A stretch of DNA of 64,000 nt from a virus, in IMG/VR virus record IMGVR_UViG_3300030202_002193, positions 1 to 64,000 of that record. One strand, written 5' to 3'. Under the pieces are notes generated by a model. It was not told the DNA's origin. It saw only the letters and a program-made list of their open reading frames with translations, and ran no database searches. The position numbers and the translations under genes are program-made. Shown piece after piece: positions 1-64,000 of this stretch; within the stretch, counting starts at the first letter, position 1, and the number at the start of each line of letters is the position of its first letter.

Positions 1-25
1 TACCGGAATTAAAAGAGGGTAAGAT

Positions 26-766
26 ATGAAATTTGCAGTTGATAGTAAAGTAATATGTAGTGCGCTAGATGATATTCAAGGAAAAGGAAAGTACGGGGTC
101 TCTAACAGTAGTTTAGATGATTGCGTCTACCTAACTCTAGAAGGAAATAATCTAGAATTATGGAATGCTGATTCTACACTTTCGCTAACAATTGATTTGG
201 AAGTGAACGGAGAAGAAGATGGGGACTTTGTAATGAATGCAAAGATACTAACTACTTTCTTGAAGAAGTTTAGCGGGGATGCTACTTTCATAGGAGAAGA
301 TACTCTTACGGTTTCTTGCAATAGTCAAGAAGTAGTCTTACCTAGAATCGTTGCACATTCTAATATGAATGCAATTACTAGAATTAGAGGAATGTTAGAA
401 CATGTTTCCTATGAAGAAGAACCTGAAACATTGTTTATGTTTGGTCCTTCTAAATTCGAATCGGCATTTACTATTCATTCTGAAGATTTCAAAAAAACTA
501 TGAGTCTATGTGAATTAATTAAGAGTGGAGTGTACCGATTAGATTGTACTGAAGAAGTAAAGATTAGTAGTCAAACTTCTGCTTCTAATAAGTACATGGA
601 AACCATGACCGCTACAAATAAGATAGGGGAAGAGGCTACAGTAGAATGGTCGGGACCACTACACAAGTTCTTTGATGGAAAAATAAACTTCTATATTAAA
701 GATGAATTCCCTTTACTTTTAGTAGGAACAGATAGAAAGTTAATCCGTGCGCCGCATGTGAGTTGA
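26..766 (+). CDS. PCNA-like sliding clamp
   Basis: Probable DNA-polymerase processivity clamp: a ring that tethers the polymerase, ligase and nucleases to DNA. At 246 residues it has the usual archaeal/eukaryal PCNA length. It is beta-rich and acidic with no enzyme motifs, has FVMNAKILTTFLKKF in the first domain, and ends with the PCNA-like EFPLLLVGTDRKLIRAP. The ATG has GAGGG eight bases upstream. It heads the visible part of the plus-strand replication operon, and the polymerase gene starts at its stop codon. No clamp-loader gene lies in this window, so loading would need a host or off-window factor. The call rests on length, fold-level pattern and position beside a family-B polymerase. Confidence 0.82.
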   Translation: MKFAVDSKVICSALDDIQGKGKYGVSNSSLDDCVYLTLEGNNLELWNADSTLSLTIDLEVNGEEDGDFVMNAKILTTFLKKFSGDATFIGEDTLTVSCNSQEVVLPRIVAHSNMNAITRIRGMLEHVSYEEEPETLFMFGPSKFESAFTIHSEDFKKTMSLCELIKSGVYRLDCTEEVKISSQTSASNKYMETMTATNKIGEEATVEWSGPLHKFFDGKINFYIKDEFPLLLVGTDRKLIRAPHVS

Positions 767-771
767 GTATA

Positions 772-2496
772 ATGATAATATCCACATTTTGTGACAATAA
801 AAATATCTATGTAAGTTGGAGAGAAAACGGAGAAAAGAAGGAAGAGATAAAACCTTTCAGACCGTATTTTTTTATAGACGATGAGGATAGAGAATTTAGA
901 TTCTATAACCCTACCAAATATACTAAGCGAGAGTTTGAATATGAAACTGGAGAATGGTATTCTCTAGAAGGAAGAAAACTAAAGAAAGTATATGTAGAAA
1001 ACTCTACGGACATTCGAGATGCAAAGGAGAAGTTTTTGAAAACTTGGGAAGCAGATGTAAGATACCATCACAGATATGCTATTGATAATTTAACCGAGAT
1101 ACCCGAATACAAAATGCGTAAGTGGTATTGGGATATGGAATGGCAACAAGGCGGAGAATATCACGATTGTATTACTACTATTGTAATGTATGATAATTAC
1201 GATGAGAAGTATTACCAATGGGTTTGGTTTCCTAATGATAAACCATTAGATACTGTATTTGATACAGGAGTTAGATATATTTTCAGTAATGAAAAAGAAA
1301 TGCTGGAATCTTTCATTAATACTATGGTAGGCAAAAACCCTGATATGTTAATTGCATGGTTTGGTCTAAAGTTCGATTTACCTAAACTAATTGATAGGTG
1401 TTGTGCATTGGGAGTTAATCCTCTAAGATTGTCTCCCTATGCCTCTGTTTCAAATGTGTTTCCCACCAAGGAAGGACATAGATTCACAAAGGCAGAAGAT
1501 GGATTTTCTCCTATCTCTCAACCTATAGGTGGAAGGATTTGTCTTAACTTAGATTTAGCCTTTGAGAGACAGTGGAATGATTCCCAAAGAGGAACCCTAC
1601 CATCTCTTAGTCTAAACTATGTTTCCGAATATGTCTTAGGTAAAAATAAATTAGAATCAGAAAAGTTTCCCGACCCGAATGAATTCTATCGTAGAGCATG
1701 GTTAGAAGATACAGAAACTTATCTTAAATATGCCTTGATAGATGTAGAATTGATGGTAGAAATTGATGAATCAAACTATTGTAGTGAAGCAATGTTGGCT
1801 TTACAAAAACTACTAGTTGCGCCATTTGACGCTTGCTTCTATGCTAGCCATATGGGAGGCATTTACTTTATGAGAAATGCTACTTGGAAAGCACCAACGG
1901 GTTTCAGACCTAAGAATAAAGTCTGTAAGTCTTGCAATATAGTTAATGATAAAAAAGCAAAGGCTTGTAAAAATTGCAAGGAGAGTTTATCCTATCAAGG
2001 GGCTATGGTATATGACCCATTGAGTGAAAGCACAAACGGACTACACAAAGGAGTGGCGGCATTTGACTTTGCTGGCCTATATCCTTCGATGATATTGGCT
2101 AGGAATATTTCTTTTGAAACAATCAGCGATACCCCCACTGAATTGGGAGCGAATCTTGCTACGCCGAAGGACTTCAGCATATGCGATAAGAAGGACATGG
2201 TTTATTTTAAGACTGATAAGTTGGGATTATTGCCAACGGCGGTTTTAGAATTGAAAGAATTGCGTAATCAATATAAAGCAAGAATGAAAGAAGCCAAAAA
2301 GCAGAGAAATGATTCTGAATATGTTAAGTGGCATAATAACCAAATGGCAGTTAAAAGATTAATGGCTTCATTCTATGGCATCTTGGCTTTTGCAGGTTTT
2401 GGTTGGTCGAATGTAACTTTGGCTGAAAGCATTACTGCAAGCGCAAGAGAAGCAATTAGAAGTGCGGCTTTCAAAGCAAAGGAGATGGAAGTATGA
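772..2496 (+). CDS. polB (N-terminal part): Family-B DNA polymerase, N-terminal part (exonuclease, palm motif A, motif B)
   Basis: First part of a replicative family-B DNA polymerase. Exonuclease motifs are present: ExoI YWDMEW (D121, E123), ExoII FGLKFDLP (D202) and ExoIII YALIDVE (D324), so proofreading looks intact. A four-cysteine zinc ribbon (C385, C388, C399, C402) sits just before motif A, FDFAGLYPS (D432). Motif B reads KRLMASFYG, with Ala where the family usually has Asn. The protein stops after residue 574, before motif C; motif C and the thumb are encoded about 1.47 kb downstream at 3966. No intein splicing motifs flank the break. ATG 772 is preferred, but an in-frame TTG at 763 overlapping the PCNA stop is possible. 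The halves presumably assemble like the split PolB of Methanothermobacter. Confidence 0.93.
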   Translation: MIISTFCDNKNIYVSWRENGEKKEEIKPFRPYFFIDDEDREFRFYNPTKYTKREFEYETGEWYSLEGRKLKKVYVENSTDIRDAKEKFLKTWEADVRYHHRYAIDNLTEIPEYKMRKWYWDMEWQQGGEYHDCITTIVMYDNYDEKYYQWVWFPNDKPLDTVFDTGVRYIFSNEKEMLESFINTMVGKNPDMLIAWFGLKFDLPKLIDRCCALGVNPLRLSPYASVSNVFPTKEGHRFTKAEDGFSPISQPIGGRICLNLDLAFERQWNDSQRGTLPSLSLNYVSEYVLGKNKLESEKFPDPNEFYRRAWLEDTETYLKYALIDVELMVEIDESNYCSEAMLALQKLLVAPFDACFYASHMGGIYFMRNATWKAPTGFRPKNKVCKSCNIVNDKKAKACKNCKESLSYQGAMVYDPLSESTNGLHKGVAAFDFAGLYPSMILARNISFETISDTPTELGANLATPKDFSICDKKDMVYFKTDKLGLLPTAVLELKELRNQYKARMKEAKKQRNDSEYVKWHNNQMAVKRLMASFYGILAFAGFGWSNVTLAESITASAREAIRSAAFKAKEMEV

Positions 2497-2612
2497 AGTG
2501 TAGATTATGTTTAAGAAAAGTAGAAGCACTACACCCAATACAGAACGCTTGTTCTGAATGTGTTAGAAAAATTAAAAACGAAAACAAAAAGAAAAGGAGG
2601 GTTAGACATTAA
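2493..2612 (+). CDS. 39-residue zinc-ribbon protein
   Basis: Tiny protein with two CxxC pairs (CRLC near the N-terminus, CSEC at residues 20-23) and a Lys/Arg-rich tail, so a four-cysteine zinc knuckle that could bind nucleic acid. Its ATG overlaps the stop of the polymerase N-terminal gene (ATGA). It is the first of eight mini-genes lying between the two polymerase halves. Function unknown. The spacing resembles the zinc ribbons inside both polymerase halves, so an accessory role at the polymerase is possible but unproven. Confidence 0.6.
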   Translation: MKCRLCLRKVEALHPIQNACSECVRKIKNENKKKRRVRH

Positions 2613-2814
2613 TTCATTTCTTAAAAAAAGAATAGAGAAAGAAATCTATTTAATTCATCAGCCATTTAGTGCTAAAGATATGAGAATTAGAATAGTCGAA
2701 CACTACGGTACGAAGTATTCGGGAAGCACAATTACTATTGGTAACATGCTCGCTAGAATGAATAATGTAGAACCTGCTGGAAAAGGATTGTGGAGGGTTA
2801 TAGATGGAGATTAA
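2560..2814 (+). CDS. Small winged-helix-like DNA-binding protein
   Basis: About 84 residues if the GTG at 2560 is used. A better ribosome-binding site (AAAAGGAGGG at 2592-2601) lies inside the frame, so the true start may be a rare codon near 2615 and the protein nearer 67 residues. The body has a helix-helix-turn-helix pattern followed by a short beta end (SGSTITIGNMLARMNNV, then GKGLWRVIDG), typical of a winged helix. The protein at 3527 has a similar layout. It lies between the polymerase halves. It is probably a DNA-binding regulator or replication accessory; the exact role is unknown. Confidence 0.6.
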   Translation: MLEKLKTKTKRKGGLDINSFLKKRIEKEIYLIHQPFSAKDMRIRIVEHYGTKYSGSTITIGNMLARMNNVEPAGKGLWRVIDGD

Positions 2815-3085
2815 TTGGAATACTTATTCTGAACTAGCAACTTGGGCCACGACTACTAAAGAAGGAATGGCAGTTATCGCCTTAGTAATATACTTTGCTT
2901 GTTTTTTTATACCAGCAGTACAGGTATCATTCTTTGATTCTGAAGGGGAAAAAACTGGCCTACTTACTAACATTATAGTTTTCATAGCGACCTTCGTATT
3001 ATTGCCGCCAGTATTACTATTATCATTGGTGCTTGATTTCTTGGGCTTCCTAAGCGTAGAGGTGGAGTGGGAGTATGAAAACTAA
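2804..3085 (+). CDS. Small membrane protein, two predicted spans
   Basis: 93 residues with two hydrophobic stretches, roughly residues 20-40 (GMAVIALVIYFACFFIPAV) and 52-82 (LLTNIIVFIATFVLLPPVLL and onward), and an acidic tail ending EVEWEYEN. This predicts a membrane protein with two or three spans. The ATG lies inside the end of the preceding winged-helix gene and its stop overlaps the next gene, so the three are translationally coupled. A membrane protein in a replication operon could anchor the replisome or act in virus-host interference; neither can be decided from sequence. Confidence 0.65.
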   Translation: MEINWNTYSELATWATTTKEGMAVIALVIYFACFFIPAVQVSFFDSEGEKTGLLTNIIVFIATFVLLPPVLLLSLVLDFLGFLSVEVEWEYEN

Positions 3086-3227
3086 ATATGTAACAGTTAA
3101 AGTATCGTATGATACAGAAGAAACTTGGGAAGTTTCTCTAGAAGAAATTAGCGAGATAATTTCTATGATGACCAACCTAAGACGCAAGGCTGAGATAGTA
3201 GGAATAGAATCGGAGTTGAAAACATGA
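3075..3227 (+). CDS. Hypothetical 50-residue protein
   Basis: Short protein starting MKTKYVTVKVSYDTEETWEV: one beta-rich segment, then a helix (EISEIISMMTNLRRKAEIVG). The ATG overlaps the stop of the membrane-protein gene by 11 bases and its own stop overlaps the next ATG. No recognised family. Tight overlaps on both sides and a coding-like composition support it as a gene. It is one of the mini-genes separating the two polymerase parts. Confidence 0.55.
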   Translation: MKTKYVTVKVSYDTEETWEVSLEEISEIISMMTNLRRKAEIVGIESELKT

Positions 3228-3355
3228 TGATGGATAAAACCAATGAACTCCTAGAAGAATTGCTGGCTATGATAGCAAAGAGTAATAAAATATTGATGAT
3301 GGTAAATATCGTAAACATAGCAACCATCCTAACAATAGTAACGGTGATATTATGA
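3224..3355 (+). CDS. Tiny single-span membrane protein
   Basis: 43 residues: a short charged N-terminal helix (DKTNELLEELLAMIAKSNK) followed by a hydrophobic segment to the C-terminus (ILMMVNIVNIATILTIVTVI), so one membrane span with the N-terminus outside the bilayer core. The layout resembles small phage holin-like or membrane-anchor peptides, but no family can be named. It is overlap-coupled to the genes on both sides. Confidence 0.5.
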   Translation: MMMDKTNELLEELLAMIAKSNKILMMVNIVNIATILTIVTVIL

Positions 3356-3522
3356 GTATGGAAGAAGAAATTATTAATCTAAAGAATAGAATCAAGGGAC
3401 TAGAAAAAGACCTCGACTATCAGATTGAACAGAATCACAACAATACAAAAATGTATAATGCTATTAGAGAAATGCAAGATGAACTTTCCAAGAAAGGGTT
3501 TTGGTTTATTAATCGGTTGTGA
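3352..3522 (+). CDS. 56-residue coiled-coil protein
   Basis: Mostly helical, highly charged protein with a heptad-like pattern (MEEEIINLKNRIKGLEKDLD, continuing through QIEQNHNN) and a hydrophobic/aromatic end (KKGFWFINRL). A short dimeric coiled coil is likely. The ATG overlaps the stop of the tiny membrane protein (ATGA), so the two may work together, for example as membrane anchor and cytoplasmic coil. Function unknown. Confidence 0.5.
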   Translation: MSMEEEIINLKNRIKGLEKDLDYQIEQNHNNTKMYNAIREMQDELSKKGFWFINRL

Positions 3523-3526
3523 TATC

Positions 3527-3823
3527 ATGAAAGAAAATAAACTCTACTGGAAAAGAAATAGAATCTGTACTAGAATAATCAGGGCGTTTTCTGAAAGCGA
3601 GAAAAAATCTTTGACAACAAAAGAAATCTTCCATTTGATGTTAGACCAAACAAATAGACACGGTGCTAAATACATTAGTAACTTCACTATGCAGAAGGTT
3701 TCTCAAATACTAAATAAATATCCTTTTTTCGAAAAGGTAGGTATGCAATATGTTAAGAGCGCAGGTAATAATGGAATGCAAGTATGCGTATGGAAAGTAT
3801 CAAAATTAGGTGAGGAAAAATGA
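3527..3823 (+). CDS. 98-residue winged-helix-like protein
   Basis: Basic N-terminus (LYWKRNRICTRIIRAF), then a helix-turn-helix-like run (SLTTKEIFHLMLDQTNR, SNFTMQKVSQILNKYPFFEK) and a beta hairpin (MQVCVWKVSKLG): a winged-helix layout matching the smaller protein at 2560. ATG 3527 is chosen over upstream in-frame codons because the previous gene ends at 3522. A DNA-binding role in replication or early transcription is likely; no family can be named. Confidence 0.6.
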   Translation: MKENKLYWKRNRICTRIIRAFSESEKKSLTTKEIFHLMLDQTNRHGAKYISNFTMQKVSQILNKYPFFEKVGMQYVKSAGNNGMQVCVWKVSKLGEEK

Positions 3824-3969
3824 AACAAGAAAGATTGTTATTAGATTGGCTTAGTCAATATATAGACGATGTTACTACTATCCAAGTGGAGGAGGATGTA
3901 ATCCATCTATTTGTTAATGGAAAAAGAACAGGAATAATTACGCATCAAAAAATAGGTGTTTGGAAATGA
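3820..3969 (+). CDS. Hypothetical 49-residue protein
   Basis: Short protein (MKQERLLLDWLSQYIDDVTT, then a beta-rich half with GKRTGIITHQKIGVWK). ATG 3820 overlaps the preceding stop, and its stop overlaps ATG 3966 of the polymerase C-terminal gene (ATGA). It therefore lies directly between the mini-gene block and the second polymerase half and probably couples its translation. Function unknown. Confidence 0.5.
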   Translation: MKQERLLLDWLSQYIDDVTTIQVEEDVIHLFVNGKRTGIITHQKIGVWK

Positions 3970-4850
3970 AAGTAGTTTATGGGCATACAGATTCTATCTA
4001 TGTAGAAATAGGTAGCATAGAAAGCGCAAAAAAGGCCGTAATAGAAATCAATAACCATGTTAGAGAATCGTTTCCTAATGTTTTGGGGCTAAGTGAGCAT
4101 CCTGTAGTTCTAGAATTCGAAAAATATTATTCTAGGCTAGGAGTGGGGGCCACTAAGAATAGAAATGCTGGTCTAATCTCTTGGAAAGACGGCTATGAGT
4201 TAGAAAAACCAGAATTTACTATGACTGGTTTTACTGCGAAGAGAATTTCCGAAACTCCTCTAGCAAAGGGCGTTCAAATGAAGGTTTTGGAAATGTGGCT
4301 TAACGATAATACCTTCAAGGAGATTAATTCGTGGCTAAATGCAAAATACGCTTCAATAATAAATGGCGATTTTGATAAAGTGGATATAATTAAGCGAAGT
4401 CGTCTTAAAGAGGAGAGATTTTCTGTAAAATGTCCCTCTTGTAATAAAAAATACAAGGTAGAAGAATGTTATTCTATAGATTGGTGCGAGAAATGCGGGG
4501 AACAGAAGAAAAACTTCACTACCTTGCAAAATAAGAAGCCTAGTTTTGGAGAAGGTGTAGGAGGAATCCTATATGGAAGAGAAAGATTGAATATGGAATA
4601 CGATGACTCATATCTATTTATGAAAATAAAGCCAAATGACACCTTCACTCACCCCTTAACAGGGGAATTAAAGTCTGCCGAGTACTATTCGGCAACTACC
4701 CTTAATGATTTCAAGAATATTGAACCGGACTTGACTTATTATGGGAATGTAATAATAAAAAAAGCAGAGCCTATCTATCGGGCTATGGGTTGGAATACAG
4801 ATTCAATCCGAACAGGTAGAATGCAAACAAGTTTTGATGATTGGTGGTAA
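3966..4850 (+). CDS. polB (C-terminal part): Family-B DNA polymerase, C-terminal part (motif C and thumb)
   Basis: 294 residues completing the split polymerase. It opens almost at once with motif C, VYGHTDSIYVE (residues 4-14). The second catalytic Asp (D9) is present, but the first position of the usual YGDTDS is His. The downstream KxY-type segment reads ATKNRNAG, without the usual Tyr. A four-cysteine ribbon (CPSCNKKY, later CEKCGEQ) is inserted in the thumb region near residues 155-182, paralleling the ribbon in the N-terminal half. ATG 3966 is used because a longer protein would start from TTG 3960 and only adds two residues. The two halves total about 868 residues, a normal PolB length, so this is a gene split rather than a truncation. 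Activity would require both subunits. Confidence 0.9.
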   Translation: MKVVYGHTDSIYVEIGSIESAKKAVIEINNHVRESFPNVLGLSEHPVVLEFEKYYSRLGVGATKNRNAGLISWKDGYELEKPEFTMTGFTAKRISETPLAKGVQMKVLEMWLNDNTFKEINSWLNAKYASIINGDFDKVDIIKRSRLKEERFSVKCPSCNKKYKVEECYSIDWCEKCGEQKKNFTTLQNKKPSFGEGVGGILYGRERLNMEYDDSYLFMKIKPNDTFTHPLTGELKSAEYYSATTLNDFKNIEPDLTYYGNVIIKKAEPIYRAMGWNTDSIRTGRMQTSFDDWW

Positions 4851-4851
4851 T

Positions 4852-5010
4852 ATGAAAGAGTTAGAAGAAATAATATATGATATAGATATGAAAATTTATG
4901 AGTTACAGGCAAGTGAGAATACTCCTATAATAATTTTAGAAGATTTAAGGCAAGCAAGAAAATATTTAGGTAAAGCCTATAATATATTAAATGAAGGTGG
5001 TGATTATTAA
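4852..5010 (+). CDS. Hypothetical 52-residue helical protein
   Basis: Helical, acidic protein (MKELEEIIYDIDMKIYELQA; LEDLRQARKYLGKAYNILN). Its TAATG stop overlaps the start of the Cas4-like nuclease. No family recognised; the overlap and position within the operon support a real gene. Confidence 0.5.
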   Translation: MKELEEIIYDIDMKIYELQASENTPIIILEDLRQARKYLGKAYNILNEGGDY

Positions 5011-5903
5011 TGACATATGAAGAAGAGATAAAAAATATGGATGAATATACTTATCAGTGGAATGCTGATAATTACGATAAAGAAGATGAACCTATTTTGA
5101 AGATTACGAAATCTTCTCTAGGTTCTCATGTATGGTGTCCCAAAAAGTATGAGTTTGGATATATCCAAAGACTTCCGCAAGACCAAAGTGAAGCAATGCG
5201 TAAGGGTACTTATATGCACAATGCGAGAGAAGATTTCTTCAATGATTTCGATATTGCTAAGGCTAAGGATATGTCACATGATGAACTATTAGATTATTGT
5301 ACGAGTCTATTTCCAGTAGATGAATACTTTGACGAATATCTAACTATTGCGGCGTTTGAAGCAAATAGGTTTTCTCAATCTAAAATGGAGGAAAAAGTAC
5401 ATGAGTTCTTACCTCCCTGTAATGAAGGTAAGTTTGATTGTGAGATAGTTATAGCGGCAGATACGGACCCTAAGTTTCCTCTTAGGAGAGACTACAAGGT
5501 ACACCTTCAAGGAATTATAGATAGAGTGTTTCAAGAAGGAAATGGGTATATCCCTATGGAGTTTAAGACAGGCCCTTGGAAAGACTACAAGACATCTTCG
5601 ATGAGAAAAGAAATGGCTTTCTATAAACTTATGATAGATAACTGTAGTACAGAAGTTCTAAGACAAGCGGGATTAGAACCTAATGTCCCTGTTACCCATT
5701 GGTCTTGGTATTATCCAATATCAAATTACATTTATGTAGAGGAAGTTAAGAAGTCGTCTATGACATCTATGATGAAAACAATCGCTAGATTAATTCACGC
5801 ATACGAAAGAAAGAATTTCCCTGCTAAGTTTTTCTATAAGACCTGCGCCCATTGTAGTTATTTTGGGATTTGTGAAGCGGCTCAAGAAGATACATGGGTG
5901 TGA
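5010..5903 (+). CDS. Cas4/RecB-like Fe-S nuclease
   Basis: 297-residue PD-(D/E)XK nuclease of the Cas4/AddB type. Visible elements in order: a first Cys near residue 48 (SHVWCPKKYEFGYIQ), the GIIDRVF segment carrying the motif-II Asp (about residue 175), the catalytic PMEFKTG (E-x-K, about residues 188-194), the MAFYKLM helix corresponding to QxxxY, and a C-terminal cluster KTCAHCSYFGIC. The four cysteines are those that bind a 4Fe-4S cluster in Cas4. Such enzymes resect DNA ends to leave 3' single strands. No cas1, cas2 or CRISPR repeats are nearby, so a viral recombination/replication role is more likely than spacer acquisition. TAATG overlap with the upstream gene. Confidence 0.85.
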   Translation: MTYEEEIKNMDEYTYQWNADNYDKEDEPILKITKSSLGSHVWCPKKYEFGYIQRLPQDQSEAMRKGTYMHNAREDFFNDFDIAKAKDMSHDELLDYCTSLFPVDEYFDEYLTIAAFEANRFSQSKMEEKVHEFLPPCNEGKFDCEIVIAADTDPKFPLRRDYKVHLQGIIDRVFQEGNGYIPMEFKTGPWKDYKTSSMRKEMAFYKLMIDNCSTEVLRQAGLEPNVPVTHWSWYYPISNYIYVEEVKKSSMTSMMKTIARLIHAYERKNFPAKFFYKTCAHCSYFGICEAAQEDTWV

Positions 5904-5907
5904 TTAA

Positions 5908-6273
5908 ATGACTGAAAAAAAACCAATGCACCTTTGCATGTATGCTTACCTATGTGGTTGCCATACTATAATGTCAAACAATAGAGAAACTATTAGCGCA
6001 CATATGAAAGAAGTCCACGGTTGGACTCAACAAGAATGTGATGATACTTTAATGGGTGATAGATTGGCGGGAGGTGATGGCGTGAGAGATTGGGAACATG
6101 AAGTTTTGATGTTTATTGACAGAACAGGTAGGGATTTTTCCTATGACTATTTTCTTTGGTTGGTAACTAATGCCGCATGGTGTCCTAAGTGTGATAAAGT
6201 CAATGATGGCGAAGGTGGCCCACATATGGGAAACGATGTGATTTGCGATGAATGCGTGGAGGTGACGGCGTAA
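5908..6273 (+). CDS. Double zinc-finger protein
   Basis: 121 residues with two metal-binding modules. An N-terminal C2H2-like finger (CMYAYLCGCHTI, then HMKEVHGW) is followed, after a helical middle, by a C-terminal four-cysteine ribbon (CPKCDKVND, CDECVEV). It lies four bases after the nuclease gene and its stop overlaps the next ATG. Probably nucleic-acid binding; function unknown. The segment RDWEHEVLMFIDRTGRD between the modules shows no known motif. Confidence 0.65.
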   Translation: MTEKKPMHLCMYAYLCGCHTIMSNNRETISAHMKEVHGWTQQECDDTLMGDRLAGGDGVRDWEHEVLMFIDRTGRDFSYDYFLWLVTNAAWCPKCDKVNDGEGGPHMGNDVICDECVEVTA

Positions 6274-6644
6274 TGATTGATTTATTAATAGAAGCAAAAG
6301 TAATTTCTAGAGATTGGACTTTCAATCAAATATCTGATTTGAAGAATACAATAGAAGAACTTTCTACAGAATTATATTCTGAAATGAAACTATCTGAAAG
6401 ATTTGAATTAATTAGAGAATGTCCTGTTAATGATTTATATGTAGGTCAGACCTTTGAAGATGCTTTTAGAGAAGTTGTAATGACAATTCTAAGAGGAGAA
6501 GTCGCAGGTAAAATAAAAAATATGCTAGGAAAAGCAACAATAAATTTTGGTGGTAAAAATGAAATTTCCGAGAGAAGTATGGGCAGGGAGTCACATAAAG
6601 AACGCCCCTCAAATGAAAAGGAAGATAGTAAGGACGAAGAATGA
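6273..6644 (+). CDS. Hypothetical helical protein overlapping the primase start
   Basis: 123 residues from ATG 6273, which overlaps the preceding stop. Helical N-terminal part (IDLLIEAKVISRDWTFNQIS; NTIEELSTELYSEM), ending in a charged, probably disordered tail (SHKERPSNEKEDSKDEE). Its last 28 codons overlap the primase gene in another frame. That overlap is long for this genome, so the C-terminal part may be tolerated rather than selected. No family recognised. Confidence 0.6.
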   Translation: MIDLLIEAKVISRDWTFNQISDLKNTIEELSTELYSEMKLSERFELIRECPVNDLYVGQTFEDAFREVVMTILRGEVAGKIKNMLGKATINFGGKNEISERSMGRESHKERPSNEKEDSKDEE

Positions 6645-7605
6645 ATATACTGCATTTGTAAAAGCGCAGAATAATCGCACTAATGTCTATACTACGGTCT
6701 ACGACTTTGAGCATTTCAGCGAGATGTCTAAGATTGACTCTAGTGTAATTCTAGATAGGATTTTCTTGGACTTCGATGCTCACGGAGAAAGTTTAGATAA
6801 TGCCTTTGAGGATTTGAAGATGGTAATGGAATATGTAATCACTAATGATATTCAGCATTCCTGTTTCTTTTCGGGCAGGGGATTTCATTTGTTTTTACAT
6901 GGGGAAGTTACAGATAATATCCGTGACATACAAGCATACTTTAGAATAATTAAAAAGTACCTAAAAAACAATACTAACTATGAAATTACTTTAGATGATA
7001 GAGTAGGGCAATCTACTAGATTGAGAAGAGTACCCAATACTGTAAATATGTCAAGTAGAAATGAAGCAGGTATTCCCTACTATTGCATTCCTATTTTCTA
7101 CGAAGATTTGGCAAGAGGACTTTCTCATATTCTGAAATTGGCAGAAAGACCTAGGCTTATACCTAAGAGGATTACAGGAAAGGAAAAAATATCATGGCCA
7201 AAATCCAAGCCCTTAGAAGCAGTAAAGGGAGAAGTAGTGGCTACCGTTTTCAAGGGTAGGCTACCTATTCTTCCCTGCTTACATAGTGCAATTATGGTAG
7301 AGAATCCTAGCCATATGGCTAGAGCATATCTTGTATCTTGGTATAGAGATTTATTATCCGGTTGTAGTAAAGGATTAAGTAATTCTGAAAAGCAAGATAT
7401 ATTAGATAAAGTCGTAGAGGAAATTAAATGGATAGCCGAAACTCACGATGAGGTTTGGCTTGATTGGGACGAAGGAGAGACTAGGAAACATGCTCGCTTT
7501 ACGGTGTTCGGAGAATATACTGCGCCACACTGTAAAACAAAATTGATTCCCGAAGGGTATTGCATTGGAAAATGTTGGAGATATCCACATGAGGTGAAAC
7601 AATGA
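6559..7605 (+). CDS. Archaeo-eukaryotic primase with PriL-type Fe-S domain fused
   Basis: 348-residue DNA primase. The catalytic AEP half shows FLDFDAH (D71, D73), SGRGFHLFLHG (S105, H110) and TRLRRVPNTVN, the metal-binding and nucleotide-binding motifs of the small primase subunit. The C-terminal third looks like the large-subunit Fe-S domain: LPCLHSAI, then HMARAYLVSWYRDLL, then PHCKTKL and GYCIGKCWRYPH, giving four cysteines in the PriL order. Both functions therefore sit on one chain, unlike the usual PriS/PriL pair. ATG 6559 follows TGGTGG; the ORF can be opened by an upstream TTG. Makes primers for the split polymerase. Confidence 0.88.
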   Translation: MKFPREVWAGSHIKNAPQMKRKIVRTKNEYTAFVKAQNNRTNVYTTVYDFEHFSEMSKIDSSVILDRIFLDFDAHGESLDNAFEDLKMVMEYVITNDIQHSCFFSGRGFHLFLHGEVTDNIRDIQAYFRIIKKYLKNNTNYEITLDDRVGQSTRLRRVPNTVNMSSRNEAGIPYYCIPIFYEDLARGLSHILKLAERPRLIPKRITGKEKISWPKSKPLEAVKGEVVATVFKGRLPILPCLHSAIMVENPSHMARAYLVSWYRDLLSGCSKGLSNSEKQDILDKVVEEIKWIAETHDEVWLDWDEGETRKHARFTVFGEYTAPHCKTKLIPEGYCIGKCWRYPHEVKQ

Positions 7606-7688
7606 AACAATTAACATTAGATAATTTTGGATTAATTATGGAAGGACAAACTAAGTTGAGTGATTTTGATGCTAGTAATAGACAGTAG
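7602..7688 (+). CDS. Possible 28-residue peptide between primase and nuclease
   Basis: Short open frame (MKQLTLDNFGLIMEGQTKLS, then DFDASNRQ) whose ATG overlaps the primase stop (ATGA) and whose last codons overlap the ERCC4 nuclease start. It would couple translation of the two enzymes. The end QTKLSDFD is loosely like a PCNA-interacting peptide but lacks its aromatic pair. It may be only a coupling leader; low confidence that the peptide matters. Confidence 0.35.
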   Translation: MKQLTLDNFGLIMEGQTKLSDFDASNRQ

Positions 7689-8364
7689 AGAAAAGAAAGG
7701 TTCTCTTCTAGTAGACCTAGTAGAAAGTAAGGCTAAGTCTCTAAATATAACGACTGAAAAAAAGTGGCTTGAGATTGGAGATTATGTTTTTGATGATGTT
7801 TGTTTTGAAGCAAAGTCTGTTGTTGATTTTATTGGTTCAGTTATGAGTAAAAGAATTTGGACTCAAATAGATAATATGGATAGATATTACAAGACCAATG
7901 TTGTTATTATCTACGGTAGTTTATCCGAAGGCATTAATAACATAATGGAAAATAGTAAATCTAAACTACCTCCAGCATCAAGGGCCGTTATGTTAAATAA
8001 TAAATTTCTAGGGGCTATAGGAAGAATAACTTTAGATACAGATTGTAAAGCATTTTGGGTTCCTACAGAAAGAGAAGCCGCATTAATTATAACTGCAATT
8101 TGTAAAATGAAACCGATTAATAGAGATGTAATAAGACCTGAAGTATTTAAGAGAATAACAACAGACGATTTAAGATTAGATTTACTAACAAGTATAAAAG
8201 GCGTATCAATTAAAAAGGCCAAAGAACTCATTAAAGAGTTTGGTTCTATTATGGAAATAGGAGAACAAAGGCCACATGAATTGACAATAATAAACGGGAT
8301 TGGAACCACCGTAGCCGAGAGAATAATTAAGGTTCTAAACCATGAAGGTAAGGTGAAAATATGA
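7669..8364 (+). CDS. XPF/ERCC4-family structure-specific nuclease
   Basis: 231 residues. The N-terminal ERCC4 nuclease domain shows IDSREK, EIGDYVF, and FEAKSVVDFIGSVMSKRIW, corresponding to the GD...ERK...D catalytic signature (here EAK, with Ala for Arg). The C-terminal 60 residues are a tandem helix-hairpin-helix (SIKGVSIKKAKELIKEFGS and IINGIGTTVAERIIKVL) for junction binding. No helicase domain, so it matches the short crenarchaeal-type XPF, which usually depends on PCNA; a PCNA gene is in the same operon. It would cut flaps or branched intermediates. ATG 7669 chosen over upstream non-ATG codons. Confidence 0.88.
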   Translation: MLVIDSREKKGSLLVDLVESKAKSLNITTEKKWLEIGDYVFDDVCFEAKSVVDFIGSVMSKRIWTQIDNMDRYYKTNVVIIYGSLSEGINNIMENSKSKLPPASRAVMLNNKFLGAIGRITLDTDCKAFWVPTEREAALIITAICKMKPINRDVIRPEVFKRITTDDLRLDLLTSIKGVSIKKAKELIKEFGSIMEIGEQRPHELTIINGIGTTVAERIIKVLNHEGKVKI

Positions 8365-9818
8365 ACGAAGATATAAATATAGAAGAATTAGCAGAACTTG
8401 TAGATATTCCCGAAGAATATCACGGACTCGCACTAGAAGAAAAGATGCCTAGATTGGTAGAGGATTGGAAGAGGACAGTTCTAACTGTTTCTCATAAAAA
8501 TGATATTCCGGCTATGGCTTCCTTCTTCTCTTTACTTGGTCAAATTACTAAAGACTTCATTAGAATACCTAGAGGGAAAAATACCGAAGATAGCAGAATT
8601 CACTTTTGTTGGATGCAGACTTCAGGAACAGGAAAAAGCACCCTTTGGAATTTTATGGGACCAGTTAGTAAATCTCTGCATAAAAAGATTAACGATTTCG
8701 AAGGAACAAGCGGGACAGATTCTTCGGAAGTATATATTCCTAGAAAATATAATAATTTCGATGTTGTAGAATATACGGATGCGGCTCTAATCGGCTTCTA
8801 TGAAAGGCTAAAAGAATTAGATGAAAACGATGAACCGGTATTTGAAAGAAGGTCGGGTTCTTTAGAAGGAAACGGGCTTGCCCATTGGGACGAATTCGAA
8901 TACTCCGGAGTTTTCAAACAAAGCCAGCACAAAGAAAATATCATTGTATATCTAAATACTTTGATGAATACCTTAGAAGGGGAATCTTGGATAATTACTA
9001 AGAAATTGAAAGAAGGACATTTGATGGAATGTATGTGCCAGCGTTCAGTTTGGGCCACCACCTATATTCCTAAACACCTTAAATCTGTAATAGCAGAAAA
9101 AGGCGTACTGCAAAGAATGTTAGTCTATGTTCGAGAAGTACCCGAAGAAGAACAACATGAGATGAGAATGTTACAGTTGAGGCAATCAGGTAAAAGAGAA
9201 GTAACTGAATTAGATACAGAAAGGTTTGCAAAATCCCTCTTCTCTCTTTACAAAAATGTAAAGGCAAGATTCTTAGAAGTAGGAGAAGACCCATTTAGTA
9301 CTGTAACTTATAGTGAGGGATTTGCAGATGCTCTCGTAAATGAATACATGAAAATGAGAGAGTACATCAAGTCCTGTAGGCCGGAAATCAGAGAAATTGC
9401 TCAAAACTTTATGACTAGAATTAATGTTCAGTTGTTGAAATTATCTGTTCTATGTTGTATAGCAGAAAGAAAGTTTGTAGTTACTCCTACGCATGTTCGT
9501 CAGGCATATATTTTAACCCAACAATGTTATAGCACATTGGTAGAGTGGCTAGAACGAAGCCTGAAGATACAGAAGTCGGCCCTCGTCCAAAATAAATCTG
9601 TAGTGTTCGTACAAGAATATAATGGAATGGTAAAGGATGGAGAAGTAAAAGACAATGGTTATGTTAGCAAGCCCAAGTTATTTGAAAGAGTGCAGAAAAA
9701 AGGTATTTCTAGAGCGCAATGTTATAGAGACTGGAAAATTATTGAAAATAAATTTGAGATTGATACCGTAAACAGGTCCGTATTTGTTAGGCTAAAAAAA
9801 GGAGATGATGAAAAATGA
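8361..9818 (+). CDS. P-loop ATPase, probable replicative helicase/loader
   Basis: 485 residues. Walker A MQTSGTGKST (residues 85-94), a probable Walker B LAHWDEFE about 80 residues later, a sensor-like Thr/Arg region (SVWATTYIP; LQRMLVYVR) and a C-terminal winged-helix-like end (KPKLFERVQKKGISRAQCYR). The order fits a hexameric AAA+/SF3-like DNA motor. It is not a clear MCM or DnaB, and no other helicase appears in the operon. It overlaps the ERCC4 gene by four bases (ATGA). The replicative-helicase role is an inference from its position next to primase and polymerase. Confidence 0.65.
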   Translation: MNEDINIEELAELVDIPEEYHGLALEEKMPRLVEDWKRTVLTVSHKNDIPAMASFFSLLGQITKDFIRIPRGKNTEDSRIHFCWMQTSGTGKSTLWNFMGPVSKSLHKKINDFEGTSGTDSSEVYIPRKYNNFDVVEYTDAALIGFYERLKELDENDEPVFERRSGSLEGNGLAHWDEFEYSGVFKQSQHKENIIVYLNTLMNTLEGESWIITKKLKEGHLMECMCQRSVWATTYIPKHLKSVIAEKGVLQRMLVYVREVPEEEQHEMRMLQLRQSGKREVTELDTERFAKSLFSLYKNVKARFLEVGEDPFSTVTYSEGFADALVNEYMKMREYIKSCRPEIREIAQNFMTRINVQLLKLSVLCCIAERKFVVTPTHVRQAYILTQQCYSTLVEWLERSLKIQKSALVQNKSVVFVQEYNGMVKDGEVKDNGYVSKPKLFERVQKKGISRAQCYRDWKIIENKFEIDTVNRSVFVRLKKGDDEK

Positions 9819-10048
9819 TATGGGAAAACCACTTCCTAGTATTTGATGTAGCAAAGGGGCCAAAGGTCATAATTGAAGCATTGAATACTTATGGAGAAGA
9901 GGGTTGGGAATGTTCTGCTATGATTGCAGTTGCAAATACAAACATAGTAGTGTTTCTAAAGAGAAGAACCGATGTAGAAGAAGAACCAAAGGACGAAAAG
10001 GCAGAACAACTTGCTAAACTTTGGACTTCTCCAAAAGGGGAAAAGTGA
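9815..10048 (+). CDS. Small DUF4177-like protein
   Basis: 77 residues beginning MIWENHFLVFDVAKGPKVII, with the EALNTYGEEGWECSAMIAV segment and a strand (NIVVFLKRR), the pattern of the small DUF4177-type fold (a helix with LNxxGxEGWE between strands), then a charged tail. ATGA overlap with the ATPase. Function of this family is unknown. Confidence 0.6.
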   Translation: MIWENHFLVFDVAKGPKVIIEALNTYGEEGWECSAMIAVANTNIVVFLKRRTDVEEEPKDEKAEQLAKLWTSPKGEK

Positions 10049-10052
10049 TATT

Positions 10053-10646
10053 ATGTCAGTATTAGCCATTGACTTAGAAACAAAAAACATGTCCTATGAA
10101 ATAGGAGGGTTTGGAAATACCCACATGTTTCAAGTTTCTACCGTGGCTACATGGAACGGAGATTCAGGTACAGTCTATGTAGACGAACCTGTAGATTCTT
10201 TTGCAAAAGCGGGTGCGGAAACAAAGCCCCTTTCTCAATTGAAATACGATTTAGATAACCACTTACAGAAGGGAGGTATTCTTTTAGGGCATAATATAGC
10301 CGCATTTGATTTACCTATACTTAGAGATTCTATGGATATATATTGCATAACTAAATATCTAAAGGAAGAAAAATATATTGACACTAGCAAACTATTAGTT
10401 AAGGAACATGGTGAAAGATTCCAATTAAAGAATCTAGTAAAGTGTTCTCTAGATGATGCTAAATTAATGGAAAGCGCAGATGCACCTAAACTTTGGAAAC
10501 AGGGAAACCATACCGAAGTTGTGGAGTATTGTTTGAAGGACACACAATTAGTCTATGACCTTTGGAAATACGGTCAAGATAATGGATTTGTGAAAGCCTT
10601 CTCAACAGAAAAAGAAAAACACTTGGAATTAGGAGTTGATTGGTAA
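10053..10646 (+). CDS. DEDDy-type 3'-5' exonuclease / RNase H-fold nuclease
   Basis: 197 residues with all DEDD motifs: AIDLETKN (D7, E9), GHNIAAFDLPIL (Asp in the second motif) and EYCLKDTQLVYDLW (YxxxD, DEDDy subtype). It is a stand-alone nuclease, although the polymerase carries its own exonuclease domain. It may remove RNA primers, degrade host DNA or polish ends. ATG 10053 is chosen; an upstream in-frame codon would overlap the DUF4177-like gene. Its TAATG stop couples it to the next mini-gene. Confidence 0.8.
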   Translation: MSVLAIDLETKNMSYEIGGFGNTHMFQVSTVATWNGDSGTVYVDEPVDSFAKAGAETKPLSQLKYDLDNHLQKGGILLGHNIAAFDLPILRDSMDIYCITKYLKEEKYIDTSKLLVKEHGERFQLKNLVKCSLDDAKLMESADAPKLWKQGNHTEVVEYCLKDTQLVYDLWKYGQDNGFVKAFSTEKEKHLELGVDW

Positions 10647-10798
10647 TGACTACACTAGAATGGTTCGGTCTAATCATTTTCTTGATTATCGTAACTTTGT
10701 TATTCTTTGCGGCGTTTGGTGGTTCTAAACTATCAGATTCTACCGTAGAAGAATACCTTGCACGGTTAATGAAGGAAGATGAGAAGCGTGGCCCTTAG
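10646..10798 (+). CDS. 50-residue single-span membrane protein
   Basis: Hydrophobic N-terminal span (WFGLIIFLIIVTLLFFAAFG) and a charged cytoplasmic-type tail (EEYLARLMKEDEKRGP). The start overlaps the exonuclease stop (TAATG), and the next gene starts inside it. Predicted membrane-anchored peptide; function unknown. Confidence 0.5.
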   Translation: MTTLEWFGLIIFLIIVTLLFFAAFGGSKLSDSTVEEYLARLMKEDEKRGP

Positions 10799-10931
10799 AA
10801 AGAAATGTAAGTACTGCGGTTGTCTAACAATAGCAAAGCGTATGCAGGGTTTCTATTTGGGTTCTGACCAAAAAAAGAAACTTTGGGAATGCAGGGAATG
10901 TAAAGGGATTTGGTCTGAAAAGTCTGACTAA
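10779..10931 (+). CDS. 50-residue zinc-ribbon protein, last gene of the replication operon
   Basis: Four cysteines in two pairs (KKCKYCGCL and WECRECKG) around a basic loop: a small zinc ribbon, probably nucleic-acid binding. It overlaps the preceding mini-gene by 20 bases in another frame and is followed 12 bases later by a strong terminator hairpin, so it closes the operon. Function unknown. Confidence 0.55.
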   Translation: MRSVALRKKCKYCGCLTIAKRMQGFYLGSDQKKKLWECRECKGIWSEKSD

Positions 10932-10942
10932 GATTAAACGGG

Positions 10943-10987
10943 TCGGAGGCTCACTTTAACAAGTGGGTTTCCGGCTCGATTTTTTTT
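10943..10987 (+). terminator. Hairpin plus T8 terminator of the replication operon
   Basis: Stem CGGAGGCTCACTT (10944-10956) pairs with AAGTGGGTTTCCG (10961-10973) around a TAAC loop, 13 pairs including G-T pairs. A T8 run (10980-10987) follows. It lies between the converging replication and late transcription units, so it should stop plus-strand transcription. Archaeal termination usually needs only the T-run, so the long stem is notable. Confidence 0.75.
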
Positions 10988-11097
10988 ATGGCGATTTTCC
11001 CAGAAGAAATGCGAATTTATAATTAGATATTTTATATCAAAATATTCTAAAGTGAGTATTTTATAGTTAGGTTAAATAGATAACCTTGGCACTTTTA
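10988..11097. other. Convergent intergenic stretch, AT-rich
   Basis: No gene seen. It contains a second small inverted repeat (AGGTTA 11069-11074 / TAACCT 11081-11086) and an imperfect AT stem (AAAATA...TATTTT, 11038-11062) that could help end the minus-strand late transcript. Otherwise only AT-rich DNA. Confidence 0.4.
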
Positions 11098-11502
11098 TCA
11101 AATCGCCCTCGCTTCAACGCTCATTGTTTTAGTATCACTAGCACTATTTCCGGTAGTAGTATCTGTTACAGTACAACTCACTTCATAAAATGCAGTATTA
11201 GGAGGGTCAAGGCCGCTTGCCGGAGTTGTACCATTAATAGTAGCATCATTATATTGCACTACATTAGTAGTACCGTTAGAATTAACACTAAACGCATTTG
11301 CATCATCTCTAGTTTCAGAAAGAGTCCAAGCATATGTAAAATTACCACTTCCTCCAGTTACTGTTGCAGTAGAATCTATTTCCCCTGCCGACGAAGAAAC
11401 TACAGAACTAGCAGCCCCTATGATAATAAGAGGTGCAGGTTCATTAATTGAAACAACTAAAGAAGCACCTTGTTGAGCGCAACCTGTTAGAATAATATAC
11501 AT
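11098..11502 (-). CDS. Ig/PKD-like domain protein, last late gene
   Basis: 134 residues. A beta-sandwich of PKD/Ig-like type is suggested by GEIDSTATVTGGSGNFTYAW, YNDATINGTTP and FYEVSCTVTDTTTGNSASDT, the usual strand pattern with the conserved Trp. Such domains decorate virion fibres and capsids and bind carbohydrate weakly. It overlaps the end of the fibre gene upstream, so it is probably part of the tail tip or adhesin. ATG 11502 preferred over the TTG three codons upstream. The ILTGC near the start looks like a lipobox but has no signal helix before it. Confidence 0.6.
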   Translation of the reverse strand: MYIILTGCAQQGASLVVSINEPAPLIIIGAASSVVSSSAGEIDSTATVTGGSGNFTYAWTLSETRDDANAFSVNSNGTTNVVQYNDATINGTTPASGLDPPNTAFYEVSCTVTDTTTGNSASDTKTMSVEARAI

Positions 11503-11503
11503 A

Positions 11504-12943
11504 TCAACCAACTACCATCCAATTATTAGAACCAATAGCAATACAAGTAGCGGCTTTGTAAGTCCCTAAAGTAAAGTCTGAACCTGCGCCATTGATATTG
11601 TTTCCATTACGGCCAATGGTAATATCTCCACCAGTTGTATTTAGAATAGCATAATGTTCACCAGCAGTTGAAGTTGAAGGTAGTGTTATATTGCCAGCAC
11701 ATATATTGTATCTACCAGCATGTGCCGCTTCAGTTAAAGTAGTGCTTGCTGAAACTGAAACTGTTAGTAATCTTGTGTTTCTAAATGTGCCTCCTGTTTC
11801 TATGTCAAGCATAGCAGTAGGGGAATTATGACCTATTGATATTTTATCATTAGCCGCATCTGTAAATAATAGATATTGTTCAGTATCTCCTTCAACTCTA
11901 AAGTTAATATCATCTCTCCCTCCATCATTTATTGCTACTTCACCATCACCGGCTGAACTTCCTGTTATAGCAAGAACTTGATATTGCCCACCTTTATGAC
12001 CTGTAAAGAATAAGATTTCCCCTGCTTCTGCGCCATTAGAAACATCGAGCATCTGCCCTAAAATATAACCATAGAGATGATTACCCCCTGCATCATTTTC
12101 TCCTTCAAATCTAATTAAACCTATATCATCAGATGCGGCAGGGGAAGCGGTATTTTTCATAAATCGAATAACTGCTTCTTGAGCATCAGCATTTGTATTT
12201 TCTAATCTTATTTCCGGTTGTTGAGTTATGGATGAGCGTATATGTAGTTGAGCCGAAGGTGCAGTAATACCGCCTATTCCGATATATCCATCATTTCCAC
12301 TAATTCTCAAAACTTCAGTCGAAGCCCCACCATCATTTACCTTGAAAATTAAATCTCTATCTTGAGCCACATTTTCAAAAGTTACATGGCCGTTTGAGTC
12401 AGAATCAACTGTCATTGCTTGAGTATAAACATTAGAATTAGCATAAGCAATACTCAAACTATTAGATTCTTTATTTGTGGTAAAGTATTGAATTAATCTA
12501 GAACCGGCGGAAGTCCCACTAGAGTATTCTATCATTGCAACAATAGTATCTCCAAGTTTGAATTCGGGTACTCTTTCATTTGCAGTAGGTGGCCTCAAAT
12601 AAAGAACATCTACGGTTTCTCCTACCTCTCTTCCATCAGCCACCACCAGCAAATGATAGCCTTTGGCATAAGTAGTTGTCAAAGAACTATCTGCAAAGGT
12701 CTTAGTTGCGACTTCGTGATATTTTCCGTTGCGTAATATCTTCCCTGCGGCCACCACTAGGTCTCCTCCGGTTTGATTTATGTCAAAGTCTGTTCCTGTT
12801 TTTACAACAACATTACCTGCGGCCATTTGATTCAGTGCTTTAATTAGTCCCGAATGTGGGAAGTCTACTGTATCTACAGGTTGAGTTAAACCTGTACCTG
12901 TAGCATTTTGTGTTATGTAATGTGGGTTTGTTGTATTAACCAT
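11504..12943 (-). CDS. Tail fibre / receptor-binding protein
   Basis: 479 residues, low in charge and rich in Gly, Ser, Thr and Asn. The N-terminal 150 residues resemble fibre proteins that attach to a baseplate (FPHSGLIKALNQMAAGNVVV, then LVVADGREVGETVDVLYL). The middle and end carry repeating short beta segments (AQLHIRSS, QEAVIRFMKN, GEILFFTGHKGGQYQVLAIT, GEVAINDGG), a beta-helix or trimeric-fibre pattern common in marine viruses. No chaperone or endosialidase triad was identified. Start ATG has GAGGTGA upstream. Probably recognises the host surface. Confidence 0.65.
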   Translation of the reverse strand: MVNTTNPHYITQNATGTGLTQPVDTVDFPHSGLIKALNQMAAGNVVVKTGTDFDINQTGGDLVVAAGKILRNGKYHEVATKTFADSSLTTTYAKGYHLLVVADGREVGETVDVLYLRPPTANERVPEFKLGDTIVAMIEYSSGTSAGSRLIQYFTTNKESNSLSIAYANSNVYTQAMTVDSDSNGHVTFENVAQDRDLIFKVNDGGASTEVLRISGNDGYIGIGGITAPSAQLHIRSSITQQPEIRLENTNADAQEAVIRFMKNTASPAASDDIGLIRFEGENDAGGNHLYGYILGQMLDVSNGAEAGEILFFTGHKGGQYQVLAITGSSAGDGEVAINDGGRDDINFRVEGDTEQYLLFTDAANDKISIGHNSPTAMLDIETGGTFRNTRLLTVSVSASTTLTEAAHAGRYNICAGNITLPSTSTAGEHYAILNTTGGDITIGRNGNNINGAGSDFTLGTYKAATCIAIGSNNWMVVG

Positions 12944-12944
12944 T

Positions 12945-13286
12945 TTAGTTCACCTCTATTGTTAAGAATAATTCTAAAGTTTCGGATGCAGTTATTGGAC
13001 CTACTCCGTCAAAATTAACCCTCGCTACCATCTCACTACTTGTTTTGAATATGCCCAATTCTCTTATTACTTTGCCTGTAATGTTACTTCCGGCACAAGT
13101 AACTTTTATTTCTAGAACATTAAGTCCGGTATCTTCCTTTGCTATTGTTACGGTTGCACCGCTAGGTACATCTAATGCCGTTGCTCTAGGACTAGTAGAA
13201 TTTCCCCCATATCCTATTTCCCCACTAATGGCCAAAGTGCTTTTTATGTAACTTAATACTTCTGCTCTCATTTCGTCTGTTATCAA
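12945..13286 (-). CDS. Putative tail-tip/baseplate protein
   Basis: 113 residues, start TTG at 13286 placed after GAGGAAGAATA; an in-frame ATG lies five codons later. Helical start (EMRAEVLSYIKSTLAIS) then beta-rich (GATVTIAKEDTGLNVLEIKV; VIRELGIFKTSSEMVARVNF; SETLELFLTIEVN). Similar small proteins precede fibres in tailed viruses and fix them to the baseplate. No named family; the call is from position between the giant tail protein and the fibre. Confidence 0.45.
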   Translation of the reverse strand: MITDEMRAEVLSYIKSTLAISGEIGYGGNSTSPRATALDVPSGATVTIAKEDTGLNVLEIKVTCAGSNITGKVIRELGIFKTSSEMVARVNFDGVGPITASETLELFLTIEVN

Positions 13287-16200
13287 TATTCTTCCTCCAC
13301 TAAATTTGTAATGGTATCAGTAGAACCGCCACTGAATCCCATTGGAGTAGTGCTTGTATTTAGGGCTGACCCAAATCCTAAAGTTGTCCCTCCTGTAGAA
13401 CTAACCTTTCTAACTAGCAGTTTGCTAACTTTAATGTTAAATGAATCTAAAAGGTCGTAAGATACTGACCTTTCATCAAATTCCTTCGCCCTAATATCAG
13501 CATGTATTTTTTTATTAGCGGCAAGTAATTCTGAAAATCTATCTTCTAATTGCTTACTATATTTTCCTAATTCTAGTTTTAGCATTCCTGTAAAAGAATG
13601 TTCTATTTGCAATACAATGTAGTCATCTAACTCTACGCCTTCTTTACGCAATTCTACTTGAACAACATCCCCTGCTCTTAATTGGCTAATGTTAGTGTGA
13701 CCCACTGTTATATTTAATCTAACATTGTCGCCCGAATGTACTCTTAGTAGTTCGCCAGCCCTTTCATTAACTGCTTCTTGTGAAGTTAAATCCTTTTCAT
13801 ATACTTCTAGAGTTTTTCTCCCAACTCGTTGAATGCTTCTCAAATCCTTTCTAATTCCTTTATGCACTTTTCCATAAACTATGATTTCGTTATAGAAATC
13901 AAACAATGATTTTGCCTTGCTATATTCGAAAATCTGATGACTTCCATCATCGCTAAGTAAGACTTTGGGGAAATTAGAAGTAGAAGTTTTATTGACTAAA
14001 CTAAAAGTAGATTCTTTCGGGTCATAAACTGTAGTAGTTGCCGGTTTTTCTAGCAAGGTCTTTTCTTTTTTATTTAGAATTAAATTAATTGCGGAAAATA
14101 AATCTATCCCTTTGTAGTTAGGTGCTAAGAAATACGGGAAACTACTGTCCTCGCTAGCGAATTCTATGTCATTACTTTCCAATAAATCATTAACTAAATC
14201 ATCTCCTTCATAGCATATGTTAGCCACACTACCAATCATTCCTCTCTTAGCATTTGAAGATAATTCTCCATTTACTGTTAAGGTTAGTGTCTCACTAATA
14301 GAAGCAACGCCCAAAGTTTCTTCCATCTTATCAAAGGATAGGAAATGTCCTATATCATCTCCATTATCTTTGTAAGTCATAGATGTTTTGTAGACATTAT
14401 CTCCATCGGAAACCGCTACAACAAAATCACTATTAGGAGTAAGTAGACTTTCCATTTTATCGGGAAGTCTCTGCACAATAAAACTGGAATCAGATTGAGC
14501 ATCTGTATCTATTGCAACATACATTGAAAGAGCCGCTTCTCTCCCTCCTGTATTATGGAATCTAGTAAAAGAGCGACCTCCGCTTGTATCTCTAACCATA
14601 TAAGAATTAATTTCCGAAGGCTCATAACACCCATCTTCTCCACTAATTTTAGTATATGCAGAAGATAGAGTATTCAATCTAATTTTCTTAGGAGAATGTT
14701 TGTAAAAACAAACATGGTTAGGTTGCATAACCCTATAAAAGTCTGTAACTATTTCTGTATCTAATGTTAAAATATGTCTCTCAACAGTATTAGTAGTATC
14801 TATCTCATGAGATATTACATACGCAATGATATTAGGCGTTTGTTCGTTTAGAGAAGGAGTATTTGCTAATAAGCCAGAATAAGTCTGAACAACGAACTCA
14901 TCGTCGTAATATTTTCCTTTTTCTGAAACTAGATAGCACCCAGTTAAATCGTTCATTAGTCTTAGGCTCTTTCTATTTATATTAGCGAAAGGTCTGGAAT
15001 TAACACCATCTCCTGTTGCGGCATCAGTATCGTCTTCATCGAAAAAGGTTATACTAGTTACATCAGTATCTAACTCGATGACATAATGATATATGTCCCT
15101 ATTACCCGCCGCTTTATTTCCGTAAGGTGAGCCTGTTTCTAAATATAATCTAGGCTTGAATCCCATCATAACTCCATCTGCATCCTTAGCATATGTTCTA
15201 TTTGCATGTGAACCTATACCATCTTCATGTTCAGCAAAATCATTTAATAGTCCCATTCCAACTAAACAAAAGTCAGTACCAGCATTTTGTGAACTCCTGA
15301 AAGAAATTGATTCAACAGGCCCACCTACAGTACCTTTAGAAACCAAACTTCCTCCCCCATCTTCAACATTAAACCTATCTAAAAATATAGGTAAGAAAGG
15401 GTTGTATAAACATTCGTTACCAGCCGCATCGTTACTATCAGGCTCACCCAAAGAACCATGCCATGTACCAAATAATTGATATGGATGGTCAGTTATTTGC
15501 GAGGCCGCTTCAGAAGTATCTCCAAAAATACTAGTAGAATCTAAATCAATAGGAAGATAAGTGTTGAAGGATTTTTCGGCACTACCTAAAGCCGCAGTAT
15601 CTAAGTGTTCAGCATTTTCCCTGTACCAAGCAGAAGAAGTTCCATGACCATAGTGAGCCGCACCACTAGGATTACCAACATCGTTCATAACTATTGACTT
15701 CATCATATGTACTTCTTCTTTTATCTTTACAAATGTGTCTCCCTTTCCGTGTCCTCTAATAGTAGGAACCATATCTTGATGAGCCGTACCGTTAAAGTTT
15801 CTCATTTCGTCTAAGAGGAATAGAGTACCTGCAAAGTAAGAAGTACCATTTGTTTTTCTAGCCTTATCCATTAAAATAATTTTCCAACTACTACCACTTC
15901 CTTCAGTAGCCGCATGTTCTCCAATATACCTACCATTAGAATCTGCTATAATAGTTCTAGGGGGTGCAAGTATAGTACTGGGATTAACAGAAGTATCTGT
16001 TGCAATATAAGAACCAAAAGTTAGGGTTTGGCTGGAAAGACTTCCCCCTGTAGTAGTTTCTGATAATTCAAAATGGGTAGCATCAGTAATACTAGAAATG
16101 GTTGCCCCTAAAGGTATTCCCGAACCTTGAACCGGCATACCTGCTTTAATCGAAGTATTGGAAGGATGGGTTATAGTAGTTCCATTATTATAAGAGCAAC

Positions 16201-19200
16201 CTGTTATCTGATAATCGTTGTAATCTCCTGTAGCAACTTCCGAACTAGAGAAGCAGGTTGCTAAAGAATGAAAATTAAAACATGAATATTTAAACATGGG
16301 TAAAACTCTTTCTTTAGAAATTATATTTTCAGGGTCTATTTGATTAAAAGCCCAATCTATAACCACTTCTGTTAATCTCATAAGAGAGAATCTTTTTAAT
16401 TCTGAAATAGTCCTATCTGCGGATTCAATAGAAGCAGAAGAATAATTAGAATCATTTAGTGTCAAAGTATTAGTTTTGCCTATTGTTCCTTCTTTAATAT
16501 CTGAAGATGAGGTTTCTATCGGGGTTTCTAATGCAAGGAAATTATAATTAGAAATATCTCTAGTGATAGGATAATCTTCTTGACCACTATACATCAAACT
16601 ATCATGTCTTTCTGAAGAGTATGGGTGTAGGTCTGAAGTGGCAAACAAAAACATTCTAGATACTTTGTAATCTAATAAATCTAAATGGTCTTTAGCAGTA
16701 AATATATTTTCGTGAGTACCCGCTACATCTGCTACGACATTAGTTATAGTGGGGTCGTGGGTAAATAGAACTCTTTGAGCAGAGGCCCCATTATGATGTA
16801 AGTCACTATCAAAAAATCTAGAACCATATACTGAAGTATTTCCTCTCGATTCGGGTAGTCGGTGAGTGCTAAAATCTGCGGAAGCATTCTTTCCTGTTTT
16901 TCCTACACCGATGATAGGATAATCTTCAGAGAAACTTTCTATGTAATTTCCTAATCCAAATCTATAGGAACTGGCATAATAAGGAACTTTACTCACGGTT
17001 TCTAAATAATACTCAGAAACATCCTTTATGTCAGTAGTGCTAGTAGTATTAATTCTGTTATAGTTTCCCTTTTCTAGATTTATTATTCTAAAATAAGGAG
17101 AACCATATTTTTCAGAATAGTAGAACTCATCGGCCCTATCCCCATAATAAAATGGGTAATTCATAGATAGGGTTTTGTAGAGACTATCCGAATTAACATG
17201 AGGGCTTAACAAAGATATTATTTTCCCCGTATGCAAATGGCCAGCATTTAATAGTGCTAGTTCGTGAGTTAATTTTCCTGTTTCTAAGAAAGTACTCTCT
17301 GCTAATATCTGTATAGTGTGAGTGCTAATAGTAGATGTCAATTTTCTATCCAAGTAGACATAAATGGTATCGTGGTCTGTATGGAGGGTCACTGTAATGA
17401 TTTTACCTAAGAAAACACCGTTAGCATAAACCGGTTTATTATGTAATTTTCTAGGACTAGCAGTAGTGGAAAGTAGAGCATCACTAGTAGTAGTTCCTCC
17501 CCCTGCATCTTTATCAATTGTAAAATAACTGTTACCCGAAGTACCTGTAGTACAAGCCCCTAAATCTGTAAAAGTAGTATCTTGAGTATTCGCAAAATTG
17601 ATATCTACTCTTCCTAAAGTTAAAGGAATGTATGGGGCAATTTCTACTAATTGCTTATTATCTAGATTTTTTATACTTAGTATAGAAAAATCAATTAGAG
17701 TGTTTACAGTGTCAAAGTTTTGATATGTTTTAATAGAAGCATTATCATCTAGTCTTGCTTGGAACATAGAATCACTTTTTATTTTTACAGTATCACTAAG
17801 ATAATATCCCAATGCCCTACTATCGTCACTTGCAGAAGTACCAATTAAAGTAGCAGATTCAGCACCGGCACTTGTAAGACTTTGGCCACTTTCGAAAAAT
17901 AATCCTTTATTAGAAGCCGCAGTTAAATCAGTACTAGTATTTTGGAATGAATTAGTAGAAAGAGCCTTATTAAACATATAATGTTTAGAAGTTGCCTTTG
18001 CTCCTACTGCCGCACTTGATGGACTACTAGTAGGGTCACTTTCTACTAAAGCATAGTTTTCTAAAGTAACTCTTGTACTGCTATTAACGGTAGCAATTTT
18101 TCCAACATAAGAAACATTAGCATGGTCTGTATGGTAAGCATACACATGAGTTCCAACATCAGTTGATTCAGAATATGCAGGTGAACCAGTACTATCAAAA
18201 TGGTGGGTAGAACTAAAATCAACAACCTTACTATCAAAAGAACATGTCAAGGATGGACTACCGGTAATTAAAGTCACATCATTAAATGGGCTATTACTAG
18301 AATAAATAATATCCTGAGAGTGTAGTGTGTTTTTATTTACTGCCGGAGAAAGCAACTTACTATAACCATTCCTCCCGCTTATATCTATAATTCTCTGACC
18401 GCTTTCTTGATAATAGTTTATATTTTCAATCGTACCATTGAACTTTTCTATTTCGATTTGGTAATCTCCACTTATCCAATCCAAGGCACTATTAGCCCCT
18501 GTGCCGTAACTTTTATTGGTAAAAGCCAAAGTCATTAATTTCTTTTCACTATCTACATTTGTGACTGTTGCCCGTATAAAAGAAAAGTCATCTGAAATTA
18601 AATTAATAAATAAGTTATCATATCGGTTAGGAACGAGAGGGAAATCGGTTAAAATAGTTCCATCGACCCTATTAAACGCCCTACGATATAACTTATCTCC
18701 TACAGAAATAGTTGGGTCAGATGAGAATAAAAATTCCCCTGAAACTCCATCAGTTTTATGATATTTATTTGTGTTTGTTTTAAGGGTAATAGGTTGGCTT
18801 GCTGGAGTTGTTCCTGTAGCCGCAGTAAATGTTCCAATAGAATTTATGATAAATAGCGTATTCCCAATCTTAATTTCGTCATTGGCATTCAAAAAATCTC
18901 CTAAATCATAGTCTGTAGTAAAAGTGTAGGTAGGAGAAGAAGCAGAAAGAACCTCTACATCTAAATCGAACCAATCATCTAAAGATGCACGATGTACTTT
19001 ATGTCTAATTCTATACGATTCATTTTCTGCAATTTTTTTATTTTGGATTCTAAACATATCTGCAACTTTGGTTTCTGCATATCCTCCTCTTTGTCCGTAG
19101 GACTCATAGATAATATTATCGAAAACACCAAACACTTCATTAGATTTATCGGGAGAATACTTGTAGTGTAAATATCTTCTTGGCCCCCTAAATTGTAAAG

Positions 19201-20293
19201 TTGTATGGGCATCGTCGTCATCTCTTCTAGCATTAGGAAATGCTTTATCATAGTCTGTGAAATCTAGAGCGTGAACAGTATGTGCTTCATTAGAAGTATT
19301 AGTTTGAGGTGCATCTAAAGTTTTTAGATTATCTACAACAGTGGCTCTTAAATTGTATCTACTATAGTCTACAATGTCTTCTGCATAAGATGTAGTTGTT
19401 AAGAAAGTAGTTGTTATACCTGCATCTAAATCTACCACCCCGCTAGAATTAGTTGTTTGGCAATAAGAATAATATTTAGTTTCATGATTTAATTGCCCAT
19501 CTTTATCCATAGACTCATCAAAGAAGTAAAATAAAGGACGGGAAACATGTAAATCAAATTGTAAATCCATTTTAATTCCAGCAGATATGGCCAAAGGATA
19601 GGTAGTTTTTGCTGGCCCCTTAAATAGCATAAACTTAGTTCCTTTAGAGATTTCTTCCCCTAATCTCGGCTCAAATTCAAAAGAGTCTCCCGTAATATCG
19701 CCACTAGTAACTTGAGTTACTTTAGCAAAGTGATGCAAGTTCTTATCATCCGAATGTAATAAAACAAAATAATGATAATTCGTGAAGTCGGAATCGCTAT
19801 AATTGGAAGTAGCGTCAATTAATTGGAATCCCTCTCCACTTTGAGCATCATAACATTTTATTCTATATCCTTCAGTATTCGCTAAGTTTTCTCTTTCTGT
19901 ATTAGCAGTAGATGTACCTACTTCTCTAAATTCCAAACTAGTGTTACTATCATCTCCAAAAATCCCTGTGTAGAGTCTATCAGTAGAAGATAAAGTCTTA
20001 GCCAAATTCATGTGAGGATTTGTCGGAACATCATAATTTACCGGAGTATAGTTCCACCCGCTTCCTACGGAACCTGTTGTCGCTTTACTCAAAGTTATTT
20101 GGCTACTACTATCAATACTCTTAATGAAAGTATTTTCTGGGATATTAGAATGTCCCGTAACTTTCATCCCTACAGTTAAATTAGTTGTGCCTACAGAAGT
20201 AACTGTAGCAGTAGAACCACTAGCAGTTCCACTAAAACCGTTATAATATTCCTTCCATTTTCCGGTAGCAAGTATATTTAGCCTATCGCTCAT
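13283..20293 (-). CDS. Giant tail-tip protein (2336 residues), hub/adhesin
   Basis: Largest gene in the window, over 7 kb. Mostly low-charge, beta-rich, Ser/Thr/Asn/Asp/Tyr-rich sequence typical of secreted or virion adhesins. Near the N-terminus it has GSTATVTSVGTTNLTVGMKV followed by a strand-rich repeat, and the same short module recurs around residue 1350 (ITHPSNTSIKAGMPVQGSGI). The last 300 residues look like a tail-hub domain (GDNVRLNITVGHTNISQLRAGDVVQ...YIVLQIEHSFTGMLKLELGKY), as in baseplate hub proteins. It probably forms the tail tip and contacts the host. ATG has GAGGTGG upstream; its stop overlaps the next gene. Confidence 0.65.
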   Translation of the reverse strand: MSDRLNILATGKWKEYYNGFSGTASGSTATVTSVGTTNLTVGMKVTGHSNIPENTFIKSIDSSSQITLSKATTGSVGSGWNYTPVNYDVPTNPHMNLAKTLSSTDRLYTGIFGDDSNTSLEFREVGTSTANTERENLANTEGYRIKCYDAQSGEGFQLIDATSNYSDSDFTNYHYFVLLHSDDKNLHHFAKVTQVTSGDITGDSFEFEPRLGEEISKGTKFMLFKGPAKTTYPLAISAGIKMDLQFDLHVSRPLFYFFDESMDKDGQLNHETKYYSYCQTTNSSGVVDLDAGITTTFLTTTSYAEDIVDYSRYNLRATVVDNLKTLDAPQTNTSNEAHTVHALDFTDYDKAFPNARRDDDDAHTTLQFRGPRRYLHYKYSPDKSNEVFGVFDNIIYESYGQRGGYAETKVADMFRIQNKKIAENESYRIRHKVHRASLDDWFDLDVEVLSASSPTYTFTTDYDLGDFLNANDEIKIGNTLFIINSIGTFTAATGTTPASQPITLKTNTNKYHKTDGVSGEFLFSSDPTISVGDKLYRRAFNRVDGTILTDFPLVPNRYDNLFINLISDDFSFIRATVTNVDSEKKLMTLAFTNKSYGTGANSALDWISGDYQIEIEKFNGTIENINYYQESGQRIIDISGRNGYSKLLSPAVNKNTLHSQDIIYSSNSPFNDVTLITGSPSLTCSFDSKVVDFSSTHHFDSTGSPAYSESTDVGTHVYAYHTDHANVSYVGKIATVNSSTRVTLENYALVESDPTSSPSSAAVGAKATSKHYMFNKALSTNSFQNTSTDLTAASNKGLFFESGQSLTSAGAESATLIGTSASDDSRALGYYLSDTVKIKSDSMFQARLDDNASIKTYQNFDTVNTLIDFSILSIKNLDNKQLVEIAPYIPLTLGRVDINFANTQDTTFTDLGACTTGTSGNSYFTIDKDAGGGTTTSDALLSTTASPRKLHNKPVYANGVFLGKIITVTLHTDHDTIYVYLDRKLTSTISTHTIQILAESTFLETGKLTHELALLNAGHLHTGKIISLLSPHVNSDSLYKTLSMNYPFYYGDRADEFYYSEKYGSPYFRIINLEKGNYNRINTTSTTDIKDVSEYYLETVSKVPYYASSYRFGLGNYIESFSEDYPIIGVGKTGKNASADFSTHRLPESRGNTSVYGSRFFDSDLHHNGASAQRVLFTHDPTITNVVADVAGTHENIFTAKDHLDLLDYKVSRMFLFATSDLHPYSSERHDSLMYSGQEDYPITRDISNYNFLALETPIETSSSDIKEGTIGKTNTLTLNDSNYSSASIESADRTISELKRFSLMRLTEVVIDWAFNQIDPENIISKERVLPMFKYSCFNFHSLATCFSSSEVATGDYNDYQITGCSYNNGTTITHPSNTSIKAGMPVQGSGIPLGATISSITDATHFELSETTTGGSLSSQTLTFGSYIATDTSVNPSTILAPPRTIIADSNGRYIGEHAATEGSGSSWKIILMDKARKTNGTSYFAGTLFLLDEMRNFNGTAHQDMVPTIRGHGKGDTFVKIKEEVHMMKSIVMNDVGNPSGAAHYGHGTSSAWYRENAEHLDTAALGSAEKSFNTYLPIDLDSTSIFGDTSEAASQITDHPYQLFGTWHGSLGEPDSNDAAGNECLYNPFLPIFLDRFNVEDGGGSLVSKGTVGGPVESISFRSSQNAGTDFCLVGMGLLNDFAEHEDGIGSHANRTYAKDADGVMMGFKPRLYLETGSPYGNKAAGNRDIYHYVIELDTDVTSITFFDEDDTDAATGDGVNSRPFANINRKSLRLMNDLTGCYLVSEKGKYYDDEFVVQTYSGLLANTPSLNEQTPNIIAYVISHEIDTTNTVERHILTLDTEIVTDFYRVMQPNHVCFYKHSPKKIRLNTLSSAYTKISGEDGCYEPSEINSYMVRDTSGGRSFTRFHNTGGREAALSMYVAIDTDAQSDSSFIVQRLPDKMESLLTPNSDFVVAVSDGDNVYKTSMTYKDNGDDIGHFLSFDKMEETLGVASISETLTLTVNGELSSNAKRGMIGSVANICYEGDDLVNDLLESNDIEFASEDSSFPYFLAPNYKGIDLFSAINLILNKKEKTLLEKPATTTVYDPKESTFSLVNKTSTSNFPKVLLSDDGSHQIFEYSKAKSLFDFYNEIIVYGKVHKGIRKDLRSIQRVGRKTLEVYEKDLTSQEAVNERAGELLRVHSGDNVRLNITVGHTNISQLRAGDVVQVELRKEGVELDDYIVLQIEHSFTGMLKLELGKYSKQLEDRFSELLAANKKIHADIRAKEFDERSVSYDLLDSFNIKVSKLLVRKVSSTGGTTLGFGSALNTSTTPMGFSGGSTDTITNLVEEEY

Positions 20294-21426
20294 AAGTCCA
20301 CCTCTTCGAATCTAAAGTAAAATAATGTATTGTCAAAATTAGGTAGGAGATTAAACACTCCTTTGAATTCCTTTCTAGCGACATTCATCATAGACATTTC
20401 GTGAATCTCTCCCATGAATTGTTTATTTGTGGTTGCAGAACCAGCACCCGTAGCCCCTGTACCATTCGCCCCTATGTAGGAATCTTCCCTAGCAAATGAA
20501 AAAGTAGCATCTGTAGAATGGGTATCTGTTTTAATGTTTCTACCGTTCAAGAAGATACTTAGTTTTCTATTTGATGCGTTAAAGGTACAGGCAACATGAA
20601 AAGTATCTTCAGTATAAATTGCCATTTGTTCATCTTTAATATATAGATTAGTTCCATCATCTATGCTAGTAGAATAGGAAGTAGTTAGTACAACAGATTG
20701 ACTTCCAGTAGAACCTCCTAGAGTATTAATTGTGCCTAGCGAAACAATCTCCCCTCCACTAACAATAAACACTTCTTGTTTATTGCCCGCAAACAAATCT
20801 GCGGCTTCGCTTGTGGTGAAATTAGTTCCACTATGACTAGAAATGGTAGCAACCTTTTTGTATTTTTTTCTGCCATCTGCATCTACAAATATACCATTCG
20901 TATGAGTAAATTGCCTACCGTTTCTAGCAGGTAAAATTATTTCATCAGTAGTATAAGTTTCAGTACTGCTTCCTAACTTTAGTCTAACTCTAATCTTATA
21001 TCTAGCAGGTTCGTTTTCGTTATGTAAAGTAGAATTAACTAAAGATATTTGAAAATTAGTATTATAAAATAACATCATTTCGTGTGTTAATCTAGCAGTT
21101 CTTGAAAGATATTTTTCACTTTGGTAATTGGCTTCATTTCCGGCAGTATAGACCGATTGAGAAAGTGCTGGCATAACTTTGTTACTACTATATGTTGGGC
21201 GGGTTCTTGAAGAATAAGTGCCATGACCGTTTATTTCATATGGCGTAATTATTGATTCAAAGGTAAATGAATCTTCATGCGCCCACAATCCGTAGGCTAC
21301 ATCGTTTGCAGTAGAAGAATCTCCTCCGGAATCTGCTACATTGTCACTGTAGCCTATCTTAACATGTCCGTTACACATAACAGGAAAAACCAACGCCCGT
21401 TGTTTTCCTGTAAGTATCTCATACAT
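20290..21426 (-). CDS. LamG/concanavalin-like lectin tail protein
   Basis: 378 residues. The second half has the LamG-type jelly-roll signature: FHVACTFNASNRKLSIFLNG, a strand with SYIGANGTG, and FMGEIHEMSMMNVARKEF, the pattern of carbohydrate-binding concanavalin-like domains. The first half is beta-rich (FTFESIITPYEINGHGTYSS). Located between the giant tail-tip gene and the presumed distal tail protein, so likely a tail-tip glycan-binding subunit. ATGA overlap with the next gene. Ligand unknown. Confidence 0.65.
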   Translation of the reverse strand: MYEILTGKQRALVFPVMCNGHVKIGYSDNVADSGGDSSTANDVAYGLWAHEDSFTFESIITPYEINGHGTYSSRTRPTYSSNKVMPALSQSVYTAGNEANYQSEKYLSRTARLTHEMMLFYNTNFQISLVNSTLHNENEPARYKIRVRLKLGSSTETYTTDEIILPARNGRQFTHTNGIFVDADGRKKYKKVATISSHSGTNFTTSEAADLFAGNKQEVFIVSGGEIVSLGTINTLGGSTGSQSVVLTTSYSTSIDDGTNLYIKDEQMAIYTEDTFHVACTFNASNRKLSIFLNGRNIKTDTHSTDATFSFAREDSYIGANGTGATGAGSATTNKQFMGEIHEMSMMNVARKEFKGVFNLLPNFDNTLFYFRFEEVDL

Positions 21427-21435
21427 TTAATCACC

Positions 21436-22059
21436 TCAAGGGAATACTGTTGCTACTTCAAATTGCATATTAAATGAAACCTCTACAGTATCAGAAGTAA
21501 AATCACAACCGAACTGTCTAATAAATCCTTTAACTCCGTCCGAAGTAGAAGAAGTAGGAAAGGCACTAGGCATAGGAACTAAGTAATTATCTAATTCATT
21601 GGCTTCTCCCCTAGAATGAAAAGTCCAAGGAATATTTCTTTCTGTAACTTGTGTAAAGGTTTCATCCACTGTAGAAGGAATCAAAAAGACTAATTCATCA
21701 AATGCTTGATGTATTGCTGCTCCTGTAGAATCTACTCCCGAAGCAATCATTTGAGCAATTTCGTGAGCAGTATAATTTAATGCTGCATTACCTGCATCAA
21801 ATATCGTATTATGACCACCCTTTCCATTTTTAGTTATTGTAGCGGGCATAATAAAACCTTGAAGGGTAATGGTTTTACTAGACATTCCTAAATCCAAAGC
21901 CGCAGTAGTCGCTTCTCCAAAAGTTAAACCGCTTACTGGAACCGGAAGAGAAGGTATTTGTTTATCAGTAGAAATACTAACGCTAGTAACATTTAGAGGG
22001 ATTACATTTTGCGTTAAACTTCCTTTATTTGCTTTAGTTTTTAGATATACATAACTCAT
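21436..22059 (-). CDS. Putative distal tail/baseplate protein
   Basis: 207 residues, beta-rich (SVSISTDKQIPSLPVPVSG; LGMSSKTITLQGFIMPATIT; VEVSFNMQFEVATVFP). It follows the tape-measure gene by five bases, the place where the distal tail protein lies in siphoviruses, and the C-terminal strand rich in aliphatic residues fits such a ring subunit. No defining motif, so the call is positional. Start ATG has GGGGTGA upstream. Confidence 0.5.
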   Translation of the reverse strand: MSYVYLKTKANKGSLTQNVIPLNVTSVSISTDKQIPSLPVPVSGLTFGEATTAALDLGMSSKTITLQGFIMPATITKNGKGGHNTIFDAGNAALNYTAHEIAQMIASGVDSTGAAIHQAFDELVFLIPSTVDETFTQVTERNIPWTFHSRGEANELDNYLVPMPSAFPTSSTSDGVKGFIRQFGCDFTSDTVEVSFNMQFEVATVFP

Positions 22060-22063
22060 TTAA

Positions 22064-23467
22064 TCACCCCAATGTTCTAGAAGAAGTACTTCTATTAATT
22101 TTATTATTTACCATATCCCCTATCTTATTTGCGATTCTTCTCATTTCTCCATCGGAAGTATCTCTAGCATTAATGGTAATGTTGATATTAGTAACGCCAC
22201 CGCCACCGCCAACCATACTCCTACTTTTTCTATTAGAATGTACTTTAGAACCTGCTGGAAGATTTACTAGTTCCGGACCCTTTTCTCCTACAAGAGCCAT
22301 TCCTCCATGAGAAGTACCTCCAGCATGGAAAACATCCCAATCGGATAGTTTATCCCAAAGCCACATTGCTATAACCATTACTCCTCCGATTATAATTGCT
22401 GGTAGAAGTATTGGTAGACCATACATCCATAATACCATAGCGGCCAAAGCACCTAAAGCAATTAAAGCCCATTGTTGCCAACTTAACCCCTTAAACCAAT
22501 CAATAGCCGCATTCCAAGCATCTTCAGCAAGTTGAGCCAAAGCAGAAAGACCTCCCATTAAAACAGTATATCCAAACTTTAGCAAGATATATGCACCGGC
22601 TACTAGTAAATCTAACATTGCAAATGCTAAATCTAAAAGAGAAGCATCTCCCATAAAGAAATCAAATATAGTAGAGAAACTTTCCCAAACAGTATCTATG
22701 GCAGTTGATATACTTTCAAAAAATCCTTCGAATGGTTCTATGAATCCAGTGTATAGAGACTGAACAGTACTCCAAAAAACCTTGAGGAATGTGCCTACTG
22801 CCATTATAACTAACATGGAAATAATAAAGAAGTTGAAGGCTTTAGATAATATAGTTCTTGCTAATTTCATAACTCCTAAAATAAGCCCCCCACTTTTACC
22901 AATCCAAGTAAATTTATTTCTTTTAAGCCAAGACAAAGCATTTCCACCTTTTTCTCTAGCACCTTTTCCAAAGGCCTGAATTTGGTCTAATCTTTTATTA
23001 ACTGCTTCTTTACGCCGACCAGCAAATCCTTTAGCCCCAACTCTAATACTTGTGGATTTATCGTCCATAATTCCTTTTATTCCTATTTGTTTGAAATCGC
23101 TTACCAAGCCCTTCATTCCCTTACCCATACTTTCGAAAGAAGGTATGTTTAGTTTTTCTGCAAAATTAGGGATTTTTAGTTTAGATAATTGCTTAATGCC
23201 TTTTCCTAGTAAAGAATTTTTTTTCATTATTTGTCCCATAGTAGTATCGTAAACCTTTCCTGTTGAAAGTAAACCGGTCTTGAATTTATTCAATATTGTA
23301 AAACTGCCCCTAAAGGTATAAAGAAAACTTTTAGCAAATCCCTTAAACCCGTCTTGGGCATTCATAAAGCCCGAAACCGCTTTACCTGCTTTAGTAAGTA
23401 CGCCTTCGTATTTTTCAGCAGCCTTTTCTGCCTTTTTCATGTCTTCTATCATTCTTTCAAAAGACAT
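22064..23467 (-). CDS. Tail tape-measure protein
   Basis: 467 residues. Helical, Lys-rich N-terminal half; several hydrophobic segments in the middle (FNFFIISMLVIMAVGTFLKV; GAYILLKFGYTVLMGGLSAL; LPILLPAIIIGGVMVIAMWL); and the tape-measure C-terminal signature HGGMALVGEKGPELVNLPAG followed by SKVHSNRKSRSM. It sits directly downstream of the tail chaperone pair, exactly as in lambda-like tails. If the usual length relation of about 0.15 nm per residue holds, the tail would be short, about 70 nm (inference). Confidence 0.88.
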   Translation of the reverse strand: MSFERMIEDMKKAEKAAEKYEGVLTKAGKAVSGFMNAQDGFKGFAKSFLYTFRGSFTILNKFKTGLLSTGKVYDTTMGQIMKKNSLLGKGIKQLSKLKIPNFAEKLNIPSFESMGKGMKGLVSDFKQIGIKGIMDDKSTSIRVGAKGFAGRRKEAVNKRLDQIQAFGKGAREKGGNALSWLKRNKFTWIGKSGGLILGVMKLARTILSKAFNFFIISMLVIMAVGTFLKVFWSTVQSLYTGFIEPFEGFFESISTAIDTVWESFSTIFDFFMGDASLLDLAFAMLDLLVAGAYILLKFGYTVLMGGLSALAQLAEDAWNAAIDWFKGLSWQQWALIALGALAAMVLWMYGLPILLPAIIIGGVMVIAMWLWDKLSDWDVFHAGGTSHGGMALVGEKGPELVNLPAGSKVHSNRKSRSMVGGGGGVTNINITINARDTSDGEMRRIANKIGDMVNNKINRSTSSRTLG

Positions 23468-23471
23468 ACTA

Positions 23472-23678
23472 TCACTTCATTTTCTTGGTTTGCTTTTGCA
23501 TTTCTTCCGCTTTAATTTCTTCAACGATTCCATGTATTGCTAATAAATCCTGTACTAATTGGGCTGGCATCTGATAAATTTCTAATGGGCTTATCCCTAA
23601 CGCTTGTGCCAAGGAGTAGACGACTAAGAGGCTTCCTGTTTGGGCATCTGCTTTTCCAGCCCTAATGTTTCGCCTCAT
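23472..23678 (-). CDS. Tail-assembly chaperone, downstream (T-like) frame
   Basis: 68-residue frame, helical (LLVVYSLAQALGISPLEIYQ; AQLVQDLLAIHGIVEEI). It can be read alone from ATG 23678, which overlaps the upstream stop, or as the C-terminal part of a fusion made by -1 frameshifting at 23684-23690. Its upstream in-frame codons CGA GTA have no stop, so the two frames join cleanly. In lambda the equivalent GT fusion is the chaperone that loads tail-tube protein on the tape measure. It ends four bases before the tape-measure gene. Confidence 0.75.
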   Translation of the reverse strand: MRRNIRAGKADAQTGSLLVVYSLAQALGISPLEIYQMPAQLVQDLLAIHGIVEEIKAEEMQKQTKKMK

Positions 23679-24043
23679 TACTCGTTTTTTTCTTCATCCC
23701 CCGACATTAATTCGAAAGGATTAGGCATCACTTCTTTTATTTGATTCCCTACAAAGGGAGTGAGTCTGATTAAATCAACCGTGGATAGGCTCGGTTCAGT
23801 TCTTTCTATGAAGTTCTCAATCATATAACGATACATTGCATTCAAATCCAAATCAAAAGTTTGGCTTTTTGCATCAATGTTCATTAAGGAATTAGCGGCC
23901 TTTTCTACTTCTAGCCAAGTCGGTTCCTTAATCCAAATCTTTAGGTATTCGTCACTATCCGGTGCTACTTGAATCCAGTGGCACTTTGCTTCTGTGAGTG
24001 CAAACATTACACTCTTGTTACTTACTATTTTTTTGTTTAACAT
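23678..24043 (-). CDS. Tail-assembly chaperone, upstream (G-like) protein
   Basis: 121 residues from ATG 24043 (a GTG three codons upstream is possible; AGGTGG precedes the ATG). Mixed alpha/beta with an acidic C-terminus (FELMSGDEEKNE). It lies between the tail-tube and tape-measure genes, as lambda G does. Its last codons contain the slippery heptamer A-AAA-AAC in the correct phase, so a fraction of ribosomes should make a fusion of about 190 residues with the 68-residue frame. No family can be named from the sequence alone; synteny and the slip site give the call. Confidence 0.75.
   Translation of the reverse strand: MLNKKIVSNKSVMFALTEAKCHWIQVAPDSDEYLKIWIKEPTWLEVEKAANSLMNIDAKSQTFDLDLNAMYRYMIENFIERTEPSLSTVDLIRLTPFVGNQIKEVMPNPFELMSGDEEKNE
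23684..23690 (-). promoter_or_regulatory. -1 programmed ribosomal frameshift site (A AAA AAC)
   Basis: On the minus strand the codons GAA AAA AAC GAG TAA end the G-like gene. The heptamer A-AAA-AAC has the X-XXY-YYZ phase needed for tandem -1 slippage. Slippage continues CGA GTA ATG AGG, in frame with the downstream 68-residue protein, bypassing the stop. This is the arrangement known for tail chaperones of many long-tailed phages. A downstream pseudoknot was not identified. Confidence 0.75.
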
Positions 24044-24092
24044 ATCTTCCACCTACTAAACCAACAAACGAACAAACGGTGTTGGTGGAATA

Positions 24093-24197
24093 TCATTCTG
24101 TAGTTTCTTCTTTAATTACCTCTTTCTTTGGTCGGCCCTTTTTCTTAGATTCAGATTTTCTTTTTTCTGCTAATTTTCTTTTTTCGTACATATCCAT
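24093..24197 (-). CDS. 34-residue basic peptide with AT-hook-like GRPKK
   Basis: Very basic short frame (MDMYEKRKLAEKRKSESKKK, then GRPKKEVIKEETTE) between the tail-tube and chaperone genes. The KKGRPKK core is an AT-hook-like minor-groove motif. ATG 24197 follows GGGTGATTTTG and lies just after the tail-tube stop. Could be a virion DNA-binding peptide or a spurious frame; the ribosome-binding site and tight spacing favour a gene. Confidence 0.5.
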   Translation of the reverse strand: MDMYEKRKLAEKRKSESKKKGRPKKEVIKEETTE

Positions 24198-24202
24198 CAA
24201 AA

Positions 24203-25828
24203 TCACCCTTGTAATTTCCAATGAGTTTTGACAGTACATTCTTTCAAATCTCTAGGCTTTACCTTTGCTTCAACAGTAATTGGCCCTTTATCTTCCGGTA
24301 TTGTAAAGGTTGCACTTTCTAGGAAATAGTTCTTGAAGGAGATATTAATTTCTTCTCCATTAGGCTTGTCGAATTGCAAATCAATTAGTCCATCAGTGGC
24401 AAAGTTAGTTCCATTTGTAACTGCGCTAGTTCCTGTGTTTTCATTTCTATTGAATAATTCTTCAAAGAGCAAATCATCTGTAACTAAAGCAGTAAAAGAC
24501 AATTCGTACATTCTATTGGATGGAATAGCATCTTGAATAGAAGTATTCCCAACCCCAATGAATCTCTTTTCCTGTAGGTTATTATTAATCGTTAGAGTAA
24601 GATTTGTAATCTTTAAGAACTGCTGGCCGAATGCACTGAAACTTCCTCTAGAGAAAAAGAATGGTTCTAAAAACTCGTCAGATTCATAATTAAATAACAA
24701 AGTATTATCCAAACCTGCACCGCCCCTAGACTCATAATTCTCATTTTGCTTTAGTTTATGAACGGCCCTTGTGTTTAACTCCATAGTCATTTTAACTTCT
24801 TCATTTTCATTAGCGGTCATAGTAAAGGTATTTACTCTATTTCCTCTAGCAATTCGTACAAAATTAGTGTCTTCTAGCGTTGCATTAGTATTGGTATGAT
24901 ATGGGGTATCACCAGACAATTTGCTAATAGTCTGCTCTAAAGAAAACGAAGGAAGTTCGTCATTATTAGATTCTTTGAATTCGTAAGTAATTGCTTTAGT
25001 TATGCTTGAAGGAGTAACAGGAACATCTAGTTTTTCTATCTTCGATTGTAAATCCACATGTTTTAGAATAGGAGGAGTTAGCGCAGTACTAGAAACTCCG
25101 GTAGCCGCATAGCCGGTCTTATAGAAAATAGGTCCACCTTGTTCTGTATGGGTTTCTAAAGTTTTAGCACCCGCCCCTTGGTCGTTAGAATCAATATAAA
25201 TCTCACCAGCAGTACCCGCTAAAGGGTTGGTTATGGTGGAGTTTAACATGGTAGCGGTTAGGCTATCACATTTTCCTAAAGCATAATAAAGCCAAGCACC
25301 GTGATTCGCCATAAAGTTTAGACTACCACCACTAGCAGTTTCTATTCCCTTGTATTGGTAAGTCATGTTTCTTGAGCCGCCAAGAGCAAGGTTCATTTGC
25401 TTTACTTCAACTTCTACATTAGGAAATTCTGCACTTTCTAAAAGACCAAGCCAATTATCAGCATTTAGTCTAGCAGTAGAAGAACCAGTAGAATATCTTT
25501 GGCCAACGCAAGGTGCGCCATATGGCCTAATCACACAAAAATATCCGCTAGTAGCAGTAGCAGTATGGGCCGGAGTAATCTGTATAGAAGTAGAAGAATT
25601 TCCCGTAATAGTACAAATAGAATTAGGAGTGGTAGCCGAACTATTGTATATTTCTACAGTGCATCCTACATAAATATCTTCCACTAAAAGATAAGAATTT
25701 TGGAAATCTGCTACAGGAATTAGGTTAGTGGTACTACTAGTACTATCGTTCAATTCTATGTATAAATGCGTTTCAGGAATGAATGTTAAACTTGCGCCGC
25801 TTCCTAAAAATATATCTGTGTTTGTCAT
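24203..25828 (-). CDS. Major tail (tube) protein
   Basis: 541 residues, beta-rich and poor in Lys. It starts MTNTDIFLGSGASLTFIPE, like tail-tube proteins, and continues with Gly/Ser/Thr-rich strands; the C-terminal part (ISFKNYFLESATFTIPEDKG; ITVEAKVKPRDL) has the tube-domain pattern of strand and loop. Upstream lie the connector genes and downstream the chaperone pair and tape measure, which is the canonical order. It is longer than typical tubes (150-250), so it probably carries inserted Ig-like or decorating domains in its middle. ATG has GAGGAAG upstream. Confidence 0.7.
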   Translation of the reverse strand: MTNTDIFLGSGASLTFIPETHLYIELNDSTSSTTNLIPVADFQNSYLLVEDIYVGCTVEIYNSSATTPNSICTITGNSSTSIQITPAHTATATSGYFCVIRPYGAPCVGQRYSTGSSTARLNADNWLGLLESAEFPNVEVEVKQMNLALGGSRNMTYQYKGIETASGGSLNFMANHGAWLYYALGKCDSLTATMLNSTITNPLAGTAGEIYIDSNDQGAGAKTLETHTEQGGPIFYKTGYAATGVSSTALTPPILKHVDLQSKIEKLDVPVTPSSITKAITYEFKESNNDELPSFSLEQTISKLSGDTPYHTNTNATLEDTNFVRIARGNRVNTFTMTANENEEVKMTMELNTRAVHKLKQNENYESRGGAGLDNTLLFNYESDEFLEPFFFSRGSFSAFGQQFLKITNLTLTINNNLQEKRFIGVGNTSIQDAIPSNRMYELSFTALVTDDLLFEELFNRNENTGTSAVTNGTNFATDGLIDLQFDKPNGEEINISFKNYFLESATFTIPEDKGPITVEAKVKPRDLKECTVKTHWKLQG

Positions 25829-25853
25829 GTTCTTCCTCTCCCTTACTTACTTA

Positions 25854-26366
25854 CTATGGGACCGAGAGTGCGAATCTTTTTACTTCTATGCTAATTTTAT
25901 ATCCGAAAATTCTTTTCTTCCTGTCATTTGATTCGCTTCTAGCCCCAACAAAAATCTGATTAAATCTAGAACCGTCGCTCGCAGTATATCCGGTTCGCTT
26001 CCCCTCAAGCACATGACGAGTAATCAAGTATAAAGCCCTTAGCCTATCTTTGCCAAAGTCAGCGTCCGTTCCGGCTCTTTCATCTTGAACATGTCGAATG
26101 TGAATTGTAAACGAATAACTTTCGTTGCGTACATCATAATGTACTGTCGGATAATCTACAGTTTGACTATCTTCAAAAATGACAATTAAATCTTTTAATG
26201 ATAAATCGTATCGACTTCCACGGTTTGCTTCCATACTTCGAATGTCAATTATATTTGGCTTACCAATATGGTCACTAGAAATTGTACCTGCGCTTTGTAA
26301 AGTAGTAGCGGAACTAGACCAATTATTATCTAAGAGGTCAATTAATAGACTAACTTCATCCATCAT
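25854..26366 (-). CDS. Putative tail terminator/completion protein
   Basis: 170 residues, alpha/beta: helix MMDEVSLLIDLLDNNW, then strands DLIVIFEDSQ, ESYSFTIHIRHVQDE, and FGYKISIEVKRFALSV, with an RALYLITRHVLEG helix. This matches the layout of tail-completion (gpU-like) proteins that end the tube and it sits immediately upstream of the tail-tube gene. ATG overlaps the preceding stop. No diagnostic residues; positional call. Confidence 0.55.
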   Translation of the reverse strand: MMDEVSLLIDLLDNNWSSSATTLQSAGTISSDHIGKPNIIDIRSMEANRGSRYDLSLKDLIVIFEDSQTVDYPTVHYDVRNESYSFTIHIRHVQDERAGTDADFGKDRLRALYLITRHVLEGKRTGYTASDGSRFNQIFVGARSESNDRKKRIFGYKISIEVKRFALSVP

Positions 26367-26572
26367 TCCATCCCCTTGAGTGCTTCTTCTAGCCTATCTT
26401 TCATTACTCTTTCCATATATTCAGCAATCTTGGCTTCTGCATTTGCAATCATTTCACCTTCAGAAAATGTAAAATCTACTCTTAGCAATTTAGATATTTC
26501 TAACATTTGTAGATTTCTTTCTTTTTCTATTTCTAGATATTTCTGAAATTGTTGAGAAAGATTGCCAAACAT
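26363..26572 (-). CDS. 69-residue coiled-coil protein
   Basis: Entirely helical and charged (FQKYLEIEKERNLQMLEISK; AEAKIAEYMERVMKDRLEEA), probably a short coiled coil. It lies between connector genes and its stop overlaps the terminator-protein start. Function unknown; perhaps a head-tail joining factor. Confidence 0.5.
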   Translation of the reverse strand: MFGNLSQQFQKYLEIEKERNLQMLEISKLLRVDFTFSEGEMIANAEAKIAEYMERVMKDRLEEALKGME

Positions 26573-26579
26573 ATTATCA

Positions 26580-26852
26580 CTACTTAAATTCTACCCAAAT
26601 AGTGTCTTGGCTAGTCTGTTGTATTTTATATTCTGGATGATTATTAATTTCATTAATAAAATCTTGAGGAGTAATTCCATGCGGATGTGCAGAAACCACA
26701 TTTGGTCTCCTATCTTTATTCTCGTCAAATCTAACCATGACGGCATTAGGTCGGCTTTGTTGTAGAACATATTTAACCAATTTAATAAAACTTCTAGGGC
26801 GCATCGGCCCCGCTTGCGGTAGTTCGTTTTTAATTATTTTTTTCCAATCCAT
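26580..26852 (-). CDS. Small connector-region protein with N-terminal W-ILK tag
   Basis: 90 residues starting MDWKKIIKNELP, a variant of the repeated N-terminal tag. The body (RSFIKLVKYVLQQS; DFINEINNHPEYKIQQ; DTIWVEFK) is alpha/beta and basic. ATG 26852 is supported by the tag and by GAGTGATT upstream; a GTG three codons upstream is the alternative. It lies among the head-tail connector genes. Unknown function. Confidence 0.6.
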   Translation of the reverse strand: MDWKKIIKNELPQAGPMRPRSFIKLVKYVLQQSRPNAVMVRFDENKDRRPNVVSAHPHGITPQDFINEINNHPEYKIQQTSQDTIWVEFK

Positions 26853-26857
26853 ATTAA

Positions 26858-27979
26858 TCACTCAATAATATACACAATATCCTTCTTACCATCTAGTATT
26901 TCCATAGCCTCTTTCTTCAAGATGTCATACTTTTCCTTAGTGGTAATGTTAGCCCCTGTTTCAGCAATAAGAATAGTTTGGTCATCATGTCGTAATATTT
27001 CTGCGGCGGCTAATTTTGTAGCGGCTTCGTGTATTGCAGAAGGAACTCTAGAATCTCCAGCAATGTATGAAACAATTACGGAGTTTTCTGTATGATAAGG
27101 ATAGTCTTTCAAGAAGAATAGCCTTCCTTCATTTCCAATTTTCCAAAAACTTCCTATTCTTTTCATGTCTTGCTTATCTGTAAATTGGTCAATAGTAATG
27201 GAATCGGCAACGCTTCCGGAAGTAACAGTAGCCGCTATAACACAATCAGAACCATCCTCTCCTTCTAAAAGAGATGAGATGTTAATTTTAGTTCCATCAT
27301 CGGGGTCGCTACTTGCATAAAAGAAATCTGAAACATTAAAGTTAGTAGCACCATCTTCAGTCAATTCCTTTCTGTTATCTGCCCCAGTAAAAGAAGCAGT
27401 TTTAGCAGGGTATTGTTCGTTAATTAGGGAAACTATTTCTCTAACAGTAGTCTTAGTTCCAAATTTTTTATTAAAATTAGAATCAGACAAAGAAGAACCT
27501 ACATTATTGCTGGCAGTTAAAGTAAATGTAGTAGACCCATCAGGTAATGTTAAGGTTATCGTGTCTAATTTAGCGTAGTCTAAAATCTGAATGCTTCCCG
27601 ATGCCGATGCTAATTCCTTATATCCGCTACCCTGCCAAACCTGTAAACTTACAATTTTTCTAACTTTCATATGTTGTAACTGAACGAACCCTACATATCC
27701 GCCATAGTAAGAATCCGCAGGGTTTCTACTAAAATTAAAATTATGGACTTCATGCTCATGTCTAATAGGACGATAAGAACGCTTAACCTTATCATCAATC
27801 ATTCCCTCTACCCGTTTAATTATAGAACCTACTTGTGTTTGCGTAGGATTAGTACCAGCACCAAAGGCCGGTATCTGTAGTAAGTCTGAAATCGCCCCCT
27901 TATCTGTATAAAATCCTTGTCCTATCGAATAGTCTGCGTTAATTGTAGTATAGTCGCTAGGGGAAAATACGGTTGGCAT
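26858..27979 (-). CDS. Putative head-tail connector (adaptor) protein
   Basis: 373 residues. The N-terminal helical segment (TQVGSIIKRVEGMIDDKVKR) and the C-terminal helical bundle (AIHEAATKLAAAEILRHDDQ, then ILKKEAMEIL) bracket a beta-rich middle with an inserted immunoglobulin-like stretch (LTLPDGSTTFTLTASNNVGS). The helical ends are like HK97 gp6-type adaptors, which bind under the portal. It is positioned between capsid and tail genes. ATG 27979 chosen because of GGTG upstream. Not certain: the long insert is unusual. Confidence 0.5.
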   Translation of the reverse strand: MPTVFSPSDYTTINADYSIGQGFYTDKGAISDLLQIPAFGAGTNPTQTQVGSIIKRVEGMIDDKVKRSYRPIRHEHEVHNFNFSRNPADSYYGGYVGFVQLQHMKVRKIVSLQVWQGSGYKELASASGSIQILDYAKLDTITLTLPDGSTTFTLTASNNVGSSLSDSNFNKKFGTKTTVREIVSLINEQYPAKTASFTGADNRKELTEDGATNFNVSDFFYASSDPDDGTKINISSLLEGEDGSDCVIAATVTSGSVADSITIDQFTDKQDMKRIGSFWKIGNEGRLFFLKDYPYHTENSVIVSYIAGDSRVPSAIHEAATKLAAAEILRHDDQTILIAETGANITTKEKYDILKKEAMEILDGKKDIVYIIE

Positions 27980-27980
27980 A

Positions 27981-29489
27981 TCAAGCACCTTCTTCTATTT
28001 CGTCTTTTACTGAATCGAACCTATCCAGTATTTCTTCTATATGGTCGGAAAGCCTTTCGTTAAAACGATATTCCCTATTCAAACTCTCCCTACTCTCCTT
28101 TAATTTAGTATATCTTTCTTCGATGTCTTTAGATATACTTTGTATTACTTCCATACTAATCCCTTCTGATTCTTCTGACGATAATTTATCTTCTAATTCG
28201 GATAGGGCTTCTTTTTGCTTTTGCTCATATTCCTTTTCAGTTTCGATTTCAGTTTGGGCTTCGTTCATTATCTTATTATATTCTTTAATGGCATCGGATA
28301 AGATTTTAGATTCACTATCACTTAATCCCCTGTCTGAAATTGCTTCCGAAGTTATTTCTGATTTTCCTTTGCCTTTAGTCCTTTGATAAGTAGGTTTAGA
28401 AAACGGGCTAATATCAAAAGTCCCTATTCTTACAGATTTAATCTTTACTTCATATTTGAAAGATTTAGTTTCTTCAAGGGGGTCAATTTTTTTAACCATT
28501 CCAGTAATATAGACTTCGTAAGTTTCATCCATAAGAGGGTCTGCCTTATTCATTTCTGCTAAATATTTTATTAATTCATCAGATACTCTACCTACAATAG
28601 AATCCATTTCTGATTCTATTATTTCTTTAATATCGTCTAATTTATCCTTTTTATTATCTTCAGTTATTTTACCAGTAGTTAATATTTGTTTAACTTTAGA
28701 TAGATTTAATTCATGCGTACCTCTTAATTTTGACAAAGATACTGATTCAGTACTCTTTAATATCCTTTTACCTGTACTTCTATAATTTACATTGGGGTAG
28801 ATTCTTTTTAGAAACTTTGTTCTTTCTTCAGTATTATTATATTCTGAAAAGTACAGTACGGATTTATCTTTACCGGTAGAGGTTATTTCTATAGTTGGCA
28901 AACCAGAAGTCTCTCCTATATTTATTTCAAAATATGGTTCAAAGTCAGGTTTTTTCATAAACATGCTAGGCAAGGAAGGCACATCTGCCCCAAAATCTCT
29001 AGTTTGAGGAATGTTTCTAAGTGAAGAAATATATTCCTGTGCCTGTTCGGTGTCTGCATAGTCTTCGCCTAGATTATAAGGACCAGTAAACTGTTCCGGT
29101 TCTTCTTCCGTAACCTTTCCAAATAAACTATATCCTATAATTTTTAATAAGTTATCAGATTCTCTCATATCCTCTAAAGTAAAATCTTTAACCTCATCAA
29201 ACACCCTACTTCTTCTTAGAGACCTATACATAATTGGTTCGGGCTTTCCTCTTTTAGCCAAATCTAAAATCTTCTCTTTTTCTATTCCTTCTAGAATCTT
29301 TAGGCCTTCTTCTACAAAAGCATCATTATCAAATTGTATAGAAGTATTGATGGCAGATTTTTCTGCAATGCCGGTTATTTCCCCATCTTTGAATCCAGTT
29401 CTTCCAACTATAGTATCTTTGATTTTTTCAGTAAAATCTGTTGGCCAATTTCTAATAGAGCCATCGGAATCAATTACTTTAGTCGGCAT
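27981..29489 (-). CDS. Uncharacterised 502-residue late protein
   Basis: Acidic/basic mixed protein, mainly helical with a long Glu/Lys-rich coiled-coil C-terminus (KEYNKIMNEAQTEIETEKEY; EERYTKLKESRESLNREYRF). The middle has an alpha/beta region (TEERTKFLKRIYPNVNYRST; EVYITGMVKKIDPLEETKSF). The segment DRPxxRxx seen in minor head proteins is absent, and no enzyme motif was found. It lies between a glutamine-rich protein and the connector; a minor head or internal role is a guess. Confidence 0.5.
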   Translation of the reverse strand: MPTKVIDSDGSIRNWPTDFTEKIKDTIVGRTGFKDGEITGIAEKSAINTSIQFDNDAFVEEGLKILEGIEKEKILDLAKRGKPEPIMYRSLRRSRVFDEVKDFTLEDMRESDNLLKIIGYSLFGKVTEEEPEQFTGPYNLGEDYADTEQAQEYISSLRNIPQTRDFGADVPSLPSMFMKKPDFEPYFEINIGETSGLPTIEITSTGKDKSVLYFSEYNNTEERTKFLKRIYPNVNYRSTGKRILKSTESVSLSKLRGTHELNLSKVKQILTTGKITEDNKKDKLDDIKEIIESEMDSIVGRVSDELIKYLAEMNKADPLMDETYEVYITGMVKKIDPLEETKSFKYEVKIKSVRIGTFDISPFSKPTYQRTKGKGKSEITSEAISDRGLSDSESKILSDAIKEYNKIMNEAQTEIETEKEYEQKQKEALSELEDKLSSEESEGISMEVIQSISKDIEERYTKLKESRESLNREYRFNERLSDHIEEILDRFDSVKDEIEEGA

Positions 29490-29499
29490 TTAATTCAAC

Positions 29500-30153
29500 T
29501 CACATTAGCCACTTAGCCCAAGCCGCACCTTTCTGAATTGCGCCACCTAATCCTAATCCGGACTTTGGTGGTTCGTAACTCATCTGACCATTAGCATCTA
29601 ACCAATATGGCCGACCATACATATCTTGCCCATTAGGAGGAATCGGATAGCCCGAACCATTGTTCATAGCACCTTGCATTTGTTGGTATTGTTGAGTTTG
29701 TCCCGTTACTCCAGCAAGAGCCATACCTGCTGAAACCTGTTGTTGCCCACCGCCAAATCCTTGAGATTCTAAGAATTGAGACTTAGCCATCTTTCTCTGA
29801 TTAATTACTTCGGCATCAATAGCAGAATTCAATAGATTCATTATATCTAATTCTATGTTAGCGGCAGTAATTCCCTCAAATTCCCTTAAAGAATCAGGAT
29901 GGATTCTAATACTTTTAGTGGTATCGTCTTGAATAAACTGCAATTTAGTCAGCATTCTACTAACTACTCTTTCGGTAACATCTTCCATAAGTGTTTCTAA
30001 ACACTTCAAAAACTTATCTCCGTGGTATTGGAAAAACTCTTCCACATGGTTATCCTGTAAAGAAAGTAAATTATTTACATTCTTGAATTGTTGGTCGCTC
30101 TGTGCTTGTACTGCTCCTAATACTGCGCCGTTACTTGTTCCTAATATCCCCAT
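29500..30153 (-). CDS. Late protein with Gln/Gly-rich tail
   Basis: 217 residues. Helical N-terminal 120 residues (KNVNNLLSLQDNHVEEFFQY; LETLMEDVTERVVSRMLTKL), then a disordered Gln/Gly/Met-rich stretch (FGGGQQQVSAGMALAGVTGQ) and a Pro/Tyr-rich segment (MYGRPYWLDANGQMSYEPPK). Composition suits a flexible structural protein. No family recognised. ATG with GAGAGGAT upstream. Confidence 0.5.
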   Translation of the reverse strand: MGILGTSNGAVLGAVQAQSDQQFKNVNNLLSLQDNHVEEFFQYHGDKFLKCLETLMEDVTERVVSRMLTKLQFIQDDTTKSIRIHPDSLREFEGITAANIELDIMNLLNSAIDAEVINQRKMAKSQFLESQGFGGGQQQVSAGMALAGVTGQTQQYQQMQGAMNNGSGYPIPPNGQDMYGRPYWLDANGQMSYEPPKSGLGLGGAIQKGAAWAKWLM

Positions 30154-30154
30154 A

Positions 30155-30796
30155 TTAATCCTCTCCTTCTGCTTGTACCCCTTGTTTAATCATTAGATGG
30201 TTTAGTCTGTTAGTCAATATATTAATTTCCCCAACGATAGTAATTGCTTCTTCAGTAGGCGTACTATTATCTCCTAATGTGGGAGGTTTAATAAGCCATC
30301 CGGCGGAAACTAAACTAGACACATCTTCTTTACTTAATGTATTTAATGGGCCTCTCCTATTCATTTTTGGAATTTTTGGAATAAATGCTTTGAATTCTAA
30401 ACCATGTTGTTCTGCCAAAATCTGTTGTTGCAACATTTCCATTTGTCTATGTATTCCGGAATGTTTGGGACAGTATGTTCCTCGCATTGGCCTACCTTTG
30501 GTTACATGAGATAAAGGAATTGGTGGCCGCATATAGTCTCCGCTATCCCATGTATGGTGCATTCCGCAAACCACGCAACGGTCCTTTAGATTAAACTTGT
30601 AACTATATTTAATTTTCAAAAAGGATTTCTTTTCCGGTACTAAAACCTTAACCAATTCTTTCAATTGTTTCTTTGGTTTTATGTTGATGCACTTATATTC
30701 TTCTATCGGCCCACTTGCTCTTGCTCTTTGCAACGGTGGCAAAAATGCCGACGGTGCAGTTGTATTCATTTGTCCTATTATATTTTGTTGAAACAT
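30155..30796 (-). CDS. Zinc-binding late protein
   Basis: 213 residues with a CxxC-H...C..H metal site (CVVCGMHHTWDSGDY; GTYCPKHSGIHRQME) in the middle, a basic stretch KIKYSYKFNLKDR before it and a helical C-terminus (EAITIVGEINILTNRLNHLM). Function unknown; probably a small virion or assembly factor that coordinates zinc. Cysteine/histidine spacing does not match a named finger. Confidence 0.5.
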   Translation of the reverse strand: MFQQNIIGQMNTTAPSAFLPPLQRARASGPIEEYKCINIKPKKQLKELVKVLVPEKKSFLKIKYSYKFNLKDRCVVCGMHHTWDSGDYMRPPIPLSHVTKGRPMRGTYCPKHSGIHRQMEMLQQQILAEQHGLEFKAFIPKIPKMNRRGPLNTLSKEDVSSLVSAGWLIKPPTLGDNSTPTEEAITIVGEINILTNRLNHLMIKQGVQAEGED

Positions 30797-30811
30797 TTTT
30801 CATTCCTCAGT

Positions 30812-31216
30812 TTACATATAGTCCGGTATATCCCAAGACCCATAAGAAGTATTCTTATCCCACATCTGTAGCATTTCTCCACTTTGGGCATCATCGGGAA
30901 CAAAATTATATCCTTGATTATCTAAAGCATATGCGATTAAATGATAGAGATTTTCGCCATATCCTCTTCTCATAAATCTAGAGTCTGTTCTAACATCTTT
31001 TGCTTGAAAGGTATCGTCATCTATCTTTTCTGCATAAGCCCTTGTTATTTGCCTACCTTCTTTATCAATAATATTAGCATCCAAAGATTCATCGTGAATA
31101 GAAACTGACATTTTTAATTTTTCATCACTTTTGTTGTCTAGAAACATGGCAGTTGTTTCATCTCCCCTAATAACTATATTAGAAATGCGGTTTTGTTTTA
31201 ATATTTTTTGCCACAT
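30812..31216 (-). CDS. Tagged late protein (MWQKILKQ), acetyltransferase-like end
   Basis: 134 residues from ATG 31216 (the TTG three codons upstream is less likely). N-terminal tag MWQKILKQN, then beta-rich segments (TTAMFLDNKSDEKLKMSVSI). The C-terminal part DSRFMRRGYGENLYHLIAYA followed by LDNQGYNFVPDD resembles the RxxGxG/A acetyl-CoA loop and helix of small GNAT N-acetyltransferases, tentatively. The leader up to the start, GGATTATTGATTACTATGTG, is shared with the gene starting at 31973. First of three tagged genes in tandem. Confidence 0.6.
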   Translation of the reverse strand: MWQKILKQNRISNIVIRGDETTAMFLDNKSDEKLKMSVSIHDESLDANIIDKEGRQITRAYAEKIDDDTFQAKDVRTDSRFMRRGYGENLYHLIAYALDNQGYNFVPDDAQSGEMLQMWDKNTSYGSWDIPDYM

Positions 31217-31234
31217 AGTAATCAATAATCCTCT

Positions 31235-31603
31235 TTAATATCTTTCATCTAGTTCAAACTTACCTTCTAATTTGTTTCGGGTTCCCTCGGCAGTATTGGA
31301 TTGTCTAGTATCGGGAACATAGTTTTTGGAAGGAGATTCTTCTTCTTTTAGTTTAATAACATAATACATGGTTGGGGAAGCAAGACTTTGAAATACTCCA
31401 TCTTCCATTTTAACTACCTTTCCCTCTTTAGCACTACCAACAACAGTATAATTTATTTCTTTGGCCATTTTTTTTATCCAAGCAAAAGCATCATCCCTGT
31501 CTGTAAAGTCCTTTGTTTCAGGTTCATAGTCTCCATCACTGTCTTGTAATTTGAGATATAACACTATTTCGTTATCCTTTTGTTTTAATATTTTTTGCCA
31601 CAT
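31235..31603 (-). CDS. Tagged late protein (MWQKILKQK)
   Basis: 122 residues. Tag MWQKILKQK, nearly identical to the neighbour's, then unrelated sequence: a beta-alpha body (IVLYLKLQDSDGDYEPETKD; DDAFAWIKKMAKEINYTVVG; MYYVIKLKEEE) and a polar tail with several Asn/Arg/Glu. No family recognised. Middle member of the tandem triplet; AGAGGAATTAAA precedes the ATG. Confidence 0.6.
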   Translation of the reverse strand: MWQKILKQKDNEIVLYLKLQDSDGDYEPETKDFTDRDDAFAWIKKMAKEINYTVVGSAKEGKVVKMEDGVFQSLASPTMYYVIKLKEEESPSKNYVPDTRQSNTAEGTRNKLEGKFELDERY

Positions 31604-31613
31604 TTTAATTCCT

Positions 31614-31973
31614 CTAATTTTCTTCTATTATTGAATATCTATCCTCTTGTTCTTTTCGCATATATGTAATTGTCTTTACATGAATATTTCTGCTATATCT
31701 TTTAATTACTAAATATGCGTTTTTCTTTTTCTGCCTAACTAATTTTACAATGATTGTAGTTTTTTTCGGTAGTTGTCCTCGATTAAGTTTTCTTTCTATA
31801 GCGTTTTTGATTCTTTTCATTTTAATATCGGGGAATCTTAATTGTAAATTGTCACTAAAATGTTTGGTTAAAAAAATCTTTACTTTCTCTCCATTATTTA
31901 ATTTTAAAAAATATTGTTCGGCAGTTTCTTTGATACTGTCGTATGGGTTTACCTTTAGAATCATTTTCCACAT
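31614..31973 (-). CDS. Tagged late protein (MWKMILKVN), basic
   Basis: 119 residues from ATG 31973. Tag MWKMILKVN, then a body with FSDNLQLRFPDIKMKRIKNA and many Lys/Arg; the pattern of helix plus strands (TIIVKLVRQKKKNAYLVIKR) is like the small phage MuF- or endonuclease-type basic proteins but no catalytic motif is visible. It shares the leader of the gene at 31216. First transcribed after the GTPase gene. Confidence 0.6.
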   Translation of the reverse strand: MWKMILKVNPYDSIKETAEQYFLKLNNGEKVKIFLTKHFSDNLQLRFPDIKMKRIKNAIERKLNRGQLPKKTTIIVKLVRQKKKNAYLVIKRYSRNIHVKTITYMRKEQEDRYSIIEEN

Positions 31974-31978
31974 AGTAA

Positions 31979-32641
31979 TCAATAATCCTTCAGCATCGTC
32001 ATTACTCCACGATACACCATTTCCGGTTGAGATTTAGCCGACACAATATATTTGAATGTTGGGATGCCCTTATCATTAAGCCGTTGCATCCCATATTTGA
32101 AAGGTCCGAATATAGGATGGTCTTGTATGTCTCCGTCATATTTGTGTTTTTCTCCCCAAATATCGTATTTATTAGCCCATATAGCAACTGCTATAGGGTA
32201 GTCTTGTTCTTTTTTCTTTTTTCTATTGGGCCAAGTATTAGCACAAATGGCATCTACTAAAAATTTCCAAGCGAGTTGGTGGTCTAGATTAGCCCCGCTA
32301 TCTAAATGTCTATGGTCAATCATAAAAATAATGTAATTCACCTTTCTTTTCTTCATATCAGAAATCCATTCTTTCCAATAGAATGATTCTCCCCCGACAT
32401 CTGCTGATTTTAGAGTATGGATTTCTCCTTCAATTTTTATTGTTTTTCTAGTTCCTTTATGAAGGCCGACTGTTCTTTTTTTAATTTCAGGAACTTCTCC
32501 TCTAGTTCTAAGTTGATGATTAAGAGTTGTCTTTCCTACCATAGTTGCCCCATAAATTCCAAATTGTATGGCGTGTATTCTTTTGTAAAATGCTATCGCC
32601 GCTTCTGTTATTACAATAGCGAAACCTGCTAGTACTGACAC
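31979..32641 (-). CDS. Membrane-anchored Ras/Arf-type small GTPase
   Basis: 220 residues (GTG 32641, with GGTGA at suitable spacing; TTG 32647 is the alternative). The first about 20 residues are hydrophobic (VLAGFAIVITEAAIAFY), predicting an N-terminal membrane anchor. All five GTPase motifs follow: G1 GATMVGKT (about residue 31), G2 Thr in KRTVGLHKG, G3 DVGGES, G4 ANKYD and G5 VSAKS. The G3 form with GG and no Gln is Arf/Gtr-like rather than Ras-like. It probably switches on a membrane surface. Genes for two small membrane proteins lie directly upstream. Why a tailed virus carries it in its virion operon is unclear. Confidence 0.85.
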   Translation of the reverse strand: MSVLAGFAIVITEAAIAFYKRIHAIQFGIYGATMVGKTTLNHQLRTRGEVPEIKKRTVGLHKGTRKTIKIEGEIHTLKSADVGGESFYWKEWISDMKKRKVNYIIFMIDHRHLDSGANLDHQLAWKFLVDAICANTWPNRKKKKEQDYPIAVAIWANKYDIWGEKHKYDGDIQDHPIFGPFKYGMQRLNDKGIPTFKYIVSAKSQPEMVYRGVMTMLKDY

Positions 32642-32643
32642 AT

Positions 32644-32865
32644 TCAATCACCAAAGGTATGTGACCATGCAGATTGTAGGCCGTCTAAGCACCATCCTAA
32701 GATATTGATATCAAATACTCCTAATATATTTCCAATTAGAAATGACGCTAACGCCGCACAACTTCCCCAAAAATAAGCCCTAAATCTTAGAAACCAAATA
32801 TCAGCAGAATGCGCTCTTTGCAAATCATATGCCATTGCGCCTTCATCAAAGCCAGTAAAAACCAT
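32644..32865 (-). CDS. Small membrane protein next to the GTPase
   Basis: 73 residues with one clear hydrophobic region (YFWGSCAALASFLIGNILGV) and an amphipathic end. GGTG-type site upstream; its stop overlaps the GTPase start region, so the two are translationally coupled. Function unknown; a membrane partner of the GTPase is plausible. Confidence 0.55.
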   Translation of the reverse strand: MVFTGFDEGAMAYDLQRAHSADIWFLRFRAYFWGSCAALASFLIGNILGVFDINILGWCLDGLQSAWSHTFGD

Positions 32866-32876
32866 GAGGCTTCACC

Positions 32877-33275
32877 TCATCTTTCAATGGCGGCCAAAAA
32901 CTCATTGCCTACGCCTTCGGTTTCTAAAGAGGAAACTAATTGAGTAGGTGGAACATTAAAGGTATTACTATGAGTCTTTAGGGTCTCTCGTATTTTTCCC
33001 TTCTGTTCTTCTTCCTTTCTTTTCTGCGCCCAAAAATGATTCACTCTTCTATCTAGCAAATACATTTCAATTTTTTCATTAAGGGCTAAATCAAATACTG
33101 CTTTTAGAATCATGATGGCCCCTACTGTAATTAGCCCAAATAAAGTTGCGTGGGCTAAAGTCGTGTAAGGGAATTCTGTTCCATAATTAGCATAAAAGAA
33201 AACATTTGCTCCGCTAACCGTCCCTACGAATAGGATAGTCATAACTAGGCGTGTATCGTGTTGTAGTGCTGGCAT
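32877..33275 (-). CDS. Membrane protein with two to three spans
   Basis: 132 residues. Hydrophobic segments at about 8-28 (LVMTILFVGTVSGANVFFYA) and 38-60 (TTLAHATLFGLITVGAIMIL), then a charged coil (RKEEEQKGKIRETLKTHSN). Located upstream of the small membrane protein and GTPase with short gaps, suggesting a three-gene membrane module. No family recognised. Confidence 0.6.
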   Translation of the reverse strand: MPALQHDTRLVMTILFVGTVSGANVFFYANYGTEFPYTTLAHATLFGLITVGAIMILKAVFDLALNEKIEMYLLDRRVNHFWAQKRKEEEQKGKIRETLKTHSNTFNVPPTQLVSSLETEGVGNEFLAAIER

Positions 33276-33284
33276 AAAAAAACC

Positions 33285-33608
33285 TCAATTAAATTCTACG
33301 GAAACTGCATGTCGTGTGGAAGCATCAGGGCTTCCCTCACTATTTGCAATTTGCAAATAGAGTCCTTCTCTAGCCAAAACTCCGTGCATATCATATTCTA
33401 GATTAACAGGACCGGATGGTACGCTAAACACAAACCTAGCCAATTCTGTATTATTCGTTAAGGTAGAATCTTTTGAATCCCAAACCTTTATCGTAATTAC
33501 ATCGGGGCCACCGGCTTCTGCCGCTACATGTATGCTTTTTAATCTACATTGATGTGCCGCTATTACTGCGCTCGCCGTTAAAACTCCACTAGACCTGCAA
33601 CTATCCAT
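33285..33608 (-). CDS. Putative capsid decoration / beta-sandwich protein
   Basis: 107 residues, all-beta: LKSIHVAAEAGGPDVITIKV, ARFVFSVPSGPVNLEYDMHG, LYLQIANSEG. The composition and position shortly after the capsid gene suit a head decoration or fibre protein. Close counterparts of this pattern (a metal-ion-independent jelly roll with VITIKVWD) occur in marine phage virions. Tentative. Confidence 0.45.
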   Translation of the reverse strand: MDSCRSSGVLTASAVIAAHQCRLKSIHVAAEAGGPDVITIKVWDSKDSTLTNNTELARFVFSVPSGPVNLEYDMHGVLAREGLYLQIANSEGSPDASTRHAVSVEFN

Positions 33609-33657
33609 ATCAATCTCTCCGTATATCCGTAATGCCGATAATACTTGAAGATGTTGG

Positions 33658-34041
33658 TCATTCAGAATCTTCAGATTCTTCTACAACTTCTTCAGTTTTT
33701 GTCGGTACTACTACTTCTTTTACCTTTTTAGCGGCTTTCTTAGCACTTGTTTTTGCTTTTGTTGCCACCGTTTTCTTAGGTAAGAGGAGTTTAACCAAGT
33801 CTTCGCCTGTAGGAACAGTAGGAAGATTTAGAATGCCTTGCGACATTCCTAAAAGTTTCTCACTCAATTCCAATAGTTCTTCTTCATCGGACTCTTCAAA
33901 TGTAATGAGAAGGTTGGGGTCTTGCATTTTTAGCAGACCTTTTAGTGCGGAGATTTCACAAGAGTCTTCCCTTGTTATTTCTTCTCGCCCAATTCTCAAC
34001 CTTCCCATTACAGAAGACTCACTAAGAATAATCTTAGCCAA
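33658..34041 (-). CDS. Late protein with Lys/Ala- and Glu-rich tail
   Basis: 127 residues starting at TTG 34041 after GAGGTGAAATAA. Helical middle (EISALKGLLKMQDPNLLITF; EEELLELSEKLLGMSQGILN), then a basic stretch KKTVATKAKTSAKKAAKKVK and an acidic end. The basic tail resembles histone-H1/scaffold tails that bind DNA. It lies two genes after the capsid gene. Function unknown. Confidence 0.5.
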   Translation of the reverse strand: MAKIILSESSVMGRLRIGREEITREDSCEISALKGLLKMQDPNLLITFEESDEEELLELSEKLLGMSQGILNLPTVPTGEDLVKLLLPKKTVATKAKTSAKKAAKKVKEVVVPTKTEEVVEESEDSE

Positions 34042-34051
34042 TTATTTCACC

Positions 34052-34393
34052 TCAAATGTTTCCGTATGCTCGGATTCTAATGGTAGTATCGGTAATATCT
34101 CCCGATGCTTGGGCATTAGTACCATCCATATTAACTAGATATAGATGGAATCCGCCTTCGTAAAGTCCAGCCGCAGTACATTCTGCTGAAGCAGAGTAAG
34201 TAGCAGGTAGAGAATTTCCTGTAATTGTTACAGAAGTCAATTCTCCTAGTCCTAAAGAACTAGCACTAACTACTTCGCCTCCAGCAGTATATGTTGTTAC
34301 TACAATAGCCGCATCCACGAAATACTCATCTCCGGAAACTCTAGGCCTTGTCTGCCCTTTATGGTCAGCCAACAATGTTACAGTATGTGCCAA
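34052..34393 (-). CDS. Small beta-rich protein directly after the capsid gene
   Basis: 113 residues starting at TTG 34393 after GAGGTG. Beta-rich (AHTVTLLADHKGQTRPRVSG; LGELTSVTITGNSLPATYS; GDITDTTIRIRAYGNI). Eleven bases downstream of the major capsid gene. A minor capsid or decoration subunit is likely by position. No motif allows naming. Confidence 0.5.
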   Translation of the reverse strand: MAHTVTLLADHKGQTRPRVSGDEYFVDAAIVVTTYTAGGEVVSASSLGLGELTSVTITGNSLPATYSASAECTAAGLYEGGFHLYLVNMDGTNAQASGDITDTTIRIRAYGNI

Positions 34394-34403
34394 TTAAAAC
34401 ACC

Positions 34404-35747
34404 TCACTGAATGTTGGTAATTTTACCTTGACCCTTGAAGAAAGAACAACCCATTTCACCGATAGTACGGTAAAGTGCTTGGTTTCCTAGACGACCAACA
34501 CCGAATGGGTTTCCGTTGGAAATACCATCTTCGAAGTATTGTGTAGGTTTCATAACTGCCAACCAAATGTGGTCAGTATCAAGGAATAGCAAATCGCTTA
34601 GTTTGCTAGATGCGCCTCCTGTAGAAGCCATATCCTTACAAGGAATTAGTGGGATGTCGTAGTATGTTGCAACTCTAAATCCAACTTCAGCACCCTTTAC
34701 TCCACGAACTCCATTTACAGTAGGAACGATTTCCTTTCTATCCATGAATCTTTCTTGGCTTTGTAGCAAATCAGCAACCGCTTGAATAGTATCATATCCT
34801 GTTAGAATTACCTTTGGAGAACCGCCAGCAATTCGCAAGTTGCGAATCATGTTGTTAAGTAGAGTTAGAGTTAGAGAACGAACATCTCCACTAGCATATC
34901 CACTTCCAAAGTCTACTTCAGCATCTAGGAAAGAAGCCGCAGAGAATCTTTCATCTCCGTAAATCTTACCCAAGTTGTTTGATGCACTTGTGGTATCGGT
35001 TGCAATAACTCCACCATCAATAGCCAAAAGTTCTGCACGACTTGTAACAATCTTGTTTAGTGAAAGATAGTTTCTCTCGATGTTAGATAATGCAGATACT
35101 TCACCATAGTTTTCTAGTGGAGTTAGAAGCATCATGTTTTGTGCTTCTGCGTGAGCAATTCCCATATCTTCACGCATTTGCGCTCTGATGTCACCAATTC
35201 CATCATCAATCTTTGCCATTTCCATAGCCAACTCGGAGAAGTCGAATTGATGTGCAACAGTCTTAGGACTCATAAATAGTTGAGCGTAAGTAGGAGCCAT
35301 AGAACCTAGACCGTCTGCCGCAGTAGAAAGTCCAGCGTTTTCTGCTACACCACCGATTTCGTCAAATTGTGCATCATCAGCACCAATTCCACCGCCAGTA
35401 CCATCTCTCTGTAGTGATTCAGCAAGTGTGTTTCCGGAACCACCGAAAGGTCGGCTTTTCAAAACTCTCCATCCGGAAGAAGTGTAAGGTCTCTTTGCAA
35501 TCATTGAAAGAGCATTTACTTCACGGTTTAGCATTGACCAAACCTTTTGTCCGTAAAGAACATTGTAAAGTCCGGTTGTTGTAGAAATTCCTGTTACGCC
35601 GCTTGCGCCAGCGTCAGCGATATCGTGAGCAGTTTGTACTCCTTGTACCACTCCCGCTTGCTTTAGAATATCGTTGCCGCCAAATGCGCCACCGAATCCG
35701 TATGTTTCTGCTTCTAAGTCTCTAATAGTGTTAATATATCCTGTCAT
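34404..35747 (-). CDS. Major capsid protein (HK97-fold)
   Basis: 447 residues from ATG 35747, preceded by GGGGGAAT. No enzyme motifs; helix-rich N-terminus (TIRDLEAETYGFGGAFGG), a spine-like region (AEAQNMMLLTPLENYGEVSA) and an HK97-like C-terminal half including VILTGYDTIQAVADLLQSQE and DLLFLDTDHIWLAVMKPTQY. Position immediately downstream of the protease-scaffold gene, plus a composition low in Cys and rich in Ala/Gly, support the call. It is translated from the most central position of the late operon. Confidence 0.8.
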   Translation of the reverse strand: MTGYINTIRDLEAETYGFGGAFGGNDILKQAGVVQGVQTAHDIADAGASGVTGISTTTGLYNVLYGQKVWSMLNREVNALSMIAKRPYTSSGWRVLKSRPFGGSGNTLAESLQRDGTGGGIGADDAQFDEIGGVAENAGLSTAADGLGSMAPTYAQLFMSPKTVAHQFDFSELAMEMAKIDDGIGDIRAQMREDMGIAHAEAQNMMLLTPLENYGEVSALSNIERNYLSLNKIVTSRAELLAIDGGVIATDTTSASNNLGKIYGDERFSAASFLDAEVDFGSGYASGDVRSLTLTLLNNMIRNLRIAGGSPKVILTGYDTIQAVADLLQSQERFMDRKEIVPTVNGVRGVKGAEVGFRVATYYDIPLIPCKDMASTGGASSKLSDLLFLDTDHIWLAVMKPTQYFEDGISNGNPFGVGRLGNQALYRTIGEMGCSFFKGQGKITNIQ

Positions 35748-35760
35748 TTTATATTCCCCC

Positions 35761-36936
35761 TCAATTTCCAGCAAGCCTGTTCAAGTCGGCCCAACTCATG
35801 TTAGCAACATCATCCATTGACGGAATTGCCACGGATGGTGCAGTTTTGGATTTGAGAATTTCAGATGTTTCCGAAGAAAATGACTTTCTCAATTCAGCCA
35901 ATTCTTCTTTAAGTGCGCTAACTTCAGACTTTGCATCATAGTTAGCCTTGGAAATAATAGTTTCTCTTTCTGAAACTTCAGACTTAAATCTGTTAGCGAA
36001 AGTCTTTTCTAAGTTTCCTAGAGCAATCTTTTCTAGTTGTTCTGCTTTGTATTCTGAATATGCTTTCTCGATTACATCAGGAGAAAGGTTTAGTGAAGTA
36101 ATTTCACCGTTGTCAAAGGCCTTAATGACCTTTGCTTGCTTTTCTCCTACTGGCTTGCCACCACTAATTACTACACGGTCAGCAGGTTCCCCTGTTTCTC
36201 CTTGTAGCGAAGTTTGTGCCTTGTATTCTACATCCATGTATTCTGAAGTCTCTACTTCAGCATCCATCAATTCTTCGTCCATAGCCGCCGCATTCATTTC
36301 TAAGTCTGCGTCTGCCGCAGGGGATTTCTCCTCTTCTTCTTTCCTTAGAGTATTGACTTCCTCTAATAGAGTGTCAAGTTCCTCTAATGCCTTTTCTAGT
36401 TTGTCGGTCATTTTTGTTCCCTCTTTTTCTTGTTTCAAAATGTCAAATTTCGCTTCAGGATTAATTCCTTTTTCGCATATGGTGACTTCGTGTAATTCTA
36501 GTTTGCTAATTTCGCTATATTCGCCTAATTCCGAATTTTGCTTCTTAACTTTCCGAAGTGCTTGTCCCCCTATGCTAAAAGACCTTAATGTTCCTTTGCG
36601 AATTCCCCTGTTTATTTCTTTTGCTTTTTCGATGTCATCTCTTAATTTTATTACTACAAAAAATCCCACATCATCTACTTCAGTTTTCCATATTTTTCCA
36701 TTTTTATCTCTATATGATTTTACTACTTCTCCTACTTGGACATTTGAATGGTTTGTCATTACATTTCTAAATTTTGCATTCTCCATGTATTTTTCTACTG
36801 CATCTTCTAGTGCTTTAAGTGTGATTAAATCATTTTGCTTATCTACGATTTCTATGCTTGCATATCCCCCAATCATTAAATCGTCTTGGCTTTTGAGAAT
36901 CAGGAAATCATTGTTTTGTATAACGGCAGTTTCCAT
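35761..36936 (-). CDS. Prohead protease fused to scaffold
   Basis: 391 residues from ATG 36936 (GAGGAAA upstream). N-terminal S78-type prohead protease: FRNVMTNHSNVQVGEV has the catalytic His (H63) and RSFSIGGQALRK the catalytic Ser (S121). From about residue 170 it becomes coiled coil (DKLEKALEELDTLLEEVNTL) with acidic and Ala/Glu-rich segments, a scaffold. The very C-terminus reads PSMDDVANMSWADLNRLAGN, with an MSW-x-D-L core like the N-terminal tag found on many late proteins. It would mature the capsid and be removed with the scaffold. Confidence 0.88.
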   Translation of the reverse strand: METAVIQNNDFLILKSQDDLMIGGYASIEIVDKQNDLITLKALEDAVEKYMENAKFRNVMTNHSNVQVGEVVKSYRDKNGKIWKTEVDDVGFFVVIKLRDDIEKAKEINRGIRKGTLRSFSIGGQALRKVKKQNSELGEYSEISKLELHEVTICEKGINPEAKFDILKQEKEGTKMTDKLEKALEELDTLLEEVNTLRKEEEEKSPAADADLEMNAAAMDEELMDAEVETSEYMDVEYKAQTSLQGETGEPADRVVISGGKPVGEKQAKVIKAFDNGEITSLNLSPDVIEKAYSEYKAEQLEKIALGNLEKTFANRFKSEVSERETIISKANYDAKSEVSALKEELAELRKSFSSETSEILKSKTAPSVAIPSMDDVANMSWADLNRLAGN

Positions 36937-36976
36937 TTTCCTCAACTCTTCGTTTTTTAATTAGGTATTTAATGCT

Positions 36977-39490
36977 TTAGGGTTTTTCCGTATTTATTGA
37001 CAACTTTGCATATTTATCGTTATTGATATTCCAAATCCCTTTATCGCCTTCTTTGTCTGCTGGCTCTTGTTTATAGCCAGTCCAAGCCAACCACATTTCT
37101 TTATCGTCTACTGGGATTACTCTAAAGTGCATTTTAGTTTCAAATTTATTCCCCTTTATGAAATACTCATGGTAGCCATCTCTTTGTATTCCTAGAGTAA
37201 TATCTCCTTCGTCTATTACTTTGGAATCAGGGGAGATGGTAGTAGCGACTTCAGCAGGGAATTTCCCCGCTTTACCGAATAGGTTGAATATATCATCATC
37301 CGAATTAATATCAATAGTCCAATACATTGTCTCTTCAGATAATTTAATCGCAAATGTTAGGTTATCGTCCTTTCTAGAATATACCTTAAACTGGCCCTCC
37401 CTATATTCTGAAGGAGTTTGATATTCTTCTTCACTTAACATTATCTTATCAGAATCCGCCATGAATTTTTTCTCCTTATGGCTAAAAGTAATTCCATCTC
37501 TAGAATTAAACCATTGAGTTAATTTACCCATATTGCTATCCAATATACTATCATATAACCTTCCGACATCCTTAACTAAAAAATTATGTAGTTCTTTCAC
37601 AGTCATAGGCCCTCTTTCTTTCAATCTTTGAAATACTGAAACAGTTAATTCACTTTGTTTAGTTTTCATTATGTTTTCTGCATCGGCCTTCCAAGAATTT
37701 AAATTCATCATAGCATGTTTAGACATTAGATTATCTTCTTCGAATTCATACAAAGCAAAGCCGTCCATAGATTTTAGAATTGCTTCCCCATGAACATAAT
37801 CTGTAATCAGAATTCCTTTTTCTAAAGCCTTGGCCTTGAACTTCAGACTCTTTTTAGTTTCCTTAGATAGCATCTCTAATGTAACTATCTTATCAGGATA
37901 TTCTACTTCGGGTATTTCTATAACACTAGAACCATAAATGGTATATTTCTCACCATTGGTTTTTACTTCGTCCACCTTAACTCTAAGTATGTCTCCTATA
38001 TCTACATCCACTTTGGTATTATTTGCCTTACCTACATTCATATATTTTATTTTATCTAATTCTTTAATGTGCTTTCCTTCTCCTTCTGCCGGACCAGCAC
38101 CCAATGTGTATGAAAACATATTTGATTTTGTTTTCTTTTTATCTAAGACGATTAAATCTAAATCGACAAATTTCTTCCACTTAACCCATTTAGGATTTTT
38201 CTTAGTGCCTATGTAATATGTAGAAGTAATGTCTTTAATAACCACTCCTTCAGCAGTAGGCATCTCCATAATTTCTTTACTATATTCTTCAATGTCTTTT
38301 ATGCTATCCGCAATTCTAGTATCTTTCTTGGAAGGGAATTGCAAATGGTCATCCGAGTGCATGGAATAATTATTGAATAGAATGTTTATTCTTTCGGATA
38401 GTTCTTCTGAAGCCATATTTCTCTCATCATGTCTCATGATATCAAAAACATGAGCCTTTAATTCAGCATCCTGATATTGGTTCTTGAATACATGGGAAAT
38501 AGTATCTGCACGATGTAGGGCTTCTTCTCCATCGAACAAAATTAATTCTGCATCAAGAATACAATCTCCGAAGTGCTTTCTCTTAATTACCTCGACTTGC
38601 CTTTCACATTTGTCAGTAATGTCCTTTTCATTGTAAGAATATATTTTTACATTGTTATCTATCTTGTGAATCTGTATTCTCATACCATCATATTTTTCTT
38701 GAACAACCCATTCTCCGCTAAAGCCTTGTAATTCTTTGAGGTCATCTATCTCAAATATTCTATACATTGGCTTATTAGGTATTATGAAATCTACTTGGGC
38801 CTTTTCTTCTTGAGATTTTTCTGCTTTTTTAATCTCTACACCTAATAGGCGATTCCATTCTTCCTCCGTGTTTTTAGATAGGAAGAATAGTTTTAGTAGA
38901 GATAGACCATTCTTAAATCTAGATTCTATTTTCTTAGAATCCTTTCCATCTCCATAATGCTCTGTAATATATAACGGGATATCTTTAGGGTCTAAGTCTA
39001 ATCCTTTTAGACCAATAGTAATATCGTCCGGCTCTATATCTTTTATTGAATATAATTCATCAGATAAAACTTCATCATCGTTTCGTAGGGCATAATGAAT
39101 AAACTTAATCATAGTCCCGCTATCTTCCATTAATGCTTCTAGGACATTTCCTTTGAAGCGTTTTGCAAATGGGTCTTGAACTTCGTCTGATTCGAAGCGT
39201 AGCATTTTAATTGCATTGTAGACCTTCTCGGCAGTAGGAGTTTCAGGATTCATTGCATCTTTAGATTGTAAGATGTCTTCTGCTAGGTATTGTTCTAGTT
39301 GCCCGCCCAAGTAATCTAAATTATCGTATTCATCTCTTAGGTCTTCTATTGTTTTTCTCCATCTAGAGCCATAGGTTTTAGAATCACTCTTAGCAGATAG
39401 GTAGGCCACTCTAGTCTTTTCGAAGAGAGAGAGGATTTTATCAGAAACGGATTCAGTTTCCTTCTCAAATAGAAGGCCGGTCAGTGGCAT
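36977..39490 (-). CDS. ATP-dependent DNA ligase with long C-terminal extension
   Basis: 837 residues. Adenylation motif EKYDGMR with the active-site Lys at residue 266, then ILDAELILFDGE, EGVVIKD and KNPKWVKWKK, the nucleotidyltransferase motifs III to V; an OB fold follows. N-terminal 240 residues form the DNA-binding domain of archaeal ligases. Beyond about residue 590 there is an extra 250-residue part: a winged-helix-like region (FQRLKERGPMTVKELHNFL) and a beta region ending HEYFIKGNKFETKMHFRVIP then EMWLAWTGY. The latter recalls the end of the LigD phosphoesterase domain, tentatively. Unusual placement between capsid genes, not with replication genes. Confidence 0.9.
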   Translation of the reverse strand: MPLTGLLFEKETESVSDKILSLFEKTRVAYLSAKSDSKTYGSRWRKTIEDLRDEYDNLDYLGGQLEQYLAEDILQSKDAMNPETPTAEKVYNAIKMLRFESDEVQDPFAKRFKGNVLEALMEDSGTMIKFIHYALRNDDEVLSDELYSIKDIEPDDITIGLKGLDLDPKDIPLYITEHYGDGKDSKKIESRFKNGLSLLKLFFLSKNTEEEWNRLLGVEIKKAEKSQEEKAQVDFIIPNKPMYRIFEIDDLKELQGFSGEWVVQEKYDGMRIQIHKIDNNVKIYSYNEKDITDKCERQVEVIKRKHFGDCILDAELILFDGEEALHRADTISHVFKNQYQDAELKAHVFDIMRHDERNMASEELSERINILFNNYSMHSDDHLQFPSKKDTRIADSIKDIEEYSKEIMEMPTAEGVVIKDITSTYYIGTKKNPKWVKWKKFVDLDLIVLDKKKTKSNMFSYTLGAGPAEGEGKHIKELDKIKYMNVGKANNTKVDVDIGDILRVKVDEVKTNGEKYTIYGSSVIEIPEVEYPDKIVTLEMLSKETKKSLKFKAKALEKGILITDYVHGEAILKSMDGFALYEFEEDNLMSKHAMMNLNSWKADAENIMKTKQSELTVSVFQRLKERGPMTVKELHNFLVKDVGRLYDSILDSNMGKLTQWFNSRDGITFSHKEKKFMADSDKIMLSEEEYQTPSEYREGQFKVYSRKDDNLTFAIKLSEETMYWTIDINSDDDIFNLFGKAGKFPAEVATTISPDSKVIDEGDITLGIQRDGYHEYFIKGNKFETKMHFRVIPVDDKEMWLAWTGYKQEPADKEGDKGIWNINNDKYAKLSINTEKP

Positions 39491-39496
39491 AAGGCA

Positions 39497-39913
39497 TCAC
39501 TTATAGATAGTCTTTATTGTATTAGCGTCATTTTTTATTGCGAACACTTTTACAGGTTGAATATCGGGTATGCTTCTTCCTCTTTTTGTAGGTATCTTTT
39601 TTAGATTTCTAAAGGACTCAACTTCTCTTTTTCCGTCCTTAAAATAAATAACATCATATCCTATTATTTCTTTTTCTGCCTTCTTAATCTTATATTCCTC
39701 TTCTACACCTGCAAGACCGTAGCCTTCCTTGTCTTGATTAGGAACTTTAATAGTGACATTTTCAGCCTTTGGTCTTTTGACCTTAACTTCTTCTTCATCC
39801 ACTTCCAAAGGCATTCTATCTCTGTTTTCTTCTAGTAGAGTTTGCTTTGCAATTCTAGCGGCTCTAATTGCTCGCTGAATTTTTGCTTCTTCTTTTGTCA
39901 TTCTTTCCGGCAT
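39497..39913 (-). CDS. Uncharacterised 138-residue late protein
   Basis: Starts at ATG 39913 after GGTGAGTAAA. Helical, basic N-terminal half (MTKEEAKIQRAIRAARIAKQ), then a strand-rich C-terminal half (NVTIKVPNQDKEGYGLAGVE; IIGYDVIYFKDGKREVESFR; IKNDANTIKTIYK). Directly upstream of the ligase. No family recognised. Confidence 0.5.
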   Translation of the reverse strand: MPERMTKEEAKIQRAIRAARIAKQTLLEENRDRMPLEVDEEEVKVKRPKAENVTIKVPNQDKEGYGLAGVEEEYKIKKAEKEIIGYDVIYFKDGKREVESFRNLKKIPTKRGRSIPDIQPVKVFAIKNDANTIKTIYK

Positions 39914-39914
39914 T

Positions 39915-40106
39915 TTACTCACCTTCGTATTTACCTTTTCGTAAAAGTTTATTAATTTCACCTAGCACTTTGAATCTATCATCATAAGATATTCTACCAG
40001 CCTCTTCTGCTAATATCAACAAACTATTTAATTGAGACAAAACTTCATTAAGTTGCTTCATGTATTCCTTATCGTCTTTCTTAATATCGTAATAATCCCA
40101 AGTCAT
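39915..40106 (-). CDS. 63-residue helical protein with MTWDYYD start
   Basis: Starts MTWDYYDIKKDDKEYMKQLN; the opening matches the next upstream gene (MTWDYYNEKEIKK) and looks like a divergent form of the late N-terminal tag with W at position 3. The rest is one helical hairpin (EVLSQLNSLLILAEEAGRIS). ATG 40106 preferred to GTG three codons upstream. Function unknown. Confidence 0.5.
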   Translation of the reverse strand: MTWDYYDIKKDDKEYMKQLNEVLSQLNSLLILAEEAGRISYDDRFKVLGEINKLLRKGKYEGE

Positions 40107-40111
40107 TTCAC

Positions 40112-40375
40112 TCACCTATTCTCCATAATATCTTCAACCGTCACTTCAATGAGAGTTTCTTCGCCCTCATCATCTTGTACTTCAGTAGAATATTTTTCAC
40201 CAATAGCCTGTTTTAGAATATCTTCAACCATCATATGTAATTCTCTTTCAGTTATACCGATTTCTTCCGGAAGTACATCTTCTCCGTTCCTTTCCAAAAG
40301 AACGCTAACTCTCATAGACATACTAAATATATCACTCTTTTTTATTTCTTTTTCATTGTAATAGTCCCAAGTCAT
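40112..40375 (-). CDS. 87-residue acidic protein with MTWDYYN start
   Basis: Starts MTWDYYNEKEIKKSDIF, paired with the tagged gene downstream, and continues as helix and acidic segments (ERELHMMVEDILKQAIGEKY; VQDDEGEETLIEVTVEDIME). No family recognised. Its ATGA stop/start overlap couples it with the upstream 79-residue gene. Confidence 0.5.
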   Translation of the reverse strand: MTWDYYNEKEIKKSDIFSMSMRVSVLLERNGEDVLPEEIGITERELHMMVEDILKQAIGEKYSTEVQDDEGEETLIEVTVEDIMENR

Positions 40376-40611
40376 CTAGAACCCTCCGCCTTCTTAATTA
40401 TCTTAGCCATATCATCAAAAGACATTCCGCTTACATCGTCCATAGAGAATGAAGATGCCATCTTATTATTCATAGATGGAGTAGGACTGTTAGTTACTAC
40501 AAGTCCTGACTTCATTAGAACATTGTCATTATCGTATGCTACTTTTTCTAATTGTTGTACTCGATTCACTAATTCTTTTAGCAAGAGTAATACTTCGTTT
40601 TCTTCTGTCAT
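40372..40611 (-). CDS. 79-residue coiled-coil protein with scaffold-like end
   Basis: N-terminal coil (EENEVLLLLKELVNRVQQLE), a Ser/Met/Asn linker, and a C-terminus SFSMDDVSGMSFDDMAKIIK. The latter matches the C-terminus of the protease-scaffold (SMDDVANMSWADLNRL), so the two probably bind the same partner. A small scaffold or internal head protein is a reasonable guess. ATG with AGGCG upstream. Confidence 0.55.
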   Translation of the reverse strand: MTEENEVLLLLKELVNRVQQLEKVAYDNDNVLMKSGLVVTNSPTPSMNNKMASSFSMDDVSGMSFDDMAKIIKKAEGSR

Positions 40612-40946
40612 CTCAAGTCGCCTCCTTTCTTTGGATATACTAATTTTCGAATCTGCCTGTAGAGGGTTTCGTACTCTTTACGGAGTTTGCTGGCCGTGGC
40701 TATTATATCTAGGTTGCTCTCATCCATAGTTTTCATCTTCTTAGATAATGTTTCATCAGACTTTATTAAATCTAATTCTTTCATCATATCCAATAGTTCG
40801 CCTAATTTTGTGAAATCTTGCCCGAAGTATTCCGTAGGCTCTGCCGCCTGTAGGGTTTTCTTAAACGCTTTCTTTTCCTCTTTGTCTAAAGAAGATAATA
40901 TATCTCCTTCTGCCTTAATTATATCTTCATACCAGTCCCAATTCAT
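40608..40946 (-). CDS. 112-residue helical protein with MNWDWYEDIIK start
   Basis: Start MNWDWYEDIIKAEGDILSSL is an extended version of the late tag (W, then IIK). The body is helical (DFTKLGELLDMMKELDLIKS; IIATASKLRKEYETLYRQIR). ATG 40946 follows GGTGAATAAC; GTG three codons upstream is the alternative. Overlaps the 79-residue gene start. Function unknown. Confidence 0.5.
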   Translation of the reverse strand: MNWDWYEDIIKAEGDILSSLDKEEKKAFKKTLQAAEPTEYFGQDFTKLGELLDMMKELDLIKSDETLSKKMKTMDESNLDIIATASKLRKEYETLYRQIRKLVYPKKGGDLR

Positions 40947-40947
40947 G

Positions 40948-42702
40948 TTATTCACCTTTCATTAACTCCTTTCCTTTGTTAGTTAATCGTATAACTTCTC
41001 TTTTTAATTTAAGAACTTCTTTTACCTCTTCTTGTATATCCATCAAATCCTTCTCTGTTAAAGATTTTTTATTTAATTCCATAACTACCTCTAGATTTAG
41101 GTCCGAATCTTCTTCTAAATATAGCGGAGAGTCTAACAAGCCAATAAAATAATTAGCAGTATTTTCTAAGAGTTTTTCATTTTTTCTTAAATATTCTTTC
41201 ATCTGAACCATTTCTAGACCAATTTTTCTTCCTATTGATATTAACATCCTTTCATATTTAGTTAGCGCAGTTATATATTCTCCATAAAACGGTACGGGTT
41301 TTCCATCAACCATTATATTTCCTTTCACATCGTTAGGGTTGAATGTCTTAACTAATTCCTTCATTGTCTTTTTAATAGGTCTAGGCAAAGTTATCTCATG
41401 CTTCAATCTAATTATTTTTTGATTTAATTCTTTTATGTTATTTATTTGGCCGCTATGTTCGTCCATCAGACCGCTTTCTATTTTACTTCTAATGCTAGTA
41501 GAATCCGCTTTTTCTAGAATGGCTAATTTTTCTTTTAACTTGTCTCCTTGTATAGTTATAATCTGTAGTACTCTATTAGCCTCTTTAATGTCGGGTTCTA
41601 ATTCTTTTTTACCTTCTACATATTCTGTTGCGGATAGTTGGCCAAGAGAATCTTCCTTTTCTTTTAATGATTTTAACTTAGTTTTGGTAGAATTAAACCT
41701 CTCCTTCATCTCTTCCAGTTGTGATTTTATTTCTGAAATTTCCCCTTCAATTTTATTTTGGTAATTTACCATTTCTGCTTCTATATCAATAGCCGCATGT
41801 TTTTCCAACTGCTTATTCAGTTCTTTTTTCCTTTCAGTTAGTAGGCGTATTTCCCCTTCAACACCACTAAAAGCACTATCTAAACTATCTTTAGAAATAA
41901 TAGGCCCTTCTACTTTAATATGTGCCATTGGATTTTCCTCTTTTTTAGGCATAGTAATTTTTCTAAGAAGTTGAGACTTTATATTTTTAATATATGCGGC
42001 AATGTCTCCGGATTGCTTGATGTGGAAGGTAGGGTATTCTCCAAAGGACTCTACAAACAGTTCTATTAGAACATCGTATAAAGTGGTCATAATTGGATAA
42101 GGTTTCTCTTCTAAACCAATTAGGGACTCACCAAAAATTTCATCCATGTACTTTGTTATATTTTCAATGTCTGATTCATCTATAGTTATTATGATAATCT
42201 TAGTGCGTTCTTCAGATTCTTCATATTTTATATCCGGAGGTGGAGAGAAATATTCCTGTATTCCATGTAATACTTTTGCGCTTTGTATATTTTCCATGCT
42301 TTCTTCTATAGTAAAGATAGAAGAATGTAGAGTAGATTTAACTTCTTCTTCAAACAATGCAGTTTTAAGCCTAGACTGAACATCTTTAGGATTTATCTTT
42401 GTGTCTTCTGCGTCTTTTATATCGTCAAGGATGTAGTCTACTTCTTTCAATTTTCTAAAAGAATACAGTATTCTTTCTAATTTCAGTTTTGGAGTACCGG
42501 CCCCTCTAATCGAAGAACCTAATTTATTTAATCTAGTAGCCCTAGCCTCAAAAGTTTTATCTTTTTTCATAGACTCTAAAACTTTTAGTGCAGAAACATA
42601 AGTTCGATAGTTTGAGTTTTGGGACTTAATATATTCTTCTCTTCTTTTTTCTGACTGGGTTTGGCCTGTTACAGAATACTTATCTTGTTTCAAAACGGCC
42701 AC
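40948..42702 (-). CDS. 584-residue coiled-coil protein
   Basis: Starts at GTG 42702 after GGTGATAC. It has a mixed alpha/beta N-terminal third, a small domain (RTKIIIITIDESDIENITKY), and a long heptad-rich coil from about residue 275 to 400 (LLTERKKELNKQLEKH; LEEMKERFNSTKTKLKSLKE). No Walker motifs, so it is not an SMC ATPase. It lies just downstream of the portal gene. A scaffold or internal virion rod is a possible role; nothing more can be said. Confidence 0.55.
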   Translation of the reverse strand: MAVLKQDKYSVTGQTQSEKRREEYIKSQNSNYRTYVSALKVLESMKKDKTFEARATRLNKLGSSIRGAGTPKLKLERILYSFRKLKEVDYILDDIKDAEDTKINPKDVQSRLKTALFEEEVKSTLHSSIFTIEESMENIQSAKVLHGIQEYFSPPPDIKYEESEERTKIIIITIDESDIENITKYMDEIFGESLIGLEEKPYPIMTTLYDVLIELFVESFGEYPTFHIKQSGDIAAYIKNIKSQLLRKITMPKKEENPMAHIKVEGPIISKDSLDSAFSGVEGEIRLLTERKKELNKQLEKHAAIDIEAEMVNYQNKIEGEISEIKSQLEEMKERFNSTKTKLKSLKEKEDSLGQLSATEYVEGKKELEPDIKEANRVLQIITIQGDKLKEKLAILEKADSTSIRSKIESGLMDEHSGQINNIKELNQKIIRLKHEITLPRPIKKTMKELVKTFNPNDVKGNIMVDGKPVPFYGEYITALTKYERMLISIGRKIGLEMVQMKEYLRKNEKLLENTANYFIGLLDSPLYLEEDSDLNLEVVMELNKKSLTEKDLMDIQEEVKEVLKLKREVIRLTNKGKELMKGE

Positions 42703-42712
42703 GGTATCACCT

Positions 42713-42940
42713 TCAGAACGGAATGTTTTCTTTTCGGTTGCGTCTTTTCTTAGGAAGAAGAACTACATCGGGAACATCGGTTCCTGTCCTTTTTGCCTTA
42801 TGTGTAGTTCTAGCATCAACACCCGCAATATCAAAGTCCCGATTCTTTTTCACGGTTCTAGTATCTGCGGCATTTTGGGTCTTAATCTTAGATAGTTCCT
42901 TTCTTAGTCGTATTTCTTTTTGTTTCGAATCTTCTGTCAT
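42713..42940 (-). CDS. 75-residue basic protein
   Basis: Highly charged, Lys/Arg-rich (KEIRLRKELSKIKTQNAADT; THKAKRTGTDVPDVVLLPKK), probably disordered and nucleic-acid binding. ATG 42940 lies just below the stop of the portal gene. No family recognised. Confidence 0.45.
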   Translation of the reverse strand: MTEDSKQKEIRLRKELSKIKTQNAADTRTVKKNRDFDIAGVDARTTHKAKRTGTDVPDVVLLPKKRRNRKENIPF

Positions 42941-42941
42941 A

Positions 42942-44582
42942 TCAACCAACTCTTCTTTCTGTTCTTGAATCTACATTCTGATTTCCGGCTTCTCTAGGAA
43001 GTCCAGTAAACCTCTTATCCGGCCCTGTCTCCATACTCGGTTTATTTCTAGTTGCCGGTGGTTGCGATTTTCCGCCTTGTGCCATTTGTTGTTCCATCAT
43101 CTGCCCCATTTGGGAAGCATCGAAATTAGTTCCAGCGTAGGGGTCCAATTCTATTTCCCCTCCTTCTTCACCTTCTCCGCCACCCATTTCGTTTTCTTTA
43201 GGTTCAGGTTTGGAGAAAGTGAAATTTCCATCTTCATCCATTTCAACTTCAAATCCTAGATTTTTAGTAGAGGCCGCAATATTAACTTCTATCTCCCTTT
43301 GCCGAAGTTTTGCTATTTCATCCTCTTCTTCGCTAGGCGGTAGTCTCAAATCCCAATCAGTAATTCCAAATTGAGTAGTTAAGAACGGGAATACATATTC
43401 ATTGTAAACATTCTGTGCCATTTGTACTGCTCGATTAGTTACAAGAATCTGCATACCTTCATTATTTAATCCTCCACTAGCAGTAGAATCTGCCATGAAT
43501 ATTTTACTAACTCCGTAGAATGCAGAAATCCTATCTCTCAAATCATCTTTAACTGCAACATATTCCATTTCTTTTAGACTATCCATAAACTTAATCCATT
43601 CAATAGAACCCTTGCCGCCTTCTGCTTCTATTCCCATTACTGGAATATAGTGAGGGTCTTGTTCCATTCTTTCTTTAACCCCACGCCAAAAACTCATCAT
43701 GGATTCCATGTTTCTAGTTTGAACTGCAAGCATTCCTCTTGGCATCCTACTTTTAGTATAAGAGGCATTTACATAATTTTCCATAGCAAGTAAAGTCATA
43801 ATATGGTTGTATAAAGTAAGAACTGGAGAAAGACCGTATAGCCTACTAGGACTATATTTACTAAAGTGTAATACTTCTCCCTTAATGAAATACTGGTCAT
43901 CTCCTTTTGCTCTATTAACATAATGAACAGGGTACAATGAATCTCCACAAACTTCGCAACTATCATGTGCTTCAGAAGCAATAAATTCTCTATGATGAAT
44001 ACAAGTAAATCCTTTAGTTCCTCTTACACCATCTTCATCTGCATAAATGTGCATAGTAACAGGGTCTCCTCTAAAGATTTCTTTTATCCTGTGCATTCTT
44101 ATCTTCCCATTGCCATCAATATAATATTCCTTGACAAATACAATATAGGCATCATCCATGATATTCAAATCATCTTCTAACTCTTTAAGTACATCAATGA
44201 ATAACTGTTCTGACGAATTGACATATCCTTCCAGAAACTTCTCCGCATATTCTAATTGCTTTACATCGGGTAATTGTAGATTAGTACTTTCACATCTAGA
44301 ACATTCTTGGACGGGCCGTTGGTGTTCTTTACCGCAATCCTGACATCTTGCTTCATAGGACTTCTCCCAAGTATATCCTCTACGGAATACTTCTTGCTTT
44401 AATTGAGTTAAACAAGTTCTAGTAATTACAGAGTTTTGCACTATATTATAGATGAGTGGTCCGTTTAGCATTTGGGCTGGAGTTTTTTCCTGTATGCCAA
44501 TATTGTAGATTTCCCTATCAGTAGGAGTAGGAGTGGTCTTCCTAAATAAATTAGTCAAAGAGAATCTTCGCTTTTCTGCCAT
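42942..44582 (-). CDS. Portal protein with zinc-binding insertions
   Basis: 546 residues. Portal-like flow: LTNLFRKTTPTPTDREIYN, AQMLNGPLIYNIVQNSVITR, long wing and stem regions (YSPSRLYGLSPVLTLYNHIM; ASGGLNNEGMQILVTNRAVQ), and an acidic/Gly/Gln-rich C-terminus. Two Cys clusters interrupt it: ARCQDCGKEHQRPVQECSRC near residue 80 and CIHHREF...DSCEVCGDS near residue 210. Zinc sites are unusual in portals. It follows the large terminase and LAGLIDADG genes. Forms the DNA-packaging vertex. Confidence 0.85.
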   Translation of the reverse strand: MAEKRRFSLTNLFRKTTPTPTDREIYNIGIQEKTPAQMLNGPLIYNIVQNSVITRTCLTQLKQEVFRRGYTWEKSYEARCQDCGKEHQRPVQECSRCESTNLQLPDVKQLEYAEKFLEGYVNSSEQLFIDVLKELEDDLNIMDDAYIVFVKEYYIDGNGKIRMHRIKEIFRGDPVTMHIYADEDGVRGTKGFTCIHHREFIASEAHDSCEVCGDSLYPVHYVNRAKGDDQYFIKGEVLHFSKYSPSRLYGLSPVLTLYNHIMTLLAMENYVNASYTKSRMPRGMLAVQTRNMESMMSFWRGVKERMEQDPHYIPVMGIEAEGGKGSIEWIKFMDSLKEMEYVAVKDDLRDRISAFYGVSKIFMADSTASGGLNNEGMQILVTNRAVQMAQNVYNEYVFPFLTTQFGITDWDLRLPPSEEEDEIAKLRQREIEVNIAASTKNLGFEVEMDEDGNFTFSKPEPKENEMGGGEGEEGGEIELDPYAGTNFDASQMGQMMEQQMAQGGKSQPPATRNKPSMETGPDKRFTGLPREAGNQNVDSRTERRVG

Positions 44583-44608
44583 GTCTACACCCTATCCTTA
44601 CGACCCGC

Positions 44609-44737
44609 CTATCTTTTATCAATGCTTCCTTGAGGATTATCCTTTGTAGGCTTCCCTGCTTTGACCCAACAACTGTCACAATATCCATATGGATTCTTTT
44701 GCTTAATAGTGTAGCAAATTCCACAATAAGTACTCAT
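44609..44737 (-). CDS. 42-residue zinc-ribbon protein
   Basis: MSTYCGICYTIKQKNPYGYC then DSCWVKAGK: CxxC...CxxC zinc ribbon and a polar tail. The ATG overlaps the stop of the LAGLIDADG protein (ATGA). It lies between that gene and the portal. Small metal-binding protein of unknown function. Confidence 0.55.
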   Translation of the reverse strand: MSTYCGICYTIKQKNPYGYCDSCWVKAGKPTKDNPQGSIDKR

Positions 44738-46335
44738 ATTATATTGCCCTCCATATCTATTTTTGTTCCATCGGCTCTAACTTCATGATAACTATACGCA
44801 TTAACTAACCATCCGGTAGTATCACTAATCCAATTAACTAAAGCGTCCTGTATGGTGTCGGTATCATCTTCTTCTTCAATTCCTAATTCTTCGGCAGTTA
44901 CGGCCATTTGCTGAAATAAGTCTAATTCTTCATCAGCGTCGTAATCAACTTCAGTAATTACAAAAGTTCTTTCTTGTTGCTTAACTATCATTCCACCAAT
45001 ATTTTCTAATTCATCCATTATACTCATCTTACAATTATCATGCAACTTTGCTACTGTTTCTATGTCTATACCATCTTTGGTGAAATCAAAACCAACATGG
45101 TCTTTATGATTTTCATATTTCATTAGTTTGAAGATTTCATCACATCTACCCTTATACCAATCAGCCTTCTTGTGTGATTTTTTCATGCGAATTAATTCTA
45201 AAAGTAGTTCTGCGTTTTTACCCTTCATTCTAAAATGAGGTAGGCACTTATTCAGTAATTCCCCAACATCTGCTTGAGAATAAAAGTTTAGGCGATTAAC
45301 AGGCCTAGTATTTTGTGGGGATTTTTGGTCTAAGTGTAAGCGACCGATTCCTAATGCTTTATGAATCTCAATCATAAATGCCTTCCCCCTATCTCCCGTC
45401 GCTACTAATCCAACTCTAGGATTCATGTTTCTATCGACTGTAATGTAGCCATCTGAATCAATGAATGCGGCAGTATAAGCATATATGTTCTTCTTAATTT
45501 CATTATCTAATTTATAATATGAACCATCAATATCGGTTATGTCTAACTTCTTAATTAGTTGAGGAATTATTTTCATCGTATTTCTTTTGTAAAGTCTAGT
45601 CGGCATACTATCTAGGATTTCTCTTGCACTAATTCCTTGGTGGCTACAAACTGCCTTTAGAATAAAATCATTAGTTTCTTCTTTTATTGTTTTACGGATT
45701 TTAGATAAGTCACTAACTTGTTTTCTGAATTCTCTTTTAGCATTATTCATAGTTTTTTGCAAAGAAGAATATTTTTTTCCATATACCATGTCTTTCTGTT
45801 CTAGTTGTGCCTCCCAAAACTTACAAATGGAATCTATCATTTTCCTTCTATTTTCTACATCCTTAATTCCGTGGATTTTTAACAGGTCGCCTTCAGTATA
45901 GCGCATTTGTTGTAGGGCGGGTTTGTATGGTTTGAGCCAATAAATGCTATTTACGCATTTGTCTAAGTGGTCGGAATATCCATCAATTAAGGTATCAATG
46001 GCCTTAGACATCTTATTCCTATGTTCTCCCTTTAGTTTTCTTCGTTCCTTTCTCATTGTCTTGATAATATCCGGAACATAAGTATCTTGAACTAAATATT
46101 TATCAGGAAAAATATCTAAGTGTTTTCTTGCTTGAGAAGCATTGATTCTAAACTCTTGACTTATTTTGGTAATGGCTTCAGATTCATCTACTATGTTCAA
46201 CCCTTGAATAAAACTAGTTAGTTTAATATCTAAGGATTGCTCAATTTCAGATTTAGCATTTTCAGCCTCTTCTTCTAAATCAGCCACCTGCTCTAGTCTT
46301 TGAGCCGCTTCTCTTTTTTCATCCGGAGTTGCCAT
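44734..46335 (-). CDS. Late protein with embedded LAGLIDADG domain
   Basis: 533 residues between the terminase and portal genes. The N-terminal half is helical with an HTH-like start (AITKISQEFRINASQARKHL) and a winged-helix-like region near 225-275 (AVCSHQGISAREILDSMPTR). At 285-395 is a single LAGLIDADG homing-endonuclease-type domain: YTAAFIDSDGYITVDRN, a later GRLHLDQKSPQNTR and KGKNAELLLELIRMKK. Only one motif, so it would act as a dimer or be inactive. No intein splice motifs flank it. The C-terminus is acidic. Possibly a packaging accessory protein that absorbed the endonuclease domain; alternatively a stand-alone endonuclease with long extensions. Confidence 0.7.
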   Translation of the reverse strand: MATPDEKREAAQRLEQVADLEEEAENAKSEIEQSLDIKLTSFIQGLNIVDESEAITKISQEFRINASQARKHLDIFPDKYLVQDTYVPDIIKTMRKERRKLKGEHRNKMSKAIDTLIDGYSDHLDKCVNSIYWLKPYKPALQQMRYTEGDLLKIHGIKDVENRRKMIDSICKFWEAQLEQKDMVYGKKYSSLQKTMNNAKREFRKQVSDLSKIRKTIKEETNDFILKAVCSHQGISAREILDSMPTRLYKRNTMKIIPQLIKKLDITDIDGSYYKLDNEIKKNIYAYTAAFIDSDGYITVDRNMNPRVGLVATGDRGKAFMIEIHKALGIGRLHLDQKSPQNTRPVNRLNFYSQADVGELLNKCLPHFRMKGKNAELLLELIRMKKSHKKADWYKGRCDEIFKLMKYENHKDHVGFDFTKDGIDIETVAKLHDNCKMSIMDELENIGGMIVKQQERTFVITEVDYDADEELDLFQQMAVTAEELGIEEEDDTDTIQDALVNWISDTTGWLVNAYSYHEVRADGTKIDMEGNII

Positions 46336-46344
46336 AATATCACC

Positions 46345-47799
46345 TTAAAAGTTCAGGCCCATAATTCCTCTTCCGGCAAACGGTTTTGGTGCTACCGGCT
46401 TATCGTCAAAGATACCCAAATCGTCTAAATGAATAAACTTCTCGCTCATAGTATAAGTGGCGGCATTGGCCAAGGCTAAACTCATTACCATATCGTCGTG
46501 CGCCCCTATGCCTTCAAACTTGCCTCCTTCAGTAATAGCAAACATAGACAATTCTTCTATCAAAGTTGAAGTAACTCGCCTACTTTCTTCATTCCCGTAT
46601 GGAAGTCTCATTTTACCATTTTCGAAATTCATTTGTAGGTTAAGAATAATCTCTTGTTTTTTCTTTCTAGTGGTTGTGAAGTCATGAACATTAATATCAG
46701 ATACATGCTTTAATTCTTGGGTGAAAGACTTCGCAAAGATATTAGTTTCGAACAATACTACTTCGGGATTGAAAATCTTACCTATCATTTTTACTTTCTC
46801 TATGTTCTGCCGGAATTCTACATTCTTAGCCCTATCAACATATACTACAGTTTTATTATCGTTTTCGTCTACTTCTAATACTGTGATAACATTGTAGTCT
46901 CCATCAGTAGAAATGGCAGGGTCTACCCCCACATAATATTTGAAATCCTTTCTTCTATGTGGTTTTAATATGTAATCTTTAGACTTGGCATTATCTAAGT
47001 ATTCGGGATTGAATAGAGAAGTTCCTGTAGACATAGGAACACAAAGATATTCTCTAGTGAACGCAATTGTACCAATCTCTCCCTTTCTTAACATTAAGGA
47101 ATTGTAATCCCATCTATCAGGCCAAAGAGGTTCATTAAGTGCATTTAGGCAGGGATAGGTTCTAACCTCATAGACTTCATTTTCTGCAAGTTGAGAATAA
47201 ATATCTGTATAACTAAACGGAGTACCGATTACTCTTAATGATGCAGAATGGTGAAGAGTGGGAATCATATCACTGTAAAACCAATCAGTGACTTTCTGTA
47301 TAGCAGACATTGAAAATTCTTTCAAAGGGTCGTCAATAACAATTTCATTTGGGTGAAGTCCACGAATCTGTGAGCCTACAGACCTTGCTAGTAATTCATT
47401 GCCGTTAGTTAATCGAATATGCCCTACTGACCAGCCCCTAATAGGTTTGAATTTTTGTAGCATCGGGTGACTAAAATATTTGTCAATCTCTCGCATGTGT
47501 ACTAGAGTCTGCTTTTGGTTAGAAGAAATGTAAAGCATTTGGTAGCCTTTAGGTTGAAAGATTAAATTCCATATTACCCAACAGTGCATGAATACAGATT
47601 TTCCGTGGTCACGACTACAAATTAAAACTGTACGCTGAGTACTATTCATTAATTCTAACCACTCTTCCATATAATGTGGATAGAAATATTTGTCAATCCC
47701 CATAGCAGGGCCACAAACATGTTGAAAGAAATAAGGGAAGGAGTTTCTAGATAATTCGAAATCCATCTGATGTTCTAGATTAAATGCTTCGATTTCCAT
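46345..47799 (-). CDS. terL: Large terminase subunit
   Basis: 484 residues, both enzyme halves present. ATPase: Walker A ICSRDHGKS (residues 60-68), Walker B NEIVIDDP (D156, D157). Nuclease of the RNase H fold: YVGVDPAIS (D293), VVLFETN (E351) and IGAHDDMVMS (D435/D436). All catalytic acidic residues are visible. It packages viral DNA through the portal. ATG with GGTGAACAATA. The small subunit would be an upstream gene, possibly 55392-56051. Confidence 0.95.
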   Translation of the reverse strand: MEIEAFNLEHQMDFELSRNSFPYFFQHVCGPAMGIDKYFYPHYMEEWLELMNSTQRTVLICSRDHGKSVFMHCWVIWNLIFQPKGYQMLYISSNQKQTLVHMREIDKYFSHPMLQKFKPIRGWSVGHIRLTNGNELLARSVGSQIRGLHPNEIVIDDPLKEFSMSAIQKVTDWFYSDMIPTLHHSASLRVIGTPFSYTDIYSQLAENEVYEVRTYPCLNALNEPLWPDRWDYNSLMLRKGEIGTIAFTREYLCVPMSTGTSLFNPEYLDNAKSKDYILKPHRRKDFKYYVGVDPAISTDGDYNVITVLEVDENDNKTVVYVDRAKNVEFRQNIEKVKMIGKIFNPEVVLFETNIFAKSFTQELKHVSDINVHDFTTTRKKKQEIILNLQMNFENGKMRLPYGNEESRRVTSTLIEELSMFAITEGGKFEGIGAHDDMVMSLALANAATYTMSEKFIHLDDLGIFDDKPVAPKPFAGRGIMGLNF

Positions 47800-48392
47800 T
47801 ATTGTTCACCTTTAGTTTTTTTGTAGTAACTACTTTCTTCTTCAACAGTAAGGGGCCTCCCTTCTTCTCTTTTAATATCTTCAAGAGTTGGTTGCCCTTT
47901 ACCTTGATTTCTATACATTTCGAAATAATTGTCAATTATTGTTCTTTTACTTCTTCTATCAACAATATTTTTTCTTTTAGACTGTTTCTTTTCTCTCTCT
48001 ATTTTTCTTCTTTCTGCAAGTTGTGTTTTCCTATATGTTAAGGCTTCATCTATTTTCTTCTGTCGGTCATATACATAGTTATAACCTCTTCGTAAATATT
48101 TTATTTTAGTTAGTATTTCTTCGTCACTTAATCTATAATTGGGAGTACGAAATAGTCTACTCACCTCGTCATGAAATCTCACTCCGTCTTCTTGTTTCAA
48201 CACCCTTTGCCACTTTTTTATTCTTGGGTCATGAATCATCTTTTCTGCATCTTTAGCGGCAATACCTCTATCTCTCAAGTCTCTGTATTCATGCCAAAAA
48301 TTCGGAACTCCGTATGCTCCGGCAATTTGATTAAATGCAACTCGCTTGTAATTATACAAGAAGTAGGCTTGCTCTAAAGACTGGAACGACAT
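47799..48392 (-). CDS. 197-residue basic protein with internal W-x-x-V-L-K
   Basis: Helical and basic (YFLYNYKRVAFNQIAGAYGV; LTYRKTQLAERRKIEREKKQ). Around residues 58-68 it carries KKWQRVLKQEDG, matching the core of the late N-terminal tag but internally. ATGA overlap with the terminase gene. No family recognised; possibly a DNA-binding virion protein. Confidence 0.55.
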   Translation of the reverse strand: MSFQSLEQAYFLYNYKRVAFNQIAGAYGVPNFWHEYRDLRDRGIAAKDAEKMIHDPRIKKWQRVLKQEDGVRFHDEVSRLFRTPNYRLSDEEILTKIKYLRRGYNYVYDRQKKIDEALTYRKTQLAERRKIEREKKQSKRKNIVDRRSKRTIIDNYFEMYRNQGKGQPTLEDIKREEGRPLTVEEESSYYKKTKGEQ

Positions 48393-48746
48393 CTAACTAC
48401 CCTTCCGCCATTTCTTATTCTTCTTCTCTTTGGTTTTACTTGGACTCCACTTTACTTTATCAGCCCAATATGCCGCAGACATCTTTCCACGCTTGATGTT
48501 CTTAGCATGGCGAGATTTGAAAGCCCTTCTTTGTCCGGCAGTTTGATTTGTCTTAACTCCCTTTTGTCCGAACTTGATGTACTTGGCTTTCTTTCCTTCA
48601 AAGGCCATAACATGATGTGATTTTCCCGAACTGTCATTTAATCTCTGAGGTTTATTTAATCCTTTAAGTCCCTTTTTCTTAGCCCGTTCAAGTGCCTTCG
48701 ACCTAGCACTTTTAGGTTTCTTTTTGAGAATAGTTTGCCAACTCAT
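48393..48746 (-). CDS. Tagged, highly basic protein (MSWQTILKK)
   Basis: 117 residues. Tag MSWQTILKKKPKS, then about a third Lys/Arg (ARSKALERAKKKGLKGLNKP; GQRRAFKSRHAKNIKRGKMS; KVKWSPSKTKEKKNKKWRKG). Likely a DNA-condensing or packaging-associated internal protein. Similar basic small proteins occur in marine tailed-virus genomes. ATG with GAGGGAAG upstream; overlaps the next gene's stop. Confidence 0.65.
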   Translation of the reverse strand: MSWQTILKKKPKSARSKALERAKKKGLKGLNKPQRLNDSSGKSHHVMAFEGKKAKYIKFGQKGVKTNQTAGQRRAFKSRHAKNIKRGKMSAAYWADKVKWSPSKTKEKKNKKWRKGS

Positions 48747-49150
48747 GATTCTTCCCTCTTCATTTGGTTTTTCTTAGACTTCTTATCGTCTTTGATAGGT
48801 CCACCTTTGGCCCAAGTATAGCAAGTTCTATCTTCATGACACTTGAAATCGTGCATCCAACAATATCCTAATCCACCTTTTACATCTACGATAGGCATAC
48901 AATCTTTCATCCTTGGACTAATATCAAAAGCGATGCAATTAGAACACTTAGATTTCTTAGCGGCTTCAACTGATGTGTCCCAATGTTCCGCTACCTTCTC
49001 CCAATAATCAGCAGGTTCATCTATATTCAAAGGACCGTATTTTATATCCTCATCCTCGATAGCGGCATCTCTATTCTTTGTGTTTAGTTTTAGATTCTTA
49101 GTTGCCGGAGGGCAAGTTAATTGCTTCAATAAGATTTGCCAATCATTCAT
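48743..49150 (-). CDS. Tagged Cys-rich protein (MNDWQILLKQ)
   Basis: 135 residues from ATG 49150 (its first bases follow the stop of the EF-hand gene). Tag MNDWQILLKQLTC, then a cysteine cluster: SNCIAFDISPRMKDCMPIVD, GLGYCWMHDFKCHEDRTC, a probable metal-binding domain with several Cys and His. Also a basic tail. Function unknown; similar Cys-rich proteins are seen in marine phages. Confidence 0.6.
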   Translation of the reverse strand: MNDWQILLKQLTCPPATKNLKLNTKNRDAAIEDEDIKYGPLNIDEPADYWEKVAEHWDTSVEAAKKSKCSNCIAFDISPRMKDCMPIVDVKGGLGYCWMHDFKCHEDRTCYTWAKGGPIKDDKKSKKNQMKREES

Positions 49151-49508
49151 CTTCCTCATCCTCTTCTTCCTCTTCAGGAAGCGGTAGTCCATCTAAAAGA
49201 ATATAATCTCCACTCTTATGTTGAACAACATTTTCCATAGAATCTAACAGTCCTTCTAGTTCTTCTCCGGACATCTTAGTTGCTTCTTCTAGTGGTTCTA
49301 GACCCGAAGCCCCTCCTTCTTTTTCCAAAGTAGAAACTATTGTTTCTTCTGCACCTTCAGACTTTTTCGCCCGTAAGTGTTTGAAATCTTCACCAGTAAT
49401 TTCTCCATCACCGTCTGCGTCAATGTTTTTTTGTTTTCCATACAGAATCTTTTCTGTCTCTATTTTTTCTGTTCCGCAATGTGCTTTCAATACTTTTTTC
49501 CAATTCAT
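49143..49508 (-). CDS. Tagged EF-hand protein (MNWKKVLKA)
   Basis: 121 residues. Tag MNWKKVLKAHCG, then a canonical EF-hand calcium loop DADGDGEITGEDF (D, D, D at positions 1, 3, 5, the Gly at 6, Ile at 8 and an acidic 12th residue). The C-terminal half is acidic (GLPLPEEEEEDEEDE). One EF-hand implies dimerisation or Ca-dependent anchoring. Unusual among viral proteins. ATG with GAGGATTAA upstream. Confidence 0.65.
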   Translation of the reverse strand: MNWKKVLKAHCGTEKIETEKILYGKQKNIDADGDGEITGEDFKHLRAKKSEGAEETIVSTLEKEGGASGLEPLEEATKMSGEELEGLLDSMENVVQHKSGDYILLDGLPLPEEEEEDEEDE

Positions 49509-49521
49509 TTAATCCTCTCCT

Positions 49522-49893
49522 TTAACATGCCCCACAAGTAGGTCGGCACTTTCTTTTTTTACCTTTAGAAGCATCTTCTCTTCCACAAGGTTTTGGCCCA
49601 CTTTTATTACCGCAGGTTCCGCAAGCAATCCAACCGCCTTGAGTTTTTTCTCCTTTCTTTTGCTTTCCGCCTCTTCTATTAAACCAAGCATGAAGACCGC
49701 CCTTTCTTTCTTTCTTAGTATGGGGGTCTGCCTTTTTGACTTTACCTTGTCGGCATCTAACAATAAATCCGGATTTGTATGCGGAACTTTTCATCCCGTA
49801 TTTTTCATCGGCTAGTTTAGCACATCTATCCTTTTTCTCGCCTTTGCTATTGTGAGTAGCGGTAGCCTTTACTTTAAGAATATCTTGCCACAT
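49522..49893 (-). CDS. Tagged basic Cys-rich protein (MWQDILKVK)
   Basis: 123 residues from ATG 49893. Tag MWQDILKVKATATHNS, then a basic Lys/Arg/Gly-rich body with KGGLHAWFNRRGGKQKKGEK and cysteine pairs (IACGTCGNKSGPKPCGRED; KCRPTCGAC), a compact zinc-binding module with several CxxC. Similar K/G/C-rich modules are found in marine phage proteins. Probably nucleic-acid binding. Overlapping frame 49509-49763 on the same strand is a shadow. Confidence 0.6.
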   Translation of the reverse strand: MWQDILKVKATATHNSKGEKKDRCAKLADEKYGMKSSAYKSGFIVRCRQGKVKKADPHTKKERKGGLHAWFNRRGGKQKKGEKTQGGWIACGTCGNKSGPKPCGREDASKGKKRKCRPTCGAC

Positions 49894-49898
49894 ATCTC

Positions 49899-52199
49899 TC
49901 ACCTAAATTGTGCCTTCACTTGATATACAATTTCTTCAGATACTCCTAGAGATTTAGCAATATCAGAAAACGAATTAACTTCAGTAACTATTTTATCTAC
50001 TTCAGAATGTGACAAATCAACATGGAACTCCTTATACATCTTAGTAATAACTTCTTCAGAATGTTCGATAGTCAAGGGTCTAAAAGCATAAACGGCTTCC
50101 AAGCCCTTTATTTCTCTAATAATATCATGGGCTTTTAATAAAGATTTGAGAATAACTGGTAGATTTTCTGCCCTTCTCAATAAATCCTTTAATTTGCTAA
50201 CTTCGTTCTTCATCCCTGCTCTTTCAATAAGACCTCTATGTTTCATTAAATAGGCCGGTAAAATAAATAGGGGAAAGGGTTTTCCTGAAGCATAGTCTGT
50301 ACGATATTGTTTTTCTCTTTCACTAATTAACTTCTTATTGAACTTTCTATCTCCAATTTCTTGTCCCATTTCGTCATATAAATATTTAATTATAGCCGCC
50401 ATATGGTTATCATTTTCTTCTTGTAAGTCAAATAAAGCAGTAAGAGCAGTAGCGGCATCTTCTCCCTTTTGAGTTAATTCCATATCTAGCCCACCTTCTC
50501 CGCTAATTACTGCGTTAAGGAACTTGTAGATAGCGGTAATATGGGACTTTTTCACTATGAATCTATTATTTAAGATATTAGAATACGCAGTACCCGATAA
50601 TGTCTGAACGCCTAAATTGGATGCACCTGCTGAAATTCTAAAAGCCCCTACTGATTTAACGAAATCTACTTCTGCTATGGGTAATTTACCACTATAACTA
50701 GGGGAGAGATAATAGGCATCAATAGCCTCTAATAACTCCTTAAATGCTTCTCTAGCCTTTTTCATTTCGCCCTTATGCCCTGCTTGCATAGGGGCTTCCG
50801 AAGGTAGGCCTTCTTCTACTGAAAAGTTTCGTCTAACGCTTTTACTAGGTAGCATCGGAGGGAACTCGAATAATAAATTTCCTACTGTTTCTAAAAATTC
50901 TAATATGTTAGAAGTATTGTTCTCACCATCTACGGTGCTTCCTTTAGGAAGATGCTCTATTATATTGTGAGGTAAATAGAATTCAGAAATATCCGATGTA
51001 ATAGTTTCTTTCATTTCCTCAATATCTTTCTGTATTCTAGGAGACATTAGAACTCCTAAATCCGAATATTGGGCATTCGCATTTTCAATAGACCCTATAA
51101 TGTAGTCATGGATTTCTTCAAATCCTTTCTTAGTAATGGCTATTGTCTTTTTAGATAAATCAGATTTAGGGGAATTGAAGTAATAAGATAGTAAGGGGTC
51201 TACTTCCTTTCCTTCTCCTTCTAAAAATCTTAGGAGTTCATCGTCTTGAGAACTATTTGTCAATGTGGGGTCTATCATAGAAAAATCTTGGCCATCCGTC
51301 TTAGCGGCAGTTCGTAACTCCATTTGCATTTGGGAATTAACATCCCCTGCTATTTCTCCAGTCTCTTTCTTTTCTTCTTCTAATATCTCTTTATGTAAAT
51401 TGTAGGCGGTTTCTAAACTAACTATATACGAATATGCCCTACCTAATGGTACTGAAGTACTTACTGTAACTGGGTCAAATCTATGCACATAACTCAAATC
51501 TTTGTCCTTGAATTCCAAAAGACTAGATAATAAGTCATCCCATTTAGCATCTACCTCTTTGCCTTCAAACATTTGTTCTAACTGTTCCATCATTGGTTTC
51601 ATTAATATATTTTCTAAAGCATTTTTAAGTTTTTTATATTTACCAGCAACATCTCCCCAATATTTGTAGATGACATCTCTATTCTGTACGGAACTTAGTG
51701 GTAGGCCCCCAAGGTAACTATCTATTTTAATAGCCTTAGTAGATTTTTTTCCAGTAATAGCATAAGCCTTGGTTTCATCTATTGCATCTAATAAAACATC
51801 CACATTATGTTGTATTATAATATCAGAAGGGGTGACAGGGGGATTATTTTTTAGGGCCACCTGTATAACCTGTAGATTTTTTTCTAAAGCAGTTATGTCC
51901 TTTTCAGGATTGTTGGTAGTAGAAAATAATCTAATGTTTGTTGGTAGTTTTCCCTTTAAGGCGGTGGTTTTAGTAATAGTTTTGTTACTCTTCGTTTTGA
52001 TTCTTACGCCCTTCAGAGCCTTTTCGAACATTTGAAATGGACTATCAGAGCGACTAATTTTATCTTTTAGTTCTTGGATTTTAGCATCTGCCCCTTCTCC
52101 AAACTCTTCCCTCATGTCAGCAAAGATTTCTGCCTGTTCTGTTTTTCTTTGGCTTTTAGGGAGTCTAGATAATCTATCTGCAATTTCGTCAATGTTCAT
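49899..52199 (-). CDS. 766-residue late protein of unknown function
   Basis: Large, charged, mainly helical protein starting MNIDEIADRLSRLPKSQRKT after GGAGGTCC. The C-terminal end (DIAKSLGVSEEIVYQVKAQF) looks like a helix-turn-helix. Middle regions have alternating helices and short strands (YSDLGVLMSPRIQKDIEEMK; GEGGLDMELTQKGEDAATAL). No enzyme motif visible. It pairs with the downstream-coupled 685-residue gene, which overlaps its start. Candidates: internal virion protein or ejected protein; unproven. Confidence 0.5.
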   Translation of the reverse strand: MNIDEIADRLSRLPKSQRKTEQAEIFADMREEFGEGADAKIQELKDKISRSDSPFQMFEKALKGVRIKTKSNKTITKTTALKGKLPTNIRLFSTTNNPEKDITALEKNLQVIQVALKNNPPVTPSDIIIQHNVDVLLDAIDETKAYAITGKKSTKAIKIDSYLGGLPLSSVQNRDVIYKYWGDVAGKYKKLKNALENILMKPMMEQLEQMFEGKEVDAKWDDLLSSLLEFKDKDLSYVHRFDPVTVSTSVPLGRAYSYIVSLETAYNLHKEILEEEKKETGEIAGDVNSQMQMELRTAAKTDGQDFSMIDPTLTNSSQDDELLRFLEGEGKEVDPLLSYYFNSPKSDLSKKTIAITKKGFEEIHDYIIGSIENANAQYSDLGVLMSPRIQKDIEEMKETITSDISEFYLPHNIIEHLPKGSTVDGENNTSNILEFLETVGNLLFEFPPMLPSKSVRRNFSVEEGLPSEAPMQAGHKGEMKKAREAFKELLEAIDAYYLSPSYSGKLPIAEVDFVKSVGAFRISAGASNLGVQTLSGTAYSNILNNRFIVKKSHITAIYKFLNAVISGEGGLDMELTQKGEDAATALTALFDLQEENDNHMAAIIKYLYDEMGQEIGDRKFNKKLISEREKQYRTDYASGKPFPLFILPAYLMKHRGLIERAGMKNEVSKLKDLLRRAENLPVILKSLLKAHDIIREIKGLEAVYAFRPLTIEHSEEVITKMYKEFHVDLSHSEVDKIVTEVNSFSDIAKSLGVSEEIVYQVKAQFR

Positions 52200-54253
52200 G
52201 CTTGGACCTCCGTAACAATGTTCTTGTCTAGTAGTTTATTTAATAACTTCTTCGGAAGTTGGCCTTTACCGTCACCGACTCCCTTAGAGTTTATTATCTT
52301 GCGAAGATTCTCTTCAAAGAAATATATTAGGGCATTTCTATAGGCAAGTATTCTTCCCTGTATAGTTGATTCTAATTCATCAATTAGTTTTCTTTTATCC
52401 TTCGCCTTATCTATCCTCTCATAGAACCCTAAAACAGAATCACTTCCAGTACTTCCTAGTAAAGAATCTAACTTAGCAAAAAATGGAATTAGTTTTTTAG
52501 GACTTAGTGAAGATAATGTAAGGGAGCCTCCTAGGGGTTCTCTAGCCGTTTTTACTAGAGGATAAGAAAGCATTAGTTGTCTAAACCCTGTCTCTGATAA
52601 TAAAGAAGCAACAGATGAAGAAATCTCAAGACGAGTCAATTCTTTTTCCGGTAAATTACCTTTTAAGTTACTAAGTAAGTCTTTAATTTCAGACGGCACA
52701 AACTCTTCTATTTCTCCATCCTCTTCTCCGACTATTTTGAATCTTCTAAGTGAGCCTATCATGACTTCTTCGAAATCTATAGTAGTTTTATCCTCTAAAA
52801 TATCTCCCACTAATAATTCCTTAACTCCTATATTTTCTATTGCCTCGTCTAATACTCTTTTCATTTTAGGAGATACAGTAGTAGACATCTCTTCCGCATT
52901 CGCTTCACTTATATCTTCTATATCTACTTGTTTCATGAACCATCTCTTGAAAGGTTCCGGTTGTTCAGGAACTTCCTCAGAATCCAAATCAATTTCTATT
53001 CCGAATAAAGGAGTGGAAACTTTTCCAGATTCTTCATTGAATACTTTCATAGCATCTTCTAATAGTAAAGGCCTTAATTTACCAGCATCAATAATCTCCA
53101 ACTTTTTAGTTTGTGTCAATAAAGTATCGAACCAATTCGGTCCATCAATGGCAGTAAGTAATAGGCTCAAATAGGGGTTTGTTCGTAAACTCCCCCCTGC
53201 TTTTGTAGGGAATACTAAGTCTTGTACCAAAGAAGAAGATAGGGTAATTTCTTCTCCTCTTTCTGTAATTTTCATATCTACTCCCTTTGGAATAAATATA
53301 GAAGACTTGACACCTTTGGTTTTACTAACAGTTTCTATAAATTCTGTAAGCATTCGGTTATCAAATTGATTTACTTCATAGAATTTAGCATCAGGTATGG
53401 TTAATTTTCTACTAACTCCGGCAGATTCTATTGTTGGTACATATGATTTAATTTCTACTAAAATAGGGTTCAGAATCTCTTTGAATTGTCTACCATCTGT
53501 TATTGCTGAAAGTCTTCTAAATTCCTCGGCATAGGTTCTGAGAGAAGTAGGTTTCATCCTACCCATACTGCCTTCGCCGGTAAAATCTATATTTCTGTCT
53601 TCATCTAAGAAGAAAGAGTTCCAATTTTTCATCCATTCTCCTACTGTTAGATTAGGATAGTGGATTACCCAAGACCGTTCCTTAATTCCTAGCCAAAGTA
53701 CTTTTCCTTGGATAATTTTAGCAAATTTTTCTAAAAGTTTCTTAGAAGGGTTTCCAGCCTTAAAATATAATATGCTACCCTTGTCTATTTTCTGCAAATC
53801 TCTCTGCAATTGCCGTAAATCTTCATCTCGCATTATTTTAGGGTATTTTTGCGCCAATTTCAAAAATTCGTCGATTTTATCGGTATTTCCGCCCTCTTTT
53901 ATCTCTTGAGCGAGAGTATTCAGTTTTACTCTAGGACTATCCGCACTTTGTCTCTTTTTTGTGCCATATCTTTCTACAAGTAGGTCCATTTTTTGCTTCA
54001 TTGGCGCAATATCCATGTTTTCCCTGAATCTTGGAGTAAATTCTCTAACAAATCCGTCCTTATCTTTAGAATATTTATCCAATGCTTCGATTAATTTGTT
54101 AAAATCTCTTCTTTTTTGGTTTTCTGTAGGAGAATCTCGCATATCATCAAGAATTGGCAGTTGAGTTTCTAAAATATCTAAAGAAAATGCGGGAGAAAGC
54201 ATCCCTTGGACTAAATCTATGGCAGTTTGCCTCTTCAATAACTCGGTCCACAT
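52196..54253 (-). CDS. Tagged 685-residue late protein (MWTELLKRQ)
   Basis: Starts MWTELLKRQTAIDLVQGML, a tag-type opening on an otherwise long protein with no recognised family. Mixed alpha/beta, with charged helices (RDFNKLIEALDKYSKDKDGF; GSLRRFKIVGEEDGEIEEFV). Overlaps the 766-residue gene start by four bases (ATGA). Being tagged makes it an outlier in size among the tagged set, which is otherwise small proteins. Its role is unknown. Confidence 0.55.
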   Translation of the reverse strand: MWTELLKRQTAIDLVQGMLSPAFSLDILETQLPILDDMRDSPTENQKRRDFNKLIEALDKYSKDKDGFVREFTPRFRENMDIAPMKQKMDLLVERYGTKKRQSADSPRVKLNTLAQEIKEGGNTDKIDEFLKLAQKYPKIMRDEDLRQLQRDLQKIDKGSILYFKAGNPSKKLLEKFAKIIQGKVLWLGIKERSWVIHYPNLTVGEWMKNWNSFFLDEDRNIDFTGEGSMGRMKPTSLRTYAEEFRRLSAITDGRQFKEILNPILVEIKSYVPTIESAGVSRKLTIPDAKFYEVNQFDNRMLTEFIETVSKTKGVKSSIFIPKGVDMKITERGEEITLSSSLVQDLVFPTKAGGSLRTNPYLSLLLTAIDGPNWFDTLLTQTKKLEIIDAGKLRPLLLEDAMKVFNEESGKVSTPLFGIEIDLDSEEVPEQPEPFKRWFMKQVDIEDISEANAEEMSTTVSPKMKRVLDEAIENIGVKELLVGDILEDKTTIDFEEVMIGSLRRFKIVGEEDGEIEEFVPSEIKDLLSNLKGNLPEKELTRLEISSSVASLLSETGFRQLMLSYPLVKTAREPLGGSLTLSSLSPKKLIPFFAKLDSLLGSTGSDSVLGFYERIDKAKDKRKLIDELESTIQGRILAYRNALIYFFEENLRKIINSKGVGDGKGQLPKKLLNKLLDKNIVTEVQA

Positions 54254-54259
54254 GAAAAC

Positions 54260-54562
54260 TCACTTAGAATCCCTACTTCCACGCCTTCTAATAATTATTT
54301 TTGCCGACAATTGGCCCATTTTTGCCCTAATTGCCTTTAATTTTTCTGAAATAGTGTTAATTTTTAGAGAAATCTGCTCATCCTCTTCAGAAGTCTTTGC
54401 ATTTTTTCTCGCTATACTTAGTTTGGAAAGTTCGCCCTCTATTTCTCGCATTTTCTTTACCATACTATCCATTTTTTTCTGCAATTCCGAGTCATAATCT
54501 GTAACTTGAAAGCGTTTCCTCTGCTCTCTACGGATTCTTTTCAGTATATCTTCCCAACTCAT
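54260..54562 (-). CDS. Tagged coiled-coil protein (MSWEDILKR)
   Basis: 100 residues: tag MSWEDILKRIRREQ, then a long coil (DSMVKKMREIEGELSKLSIA; EEDEQISLKINTISEKLKA) and a basic end with RRRGSRDSK. The leader GGAGGAATTACAATGAGTTG is shared by four genes here (starts 54562, 54819, 55154, 55395). Unknown function. Confidence 0.6.
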   Translation of the reverse strand: MSWEDILKRIRREQRKRFQVTDYDSELQKKMDSMVKKMREIEGELSKLSIARKNAKTSEEDEQISLKINTISEKLKAIRAKMGQLSAKIIIRRRGSRDSK

Positions 54563-54573
54563 TGTAATTCCTC

Positions 54574-54819
54574 CTAGATATTATATTCTAACTCTCTTGT
54601 AGAAATATGTATTTCTTCTAATCTCTTTAGCCTATCTTGTAAATCAGCAAATTCTTCTTGCGCCCTTTCCATATCTTTTTCTTCAAGAATAAGAGTTTCG
54701 ATATACTTTAGATGTTCATATAAGTCTGCAAATCTATCAACGCCTAGTTCCATAATCACTTTGATGTAATACCTAACATCGTCATAGATGTCTTTCTTTA
54801 GAAGATTTTTCCAACTCAT
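54574..54819 (-). CDS. Tagged helical protein (MSWKNLLKKD)
   Basis: 81 residues: tag MSWKNLLKKDIYDDV, then helices (YYIKVIMELGVDRFADLYEH; MERAQEEFADLQDRLKRLEE). Same leader as neighbours. No family recognised. Confidence 0.6.
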   Translation of the reverse strand: MSWKNLLKKDIYDDVRYYIKVIMELGVDRFADLYEHLKYIETLILEEKDMERAQEEFADLQDRLKRLEEIHISTRELEYNI

Positions 54820-54830
54820 TGTAATTCCTC

Positions 54831-55154
54831 CTAGGCATAATCCTCTAATATGGTATCAACATCTTCAGAATAATTTTCTGCAACTATATCCCAATCTACA
54901 TCATTAATAGAATCTGTTGAACCATCATAATCTTCCCTTTCTAATTCTTCCATAAAACCTTCCATGTGCATCATAACATTAGGAAGCCAATTTGCCAACT
55001 TATCCATGAGTTCTTCTTTTTCATATCCCGACATAACTAGAGATTCAATATATGCTAATACCTTTCTATAAGTCTCTTCTTCATTCATTATCCAAAGTTC
55101 AGCAGAACGAGTAGCAGTATCTATTTTTTTTCTAATGATATTTTTCCAACTCAT
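54831..55154 (-). CDS. Tagged acidic protein (MSWKNIIRK)
   Basis: 107 residues from ATG 55154, which has the shared leader; an upstream in-frame ATG would overlap the next gene. Tag MSWKNIIRKKIDTATRS, then acidic helices (RKVLAYIESLVMSGYEKEEL; DNDWD-like end NDVDWDIVAENYSEDVDTI). No family recognised. Confidence 0.6.
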   Translation of the reverse strand: MSWKNIIRKKIDTATRSAELWIMNEEETYRKVLAYIESLVMSGYEKEELMDKLANWLPNVMMHMEGFMEELEREDYDGSTDSINDVDWDIVAENYSEDVDTILEDYA

Positions 55155-55170
55155 TGTAATTCCTCCTGCA

Positions 55171-55395
55171 TCAAATTTCAACTACACTATCGTAAGCACT
55201 TTCAAATCCCTCATCATCTAAGGCAAGGCAATTCCTACAAGAATAGCCCTCAGAGGGTTCATTGGGTCTAAAATTATCATCACTGAATCTTCTAAAATCA
55301 GATACATAATACTCTGCCCTGCCTGTGCAATTAGGAGAACGCCTTATGTCACACCTTAACTTTTTATCTTCTTTCAAAATTTTCTTCCAACTCAT
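55171..55395 (-). CDS. Tagged zinc-like protein (MSWKKILKED)
   Basis: 74 residues: tag MSWKKILKEDKKLRCDIRRS, with cysteines arranged CDIRRSPNC and a later SCRNCLA, a probable zinc site of the HNH-like or treble-clef type without catalytic residues. Shared leader. Function unknown. Confidence 0.6.
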   Translation of the reverse strand: MSWKKILKEDKKLRCDIRRSPNCTGRAEYYVSDFRRFSDDNFRPNEPSEGYSCRNCLALDDEGFESAYDSVVEI

Positions 55396-56051
55396 TGTAA
55401 TTCCTCCTGCATTTGTTTCTTTACATCAAGCCAAACTTCGGGATGGTTTTGTGCCAATACCTTTTGTACGACTTGCATTTGGTGAACGATAATTGTATCT
55501 TGTCTACGGTGAACCAACTTGCCCTTGAACTCCATAATATATTTCAAACTTTCACGAACTTCTCTAGCCAACTTAACCAAAGCATCTAGTTCTTTGTGAC
55601 TTAAATCATCTTGACCAAATAACTCATCCACCTTAGCATCCAATCTTTGAACATTCAGACTTAACATCTCAATCTCATTGACTTCTTTCTTTGCTATGAT
55701 ATTAGCCGCAGACTTCTGCACTAGTGGAGCCAAGTGGTTTTTCATGTGCCTTTGTACTTGTGTCTTAGAAATGCTTAGAGTTTCAGCAATGGCTTCTGAA
55801 GTAACTTCTCCGGAACTCAATGCTTTTTCATAGTGACTTCTCATAGGGTCGGTACAAAAACCACATCTAGGATTGCTACTGTTTTGATAATCGCCCATGT
55901 GATTTCTTTGGTGTTGGGCGGCAGTTCCGCTTCTCCAACCTTCTCTTTTATCTAAGTCATCACAAGATATTGACATAGAATCTATTTCAGATTCCAATTC
56001 ATCTCTTGCCTCATGTTGGCAAAACTTACAACGCTTGCGGGTTACTGTCAT
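55392..56051 (-). CDS. Zn/HTH protein, small terminase candidate
   Basis: 219 residues from ATG 56051 (upstream TTG possible). It contains a tandem repeat of a CxxC - helix - HxxNH module: RKRCKFCQHEARDELESEID...HQRNHMG, then PRCGFCTDPMRSHYEKALSS...TQVQRHMKNHLAP. The second copy includes an HTH-like TSEAIAETLSISKTQVQRHM. A long coil follows (EIEMLSLNVQRLDAKVDELF). The DNA-binding plus oligomerising-coil layout fits a small terminase subunit, but regulators look similar. Confidence 0.55.
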   Translation of the reverse strand: MTVTRKRCKFCQHEARDELESEIDSMSISCDDLDKREGWRSGTAAQHQRNHMGDYQNSSNPRCGFCTDPMRSHYEKALSSGEVTSEAIAETLSISKTQVQRHMKNHLAPLVQKSAANIIAKKEVNEIEMLSLNVQRLDAKVDELFGQDDLSHKELDALVKLAREVRESLKYIMEFKGKLVHRRQDTIIVHQMQVVQKVLAQNHPEVWLDVKKQMQEELQ

Positions 56052-56055
56052 AATA

Positions 56056-57381
56056 TCACGCCTGTTCAATTAAATGAATTGTATATTTAGCCACCTGTTC
56101 TAGTTGAGGTTCAGTTAAAAGGTTAATATCTTCTGTTCTATTAGGATGAACCCCACCTCTTGTTGTAGGCCTATCATATTTCATAACAAGTTTTTCTATT
56201 TCTCTACTTATACTTCCTATTTTAGCCCCTCGGCTAAATTGGTGTAGTCTAGATAATTTTGCAGACAACTCTATACTTTTACCCCTATTAACCAAATTTT
56301 GCATATAGGGTCGTAGTTGTTTTGCAATTGCTATAGGTAAATCATATTCTACTAACATTGCCAGCCATTGAGGATAATTCTCTGTACGCTTTACAATATC
56401 TAGCCAAGATTTAGCAACCGGTACTCCTTCCTTTCTAGGTCTTTTATCTACGACCTTACCATGAATGTAGAATCCACCGACCTTCTTCTTAGTGGAAGCG
56501 AGATACGCCCTTTCTACAATGGCAGGTGAAACCTTAACAGTAAATTCCTCTACATCTCCAGTCACTTCTTCTTCAGAAAATCCACTCAATCTTCTAACTA
56601 TTGCTTCTTCTGCTTCACCAGTCACGCCAAACTTTTGACTTGCCAATTTTCCAGCAATTGCCTTAGCATTAATTACTCCCTCTTTAACTAAAGCCGGAGT
56701 TAATTGGCTTTCTAAGAATTGCTTAACCTGAGACAACTTATACAATTCTTTAGGATTAGAAACTCTAGTAATTTCAAATGTAATATCTGCCTCTTCTAAC
56801 TCTTTAAGTGCATCTTCTAAAATATATTTCAATCCTTTTGGACTCTCTTTAGAATATACTACTTGATGAGGAGGAGGAGTAGGGGGGTTGTTTACATCAT
56901 AACTATACCAAGACTTAGGAACTGGGGTGTCGCCCTTAAACTTCTTACTATATTTTACAAACTCCGCAGTTTTCCAATGCCCGTAAACTTTTCTCTTACC
57001 TATGTTTTTTCCTGATTTGTCATATATGTTGATGTGATATGGTATCATGGCAGGGTCAGCCTTAGTACCTTTAGCCGCATCAATAAATTTCAAATATGCT
57101 TTAAGATAATCTATTTCTTTTGTTCCTATGAAATCATCATAGTCCATAATTTCCATAAGTCTTGGCAAATGGTCTCGATGGCCTCTAGAAGCACCTTCGA
57201 TTGTTTCCATTCCAGTTCGTCTTGTGACAGTGTTGGAGGACTTAATTCCGTGTCGTAGAATAAAATCTACTCCTTCTAATTCCTTCCATTCCTGAAACTC
57301 TTTGAAAAAATTAGTAGACTTCAATTCCTGTTGAGCAGTATTGCCATTCTTAGTCTTAGTCTTTTTCTTCATCTTTGGCAT
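56056..57381 (-). CDS. 441-residue late protein with internal SWLDIVKR
   Basis: Lys-rich N-terminus (MPKMKKKTKTKNGNTAQQEL), then mixed alpha/beta. At about residue 325 the run VPVAKSWLDIVKRTENYPQW matches the core of the late tag inside a large protein. Other segments: YDDFIGTKEIDYLKAYLKFI; HQFSRGAKIGSISREIEKLV. No known family. Overlaps the next tagged gene's stop and lies upstream of the terminase-like genes. Confidence 0.5.
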   Translation of the reverse strand: MPKMKKKTKTKNGNTAQQELKSTNFFKEFQEWKELEGVDFILRHGIKSSNTVTRRTGMETIEGASRGHRDHLPRLMEIMDYDDFIGTKEIDYLKAYLKFIDAAKGTKADPAMIPYHINIYDKSGKNIGKRKVYGHWKTAEFVKYSKKFKGDTPVPKSWYSYDVNNPPTPPPHQVVYSKESPKGLKYILEDALKELEEADITFEITRVSNPKELYKLSQVKQFLESQLTPALVKEGVINAKAIAGKLASQKFGVTGEAEEAIVRRLSGFSEEEVTGDVEEFTVKVSPAIVERAYLASTKKKVGGFYIHGKVVDKRPRKEGVPVAKSWLDIVKRTENYPQWLAMLVEYDLPIAIAKQLRPYMQNLVNRGKSIELSAKLSRLHQFSRGAKIGSISREIEKLVMKYDRPTTRGGVHPNRTEDINLLTEPQLEQVAKYTIHLIEQA

Positions 57382-57721
57382 TTTTATTACCTCCTATTCT
57401 GCCTTCACTAAAAAGAGGTTTATGAGCCGCACTACTTGTAGTTACCGTTCCAGCAACCTTTTCCATTTCTCCATTCAAAGAATCTAAAATTGTAGGGAGT
57501 ACTGATTGTAGGTCGTAGACATTCGTATTAAAATCGCCATAATTTACCCTATATGCCGAACCGCCCCTTCTCTTAACTGTGATTTTTCCCCTATCAGAAT
57601 CCAAAGTAAAATTGTCCCCTGCCCTACTGCTACCACCTGAAATCTCCCCACCGATTATATTTTGAATGTTTTGTAGAAACATCCTAGGGGTCATCATCTT
57701 TAATACATTTTTCCAAGTCAT
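57356..57721 (-). CDS. Tagged Gly/Ser-rich protein (MTWKNVLKM)
   Basis: 121 residues: tag MTWKNVLKMMTPRMFLQNIQ, then a Gly/Ser/Arg-rich region (GGEISGGSSRAGDNFTLDSD) and a strand-rich middle (KITVKRRGGSAYRVNYGDFN), charged end. It may be a small internal or decoration protein. No family recognised. Confidence 0.55.
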   Translation of the reverse strand: MTWKNVLKMMTPRMFLQNIQNIIGGEISGGSSRAGDNFTLDSDRGKITVKRRGGSAYRVNYGDFNTNVYDLQSVLPTILDSLNGEMEKVAGTVTTSSAAHKPLFSEGRIGGNKNAKDEEKD

Positions 57722-57978
57722 TTCTTTCCCCTCTCTAATCGGTCTTGTAATTGAATAAGTTCCGGCATAATTTCCATATATTGTTTCAACATGTCTTCAT
57801 CGTTGCCTAAATATTTTTCAAGAAAAATCTGTTTCATAACTGGGTCTCTTTTGATTTGATAATACACGGCTCTACTGTTCCTACCAGAATTTTTTATCAT
57901 ATTGTCTAATTGAACAATTTTGGTTCTAATTTTCTTAGTGGAATATTTTTTTTCTTTGAGGATAGTTTCCCACCTCAT
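57718..57978 (-). CDS. Tagged basic helical protein (MRWETILKE)
   Basis: 86 residues: tag MRWETILKEKKYSTKKIRTK, then a helical body (IVQLDNMIKNSGRNSRAVYY; LKQYMEIMPELIQLQDRLER). Basic start, acidic middle. ATGA overlap with its neighbours; leader GGAGGAATAAAG. No family recognised. Confidence 0.6.
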   Translation of the reverse strand: MRWETILKEKKYSTKKIRTKIVQLDNMIKNSGRNSRAVYYQIKRDPVMKQIFLEKYLGNDEDMLKQYMEIMPELIQLQDRLERGKK

Positions 57979-58142
57979 TCTTTATTCCTCCTGAATACTT
58001 TAGCCCATGCTTGAGCCTTAGTTAAAGTGGTAGTCTTTTTCTTTTGGCCTGTAACTAAACAAGTACCATAATCATTCTCAACTTTGTCAAGTTTAGCAGA
58101 TTCATTATCTAACCAGCCCTCTAAATAATTGCATCGTGTCAT
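57975..58142 (-). CDS. Untagged 55-residue small protein
   Basis: MTRCNYLEGWLDNESAKLDK then TLTKAQAWAKVFRRNKE; small, charged, two cysteines. ATG 58142 and stop overlap the neighbouring frames by ATGA junctions. It is the odd one out in a block of tagged genes. Unknown function. Confidence 0.5.
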   Translation of the reverse strand: MTRCNYLEGWLDNESAKLDKVENDYGTCLVTGQKKKTTTLTKAQAWAKVFRRNKE

Positions 58143-58144
58143 AT

Positions 58145-58402
58145 TTAATCCCTCGATGTAAATGCCCTTCCGCTTCCCATTCTAGGAGGGACTTTTTTAT
58201 TTGCATTCCTCGTCCTTTCAATTAAGGGGTGAGTTTTTAATTCCTTTTTAGGAACAGGAGGAGTAGCGTCTGCATGTTCTTCTCTCTGATGCCCAACCAA
58301 TTCTTTTAGAGAACTGTATTTCTTACCACAAATAGAACAAACTTCTTTTTTGTGGGCATCAGATGGAATATATCCTATTTTAACAATATCTTTCCATGAC
58401 AT
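58145..58402 (-). CDS. Tagged C2H2 zinc-finger protein (MSWKDIVKI)
   Basis: 85 residues from ATG 58402: tag MSWKDIVKIGYIPSDAH, then a classical C2H2 finger (CSICGKKYSSLKELVGHQRE then EH) and a basic Pro/Arg tail. Eukaryote-like C2H2 fingers are known in archaeal viruses. Probably nucleic-acid binding. Confidence 0.65.
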   Translation of the reverse strand: MSWKDIVKIGYIPSDAHKKEVCSICGKKYSSLKELVGHQREEHADATPPVPKKELKTHPLIERTRNANKKVPPRMGSGRAFTSRD

Positions 58403-58407
58403 ATTAA

Positions 58408-58827
58408 TCACCAACTAATATCTACGCTCTTGATATAGAATTCACCATCTTTTCGCCCTATCTCAATATCAGCCTCCGGCATGATATACGAACCCATACT
58501 CACTTTATCCAATTTTTCCACTTCTATATTTTCTGAAGTTTTCAATTCTAAATCTAAAGCCAATTCTTCTACTTCTTCTCCAATATCTTCAATAGAAGAA
58601 ATACTAACAACAACAGATTGCACACTAGGTTGATTCAATTCCAAACCATCTCCATCAACTTCAATACTCATACTCCAATTAACTGTTACACTATACCAAT
58701 CAATATCAATATCAATATCAGAACCACTTCCTCTATAAGTAACCATAGTATTGTGATTTCTATTAGGTTTTACAGTAGTTTCAAAGGTATAACTCTCTAA
58801 AGCACCCTTCAGTATATCTTTCCACAT
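58408..58827 (-). CDS. Tagged beta-rich protein (MWKDILKGA)
   Basis: 139 residues from ATG 58827: tag MWKDILKGALES, then a beta-rich body (YTFETTVKPNRNHNTMVTYR; IDIDWYSVTVNWSMSIEVDG) and an acidic end with PEADIEIGRKDGEFYIKSVD. Repetitive Ile/Asp codons around 58680-58720. No family recognised. Confidence 0.6.
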   Translation of the reverse strand: MWKDILKGALESYTFETTVKPNRNHNTMVTYRGSGSDIDIDIDWYSVTVNWSMSIEVDGDGLELNQPSVQSVVVSISSIEDIGEEVEELALDLELKTSENIEVEKLDKVSMGSYIMPEADIEIGRKDGEFYIKSVDISW

Positions 58828-58856
58828 AATATCACCAAAATTTTCCCGTATTTTTT

Positions 58857-59111
58857 TCAAGTCCTCGAAAGGACATCTGCCTCTCCAGCAGATTCAGAAA
58901 TATCCTTTATCATTTCTTCTGCAATATCACTTATTGCTAAAAGAACCGCATCCTCCGCACTAACGGAATGCTCAAATTGCCTTTCCATCATCTTTGCATC
59001 TTCACCCGCTTTATCTGATAAATCGCTCATAAGATTTCTTATTTCGCTTTCTAATGCTTGTCTAAGAGTACTAGTCATAGTGTAGCGTTTTTTAATCGTA
59101 TCTTTCCACAT
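58857..59111 (-). CDS. Tagged helical protein (MWKDTIKKR)
   Basis: 84 residues from ATG 59111: tag MWKDTIKKRYTMTSTLRQAL, then helices (EIRNLMSDLSDKAGEDAKMM; AVLLAISDIAEEMIKDISES). A longer frame exists, but its N-terminal part overlaps the next gene and lacks a fit leader (GGGGAATTTTT precedes this ATG). No family recognised. Confidence 0.6.
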   Translation of the reverse strand: MWKDTIKKRYTMTSTLRQALESEIRNLMSDLSDKAGEDAKMMERQFEHSVSAEDAVLLAISDIAEEMIKDISESAGEADVLSRT

Positions 59112-59133
59112 AAAAATTCCCCGAAATTTTTTT

Positions 59134-59346
59134 TCAGTAGCCTCGTATATTCTGCAAAATATCAGATAATTTATCAATACAATAGGCCAGCATTTTTGGC
59201 TTTTCAAGCGCATGTCTATCTTCAGCCTTATCACTGATTTCATTACACAAATCTTGTATTTCCTCAACCATACTTTCAACGGTGTCCGTTGGGGCATAGT
59301 TTCTATATTCGTCATCTTCTTTCTTTATCTCGTTTTTCCAACTCAT
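59134..59346 (-). CDS. Tagged small helical protein (MSWKNEIKKED)
   Basis: 70 residues from ATG 59346: tag MSWKNEIKKEDDEYRNYAPT, then VEEIQDLCNEISDKAEDRHA. Similar in layout to the protein ending 58857 (DLSDKAGED there, EISDKAEDR here), so possibly paralogous. The upstream 20 codons of the long frame overlap the 18-codon gene and are probably not used. Confidence 0.6.
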   Translation of the reverse strand: MSWKNEIKKEDDEYRNYAPTDTVESMVEEIQDLCNEISDKAEDRHALEKPKMLAYCIDKLSDILQNIRGY

Positions 59347-59351
59347 TTTTC

Positions 59352-59408
59352 TCACCAAAATTTTCCGTAATTTTTTTTCAATTCTTCTTTTAGTATATCT
59401 TTCCACAT
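59352..59408 (-). CDS. 18-codon gene consisting of the tag: MWKDILKEELKKNYGKFW
   Basis: Minus-strand frame ATG TGG AAA GAT ATA CTA AAA GAA GAA TTG, stop TGA at 59354-59352. Its sequence is almost only the late tag MWKDILKEE plus LKKNYGKFW. Upstream GGAGATTTTTAC is the same type of leader (GGAG, 5-8 bases spacing) as the tagged genes. It overlaps no other convincing gene and is the first coding frame after the right-hand intergenic region. Either a free competitor/anchor peptide or a leader. Needs proteomic proof. Confidence 0.5.
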   Translation of the reverse strand: MWKDILKEELKKNYGKFW

Positions 59409-59755
59409 GTAAAAATCTCCAAAAATTTCCCGTAATTTGTTCGTCACTAGCGCAATTTTTCTTTTTTTTAATTTACTATTCCCAGAATAAGGTTTTTTAA
59501 TTTACTTTTTTATTTTATTATATTTTAATTTGCGATATTTTCTTGTTTTTGGTATTGTTGCAAACTTTTAATTTGAATCATTTCGCATAGCGTTTGACTT
59601 CTTGATGTTAAGAGGCTAAAGTAACATGGTATTTAGTATTTATTAGATAATAAGGGTGCAAAAGTCTAATTGGAGGGATTAAAGAATCGTTTGTTAAAAA
59701 AAAGATTTTTGATACAAAGCCATATGGTTGTGCTTTGTTAACGCCCCGAAGGGTA
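59409..59755. other. AT-rich intergenic region upstream of the late operon
   Basis: About 350 bases, no convincing gene. Contains a direct repeat TTTTTTAATTTACT (around 59468 and 59496), long T-runs and a TATA-rich segment, so it could hold the late promoter for the minus-strand genes starting at 59408. A CAAAGC...GCTTTG palindrome lies at 59715-59737 (listed separately). Confidence 0.4.
59715..59737. promoter_or_regulatory. Palindromic module copy 1 (box absent)
   Basis: CAAAGCCATATGGTTGTGCTTTG-type palindrome with a CATATG centre, the most degenerate of six copies. Unlike the others it has no TACCTTA box next to it on the minus-strand side. It lies just downstream of the stop of the 59756 gene and about 310 bases before the next minus-strand start. 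It could be an operator or a decayed copy. Confidence 0.55.
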
Positions 59756-60094
59756 CTATGTGGTTAATATTGACCAAGCAGAACTGGCATAGGTTTCTGA
59801 ATTATCCTCATCCGATTCATACATTATACAAACCATTTCCAAAATCTTTCTGTTTGGACCTTCGGCTACATCCCAATTAATCGCATCTCTCAATCCATGT
59901 TTTTCAACTTCAGATTTGAAAACTTCAAACTCTGCATCTAGGATTTCTTCAGATGGAATACCATCTCTTTCTCGAACACATTCTCCACATAGAACAGTTA
60001 CATCTATTTCAGAAAGGTCATCCTCATAATCTGAATAATATATTCCATAATCCACTGTATTTCCACATTCACATTGCCCACTTCTCCACGACAT
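59756..60094 (-). CDS. Small zinc-ribbon-type protein (MSWRSGQ)
   Basis: 112 residues. Starts MSWRSGQCECGNTVDYGIYY; cysteines CECG...LCGEC suggest a zinc ribbon. MSW matches the start of the late tag but the rest does not (RSG instead of KxILK). Acidic body (SEEILDAEFEVFKSEVEKHG). No ribosome-binding site before the ATG, and the TACCTTACTTA box at 60117-60127 lies 33 bases upstream, so a leaderless transcript is likely. Function unknown. Confidence 0.6.
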   Translation of the reverse strand: MSWRSGQCECGNTVDYGIYYSDYEDDLSEIDVTVLCGECVRERDGIPSEEILDAEFEVFKSEVEKHGLRDAINWDVAEGPNRKILEMVCIMYESDEDNSETYASSAWSILTT

Positions 60095-60116
60095 AATCTA
60101 ACTCATTTATTCTAAA

Positions 60117-60159
60117 TAAGTAAGGTACTATCAAAGCCTAGTACCATATGGTTGCTTTG
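60117..60159 (-). promoter_or_regulatory. Palindromic promoter module copy 2
   Basis: CAAAGCC...GTACCATATGGTT...GCTTTG palindrome (60132-60159) followed on the minus strand by TACCTTACTTATTT (from 60127), 33 bases before ATG 60094. The box position fits an archaeal TATA/BRE element centred about 25 bases from a start site that coincides with the ATG. The palindrome upstream could be a dimeric activator/repressor site. Confidence 0.7.
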
Positions 60160-60170
60160 TTTTACCCTAG

Positions 60171-60199
60171 AAAAAAGAGGGGGGTTTAACCCCCCCCTC
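60171..60199 (-). terminator. G/C hairpin plus T6 terminator
   Basis: On the minus strand GAGGGGGG (60199-60192) pairs with CCCCCCTC (60184-60177), followed by TTTTTT (60176-60171). It lies five bases after the stop of the 60204-60503 gene and before palindromic module 2. Good candidate for intrinsic-type termination between two single-gene units. Confidence 0.7.
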
Positions 60200-60203
60200 T
60201 CAT

Positions 60204-60503
60204 TTAATCGCCTATCCTAATCCAATTCCCATTCCAAGCCTCACCGTTTAGATACCATGTGAAATCTTTTTGTTGAATGTGGACCCCTGTTAAACCGTTT
60301 AGCCTTTCCTTAGTTGTGTTTGAAGACCATCCACCGTTTGAAATATATATTCCATCGGCGTTACTGTATGCTATCAGGTTTCCGTGTAGTCTCATTTCAG
60401 CCTTAATGTCGTCAATTCTAAGAACTGCCGTATTGCTTTTTTTGTAGTTGCCAGCCCATGCGTTTTCAAATGCGTGACATGCTTCTCTTGTAATTTTGCG
60501 CAT
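60204..60503 (-). CDS. Conserved-looking 99-residue viral protein
   Basis: Starts MRKITREACHAFENAWAGNY, then a beta-rich body (TAVLRIDDIKAEMRLHGNLI) and an end with GWSSNTTKERLNGLTGVHIQ, QKDFTWYLNGEAWNGNWIRI. This pattern (MRKIT...N..L.LHGN.IA...GW.....TKERLN) is recalled from small proteins common in marine phages; function unknown. The ATG has no ribosome-binding site and is 33 bases from a TACCTCACTTA box, as for the 60094 gene. So likely leaderless. Confidence 0.7.
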   Translation of the reverse strand: MRKITREACHAFENAWAGNYKKSNTAVLRIDDIKAEMRLHGNLIAYSNADGIYISNGGWSSNTTKERLNGLTGVHIQQKDFTWYLNGEAWNGNWIRIGD

Positions 60504-60525
60504 ATCTTAATAGAGATTATTTAAT

Positions 60526-60571
60526 TAAGTGAGGTAATATCAAAGCCTATTACCATATGGTACTGGCTTTG
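60526..60571 (-). promoter_or_regulatory. Palindromic promoter module copy 3
   Basis: CAAAGCC-TATTACCATATGGTACT-GGCTTTG (60541-60571) with TACCTCACTTAATT on the minus strand (from 60536), exactly 33 bases before ATG 60503. Same geometry as copy 2. Confidence 0.72.
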
Positions 60572-60804
60572 TAGAACCCTAAGATAAGAAATCGGGAACA
60601 GGGGCTATATTTCGCTGACAAAGGGATGCGCTCACTGAATAAGGAGTTAGTTACTTGATACTTTAACTAGTATTTCACAAGAGTCCAACTACCGTTTATT
60701 GCTGATTTTGCCACAACCGATGGTTACTTTATAGTCTTATTCCGTCATTCTCACCATGTCCCAAAGTTGCCTAGGATTTGCAATGGGGGTATTTCGTGGG
60801 TGGG
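60572..60804. other. Intergenic stretch between RNA terminator and module 3
   Basis: About 230 bases, no gene seen on either strand. Contains short inverted repeats only (for example AACC...GGTT near 60716). It lies downstream of the terminator at 60805 for minus-strand transcription and upstream of module 3. Confidence 0.4.
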
Positions 60805-61238
60805 AAAAAAAGCGGGGGTCTATGGAATTCTTTAAGCCCAAAGGTTCCTTAAAAAACATCTCATGGTGTTCTAATAGACCCCCTAGAAAGGGATGGAGAC
60901 AGGGATGGAAAAAATGCGCTTGAAAACACTACAGACAATCTCTGTTAGGAATACGCCCTGCCCCCTTAGAATGGGCGAGAGAAAACCTTTATCTGTATGT
61001 GAACCATACAGGATGCGACGATTTCGGTAGTTGGCCCAACTACACGCCATTAGGTTTTTTTATTTGCTCCAAACTCTCATGAAGTGTGGTTATACTTCAG
61101 GTTCTTCTTCAAGAAAGTCCCATATATCTCTATATGGATTCTCTTTACTATTCAAGTAAATATCATCTCGATTTCCCCCTTTAGTTTAACCACTTCAAGT
61201 GGATAATCGGATAGATATTGACTTTGCCACTTGAATAA
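60805..61238 (-). ncRNA. Candidate structured RNA driven by module 4
   Basis: No intact gene. Reading the minus strand from a start predicted about 33 bases past the module-4 box (near 61238), the region holds serial stems: GTAGTTG/CAACTAC (61043-61027), CTGTATG/CATACAG (61011-60993), CGCCC/GGGCG (60977-60954), ACAGA/TCTGT (60945-60931). It ends with a perfect 10-bp stem GGGGGTCTAT/ATAGACCCCC (60883-60814) closing a 50-base loop that itself contains AACATC-TCAT-GGTGTT. T7 follows at 60811-60805, an intrinsic-type terminator. A 21-residue broken frame (61155-61090) sits at the 5' end, so this could be an RNA or a 3' untranslated region. Confidence 0.45.
61090..61166 (-). pseudogene. Short broken frame (ends LNSKENPYRDIWDFLEEEPEV)
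   Basis: ATG 61166 has GGGGG eight bases upstream, but its frame stops after four codons. The next frame continues from 61155 with coding-like sequence LNSKENPYRDIWDFLEEEPE and V, stop at 61090. The two are offset by one base. Possible frameshifted small gene, sequencing error or chance. It would be the only coding part of the module-4 unit. Confidence 0.3.
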
Positions 61239-61260
61239 CCCAATATATGTATTCGAATTA

Positions 61261-61300
61261 TTAGTAAGGTAGACAAAGCCCTACCATATGGTAGGCTTTG
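61261..61300 (-). promoter_or_regulatory. Palindromic promoter module copy 4
   Basis: CAAAGCC-CTACCATATGGTAG-GCTTTG (61274-61300), the most symmetrical copy, followed on the minus strand by TACCTTACTAATAATT (from 61271). It faces the hairpin-rich stretch at 60805-61238 that has no intact gene. On the opposite side lies a series of terminator-like hairpins for the upstream unit. Confidence 0.7.
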
Positions 61301-61303
61301 TTA

Positions 61304-61392
61304 ATACCCTGTAAAGGGAGCCACCCCCTAGGTCCGAAGTCCTAGAGGGGGCAAATAGCACAAAATTGTGCTTACAACGGTTGGGAAAACCG
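61304..61392 (-). terminator. Cluster of hairpins between units
   Basis: Four inverted repeats in a row: CGGTT/AACCG near 61378-61392, GCACAA/TTGTGC (61358-61371), CCCCCTAGG/CCTAG-A-GGGGG (61324-61351), and CCCT/AGGG near 61306-61317. They lie between a small frame ending 61400 and palindromic module 4. They lack a T-run, so termination is inferred from position and stem strength. Confidence 0.5.
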
Positions 61393-61399
61393 AGGATAA

Positions 61400-61547
61400 T
61401 TATTCTTCTTCACCTACAAATGGTGCTAAAAACTCCGCACCGAATTGGTCTGCTATATTATCTAACATAGTCAAGTTTTCATCTAACATAATTGCCAACT
61501 CTTCTAAAGTATAGTTGCTCATAAATTGTATTACCCTTTCTTTCATT
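61400..61547 (-). pseudogene. Small acidic frame interrupted by a one-base shift
   Basis: ATG 61547 opens MKERVIQFMSNYTLEE and then runs into a stop at 61479. The frame shifted by one base continues from about 61501 as KKLAIMLDENLTMLDNIADQ to VGEEE with stop at 61400. Together they would make a roughly 48-residue acidic protein. Either a frameshifted small gene, recoding, or a sequence error; an ATG at 61489 would also give a 29-residue peptide alone. Confidence 0.35.
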
Positions 61548-61797
61548 CTTCTTCATCTCCAACAACGGAAACACTTGAAGAATATCTCCTTGGGTTATTA
61601 GCATTAGAAATACTTCTATCAGGGAATAATTGACAACCTATCGCCACCTTAGCGTAGGGGAATAAGTGATGCCTATACATCTTCTTATTTCGGTTGGCAC
61701 AATAAGATTGCCACCATCCATCTCCTTCAGCAACTCTTTCTCTATACTCTTCTATTGGCTTCCCGCCAACTACTTGTTCTTCTTCCATATCTATCAT
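61543..61797 (-). CDS. 84-residue protein of unknown function
   Basis: Starts MIDMEEEQVVGGKPIEEYRE; its ATG overlaps the stop of the upstream gene (ATGA) and its own end overlaps the next small frame. Mixed charged body with a C/H/W-containing middle (WWQSYCANRNKKMYRHHLFP), Ser/Asn-rich end. No family recognised. Confidence 0.5.
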   Translation of the reverse strand: MIDMEEEQVVGGKPIEEYRERVAEGDGWWQSYCANRNKKMYRHHLFPYAKVAIGCQLFPDRSISNANNPRRYSSSVSVVGDEEE

Positions 61798-61985
61798 CTC
61801 AAAGTCTTGTCATTAGGGTGATTCCTGTTATGTCTAGCATGTCTTTGTGCTAGAGTTAGGCCTAGGTCAGCGATTGACCAAACTAACCTTGTGGTATCTC
61901 CGTAATTCTTTTCTGCCAATATAGCCCTAATAGGGCGACCCTTGTAAAAGGTAATTGGGTTCTCATATCTAGTTCTCCAACTCAT
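61794..61985 (-). CDS. 63-residue basic protein (MSWRTRYENP)
   Basis: MSWRTRYENPITFYKGRPIR, then LAEKNYGDTTRLVWSIADLG, basic His/Arg-rich end. The MSW start resembles the late tag but lacks KxILK. ATG has AGGAG upstream and is 45-50 bases after the module-5 box, so the transcript has a short leader. Function unknown. Confidence 0.55.
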   Translation of the reverse strand: MSWRTRYENPITFYKGRPIRAILAEKNYGDTTRLVWSIADLGLTLAQRHARHNRNHPNDKTLR

Positions 61986-62026
61986 GTTTTTTTCTCCTAG
62001 TTAGCGATATCAAATTACACAGATTA

Positions 62027-62068
62027 AGTTTAAGGTAGACAAAGCACTACCATATGGTACTGGCTTTG
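62027..62068 (-). promoter_or_regulatory. Palindromic promoter module copy 5
   Basis: CAAAGC-ACTACCATATGGTACT-GGCTTTG (62040-62068) with TACCTTAAACTTAA on the minus strand (from 62036), about 50 bases before ATG 61985. Here the gene has a ribosome-binding site, in line with a leader of about 20 bases. Confidence 0.7.
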
Positions 62069-62072
62069 TGGA

Positions 62073-62094
62073 CCCCGATTTTAATAAATTGGGG
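62073..62094 (-). terminator. CCCCGATTT/AAATTGGGG hairpin
   Basis: Nine-pair stem (62073-62081 with 62086-62094, one G-T) with a four-base loop, between the stop of the 62119-62670 gene and module 5. No T-run follows. It fits a terminator or processing stem separating two units. Confidence 0.45.
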
Positions 62095-62118
62095 CCGAGC
62101 AAAGCAAAACTCGACGAA

Positions 62119-62670
62119 TCAGCCTTGTACCTCCTCGTTTTGGTCCGAATCGGCGGCTTCTTCTTGTACTTCGTTGGAATAGTCGTAGGACTCCATTGAG
62201 TCTACATCTCCACCCCAAACTCCGGCGGAATATCTAATCATCATTTGCTTGTCAGCATGTGCGACTAGATAGTTTGCCATTTCTTCAACAGTCTCAAAGG
62301 AACATGGGACTCCCTTGTGAATTCTGCCATCGTGCTTGATATCCATAGATGCTCCTCTTTTATTCCATGTAGGTAAAAAGACGGTAGCGAAGGCAATAGC
62401 GGCCTTCATCAATTTCTTAGCCTTGTGTGAATCCCAAGCAGTTTGCTTGTCTTCAGGTAAGGTAGGTTGTGAATTGGAAAGGCGAGGTGCGCCTCCAATT
62501 GCGTTGTAGTTATTTCTTAGTAGGGGCCAAATCTCCGCCACTTGTTCCGGCGTTTCTGCTCCTCTAATTCCTGCTATCAGTCCTTGAATGCTAGTTCCTA
62601 AAAATCCGCAATCATTGTTTGCGACATAGGCTTCAATAGCACTAACTTTCTTCATTATTGTTTCACTCAT
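62119..62670 (-). CDS. 183-residue protein of unknown function
   Basis: Starts at ATG 62670, GGAGATGAT upstream; longer in-frame starts would read through module 6. MSETIMKKVSAIEAYVANND, then GTSIQGLIAGIRGAETPEQV, and an alpha/beta middle (KLMKAAIAFATVFLPTWNKR) with an acidic end (EAADSDQNEEVQG). No motif recognised. It is transcribed leftward from module 6, about 79 bases from the box. Confidence 0.55.
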   Translation of the reverse strand: MSETIMKKVSAIEAYVANNDCGFLGTSIQGLIAGIRGAETPEQVAEIWPLLRNNYNAIGGAPRLSNSQPTLPEDKQTAWDSHKAKKLMKAAIAFATVFLPTWNKRGASMDIKHDGRIHKGVPCSFETVEEMANYLVAHADKQMMIRYSAGVWGGDVDSMESYDYSNEVQEEAADSDQNEEVQG

Positions 62671-62742
62671 AATATCATCTCCAAAAGGTTTTGATTCATC
62701 GGTTTGCTTTGCTCGACTACCCATAATATGCCACACAAATGA

Positions 62743-62804
62743 TAAGGTATTGCTACAAAGCCACCAATACCATATGGTTGTAGGCTTTGATACAACCTTA
62801 CTTA
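62743..62804. promoter_or_regulatory. Bidirectional palindromic promoter module copy 6
   Basis: CAAAGCC-ACCAATACCATATGGTTGT-AGGCTTTG (62756-62789). Left side on the minus strand: TACCTTATCATT (from 62749), serving the 62119-62670 gene. Right side on the plus strand: AACCTTACTTATTTT (62794-62808), 34 bases before ATG 62828, a gene without a ribosome-binding site. One palindrome flanked by two divergent boxes strongly suggests that box and palindrome form a promoter unit. Confidence 0.75.
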
Positions 62805-62827
62805 TTTTACAAGACATTAATCTAATT

Positions 62828-63112
62828 ATGGTAAGCAAACCTAACAGTAGAGATATTAGAGAATGGGTTATAGATTTTTGTAACTCATATGAAGACCACA
62901 GTTATGATAACATAACCGAATATATTGACGGAATAGTACCTTATACATATTTTGAAATCTTGAGCCTTTTCAACAATATGGGGTTGGAAATAACACATGC
63001 TCATGTAGGCACTCCTATTTGGGAAATAATGAGAATGGATATATTTTACATTTGGGAAGAAAGATTTAGAGAAGACTACGAAGAATATATGTACGAACTT
63101 GAGGAGGAATAA
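62828..63112 (+). CDS. 94-residue acidic protein, divergent from module 6
   Basis: MVSKPNSRDIREWVIDFCNS, then YEDHSYDNITEYIDGIVPY, and an acidic helical end (EDYEEYMYELEEE). No ribosome-binding site; box 34 bases upstream, so leaderless transcription is likely. ATG 62828 is preferred; an upstream ATG would start inside the promoter module. Function unknown. Confidence 0.6.
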   Translation: MVSKPNSRDIREWVIDFCNSYEDHSYDNITEYIDGIVPYTYFEILSLFNNMGLEITHAHVGTPIWEIMRMDIFYIWEERFREDYEEYMYELEEE

Positions 63113-63114
63113 AT

Positions 63115-63252
63115 ATGTATTACGAAGAAGCATGCCATTGTTGTGGTAAAGGAATAACCATCACAGGGGCATATATTGCAAACTATTCTCTTGTATTTTG
63201 TGAAGATTGCGGATATGATTCGGAATATTGTCACGGTTGTTGTGACCCCTAG
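63115..63252 (+). CDS. 45-residue Cys-rich zinc protein
   Basis: MYYEEACHCCGKGITITGAY, then FCEDCGYDSEYCHGCCD: three Cys pairs, probably a zinc ribbon or double knuckle. GAGGAGG stands just upstream inside the end of the previous gene, so the two are coupled. Function unknown. Confidence 0.6.
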   Translation: MYYEEACHCCGKGITITGAYIANYSLVFCEDCGYDSEYCHGCCDP

Positions 63253-63835
63253 GGTCGCTAAAACAAAGCAAGCCACCTAAAACAACTATAAACCCCTACT
63301 CTGAAAAAGGCATATTATTAATTCATAAAAAACCATAATAAGAAATTAGATATATTTCAATTGGCTCTTATACTATATAGGGGATATAATATGATATATT
63401 TTATGGTATAGGATATAACATGTACGGGGTCAGTCTCACCGTTTGGTAATGAGACTGAAAATGAGACTGAAAGGATAGGCTTTCAGTACATCATTTATTA
63501 TTGTATATTCTCATAATCTCATAATCTCATATCATATATCTATCCCACCACCCCCTTTCTATCTATATCTCTCTCTCTTAGGCCATGAGACATGAGACAT
63601 GAGACTGAAGTGGCGAAATTGGCTTCAGTGGTGCGTTTCTCTTTGTCTCATGGTTTGTCTCATGGTTGTGGACTAAAGGATATTTTATGGGGGTCGAAGT
63701 TTTATCAGTAATAAATATCTAAAAATTAAGGGGGTTCATATCTGATAAGTGTATTTTTTACTTGATGGGTATGTGCGTAATAAATACAGACTTCGTGATA
63801 AAGGGCTTTATTAGATAATATGAAAGTGGATAAAT
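63253..63835. repeat. Intergenic repeat region: TGAGAC repeats beside AT-rich DNA
   Basis: No gene found in 580 bases. 63355-63420 is very AT-rich with two GGATATAA(T/C)ATG copies. Then come CAGTCTCA/TGAGACTG inverted repeats (63431-63438, 63450-63457), another TGAGACTG (63462-63469), a CTGAAAG/CTTTCAG hairpin (63467-63486), three TCTCATAA/T direct repeats (63509-63530), three CATGAGA direct repeats (63584-63603), an ACTGAAG/CTTCAGT pair (63604-63629) and two TGTCTCATGG copies (63644-63665). That is eight GAGAC/GTCTC units in about 240 bases. A replication origin, partition-like site or operator array is possible. Confidence 0.6.
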
Positions 63836-64000
63836 ATGAACTGGGAAGATTTTGTTCAAGTGGTAGAATCCTATGTGTGGATTCGTAAGGAAGAATTAGG
63901 CGGAATAGTGCAGGTAATAGATTTGCTACTAGATGCAGGTAAGAATAATGAAGACGAAAGAAGTAATGCAATTGCTTCTGTAAAGGGGCTTCTAAAGGGT
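63836..64000 (+). CDS. Partial gene at right edge (MNWEDFVQV...)
   Basis: Frame open from ATG 63836 to the window end (55 codons). MNWEDFVQVVESYVWIRKEE, then GGIVQVIDLLLDAGKNNEDE, helical. The first seven residues MNWEDFV resemble the late tag (MSWEDIL) although this gene is on the plus strand and far from the late block; likely coincidence. The rest is outside the window. Confidence 0.5.
   Translation, partial: MNWEDFVQVVESYVWIRKEELGGIVQVIDLLLDAGKNNEDERSNAIASVKGLLKG

Follow-up and report, generated by a model that had tools for sequence, protein, structure and literature searches.

Membrane-acting small GTPases are a hallmark of eukaryotic cells, and the motif D-x-G-G-Q-x6-W is common to Arf, Sar1 and Gα and is not found in Ras or Rab. 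Small GTPases have only recently been linked to membrane work in archaea, through ArvA of Haloferax volcanii, an archaeal small GTPase with an N-terminal amphipathic helix that drives vesicle formation and that was nearest to Arf in its authors' HMM search (PMC10927574). Loss of ArvA cuts vesicle formation and its overexpression raises it (PMC10927574); such GTPases can thus deform archaeal membranes. Among viruses, Mimivirus encodes a homologue of the Rab GTPases for which a membrane role has been proposed (PMC4569851). The magroviruses, tailed viruses of marine Poseidoniales archaea, are related to Druskaviridae and are thought to be lytic according to published descriptions. Here we describe a whole clade of very common tailed viruses, presumed to infect abundant marine archaea, that keeps a small GTPase as the best-conserved protein of its virion operon. 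The likely task of this GTPase is the control of a membrane step late in infection, for instance the release of virus.

The virion operon and the GTPase gene

The window, a stretch of 64,000 nucleotides, belongs to a virus record of 84.5 kb. Its minus strand encodes, in order, terminase, portal, ATP-dependent DNA ligase, prohead protease, an SU10-like major capsid protein and the GTPase block, followed by tail tube, tape measure and a very large tail protein, which bears out the placement of the GTPase in a virion operon by the first-pass annotation. A DNA polymerase, recognised as such by its PHROG match, is encoded on the opposite strand. Among named viruses, HVTV-1, HCTV-1 and HCTV-5 have the nearest capsid proteins. 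The tailed-virus module, the polymerase (PolB in the published features) together with an ATP-dependent DNA ligase, the two divergent gene clusters and the relation to Druskaviridae are all features of Magrovirales, and the assignment of the source as a magrovirus-like tailed virus agrees with the published descriptions. All viruses compared are metagenomic, and the host assignment is taken from the literature. No mention of a GTPase was found in a survey of magrovirus literature other than Philosof 2017, Zhou 2023 and Prabhu 2025.

Two features of the late strand are recorded here in their own right. In the clade that carries the GTPase (GTPase+) and in its sister clade alike, the head operon includes the ATP-dependent DNA ligase gene (36977-39490 in the window), which directly precedes the prohead protease. 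In addition, about 18 otherwise unrelated late-strand proteins share the N-terminal motif M(x)W(K/Q/E)x(I/V/L)(L/I)K, for example MSWKDIVK or MWQKILK, and are encoded at 26580-26852, 30812-31982, 48393-49902, 52196-54253, 54260-55395 and 57356-58827, all on the minus strand. The motif recurs in 14 and 18 proteins of two other genomes, the sister clade included, and is possibly a targeting or packaging tag.

The GTPase open reading frame occupies 31979-32647 on the minus strand and encodes 222 amino acids if read from the listed TTG at 32647. Because most relatives start with MSxxxGF, the GTG at 32641 is the likelier start, yielding a product of 220 amino acids (31979..32641). All five G motifs reported by the first-pass annotation are present and, across 197 relatives, are retained: G1, the P-loop GATMVGKT (32528..32551, minus strand), follows the consensus G(A/S)(T/S)xxGKT in 197/197 sequences; the G2 region RTVG (32465..32476, minus strand) contains the invariant T57; G3, DVGGE together with W92 (32366..32401, minus strand), conforms without exception to D(V/I/L/M)GG(E/Q); G4, NKYD (32162..32173, minus strand), which confers guanine specificity, is NK(Y/F/H/V)D in every relative; and G5, SAK (32033..32041, minus strand), is kept in 196 of the 197. 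The G3 residue is Glu in 175 relatives and the canonical Gln in the remaining 22, and the Trp of the Arf/Gα-type arrangement D-x-G-G-E/Q-x6-W is found in all 197. The identity of the protein as a GTPase is established from its sequence; presumably, it hydrolyses GTP.

The N-terminus is of membrane type, as had also been noted at first reading. Its first ~18 residues are hydrophobic in a simple hydropathy scan, and residues 2-20 (32582..32638, minus strand) form a predicted hydrophobic helix and membrane anchor with invariant S2, G6, F7 and E13. Position 2 is thus an invariant Ser in place of Gly2, and the protein therefore carries no myristoylation signal. The family alignment further reveals a Lys-rich basic loop after helix 3 and before the fifth strand. 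The helix and the basic loop fit an attachment to the membrane, where the GTPase would be located.

Assignment to the Ras superfamily

Profile searches place the protein in the superfamily without assigning it to a known family. In Pfam, the window protein matched Roc, MMR_HSR1, Ras and SRPRB at E values of 0.016-0.06, all below the cut-off. NCBIfam TIGR00231 (small_GTP) was matched by 79/79 diverse members, the best at 1.8e-7. At E<=1, the Pfam matches among these 79 members comprised SRPRB (76), MMR_HSR1 (75), Roc (63), Ras (56), Gα (25) and Arf (19), with best E values of 7.7e-5 for SRPRB and 6.5e-5 for Arf. No cellular family was matched above its cut-off. A single-sequence search of the PDB returned nothing, and profile searches reached only Ras, at E of about 0.05-0.1. 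AlphaFold2, run on the 79-row alignment, produced a model of moderate confidence (pLDDT 75) that is weakest at the P-loop. Foldseek searches with this model gave Gα, Rab and Arl GTPases as the best matches (4.5e-9 downwards, TM about 0.5-0.7), supporting a small-GTPase fold in agreement with the G motifs. Structures of Ras were likewise among the fold matches.

The resemblance to Arf is a matter of motif and not of profile. The earlier description as "Arf-like" stands with respect to the DxGGE/Q element and the Trp seven residues after it; it does not extend to the Arf profile PF00025, which matched neither the window protein nor anything in the virus record, and only weakly the 19 members counted above. 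The companion label "Gtr-like" finds no support, as no Gtr/Rag model, Gtr1/RagA included, is among the 23 families matched by any of the 79 members. Since the profile is not that of Arf, Ser2 replaces Gly2 and Gtr/Rag goes unmatched, we judge that the GTPase represents a new family within the Ras superfamily, one that has Arf/Gα-like features. A known phage ATPase, raised at the outset as an alternative identity, is rejected: the window protein matched no PHROG, the best match over the 79 members was a Sak4-like P-loop ATPase at 6e-4, which is not convincing, and the guanine-specificity elements NKxD and SAK are invariant or nearly so. Among named phages, no relative was detected even at E=10.

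A scan of 84,980 species genomes by short exact peptide patterns, which would miss distant relatives because such patterns are required, gave matches to the GTPase in only two contigs of one Maricaulis bin. The viral GTPase is encoded on both of these contigs (L082, NZMJ01000024.1; L083, NZMJ01000101.1), which bear the MAG label Maricaulis sp. and are probably misbinned virus contigs. A recent capture from the host finds no support, in so far as close cellular relatives, the only ones that the scan can detect, are lacking in these genomes. The same result bears on the idea that the GTPase mimics ArvA or another archaeal small GTPase and thereby redirects host membrane traffic or vesicles. The precedent of ArvA itself (PMC10927574) and the combination of an N-terminal helix with an Arf-type G3 in the viral protein speak for such mimicry, but no close cellular relative is seen, the sole matches look like misbinned virus, and the viral neighbours differ from arvB and arvC as described. 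We regard this mode of action as improbable.

Linkage of the block and its absence from a sister clade

The interval 31979-33275 comprises three genes. Immediately upstream of the GTPase, on the same minus strand, lie the two small membrane proteins that the first-pass annotation had pointed out: tm73 (32644..32865; 73 amino acids, one hydrophobic segment, an invariant RAHSAD), whose stop codon overlaps the TTG at 32647, and tm132 (32877..33275; 132 amino acids, two hydrophobic segments and a charged C-terminal tail). Both are predicted membrane proteins, the transmembrane calls being those of a simple hydropathy scan, and neither matched a holin family in Pfam, PHROGs or further profile searches. 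According to the same scan, the late strand of GTPase+ genomes encodes hardly any credible small membrane proteins other than tm132, tm73 and the GTPase. Past the GTPase there follows a variable interval (30812..31982, minus strand) that is short or different in most relatives and here contains three small ORFs, each beginning MW(K/Q)xILK.

The block is completed by two conserved, soluble proteins encoded on the minus strand, p213 (30155..30796) and p217 (29500..30153). The possible zinc ligands of p213 (CxxC ... CxKH) lie in an invariant CxxCG ... GTYCxKH, which suggests that this constant companion of the GTPase is a zinc-binding protein. The C-terminal third of p217 includes the strongly conserved stretch GYPIPPxGxDxYGRPYWxDxxGQxxYEPP, which appears WW-domain-like by eye and has no profile match, and the ends of the protein are hydrophobic and rich in glycine. 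One contig, IMGVR_UViG_3300021958_000021 (184.7 kb), carries two different p217 loci (L413 and L458) about 92 kb apart and represents either two virus genomes that assembly has fused or an artefact resembling a concatemer.

Loci collected via the GTPase and having enough DNA display the order capsid protein, p113, p127, p107, tm132, tm73, GTPase, p213, p217 and p376; the p113 profile misses some of these loci, and the other absences lie at contig ends. The GTPase start is usually 0-12 nt past the tm73 stop. Searches seeded with other genes, which avoid the bias of GTPase-first sampling, recovered the same linkage: the tested block members were present in 52/52 and 31/31 capsid-seeded loci with enough downstream DNA, and the tested partners in 69/69 loci seeded with p217. 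In each of five near-complete GTPase+ records, which like the others derive from uncultured viruses and are of unproven completeness, the GTPase, tm132 and p217 occur exactly once. When 12 operon proteins were compared over 40 loci, the GTPase ranked first in conservation, with a mean identity of 0.699 as against 0.677 for the capsid protein, 0.618 for the protease, 0.612 for p217, 0.577 for p213, 0.544 for tm132 and 0.524 for tm73. Its distances are correlated with those of the core genes for capsid (Spearman 0.76) and ligase (0.81).

The gene thus occurs throughout the clade as a single copy and evolves more slowly than the capsid protein, which disfavours the proposal of the first-pass annotation that the protein counters host GTPases. 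More generally, an accessory gene (moron) or counter-defence gene outside virion biology would suit a small single gene that sits within a structural operon and has no named viral homologues; universality, a single copy in a fixed place, the highest conservation in the operon and distances that follow the core genes make this very improbable, and universality and slow change disfavour a counter-defence moron in particular.

The same operon (ligase, protease, capsid, p113 and p376) is retained in a sister clade whose capsid proteins share 43-48% identity with their GTPase+ counterparts. In 12/12 sister loci that span the region, tm132, tm73, the GTPase, p213 and p217 are all absent between the head genes and p376. 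In three sister records (88, 92 and 91 kb), searches for the GTPase, for tm132, for p217 and for any small-GTPase model gave no match, whereas all five positive controls matched. Since all of it is missing, the block is gained or lost in one piece. The gene that separates p217 from p376 resembles the 789-1085 aa gene preceding p376 in the sister clade only weakly, at the N-terminus.

The sister clade encodes a different pair of small membrane proteins on its late strand, directly after the tail genes, a region that is the usual place of lysis genes. In one sister genome (G006; L466 16718-17373, with equivalents in G005 and G007), the pair comprises a 72-aa protein with one predicted transmembrane segment and a 146-aa protein with two, encoded with overlapping ends. 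It is found in 3/3 near-complete sister records, at 42-99% and 53-100% identity to the query, and is absent from the five GTPase+ records and from the window's own record. Although it matches no known holin family, this pair is a candidate archaeal-virus lysis cassette. Two sister records also carry a tail-anchored protein of about 60 aa; the exchange between trio and pair is thus not strictly one for one.

A proposed role in egress and comparison with known systems

Every lytic tailed virus requires a late membrane step, and to our knowledge the exit of tailed viruses from archaeal cells is largely undescribed. We propose that the GTPase is the switch of a late membrane module formed with tm132 and tm73, most likely serving egress, with a probability of roughly 0.4. 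Egress is favoured because the late trio looks essential and directed to the membrane, and because the sister clade has in its stead a pair of similar size and topology where lysis genes typically lie. At a late stage of infection, the GTPase would sit on the inner face of the host membrane via its N-terminal helix, and its GTP or GDP state would control the assembly or opening of a tm132/tm73 membrane complex. Remodelling or permeabilisation of the host membrane would thereby be timed correctly and let the virions out; p213 and p217 would probably serve the module as partners or regulators. The more specific proposition, that the GTPase+ clade exits by a GTP-switched machine in which an Arf/Gα-like GTPase gates a two-protein membrane complex that replaces the small-TM pair of the sister clade, is put forward tentatively, as less likely than not.

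The position of the trio, between the head and connector genes while the sister pair lies at the end of the late operon, counts against egress, as does the finding that trio and sister pair alike match no known holin family; the strong conservation of the GTPase is also compatible with a role in the virion or in assembly. The GTPase and its membrane partners might thus hold procapsids or the connector assembly at the host membrane, or time head completion. The block is located exactly between the head genes (MCP, p113, p127, p107) and p376, the next gene in both clades; the soluble, highly conserved p213 and p217 travel with it; and conservation of the GTPase exceeds that of the MCP. Yet the sister clade has apparently the same head-tail operon without the block, which is therefore not needed for this virion plan, and such docking is considered unlikely. 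Alternatively, tm132, tm73, p213, p217 and perhaps the GTPase might be packaged, or be ejected, and exert their effect on the next host's membrane at entry, as the structural-operon position, the fixed linkage and the ends of p217, resembling what internal or ejected proteins may have, would allow. However, a nucleotide switch with complete NKxD and SAK elements needs cytoplasmic GTP, and the trio lacks the N-terminal motif of many other late proteins; a function in the virion or at entry receives a low probability. Egress is accordingly ranked above docking, above a virion or entry function and above ArvA-like mimicry. If egress is correct, a GTP-switched exit would be a new kind of viral exit among prokaryotic viruses; we know of no prokaryotic virus in which one has been described. 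The block, set against the sister clade that lacks it, makes the exit of archaeal viruses testable.

Compared with the holin pairs of tailed phages, which combine a two-TM and a one-TM protein, tm132 and tm73 are alike in size and predicted topology, and the sister clade has a comparable pair; they differ in matching no holin family and in having a GTPase as third member, an arrangement for which we know of no counterpart. The β subunit of the SRP receptor (SRPRB, PF09439) is likewise an Arf-type GTPase with an N-terminal membrane anchor, and is weakly matched in Pfam by 76 of the 79 members, but the window protein scores 13.1 against a cut-off of 25 bits, the viral anchor is much shorter and no partner resembling SRP-receptor α is seen. 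Like the protein described here, the Mimivirus Rab homologue is a small GTPase encoded by a virus and proposed to act on membranes, although it belongs to the Rab family and to a giant virus of a eukaryote, outside any tailed-virus virion operon. ArvA, compared here by description only, is a membrane-acting archaeal small GTPase with an N-terminal helix, a feature that the viral family shares and combines with the Arf-type G3. It is cellular, however, and its operon partners are arvB and arvC (a Zn-ribbon protein) in place of two small TM proteins; the possible zinc ligands of p213 have no established relation to arvC. With Arf, Sar1 and Gα (PF00025, PF00503), the viral GTPase has in common the five G motifs, a DxGGQ-type G3, a membrane-seeking N-terminal helix directly before the first strand and the Trp at Q+7, a position known from Arf1, Sar1 and Gα, whereas its mostly Glu-containing G3, its Lys-rich loop after helix 3 and its occurrence in a virus of prokaryotes set it apart from them.

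Follow-up and report, generated by a model that had tools for sequence, protein, structure and literature searches.

We found that the 18-codon open reading frame (ORF) at the start of the late block of this virus, hereafter the mini-ORF, is probably an emptied cassette, lying at a slot where cargo turns over. This reading draws on its leader-tag-leader structure, its position, its absence in relatives, the turnover of cargo, and one independent deletion elsewhere that joins a tag to the end of a cargo. The window, by which we mean the whole stretch of DNA analyzed, covers the first 64,000 bases of a virus record 84,538 bases long; its late genes start at about 59.4 kb and are encoded on the minus strand. 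The window portal protein showed 29% identity to portals of haloarchaeal tailed viruses such as HVTV-1 and the terminase matched PHROG 38; judging from the portal alone, the virus is apparently archaeal.

Structure of the 18-codon ORF

The initial annotation described a gene of 18 codons that was essentially the tag alone, with a leader like those of the tagged genes and a stop just before the next of them. We confirmed the ATG, the TGA and the peptide MWKDILKEELKKNYGKFW on the minus strand (Table 1), and found 5 bases between the stop and the ATG at 59346. The tag itself accounts only for the first codons; from codon 10 through codon 18 and the stop (59381..59352), the frame translates the leader of the next gene. 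In the frame of the mini-ORF, TTGAAAAAAAATTACGGAAAATTTTGGTGA (59381-59352) reads L K K N Y G K F W stop, so that 30 of the 57 bases belong to that leader and the TGA falls within the GGTGA Shine-Dalgarno of gene 59346 (TGG TGA). A leader is followed by the tag, by two or three codons and then by a second leader, whose DNA, read in one accidental frame, sets the C-terminal half of the peptide. Another frame of the same downstream leader is open into gene 59346, indicating that the mini-ORF stop is incidental. The first 21 bases matched the tagged starts at 58827 and 49893 of the window with 2-3 mismatches, while none of 100 dinucleotide shuffles gave any match to the tag DNA at 3 mismatches or fewer. 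A Shine-Dalgarno, GGAG, lies 8 bases upstream of the ATG, and because both start and Shine-Dalgarno are intact the mini-ORF may plausibly be translated.

The likeness of the leaders proved to be partial. A leader with CAAATTACGGGAAATTTTTGGAGA / TTACGGGAAATTTTTGGAGA precedes the mini-ORF and the next three tagged genes (59346, 59111 and 58827), but none of the other tagged genes of the window, several of which carry AGGAGGAATTACA instead. Near-identical copies of the gene-59346 leader are non-coding in the relatives L005 and L006 and elsewhere between window genes. Leaders of the same type at L005 4739 and window 58827 contain TTGAAAAAAA, whose TGA serves as the stop codon of the preceding gene. 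The tag of the mini-ORF is not in frame with this TGA, which is what an unselected junction would show. We detected no stem-loop in the mini-gene leader and no RNA structure beyond that of shuffled sequences (z +0.77), and an RNA attenuator at this site was accordingly rejected.

Table 1. Features at and around the start of the late block, with the prohead protease of the same window
Feature	Position	Strand	Remarks
18-codon ORF MWKDILKEELKKNYGKFW + stop	59352..59408	minus	ATG at 59408, TGA ending at 59352
Tag proper, MWKDILK	59388..59408	minus	43 bases from block-start element
Leader of gene 59346 (TTGAAAAAAAATTACGGAAAATTTTGGTGAGAAAA)	59347..59381	minus	source of the mini-ORF stop and of the 9 sense codons before it; contains the GGTGA Shine-Dalgarno
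Block-start element GCTAGTGACGAACAAATTAC	59432..59451	minus	consensus GCAAGTGCCAAANAAATTNC, kept at 27 late-block starts in IMG/VR
Conserved TTATTCTGGGAATA	59477..59490	minus	about 30 bases upstream of block-start element; promoter-like by position
First full-length tagged gene, MSWKNEIKKEDDEY..., 70 aa	59134..59346	minus	orthologs L109 (72% identity), L165 (68%)
Second full-length tagged gene, MWKDTIKKRY..., 84 aa	58857..59111	minus	mini-ORF-type leader
Third tagged gene, MWKDILKGAL..., 139 aa	58408..58827	minus	orthologs L005, L006 (about 62%)
Prohead protease (Peptidase_S78), untagged	35761..36945	minus	candidate partner of capsid-targeting tag

The N-terminal tag and its cargo

The tag is an N-terminal heptad, M[S/T]W[K/E/Q][D/N]ILK, and its conservation ends after the ILK lysine. 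About 17 ORFs of the window start with M(x)W[KEQ][DN]ILK or a close variant. Searching viral contigs with a degenerate DNA pattern, we collected at least 435 distinct complete tagged ORFs with a Shine-Dalgarno-like stretch from uncultivated tailed viruses, and the fetched loci held many each. With the first ten residues removed, the cargo of these 435 formed 245 clusters, 192 of them singletons; because some of the loci counted were selected with the tag pattern itself, these numbers show breadth, not frequency.

All six Leu codons are used for the conserved Leu of the tag and three codons for the Ile, and the Asp and Lys codons vary too. The Leu and Ile spread holds for the window and three relatives alone, loci that were chosen without the tag pattern. 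Judged from these sequences, selection is on the tag peptide, since synonymous codons vary at its conserved sites. We rejected the tag as a DNA-level feature only (a translation enhancer or recombination site) because the synonymous codons vary freely. The initial annotation had also taken the mini-gene to show that the tag is not a by-product of a larger conserved fold. The tag is indeed independent of any fold, given the number of cargo clusters that carry it, but the mini-gene adds no evidence on this point because it looks like a deletion product.

Among 84,980 cellular genomes, one per species, there were 33 scattered matches to the tag pattern, with at most one tagged ORF per locus, which is the level of chance. 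The tag as a cellular feature was rejected, these matches being isolated and as expected by chance. The literature searched gave no published mention of the tag peptide, the only matches being text-recognition errors in papers of 1781-1809.

The S78 prohead protease (PF04586) was present in 24 of the 27 tagged viral records, and the same 24 hold the phrog_18178 portal. The tag is absent from the portal, the terminase, the protease and almost every other large late-block protein; one exception is a 685-aa protein at 54253 (MWTELLKR). PHROGs and Pfam recognised almost none of the cargo, the exceptions being a weak match to a C2H2 zinc finger at 58145-58402 and, in a relative, PAP2. The PAP2 phosphatase domain belongs to the tagged protein at L044 9366-10379, which is among the few tagged cargoes with a recognisable activity.

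Two further sequence features were seen in tagged proteins. A second motif, AGAVTTSSxAxLF..., is common to several otherwise different tagged proteins (the C-terminus of window 57356-57721, L017 7396, L078 6136, L021 9697 and L034 5103-6398) and is perhaps another sorting or processing signal. An acidic, EF-hand-like stretch resembling DLDGDGxxxEPM occurs in many tagged proteins, including L105 2428-3255 and a 58-member cargo cluster. The 139-aa protein at 58408-58827 lacks five tag-region residues of its orthologs at L005 4739 and L006 4591 (MWKDILKGAL vs MWKRLLKNQVLKGTI), so a small deletion may have recreated the tag. An AlphaFold model of this protein had a mean pLDDT of 49 with three sequences only and was not used.

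The block-start slot in related viruses

Aligned block starts have TTATTCTGGGAAT in common, plus GCAAGTGCCAAANAAATT about 30 bases further. The arrangement of TTATTCTGGGAAT, then GCAAGTGCCAAANAAATTNC, then a tagged gene at a near-fixed distance is likely a late promoter or 5' leader common to many of these viruses. The first ORF after the element was a tagged gene in 23 of 27 viral contigs, with complete ones measuring 59-220 aa, and in relatives the first tagged gene starts mostly 42-55 bases away. The mini-ORF of the window begins 43 bases from the element, where a first tagged gene would be expected, whereas the first full gene begins at a distance of 105. The initial annotation had suggested searching the late-block starts of relatives for equivalent mini-genes; at the 27 conserved block starts we found none, and no viral contig with the element had a tag-only ORF there.

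We identified relatives through orthologs of the neighbouring genes (L005, L006, L109 and L165) and compared the slot among them. The element leads straight to a 78-aa tagged gene in L006, and in L165 it is followed directly by the ortholog of gene 59346. In L109 that ortholog is separated from the element by a pair of complete tagged genes, of which the first, MTWKDILKEIYPKGEE..., has 99 aa. The leader of L005 is doubled as in the window, and its slot reads ATTATAGATTAGG, without a start codon. Among the window and these relatives the neighbouring tagged genes differ in cargo and are alike in leader and tag; the cargo of the 84-aa gene at 58857..59111 had no relative in the collected set. No close relative with the mini-ORF junction was present in the collections searched, and the nearest, L004 (82% in a 441-aa protein), ends before the slot. 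The block-start leader had no match in genome_contigs, nor the region in the phages collection.

The spaces between the small genes adjoining the late block contain a repeated element in which AAAGCC and GGCTTTG flank a CCATATGG core. It lies at about 59710-59740, 60130-60165, 60545-60575 and 61275-61310 of the window, at about 3515-3540 of L005 and at about 3720-3750 of L006.

Very short tagged ORFs in other viruses

Only 3 of 431 complete tagged ORFs were shorter than 30 codons, namely the mini-ORF, one in L014 and one of 29 aa in L064. L014 is an unrelated tagged virus, and its ORF (580..654) has 24 codons, MSWKNILKDAKKVTMKFHPKEELQ. In it MSWKNILK is fused in frame to DAKKVTMKFHP..., a stretch of 16 codons that ends a tagged protein of 89 aa. 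Complete versions of 87-89 aa, with KKDAKKV..KFHPE near the end, were found in five loci (L076, L096, L119, L008 and L107), and AAAGATGC stands at or near the tag-cargo join of L014. The L014 ORF is a case of cargo loss with the tag retained. We discarded a 21-aa match in L026 because it lacks a Shine-Dalgarno and lies within another open frame, out of register with it.

Origin of the mini-ORF

As an emptied cassette, the mini-ORF would have arisen as follows. The late-block start would be a hypervariable slot at which units of leader, tag and cargo are gained and lost, and the first unit in the window virus would have kept its leader and tag while losing its cargo. Reading would then pass from the tag directly into the next unit's leader and end at the TGA of its Shine-Dalgarno, the resulting peptide being possibly a by-product without a selected role. 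We infer that a deletion of the L014 type also happened at the window slot, and that the peptide is without function. A gain of a leader-tag unit by duplication predicts the same structure as cargo loss. Against the emptied cassette stands the intact ORF with its good Shine-Dalgarno.

The initial annotation had proposed a competitor, spacer or minimal binding element, if the gene is translated. A dedicated role of this kind finds no support, since none of the 27 block starts has an equivalent and the C-terminal half is set by leader DNA. A functional tag-only microprotein would occupy the tag receptor (scaffold, portal or protease) and tune the entry of tagged cargo into the capsid. It would fit the intact ATG, Shine-Dalgarno and tag, the position as first ORF of the late block, which makes good transcription likely, and the existence of two more very short tagged ORFs (L014, 24 aa; L064, 29 aa). 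We nevertheless consider it unlikely, since a conserved microprotein would be kept at the same place in relatives and none of the 27 block starts keeps it. In addition, the L005 slot is without a start codon, the C-terminal half is leader sequence, and the L014 ORF is explained as a truncated cargo gene. We likewise give little credence to the proposal that a cargo-free tag peptide is made, competes for the tag receptor and sets the packaged dose, which could hold equally for the L014 and L064 ORFs.

A regulatory upstream ORF or spacer would place terminating ribosomes on GGTGA and so couple translation of gene 59346 to the block leader. The stop does lie inside the Shine-Dalgarno of the next gene, 5 bases upstream of its ATG, and the TGG TGA ... 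ATG arrangement recurs at 58408/58402. Tight spacing is however general among genes of the late block and not peculiar to the mini-ORF, which moreover is not kept in relatives, and its leader RNA is no more structured than shuffles; coupling is thus improbable. The competitor and coupling readings retain this share of probability because the collections searched contained no close relative with the same junction in which selection could be measured.

With an assembly or sequencing artefact, the second leader would have been given the wrong number of bases in its GG/GGG run, on which the stop depends. The leader copy in the mini-ORF has ACGGAAAA where several others have ACGGGAAAA, and the neighbouring leader frame is open into gene 59346. 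The same leader site varies elsewhere, however (L006 4591 and window 59111), and an ORF fused through to the second tag was found nowhere else in the set, making this very unlikely. A chance ORF unrelated to the tag, of the kind that AT-rich DNA yields in number, has a negligible probability and is refuted by the shuffles together with the homology of the leader.

Comparison with known systems

The nearest known analogue of the tag is the capsid-targeting sequence (CTS) that phage T4 carries on its internal proteins and on Alt, and we do not file the tag as a member of that class. By this analogy the tag might direct late proteins into the procapsid as the T4 CTS does, a proposal we regard as tentative and somewhat short of probable. 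The internal proteins of T4 are reportedly a highly diverse set in which only the CTS is conserved (PMC3012670; PMC5694885). The likeness lies in a short N-terminal sequence on many otherwise unrelated, variable late proteins in genomes that encode a prohead protease. One N-terminal sequence was found on several non-homologous proteins (435 tagged ORFs in 245 cargo clusters), synonymous variation at the Leu, Ile, Asp and Lys codons places the constraint on peptide and not on DNA, and PF04586 was found in 24 of 27 tagged records. On the other hand, no conserved L/I-x-E cleavage site ends the tag; the residue following ILK varies and is E in only 61 of 491 cases. The cleavage specificity of T4 need not hold for an S78 protease, the type found in the tagged viruses. 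The tag is also unrelated to the CTS in sequence, consists of a heptad W[KEQ][DN]ILK as opposed to a propeptide of 10-20 residues, and occurs on a far larger number of genes in each genome, with about 17 in the window.

Two other systems bear comparison. In the PeSL cassettes of T4-type phages and the pre-ORF repeat of halovirus HGTV-1, regulatory DNA has been suggested to drive gene shuffling (PMC3950731). These share with the window viruses a conserved DNA before many small variable genes, but the repeated unit here is leader plus coding tag and lies in the late block. A promoter and stem-loop precede each exchanged gene in PeSL cassettes, and the mini-gene leader showed no such fold (z as above). 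Gene remnants left by internal deletion resemble the mini-ORF in that the 5' end is kept, the body is lost and the frame reads into downstream sequence; they differ in that the kept 5' end of the mini-ORF is the common tag, so that the remnant could in principle still act.

The mini-gene, probably a scar, exposes how the tagged-gene system evolves: leader and tag are retained, their distance from a conserved late element stays the same, and cargo is exchanged or lost. The tag provides a testable rule predicting which uncharacterised proteins travel together, possibly inside the capsid.
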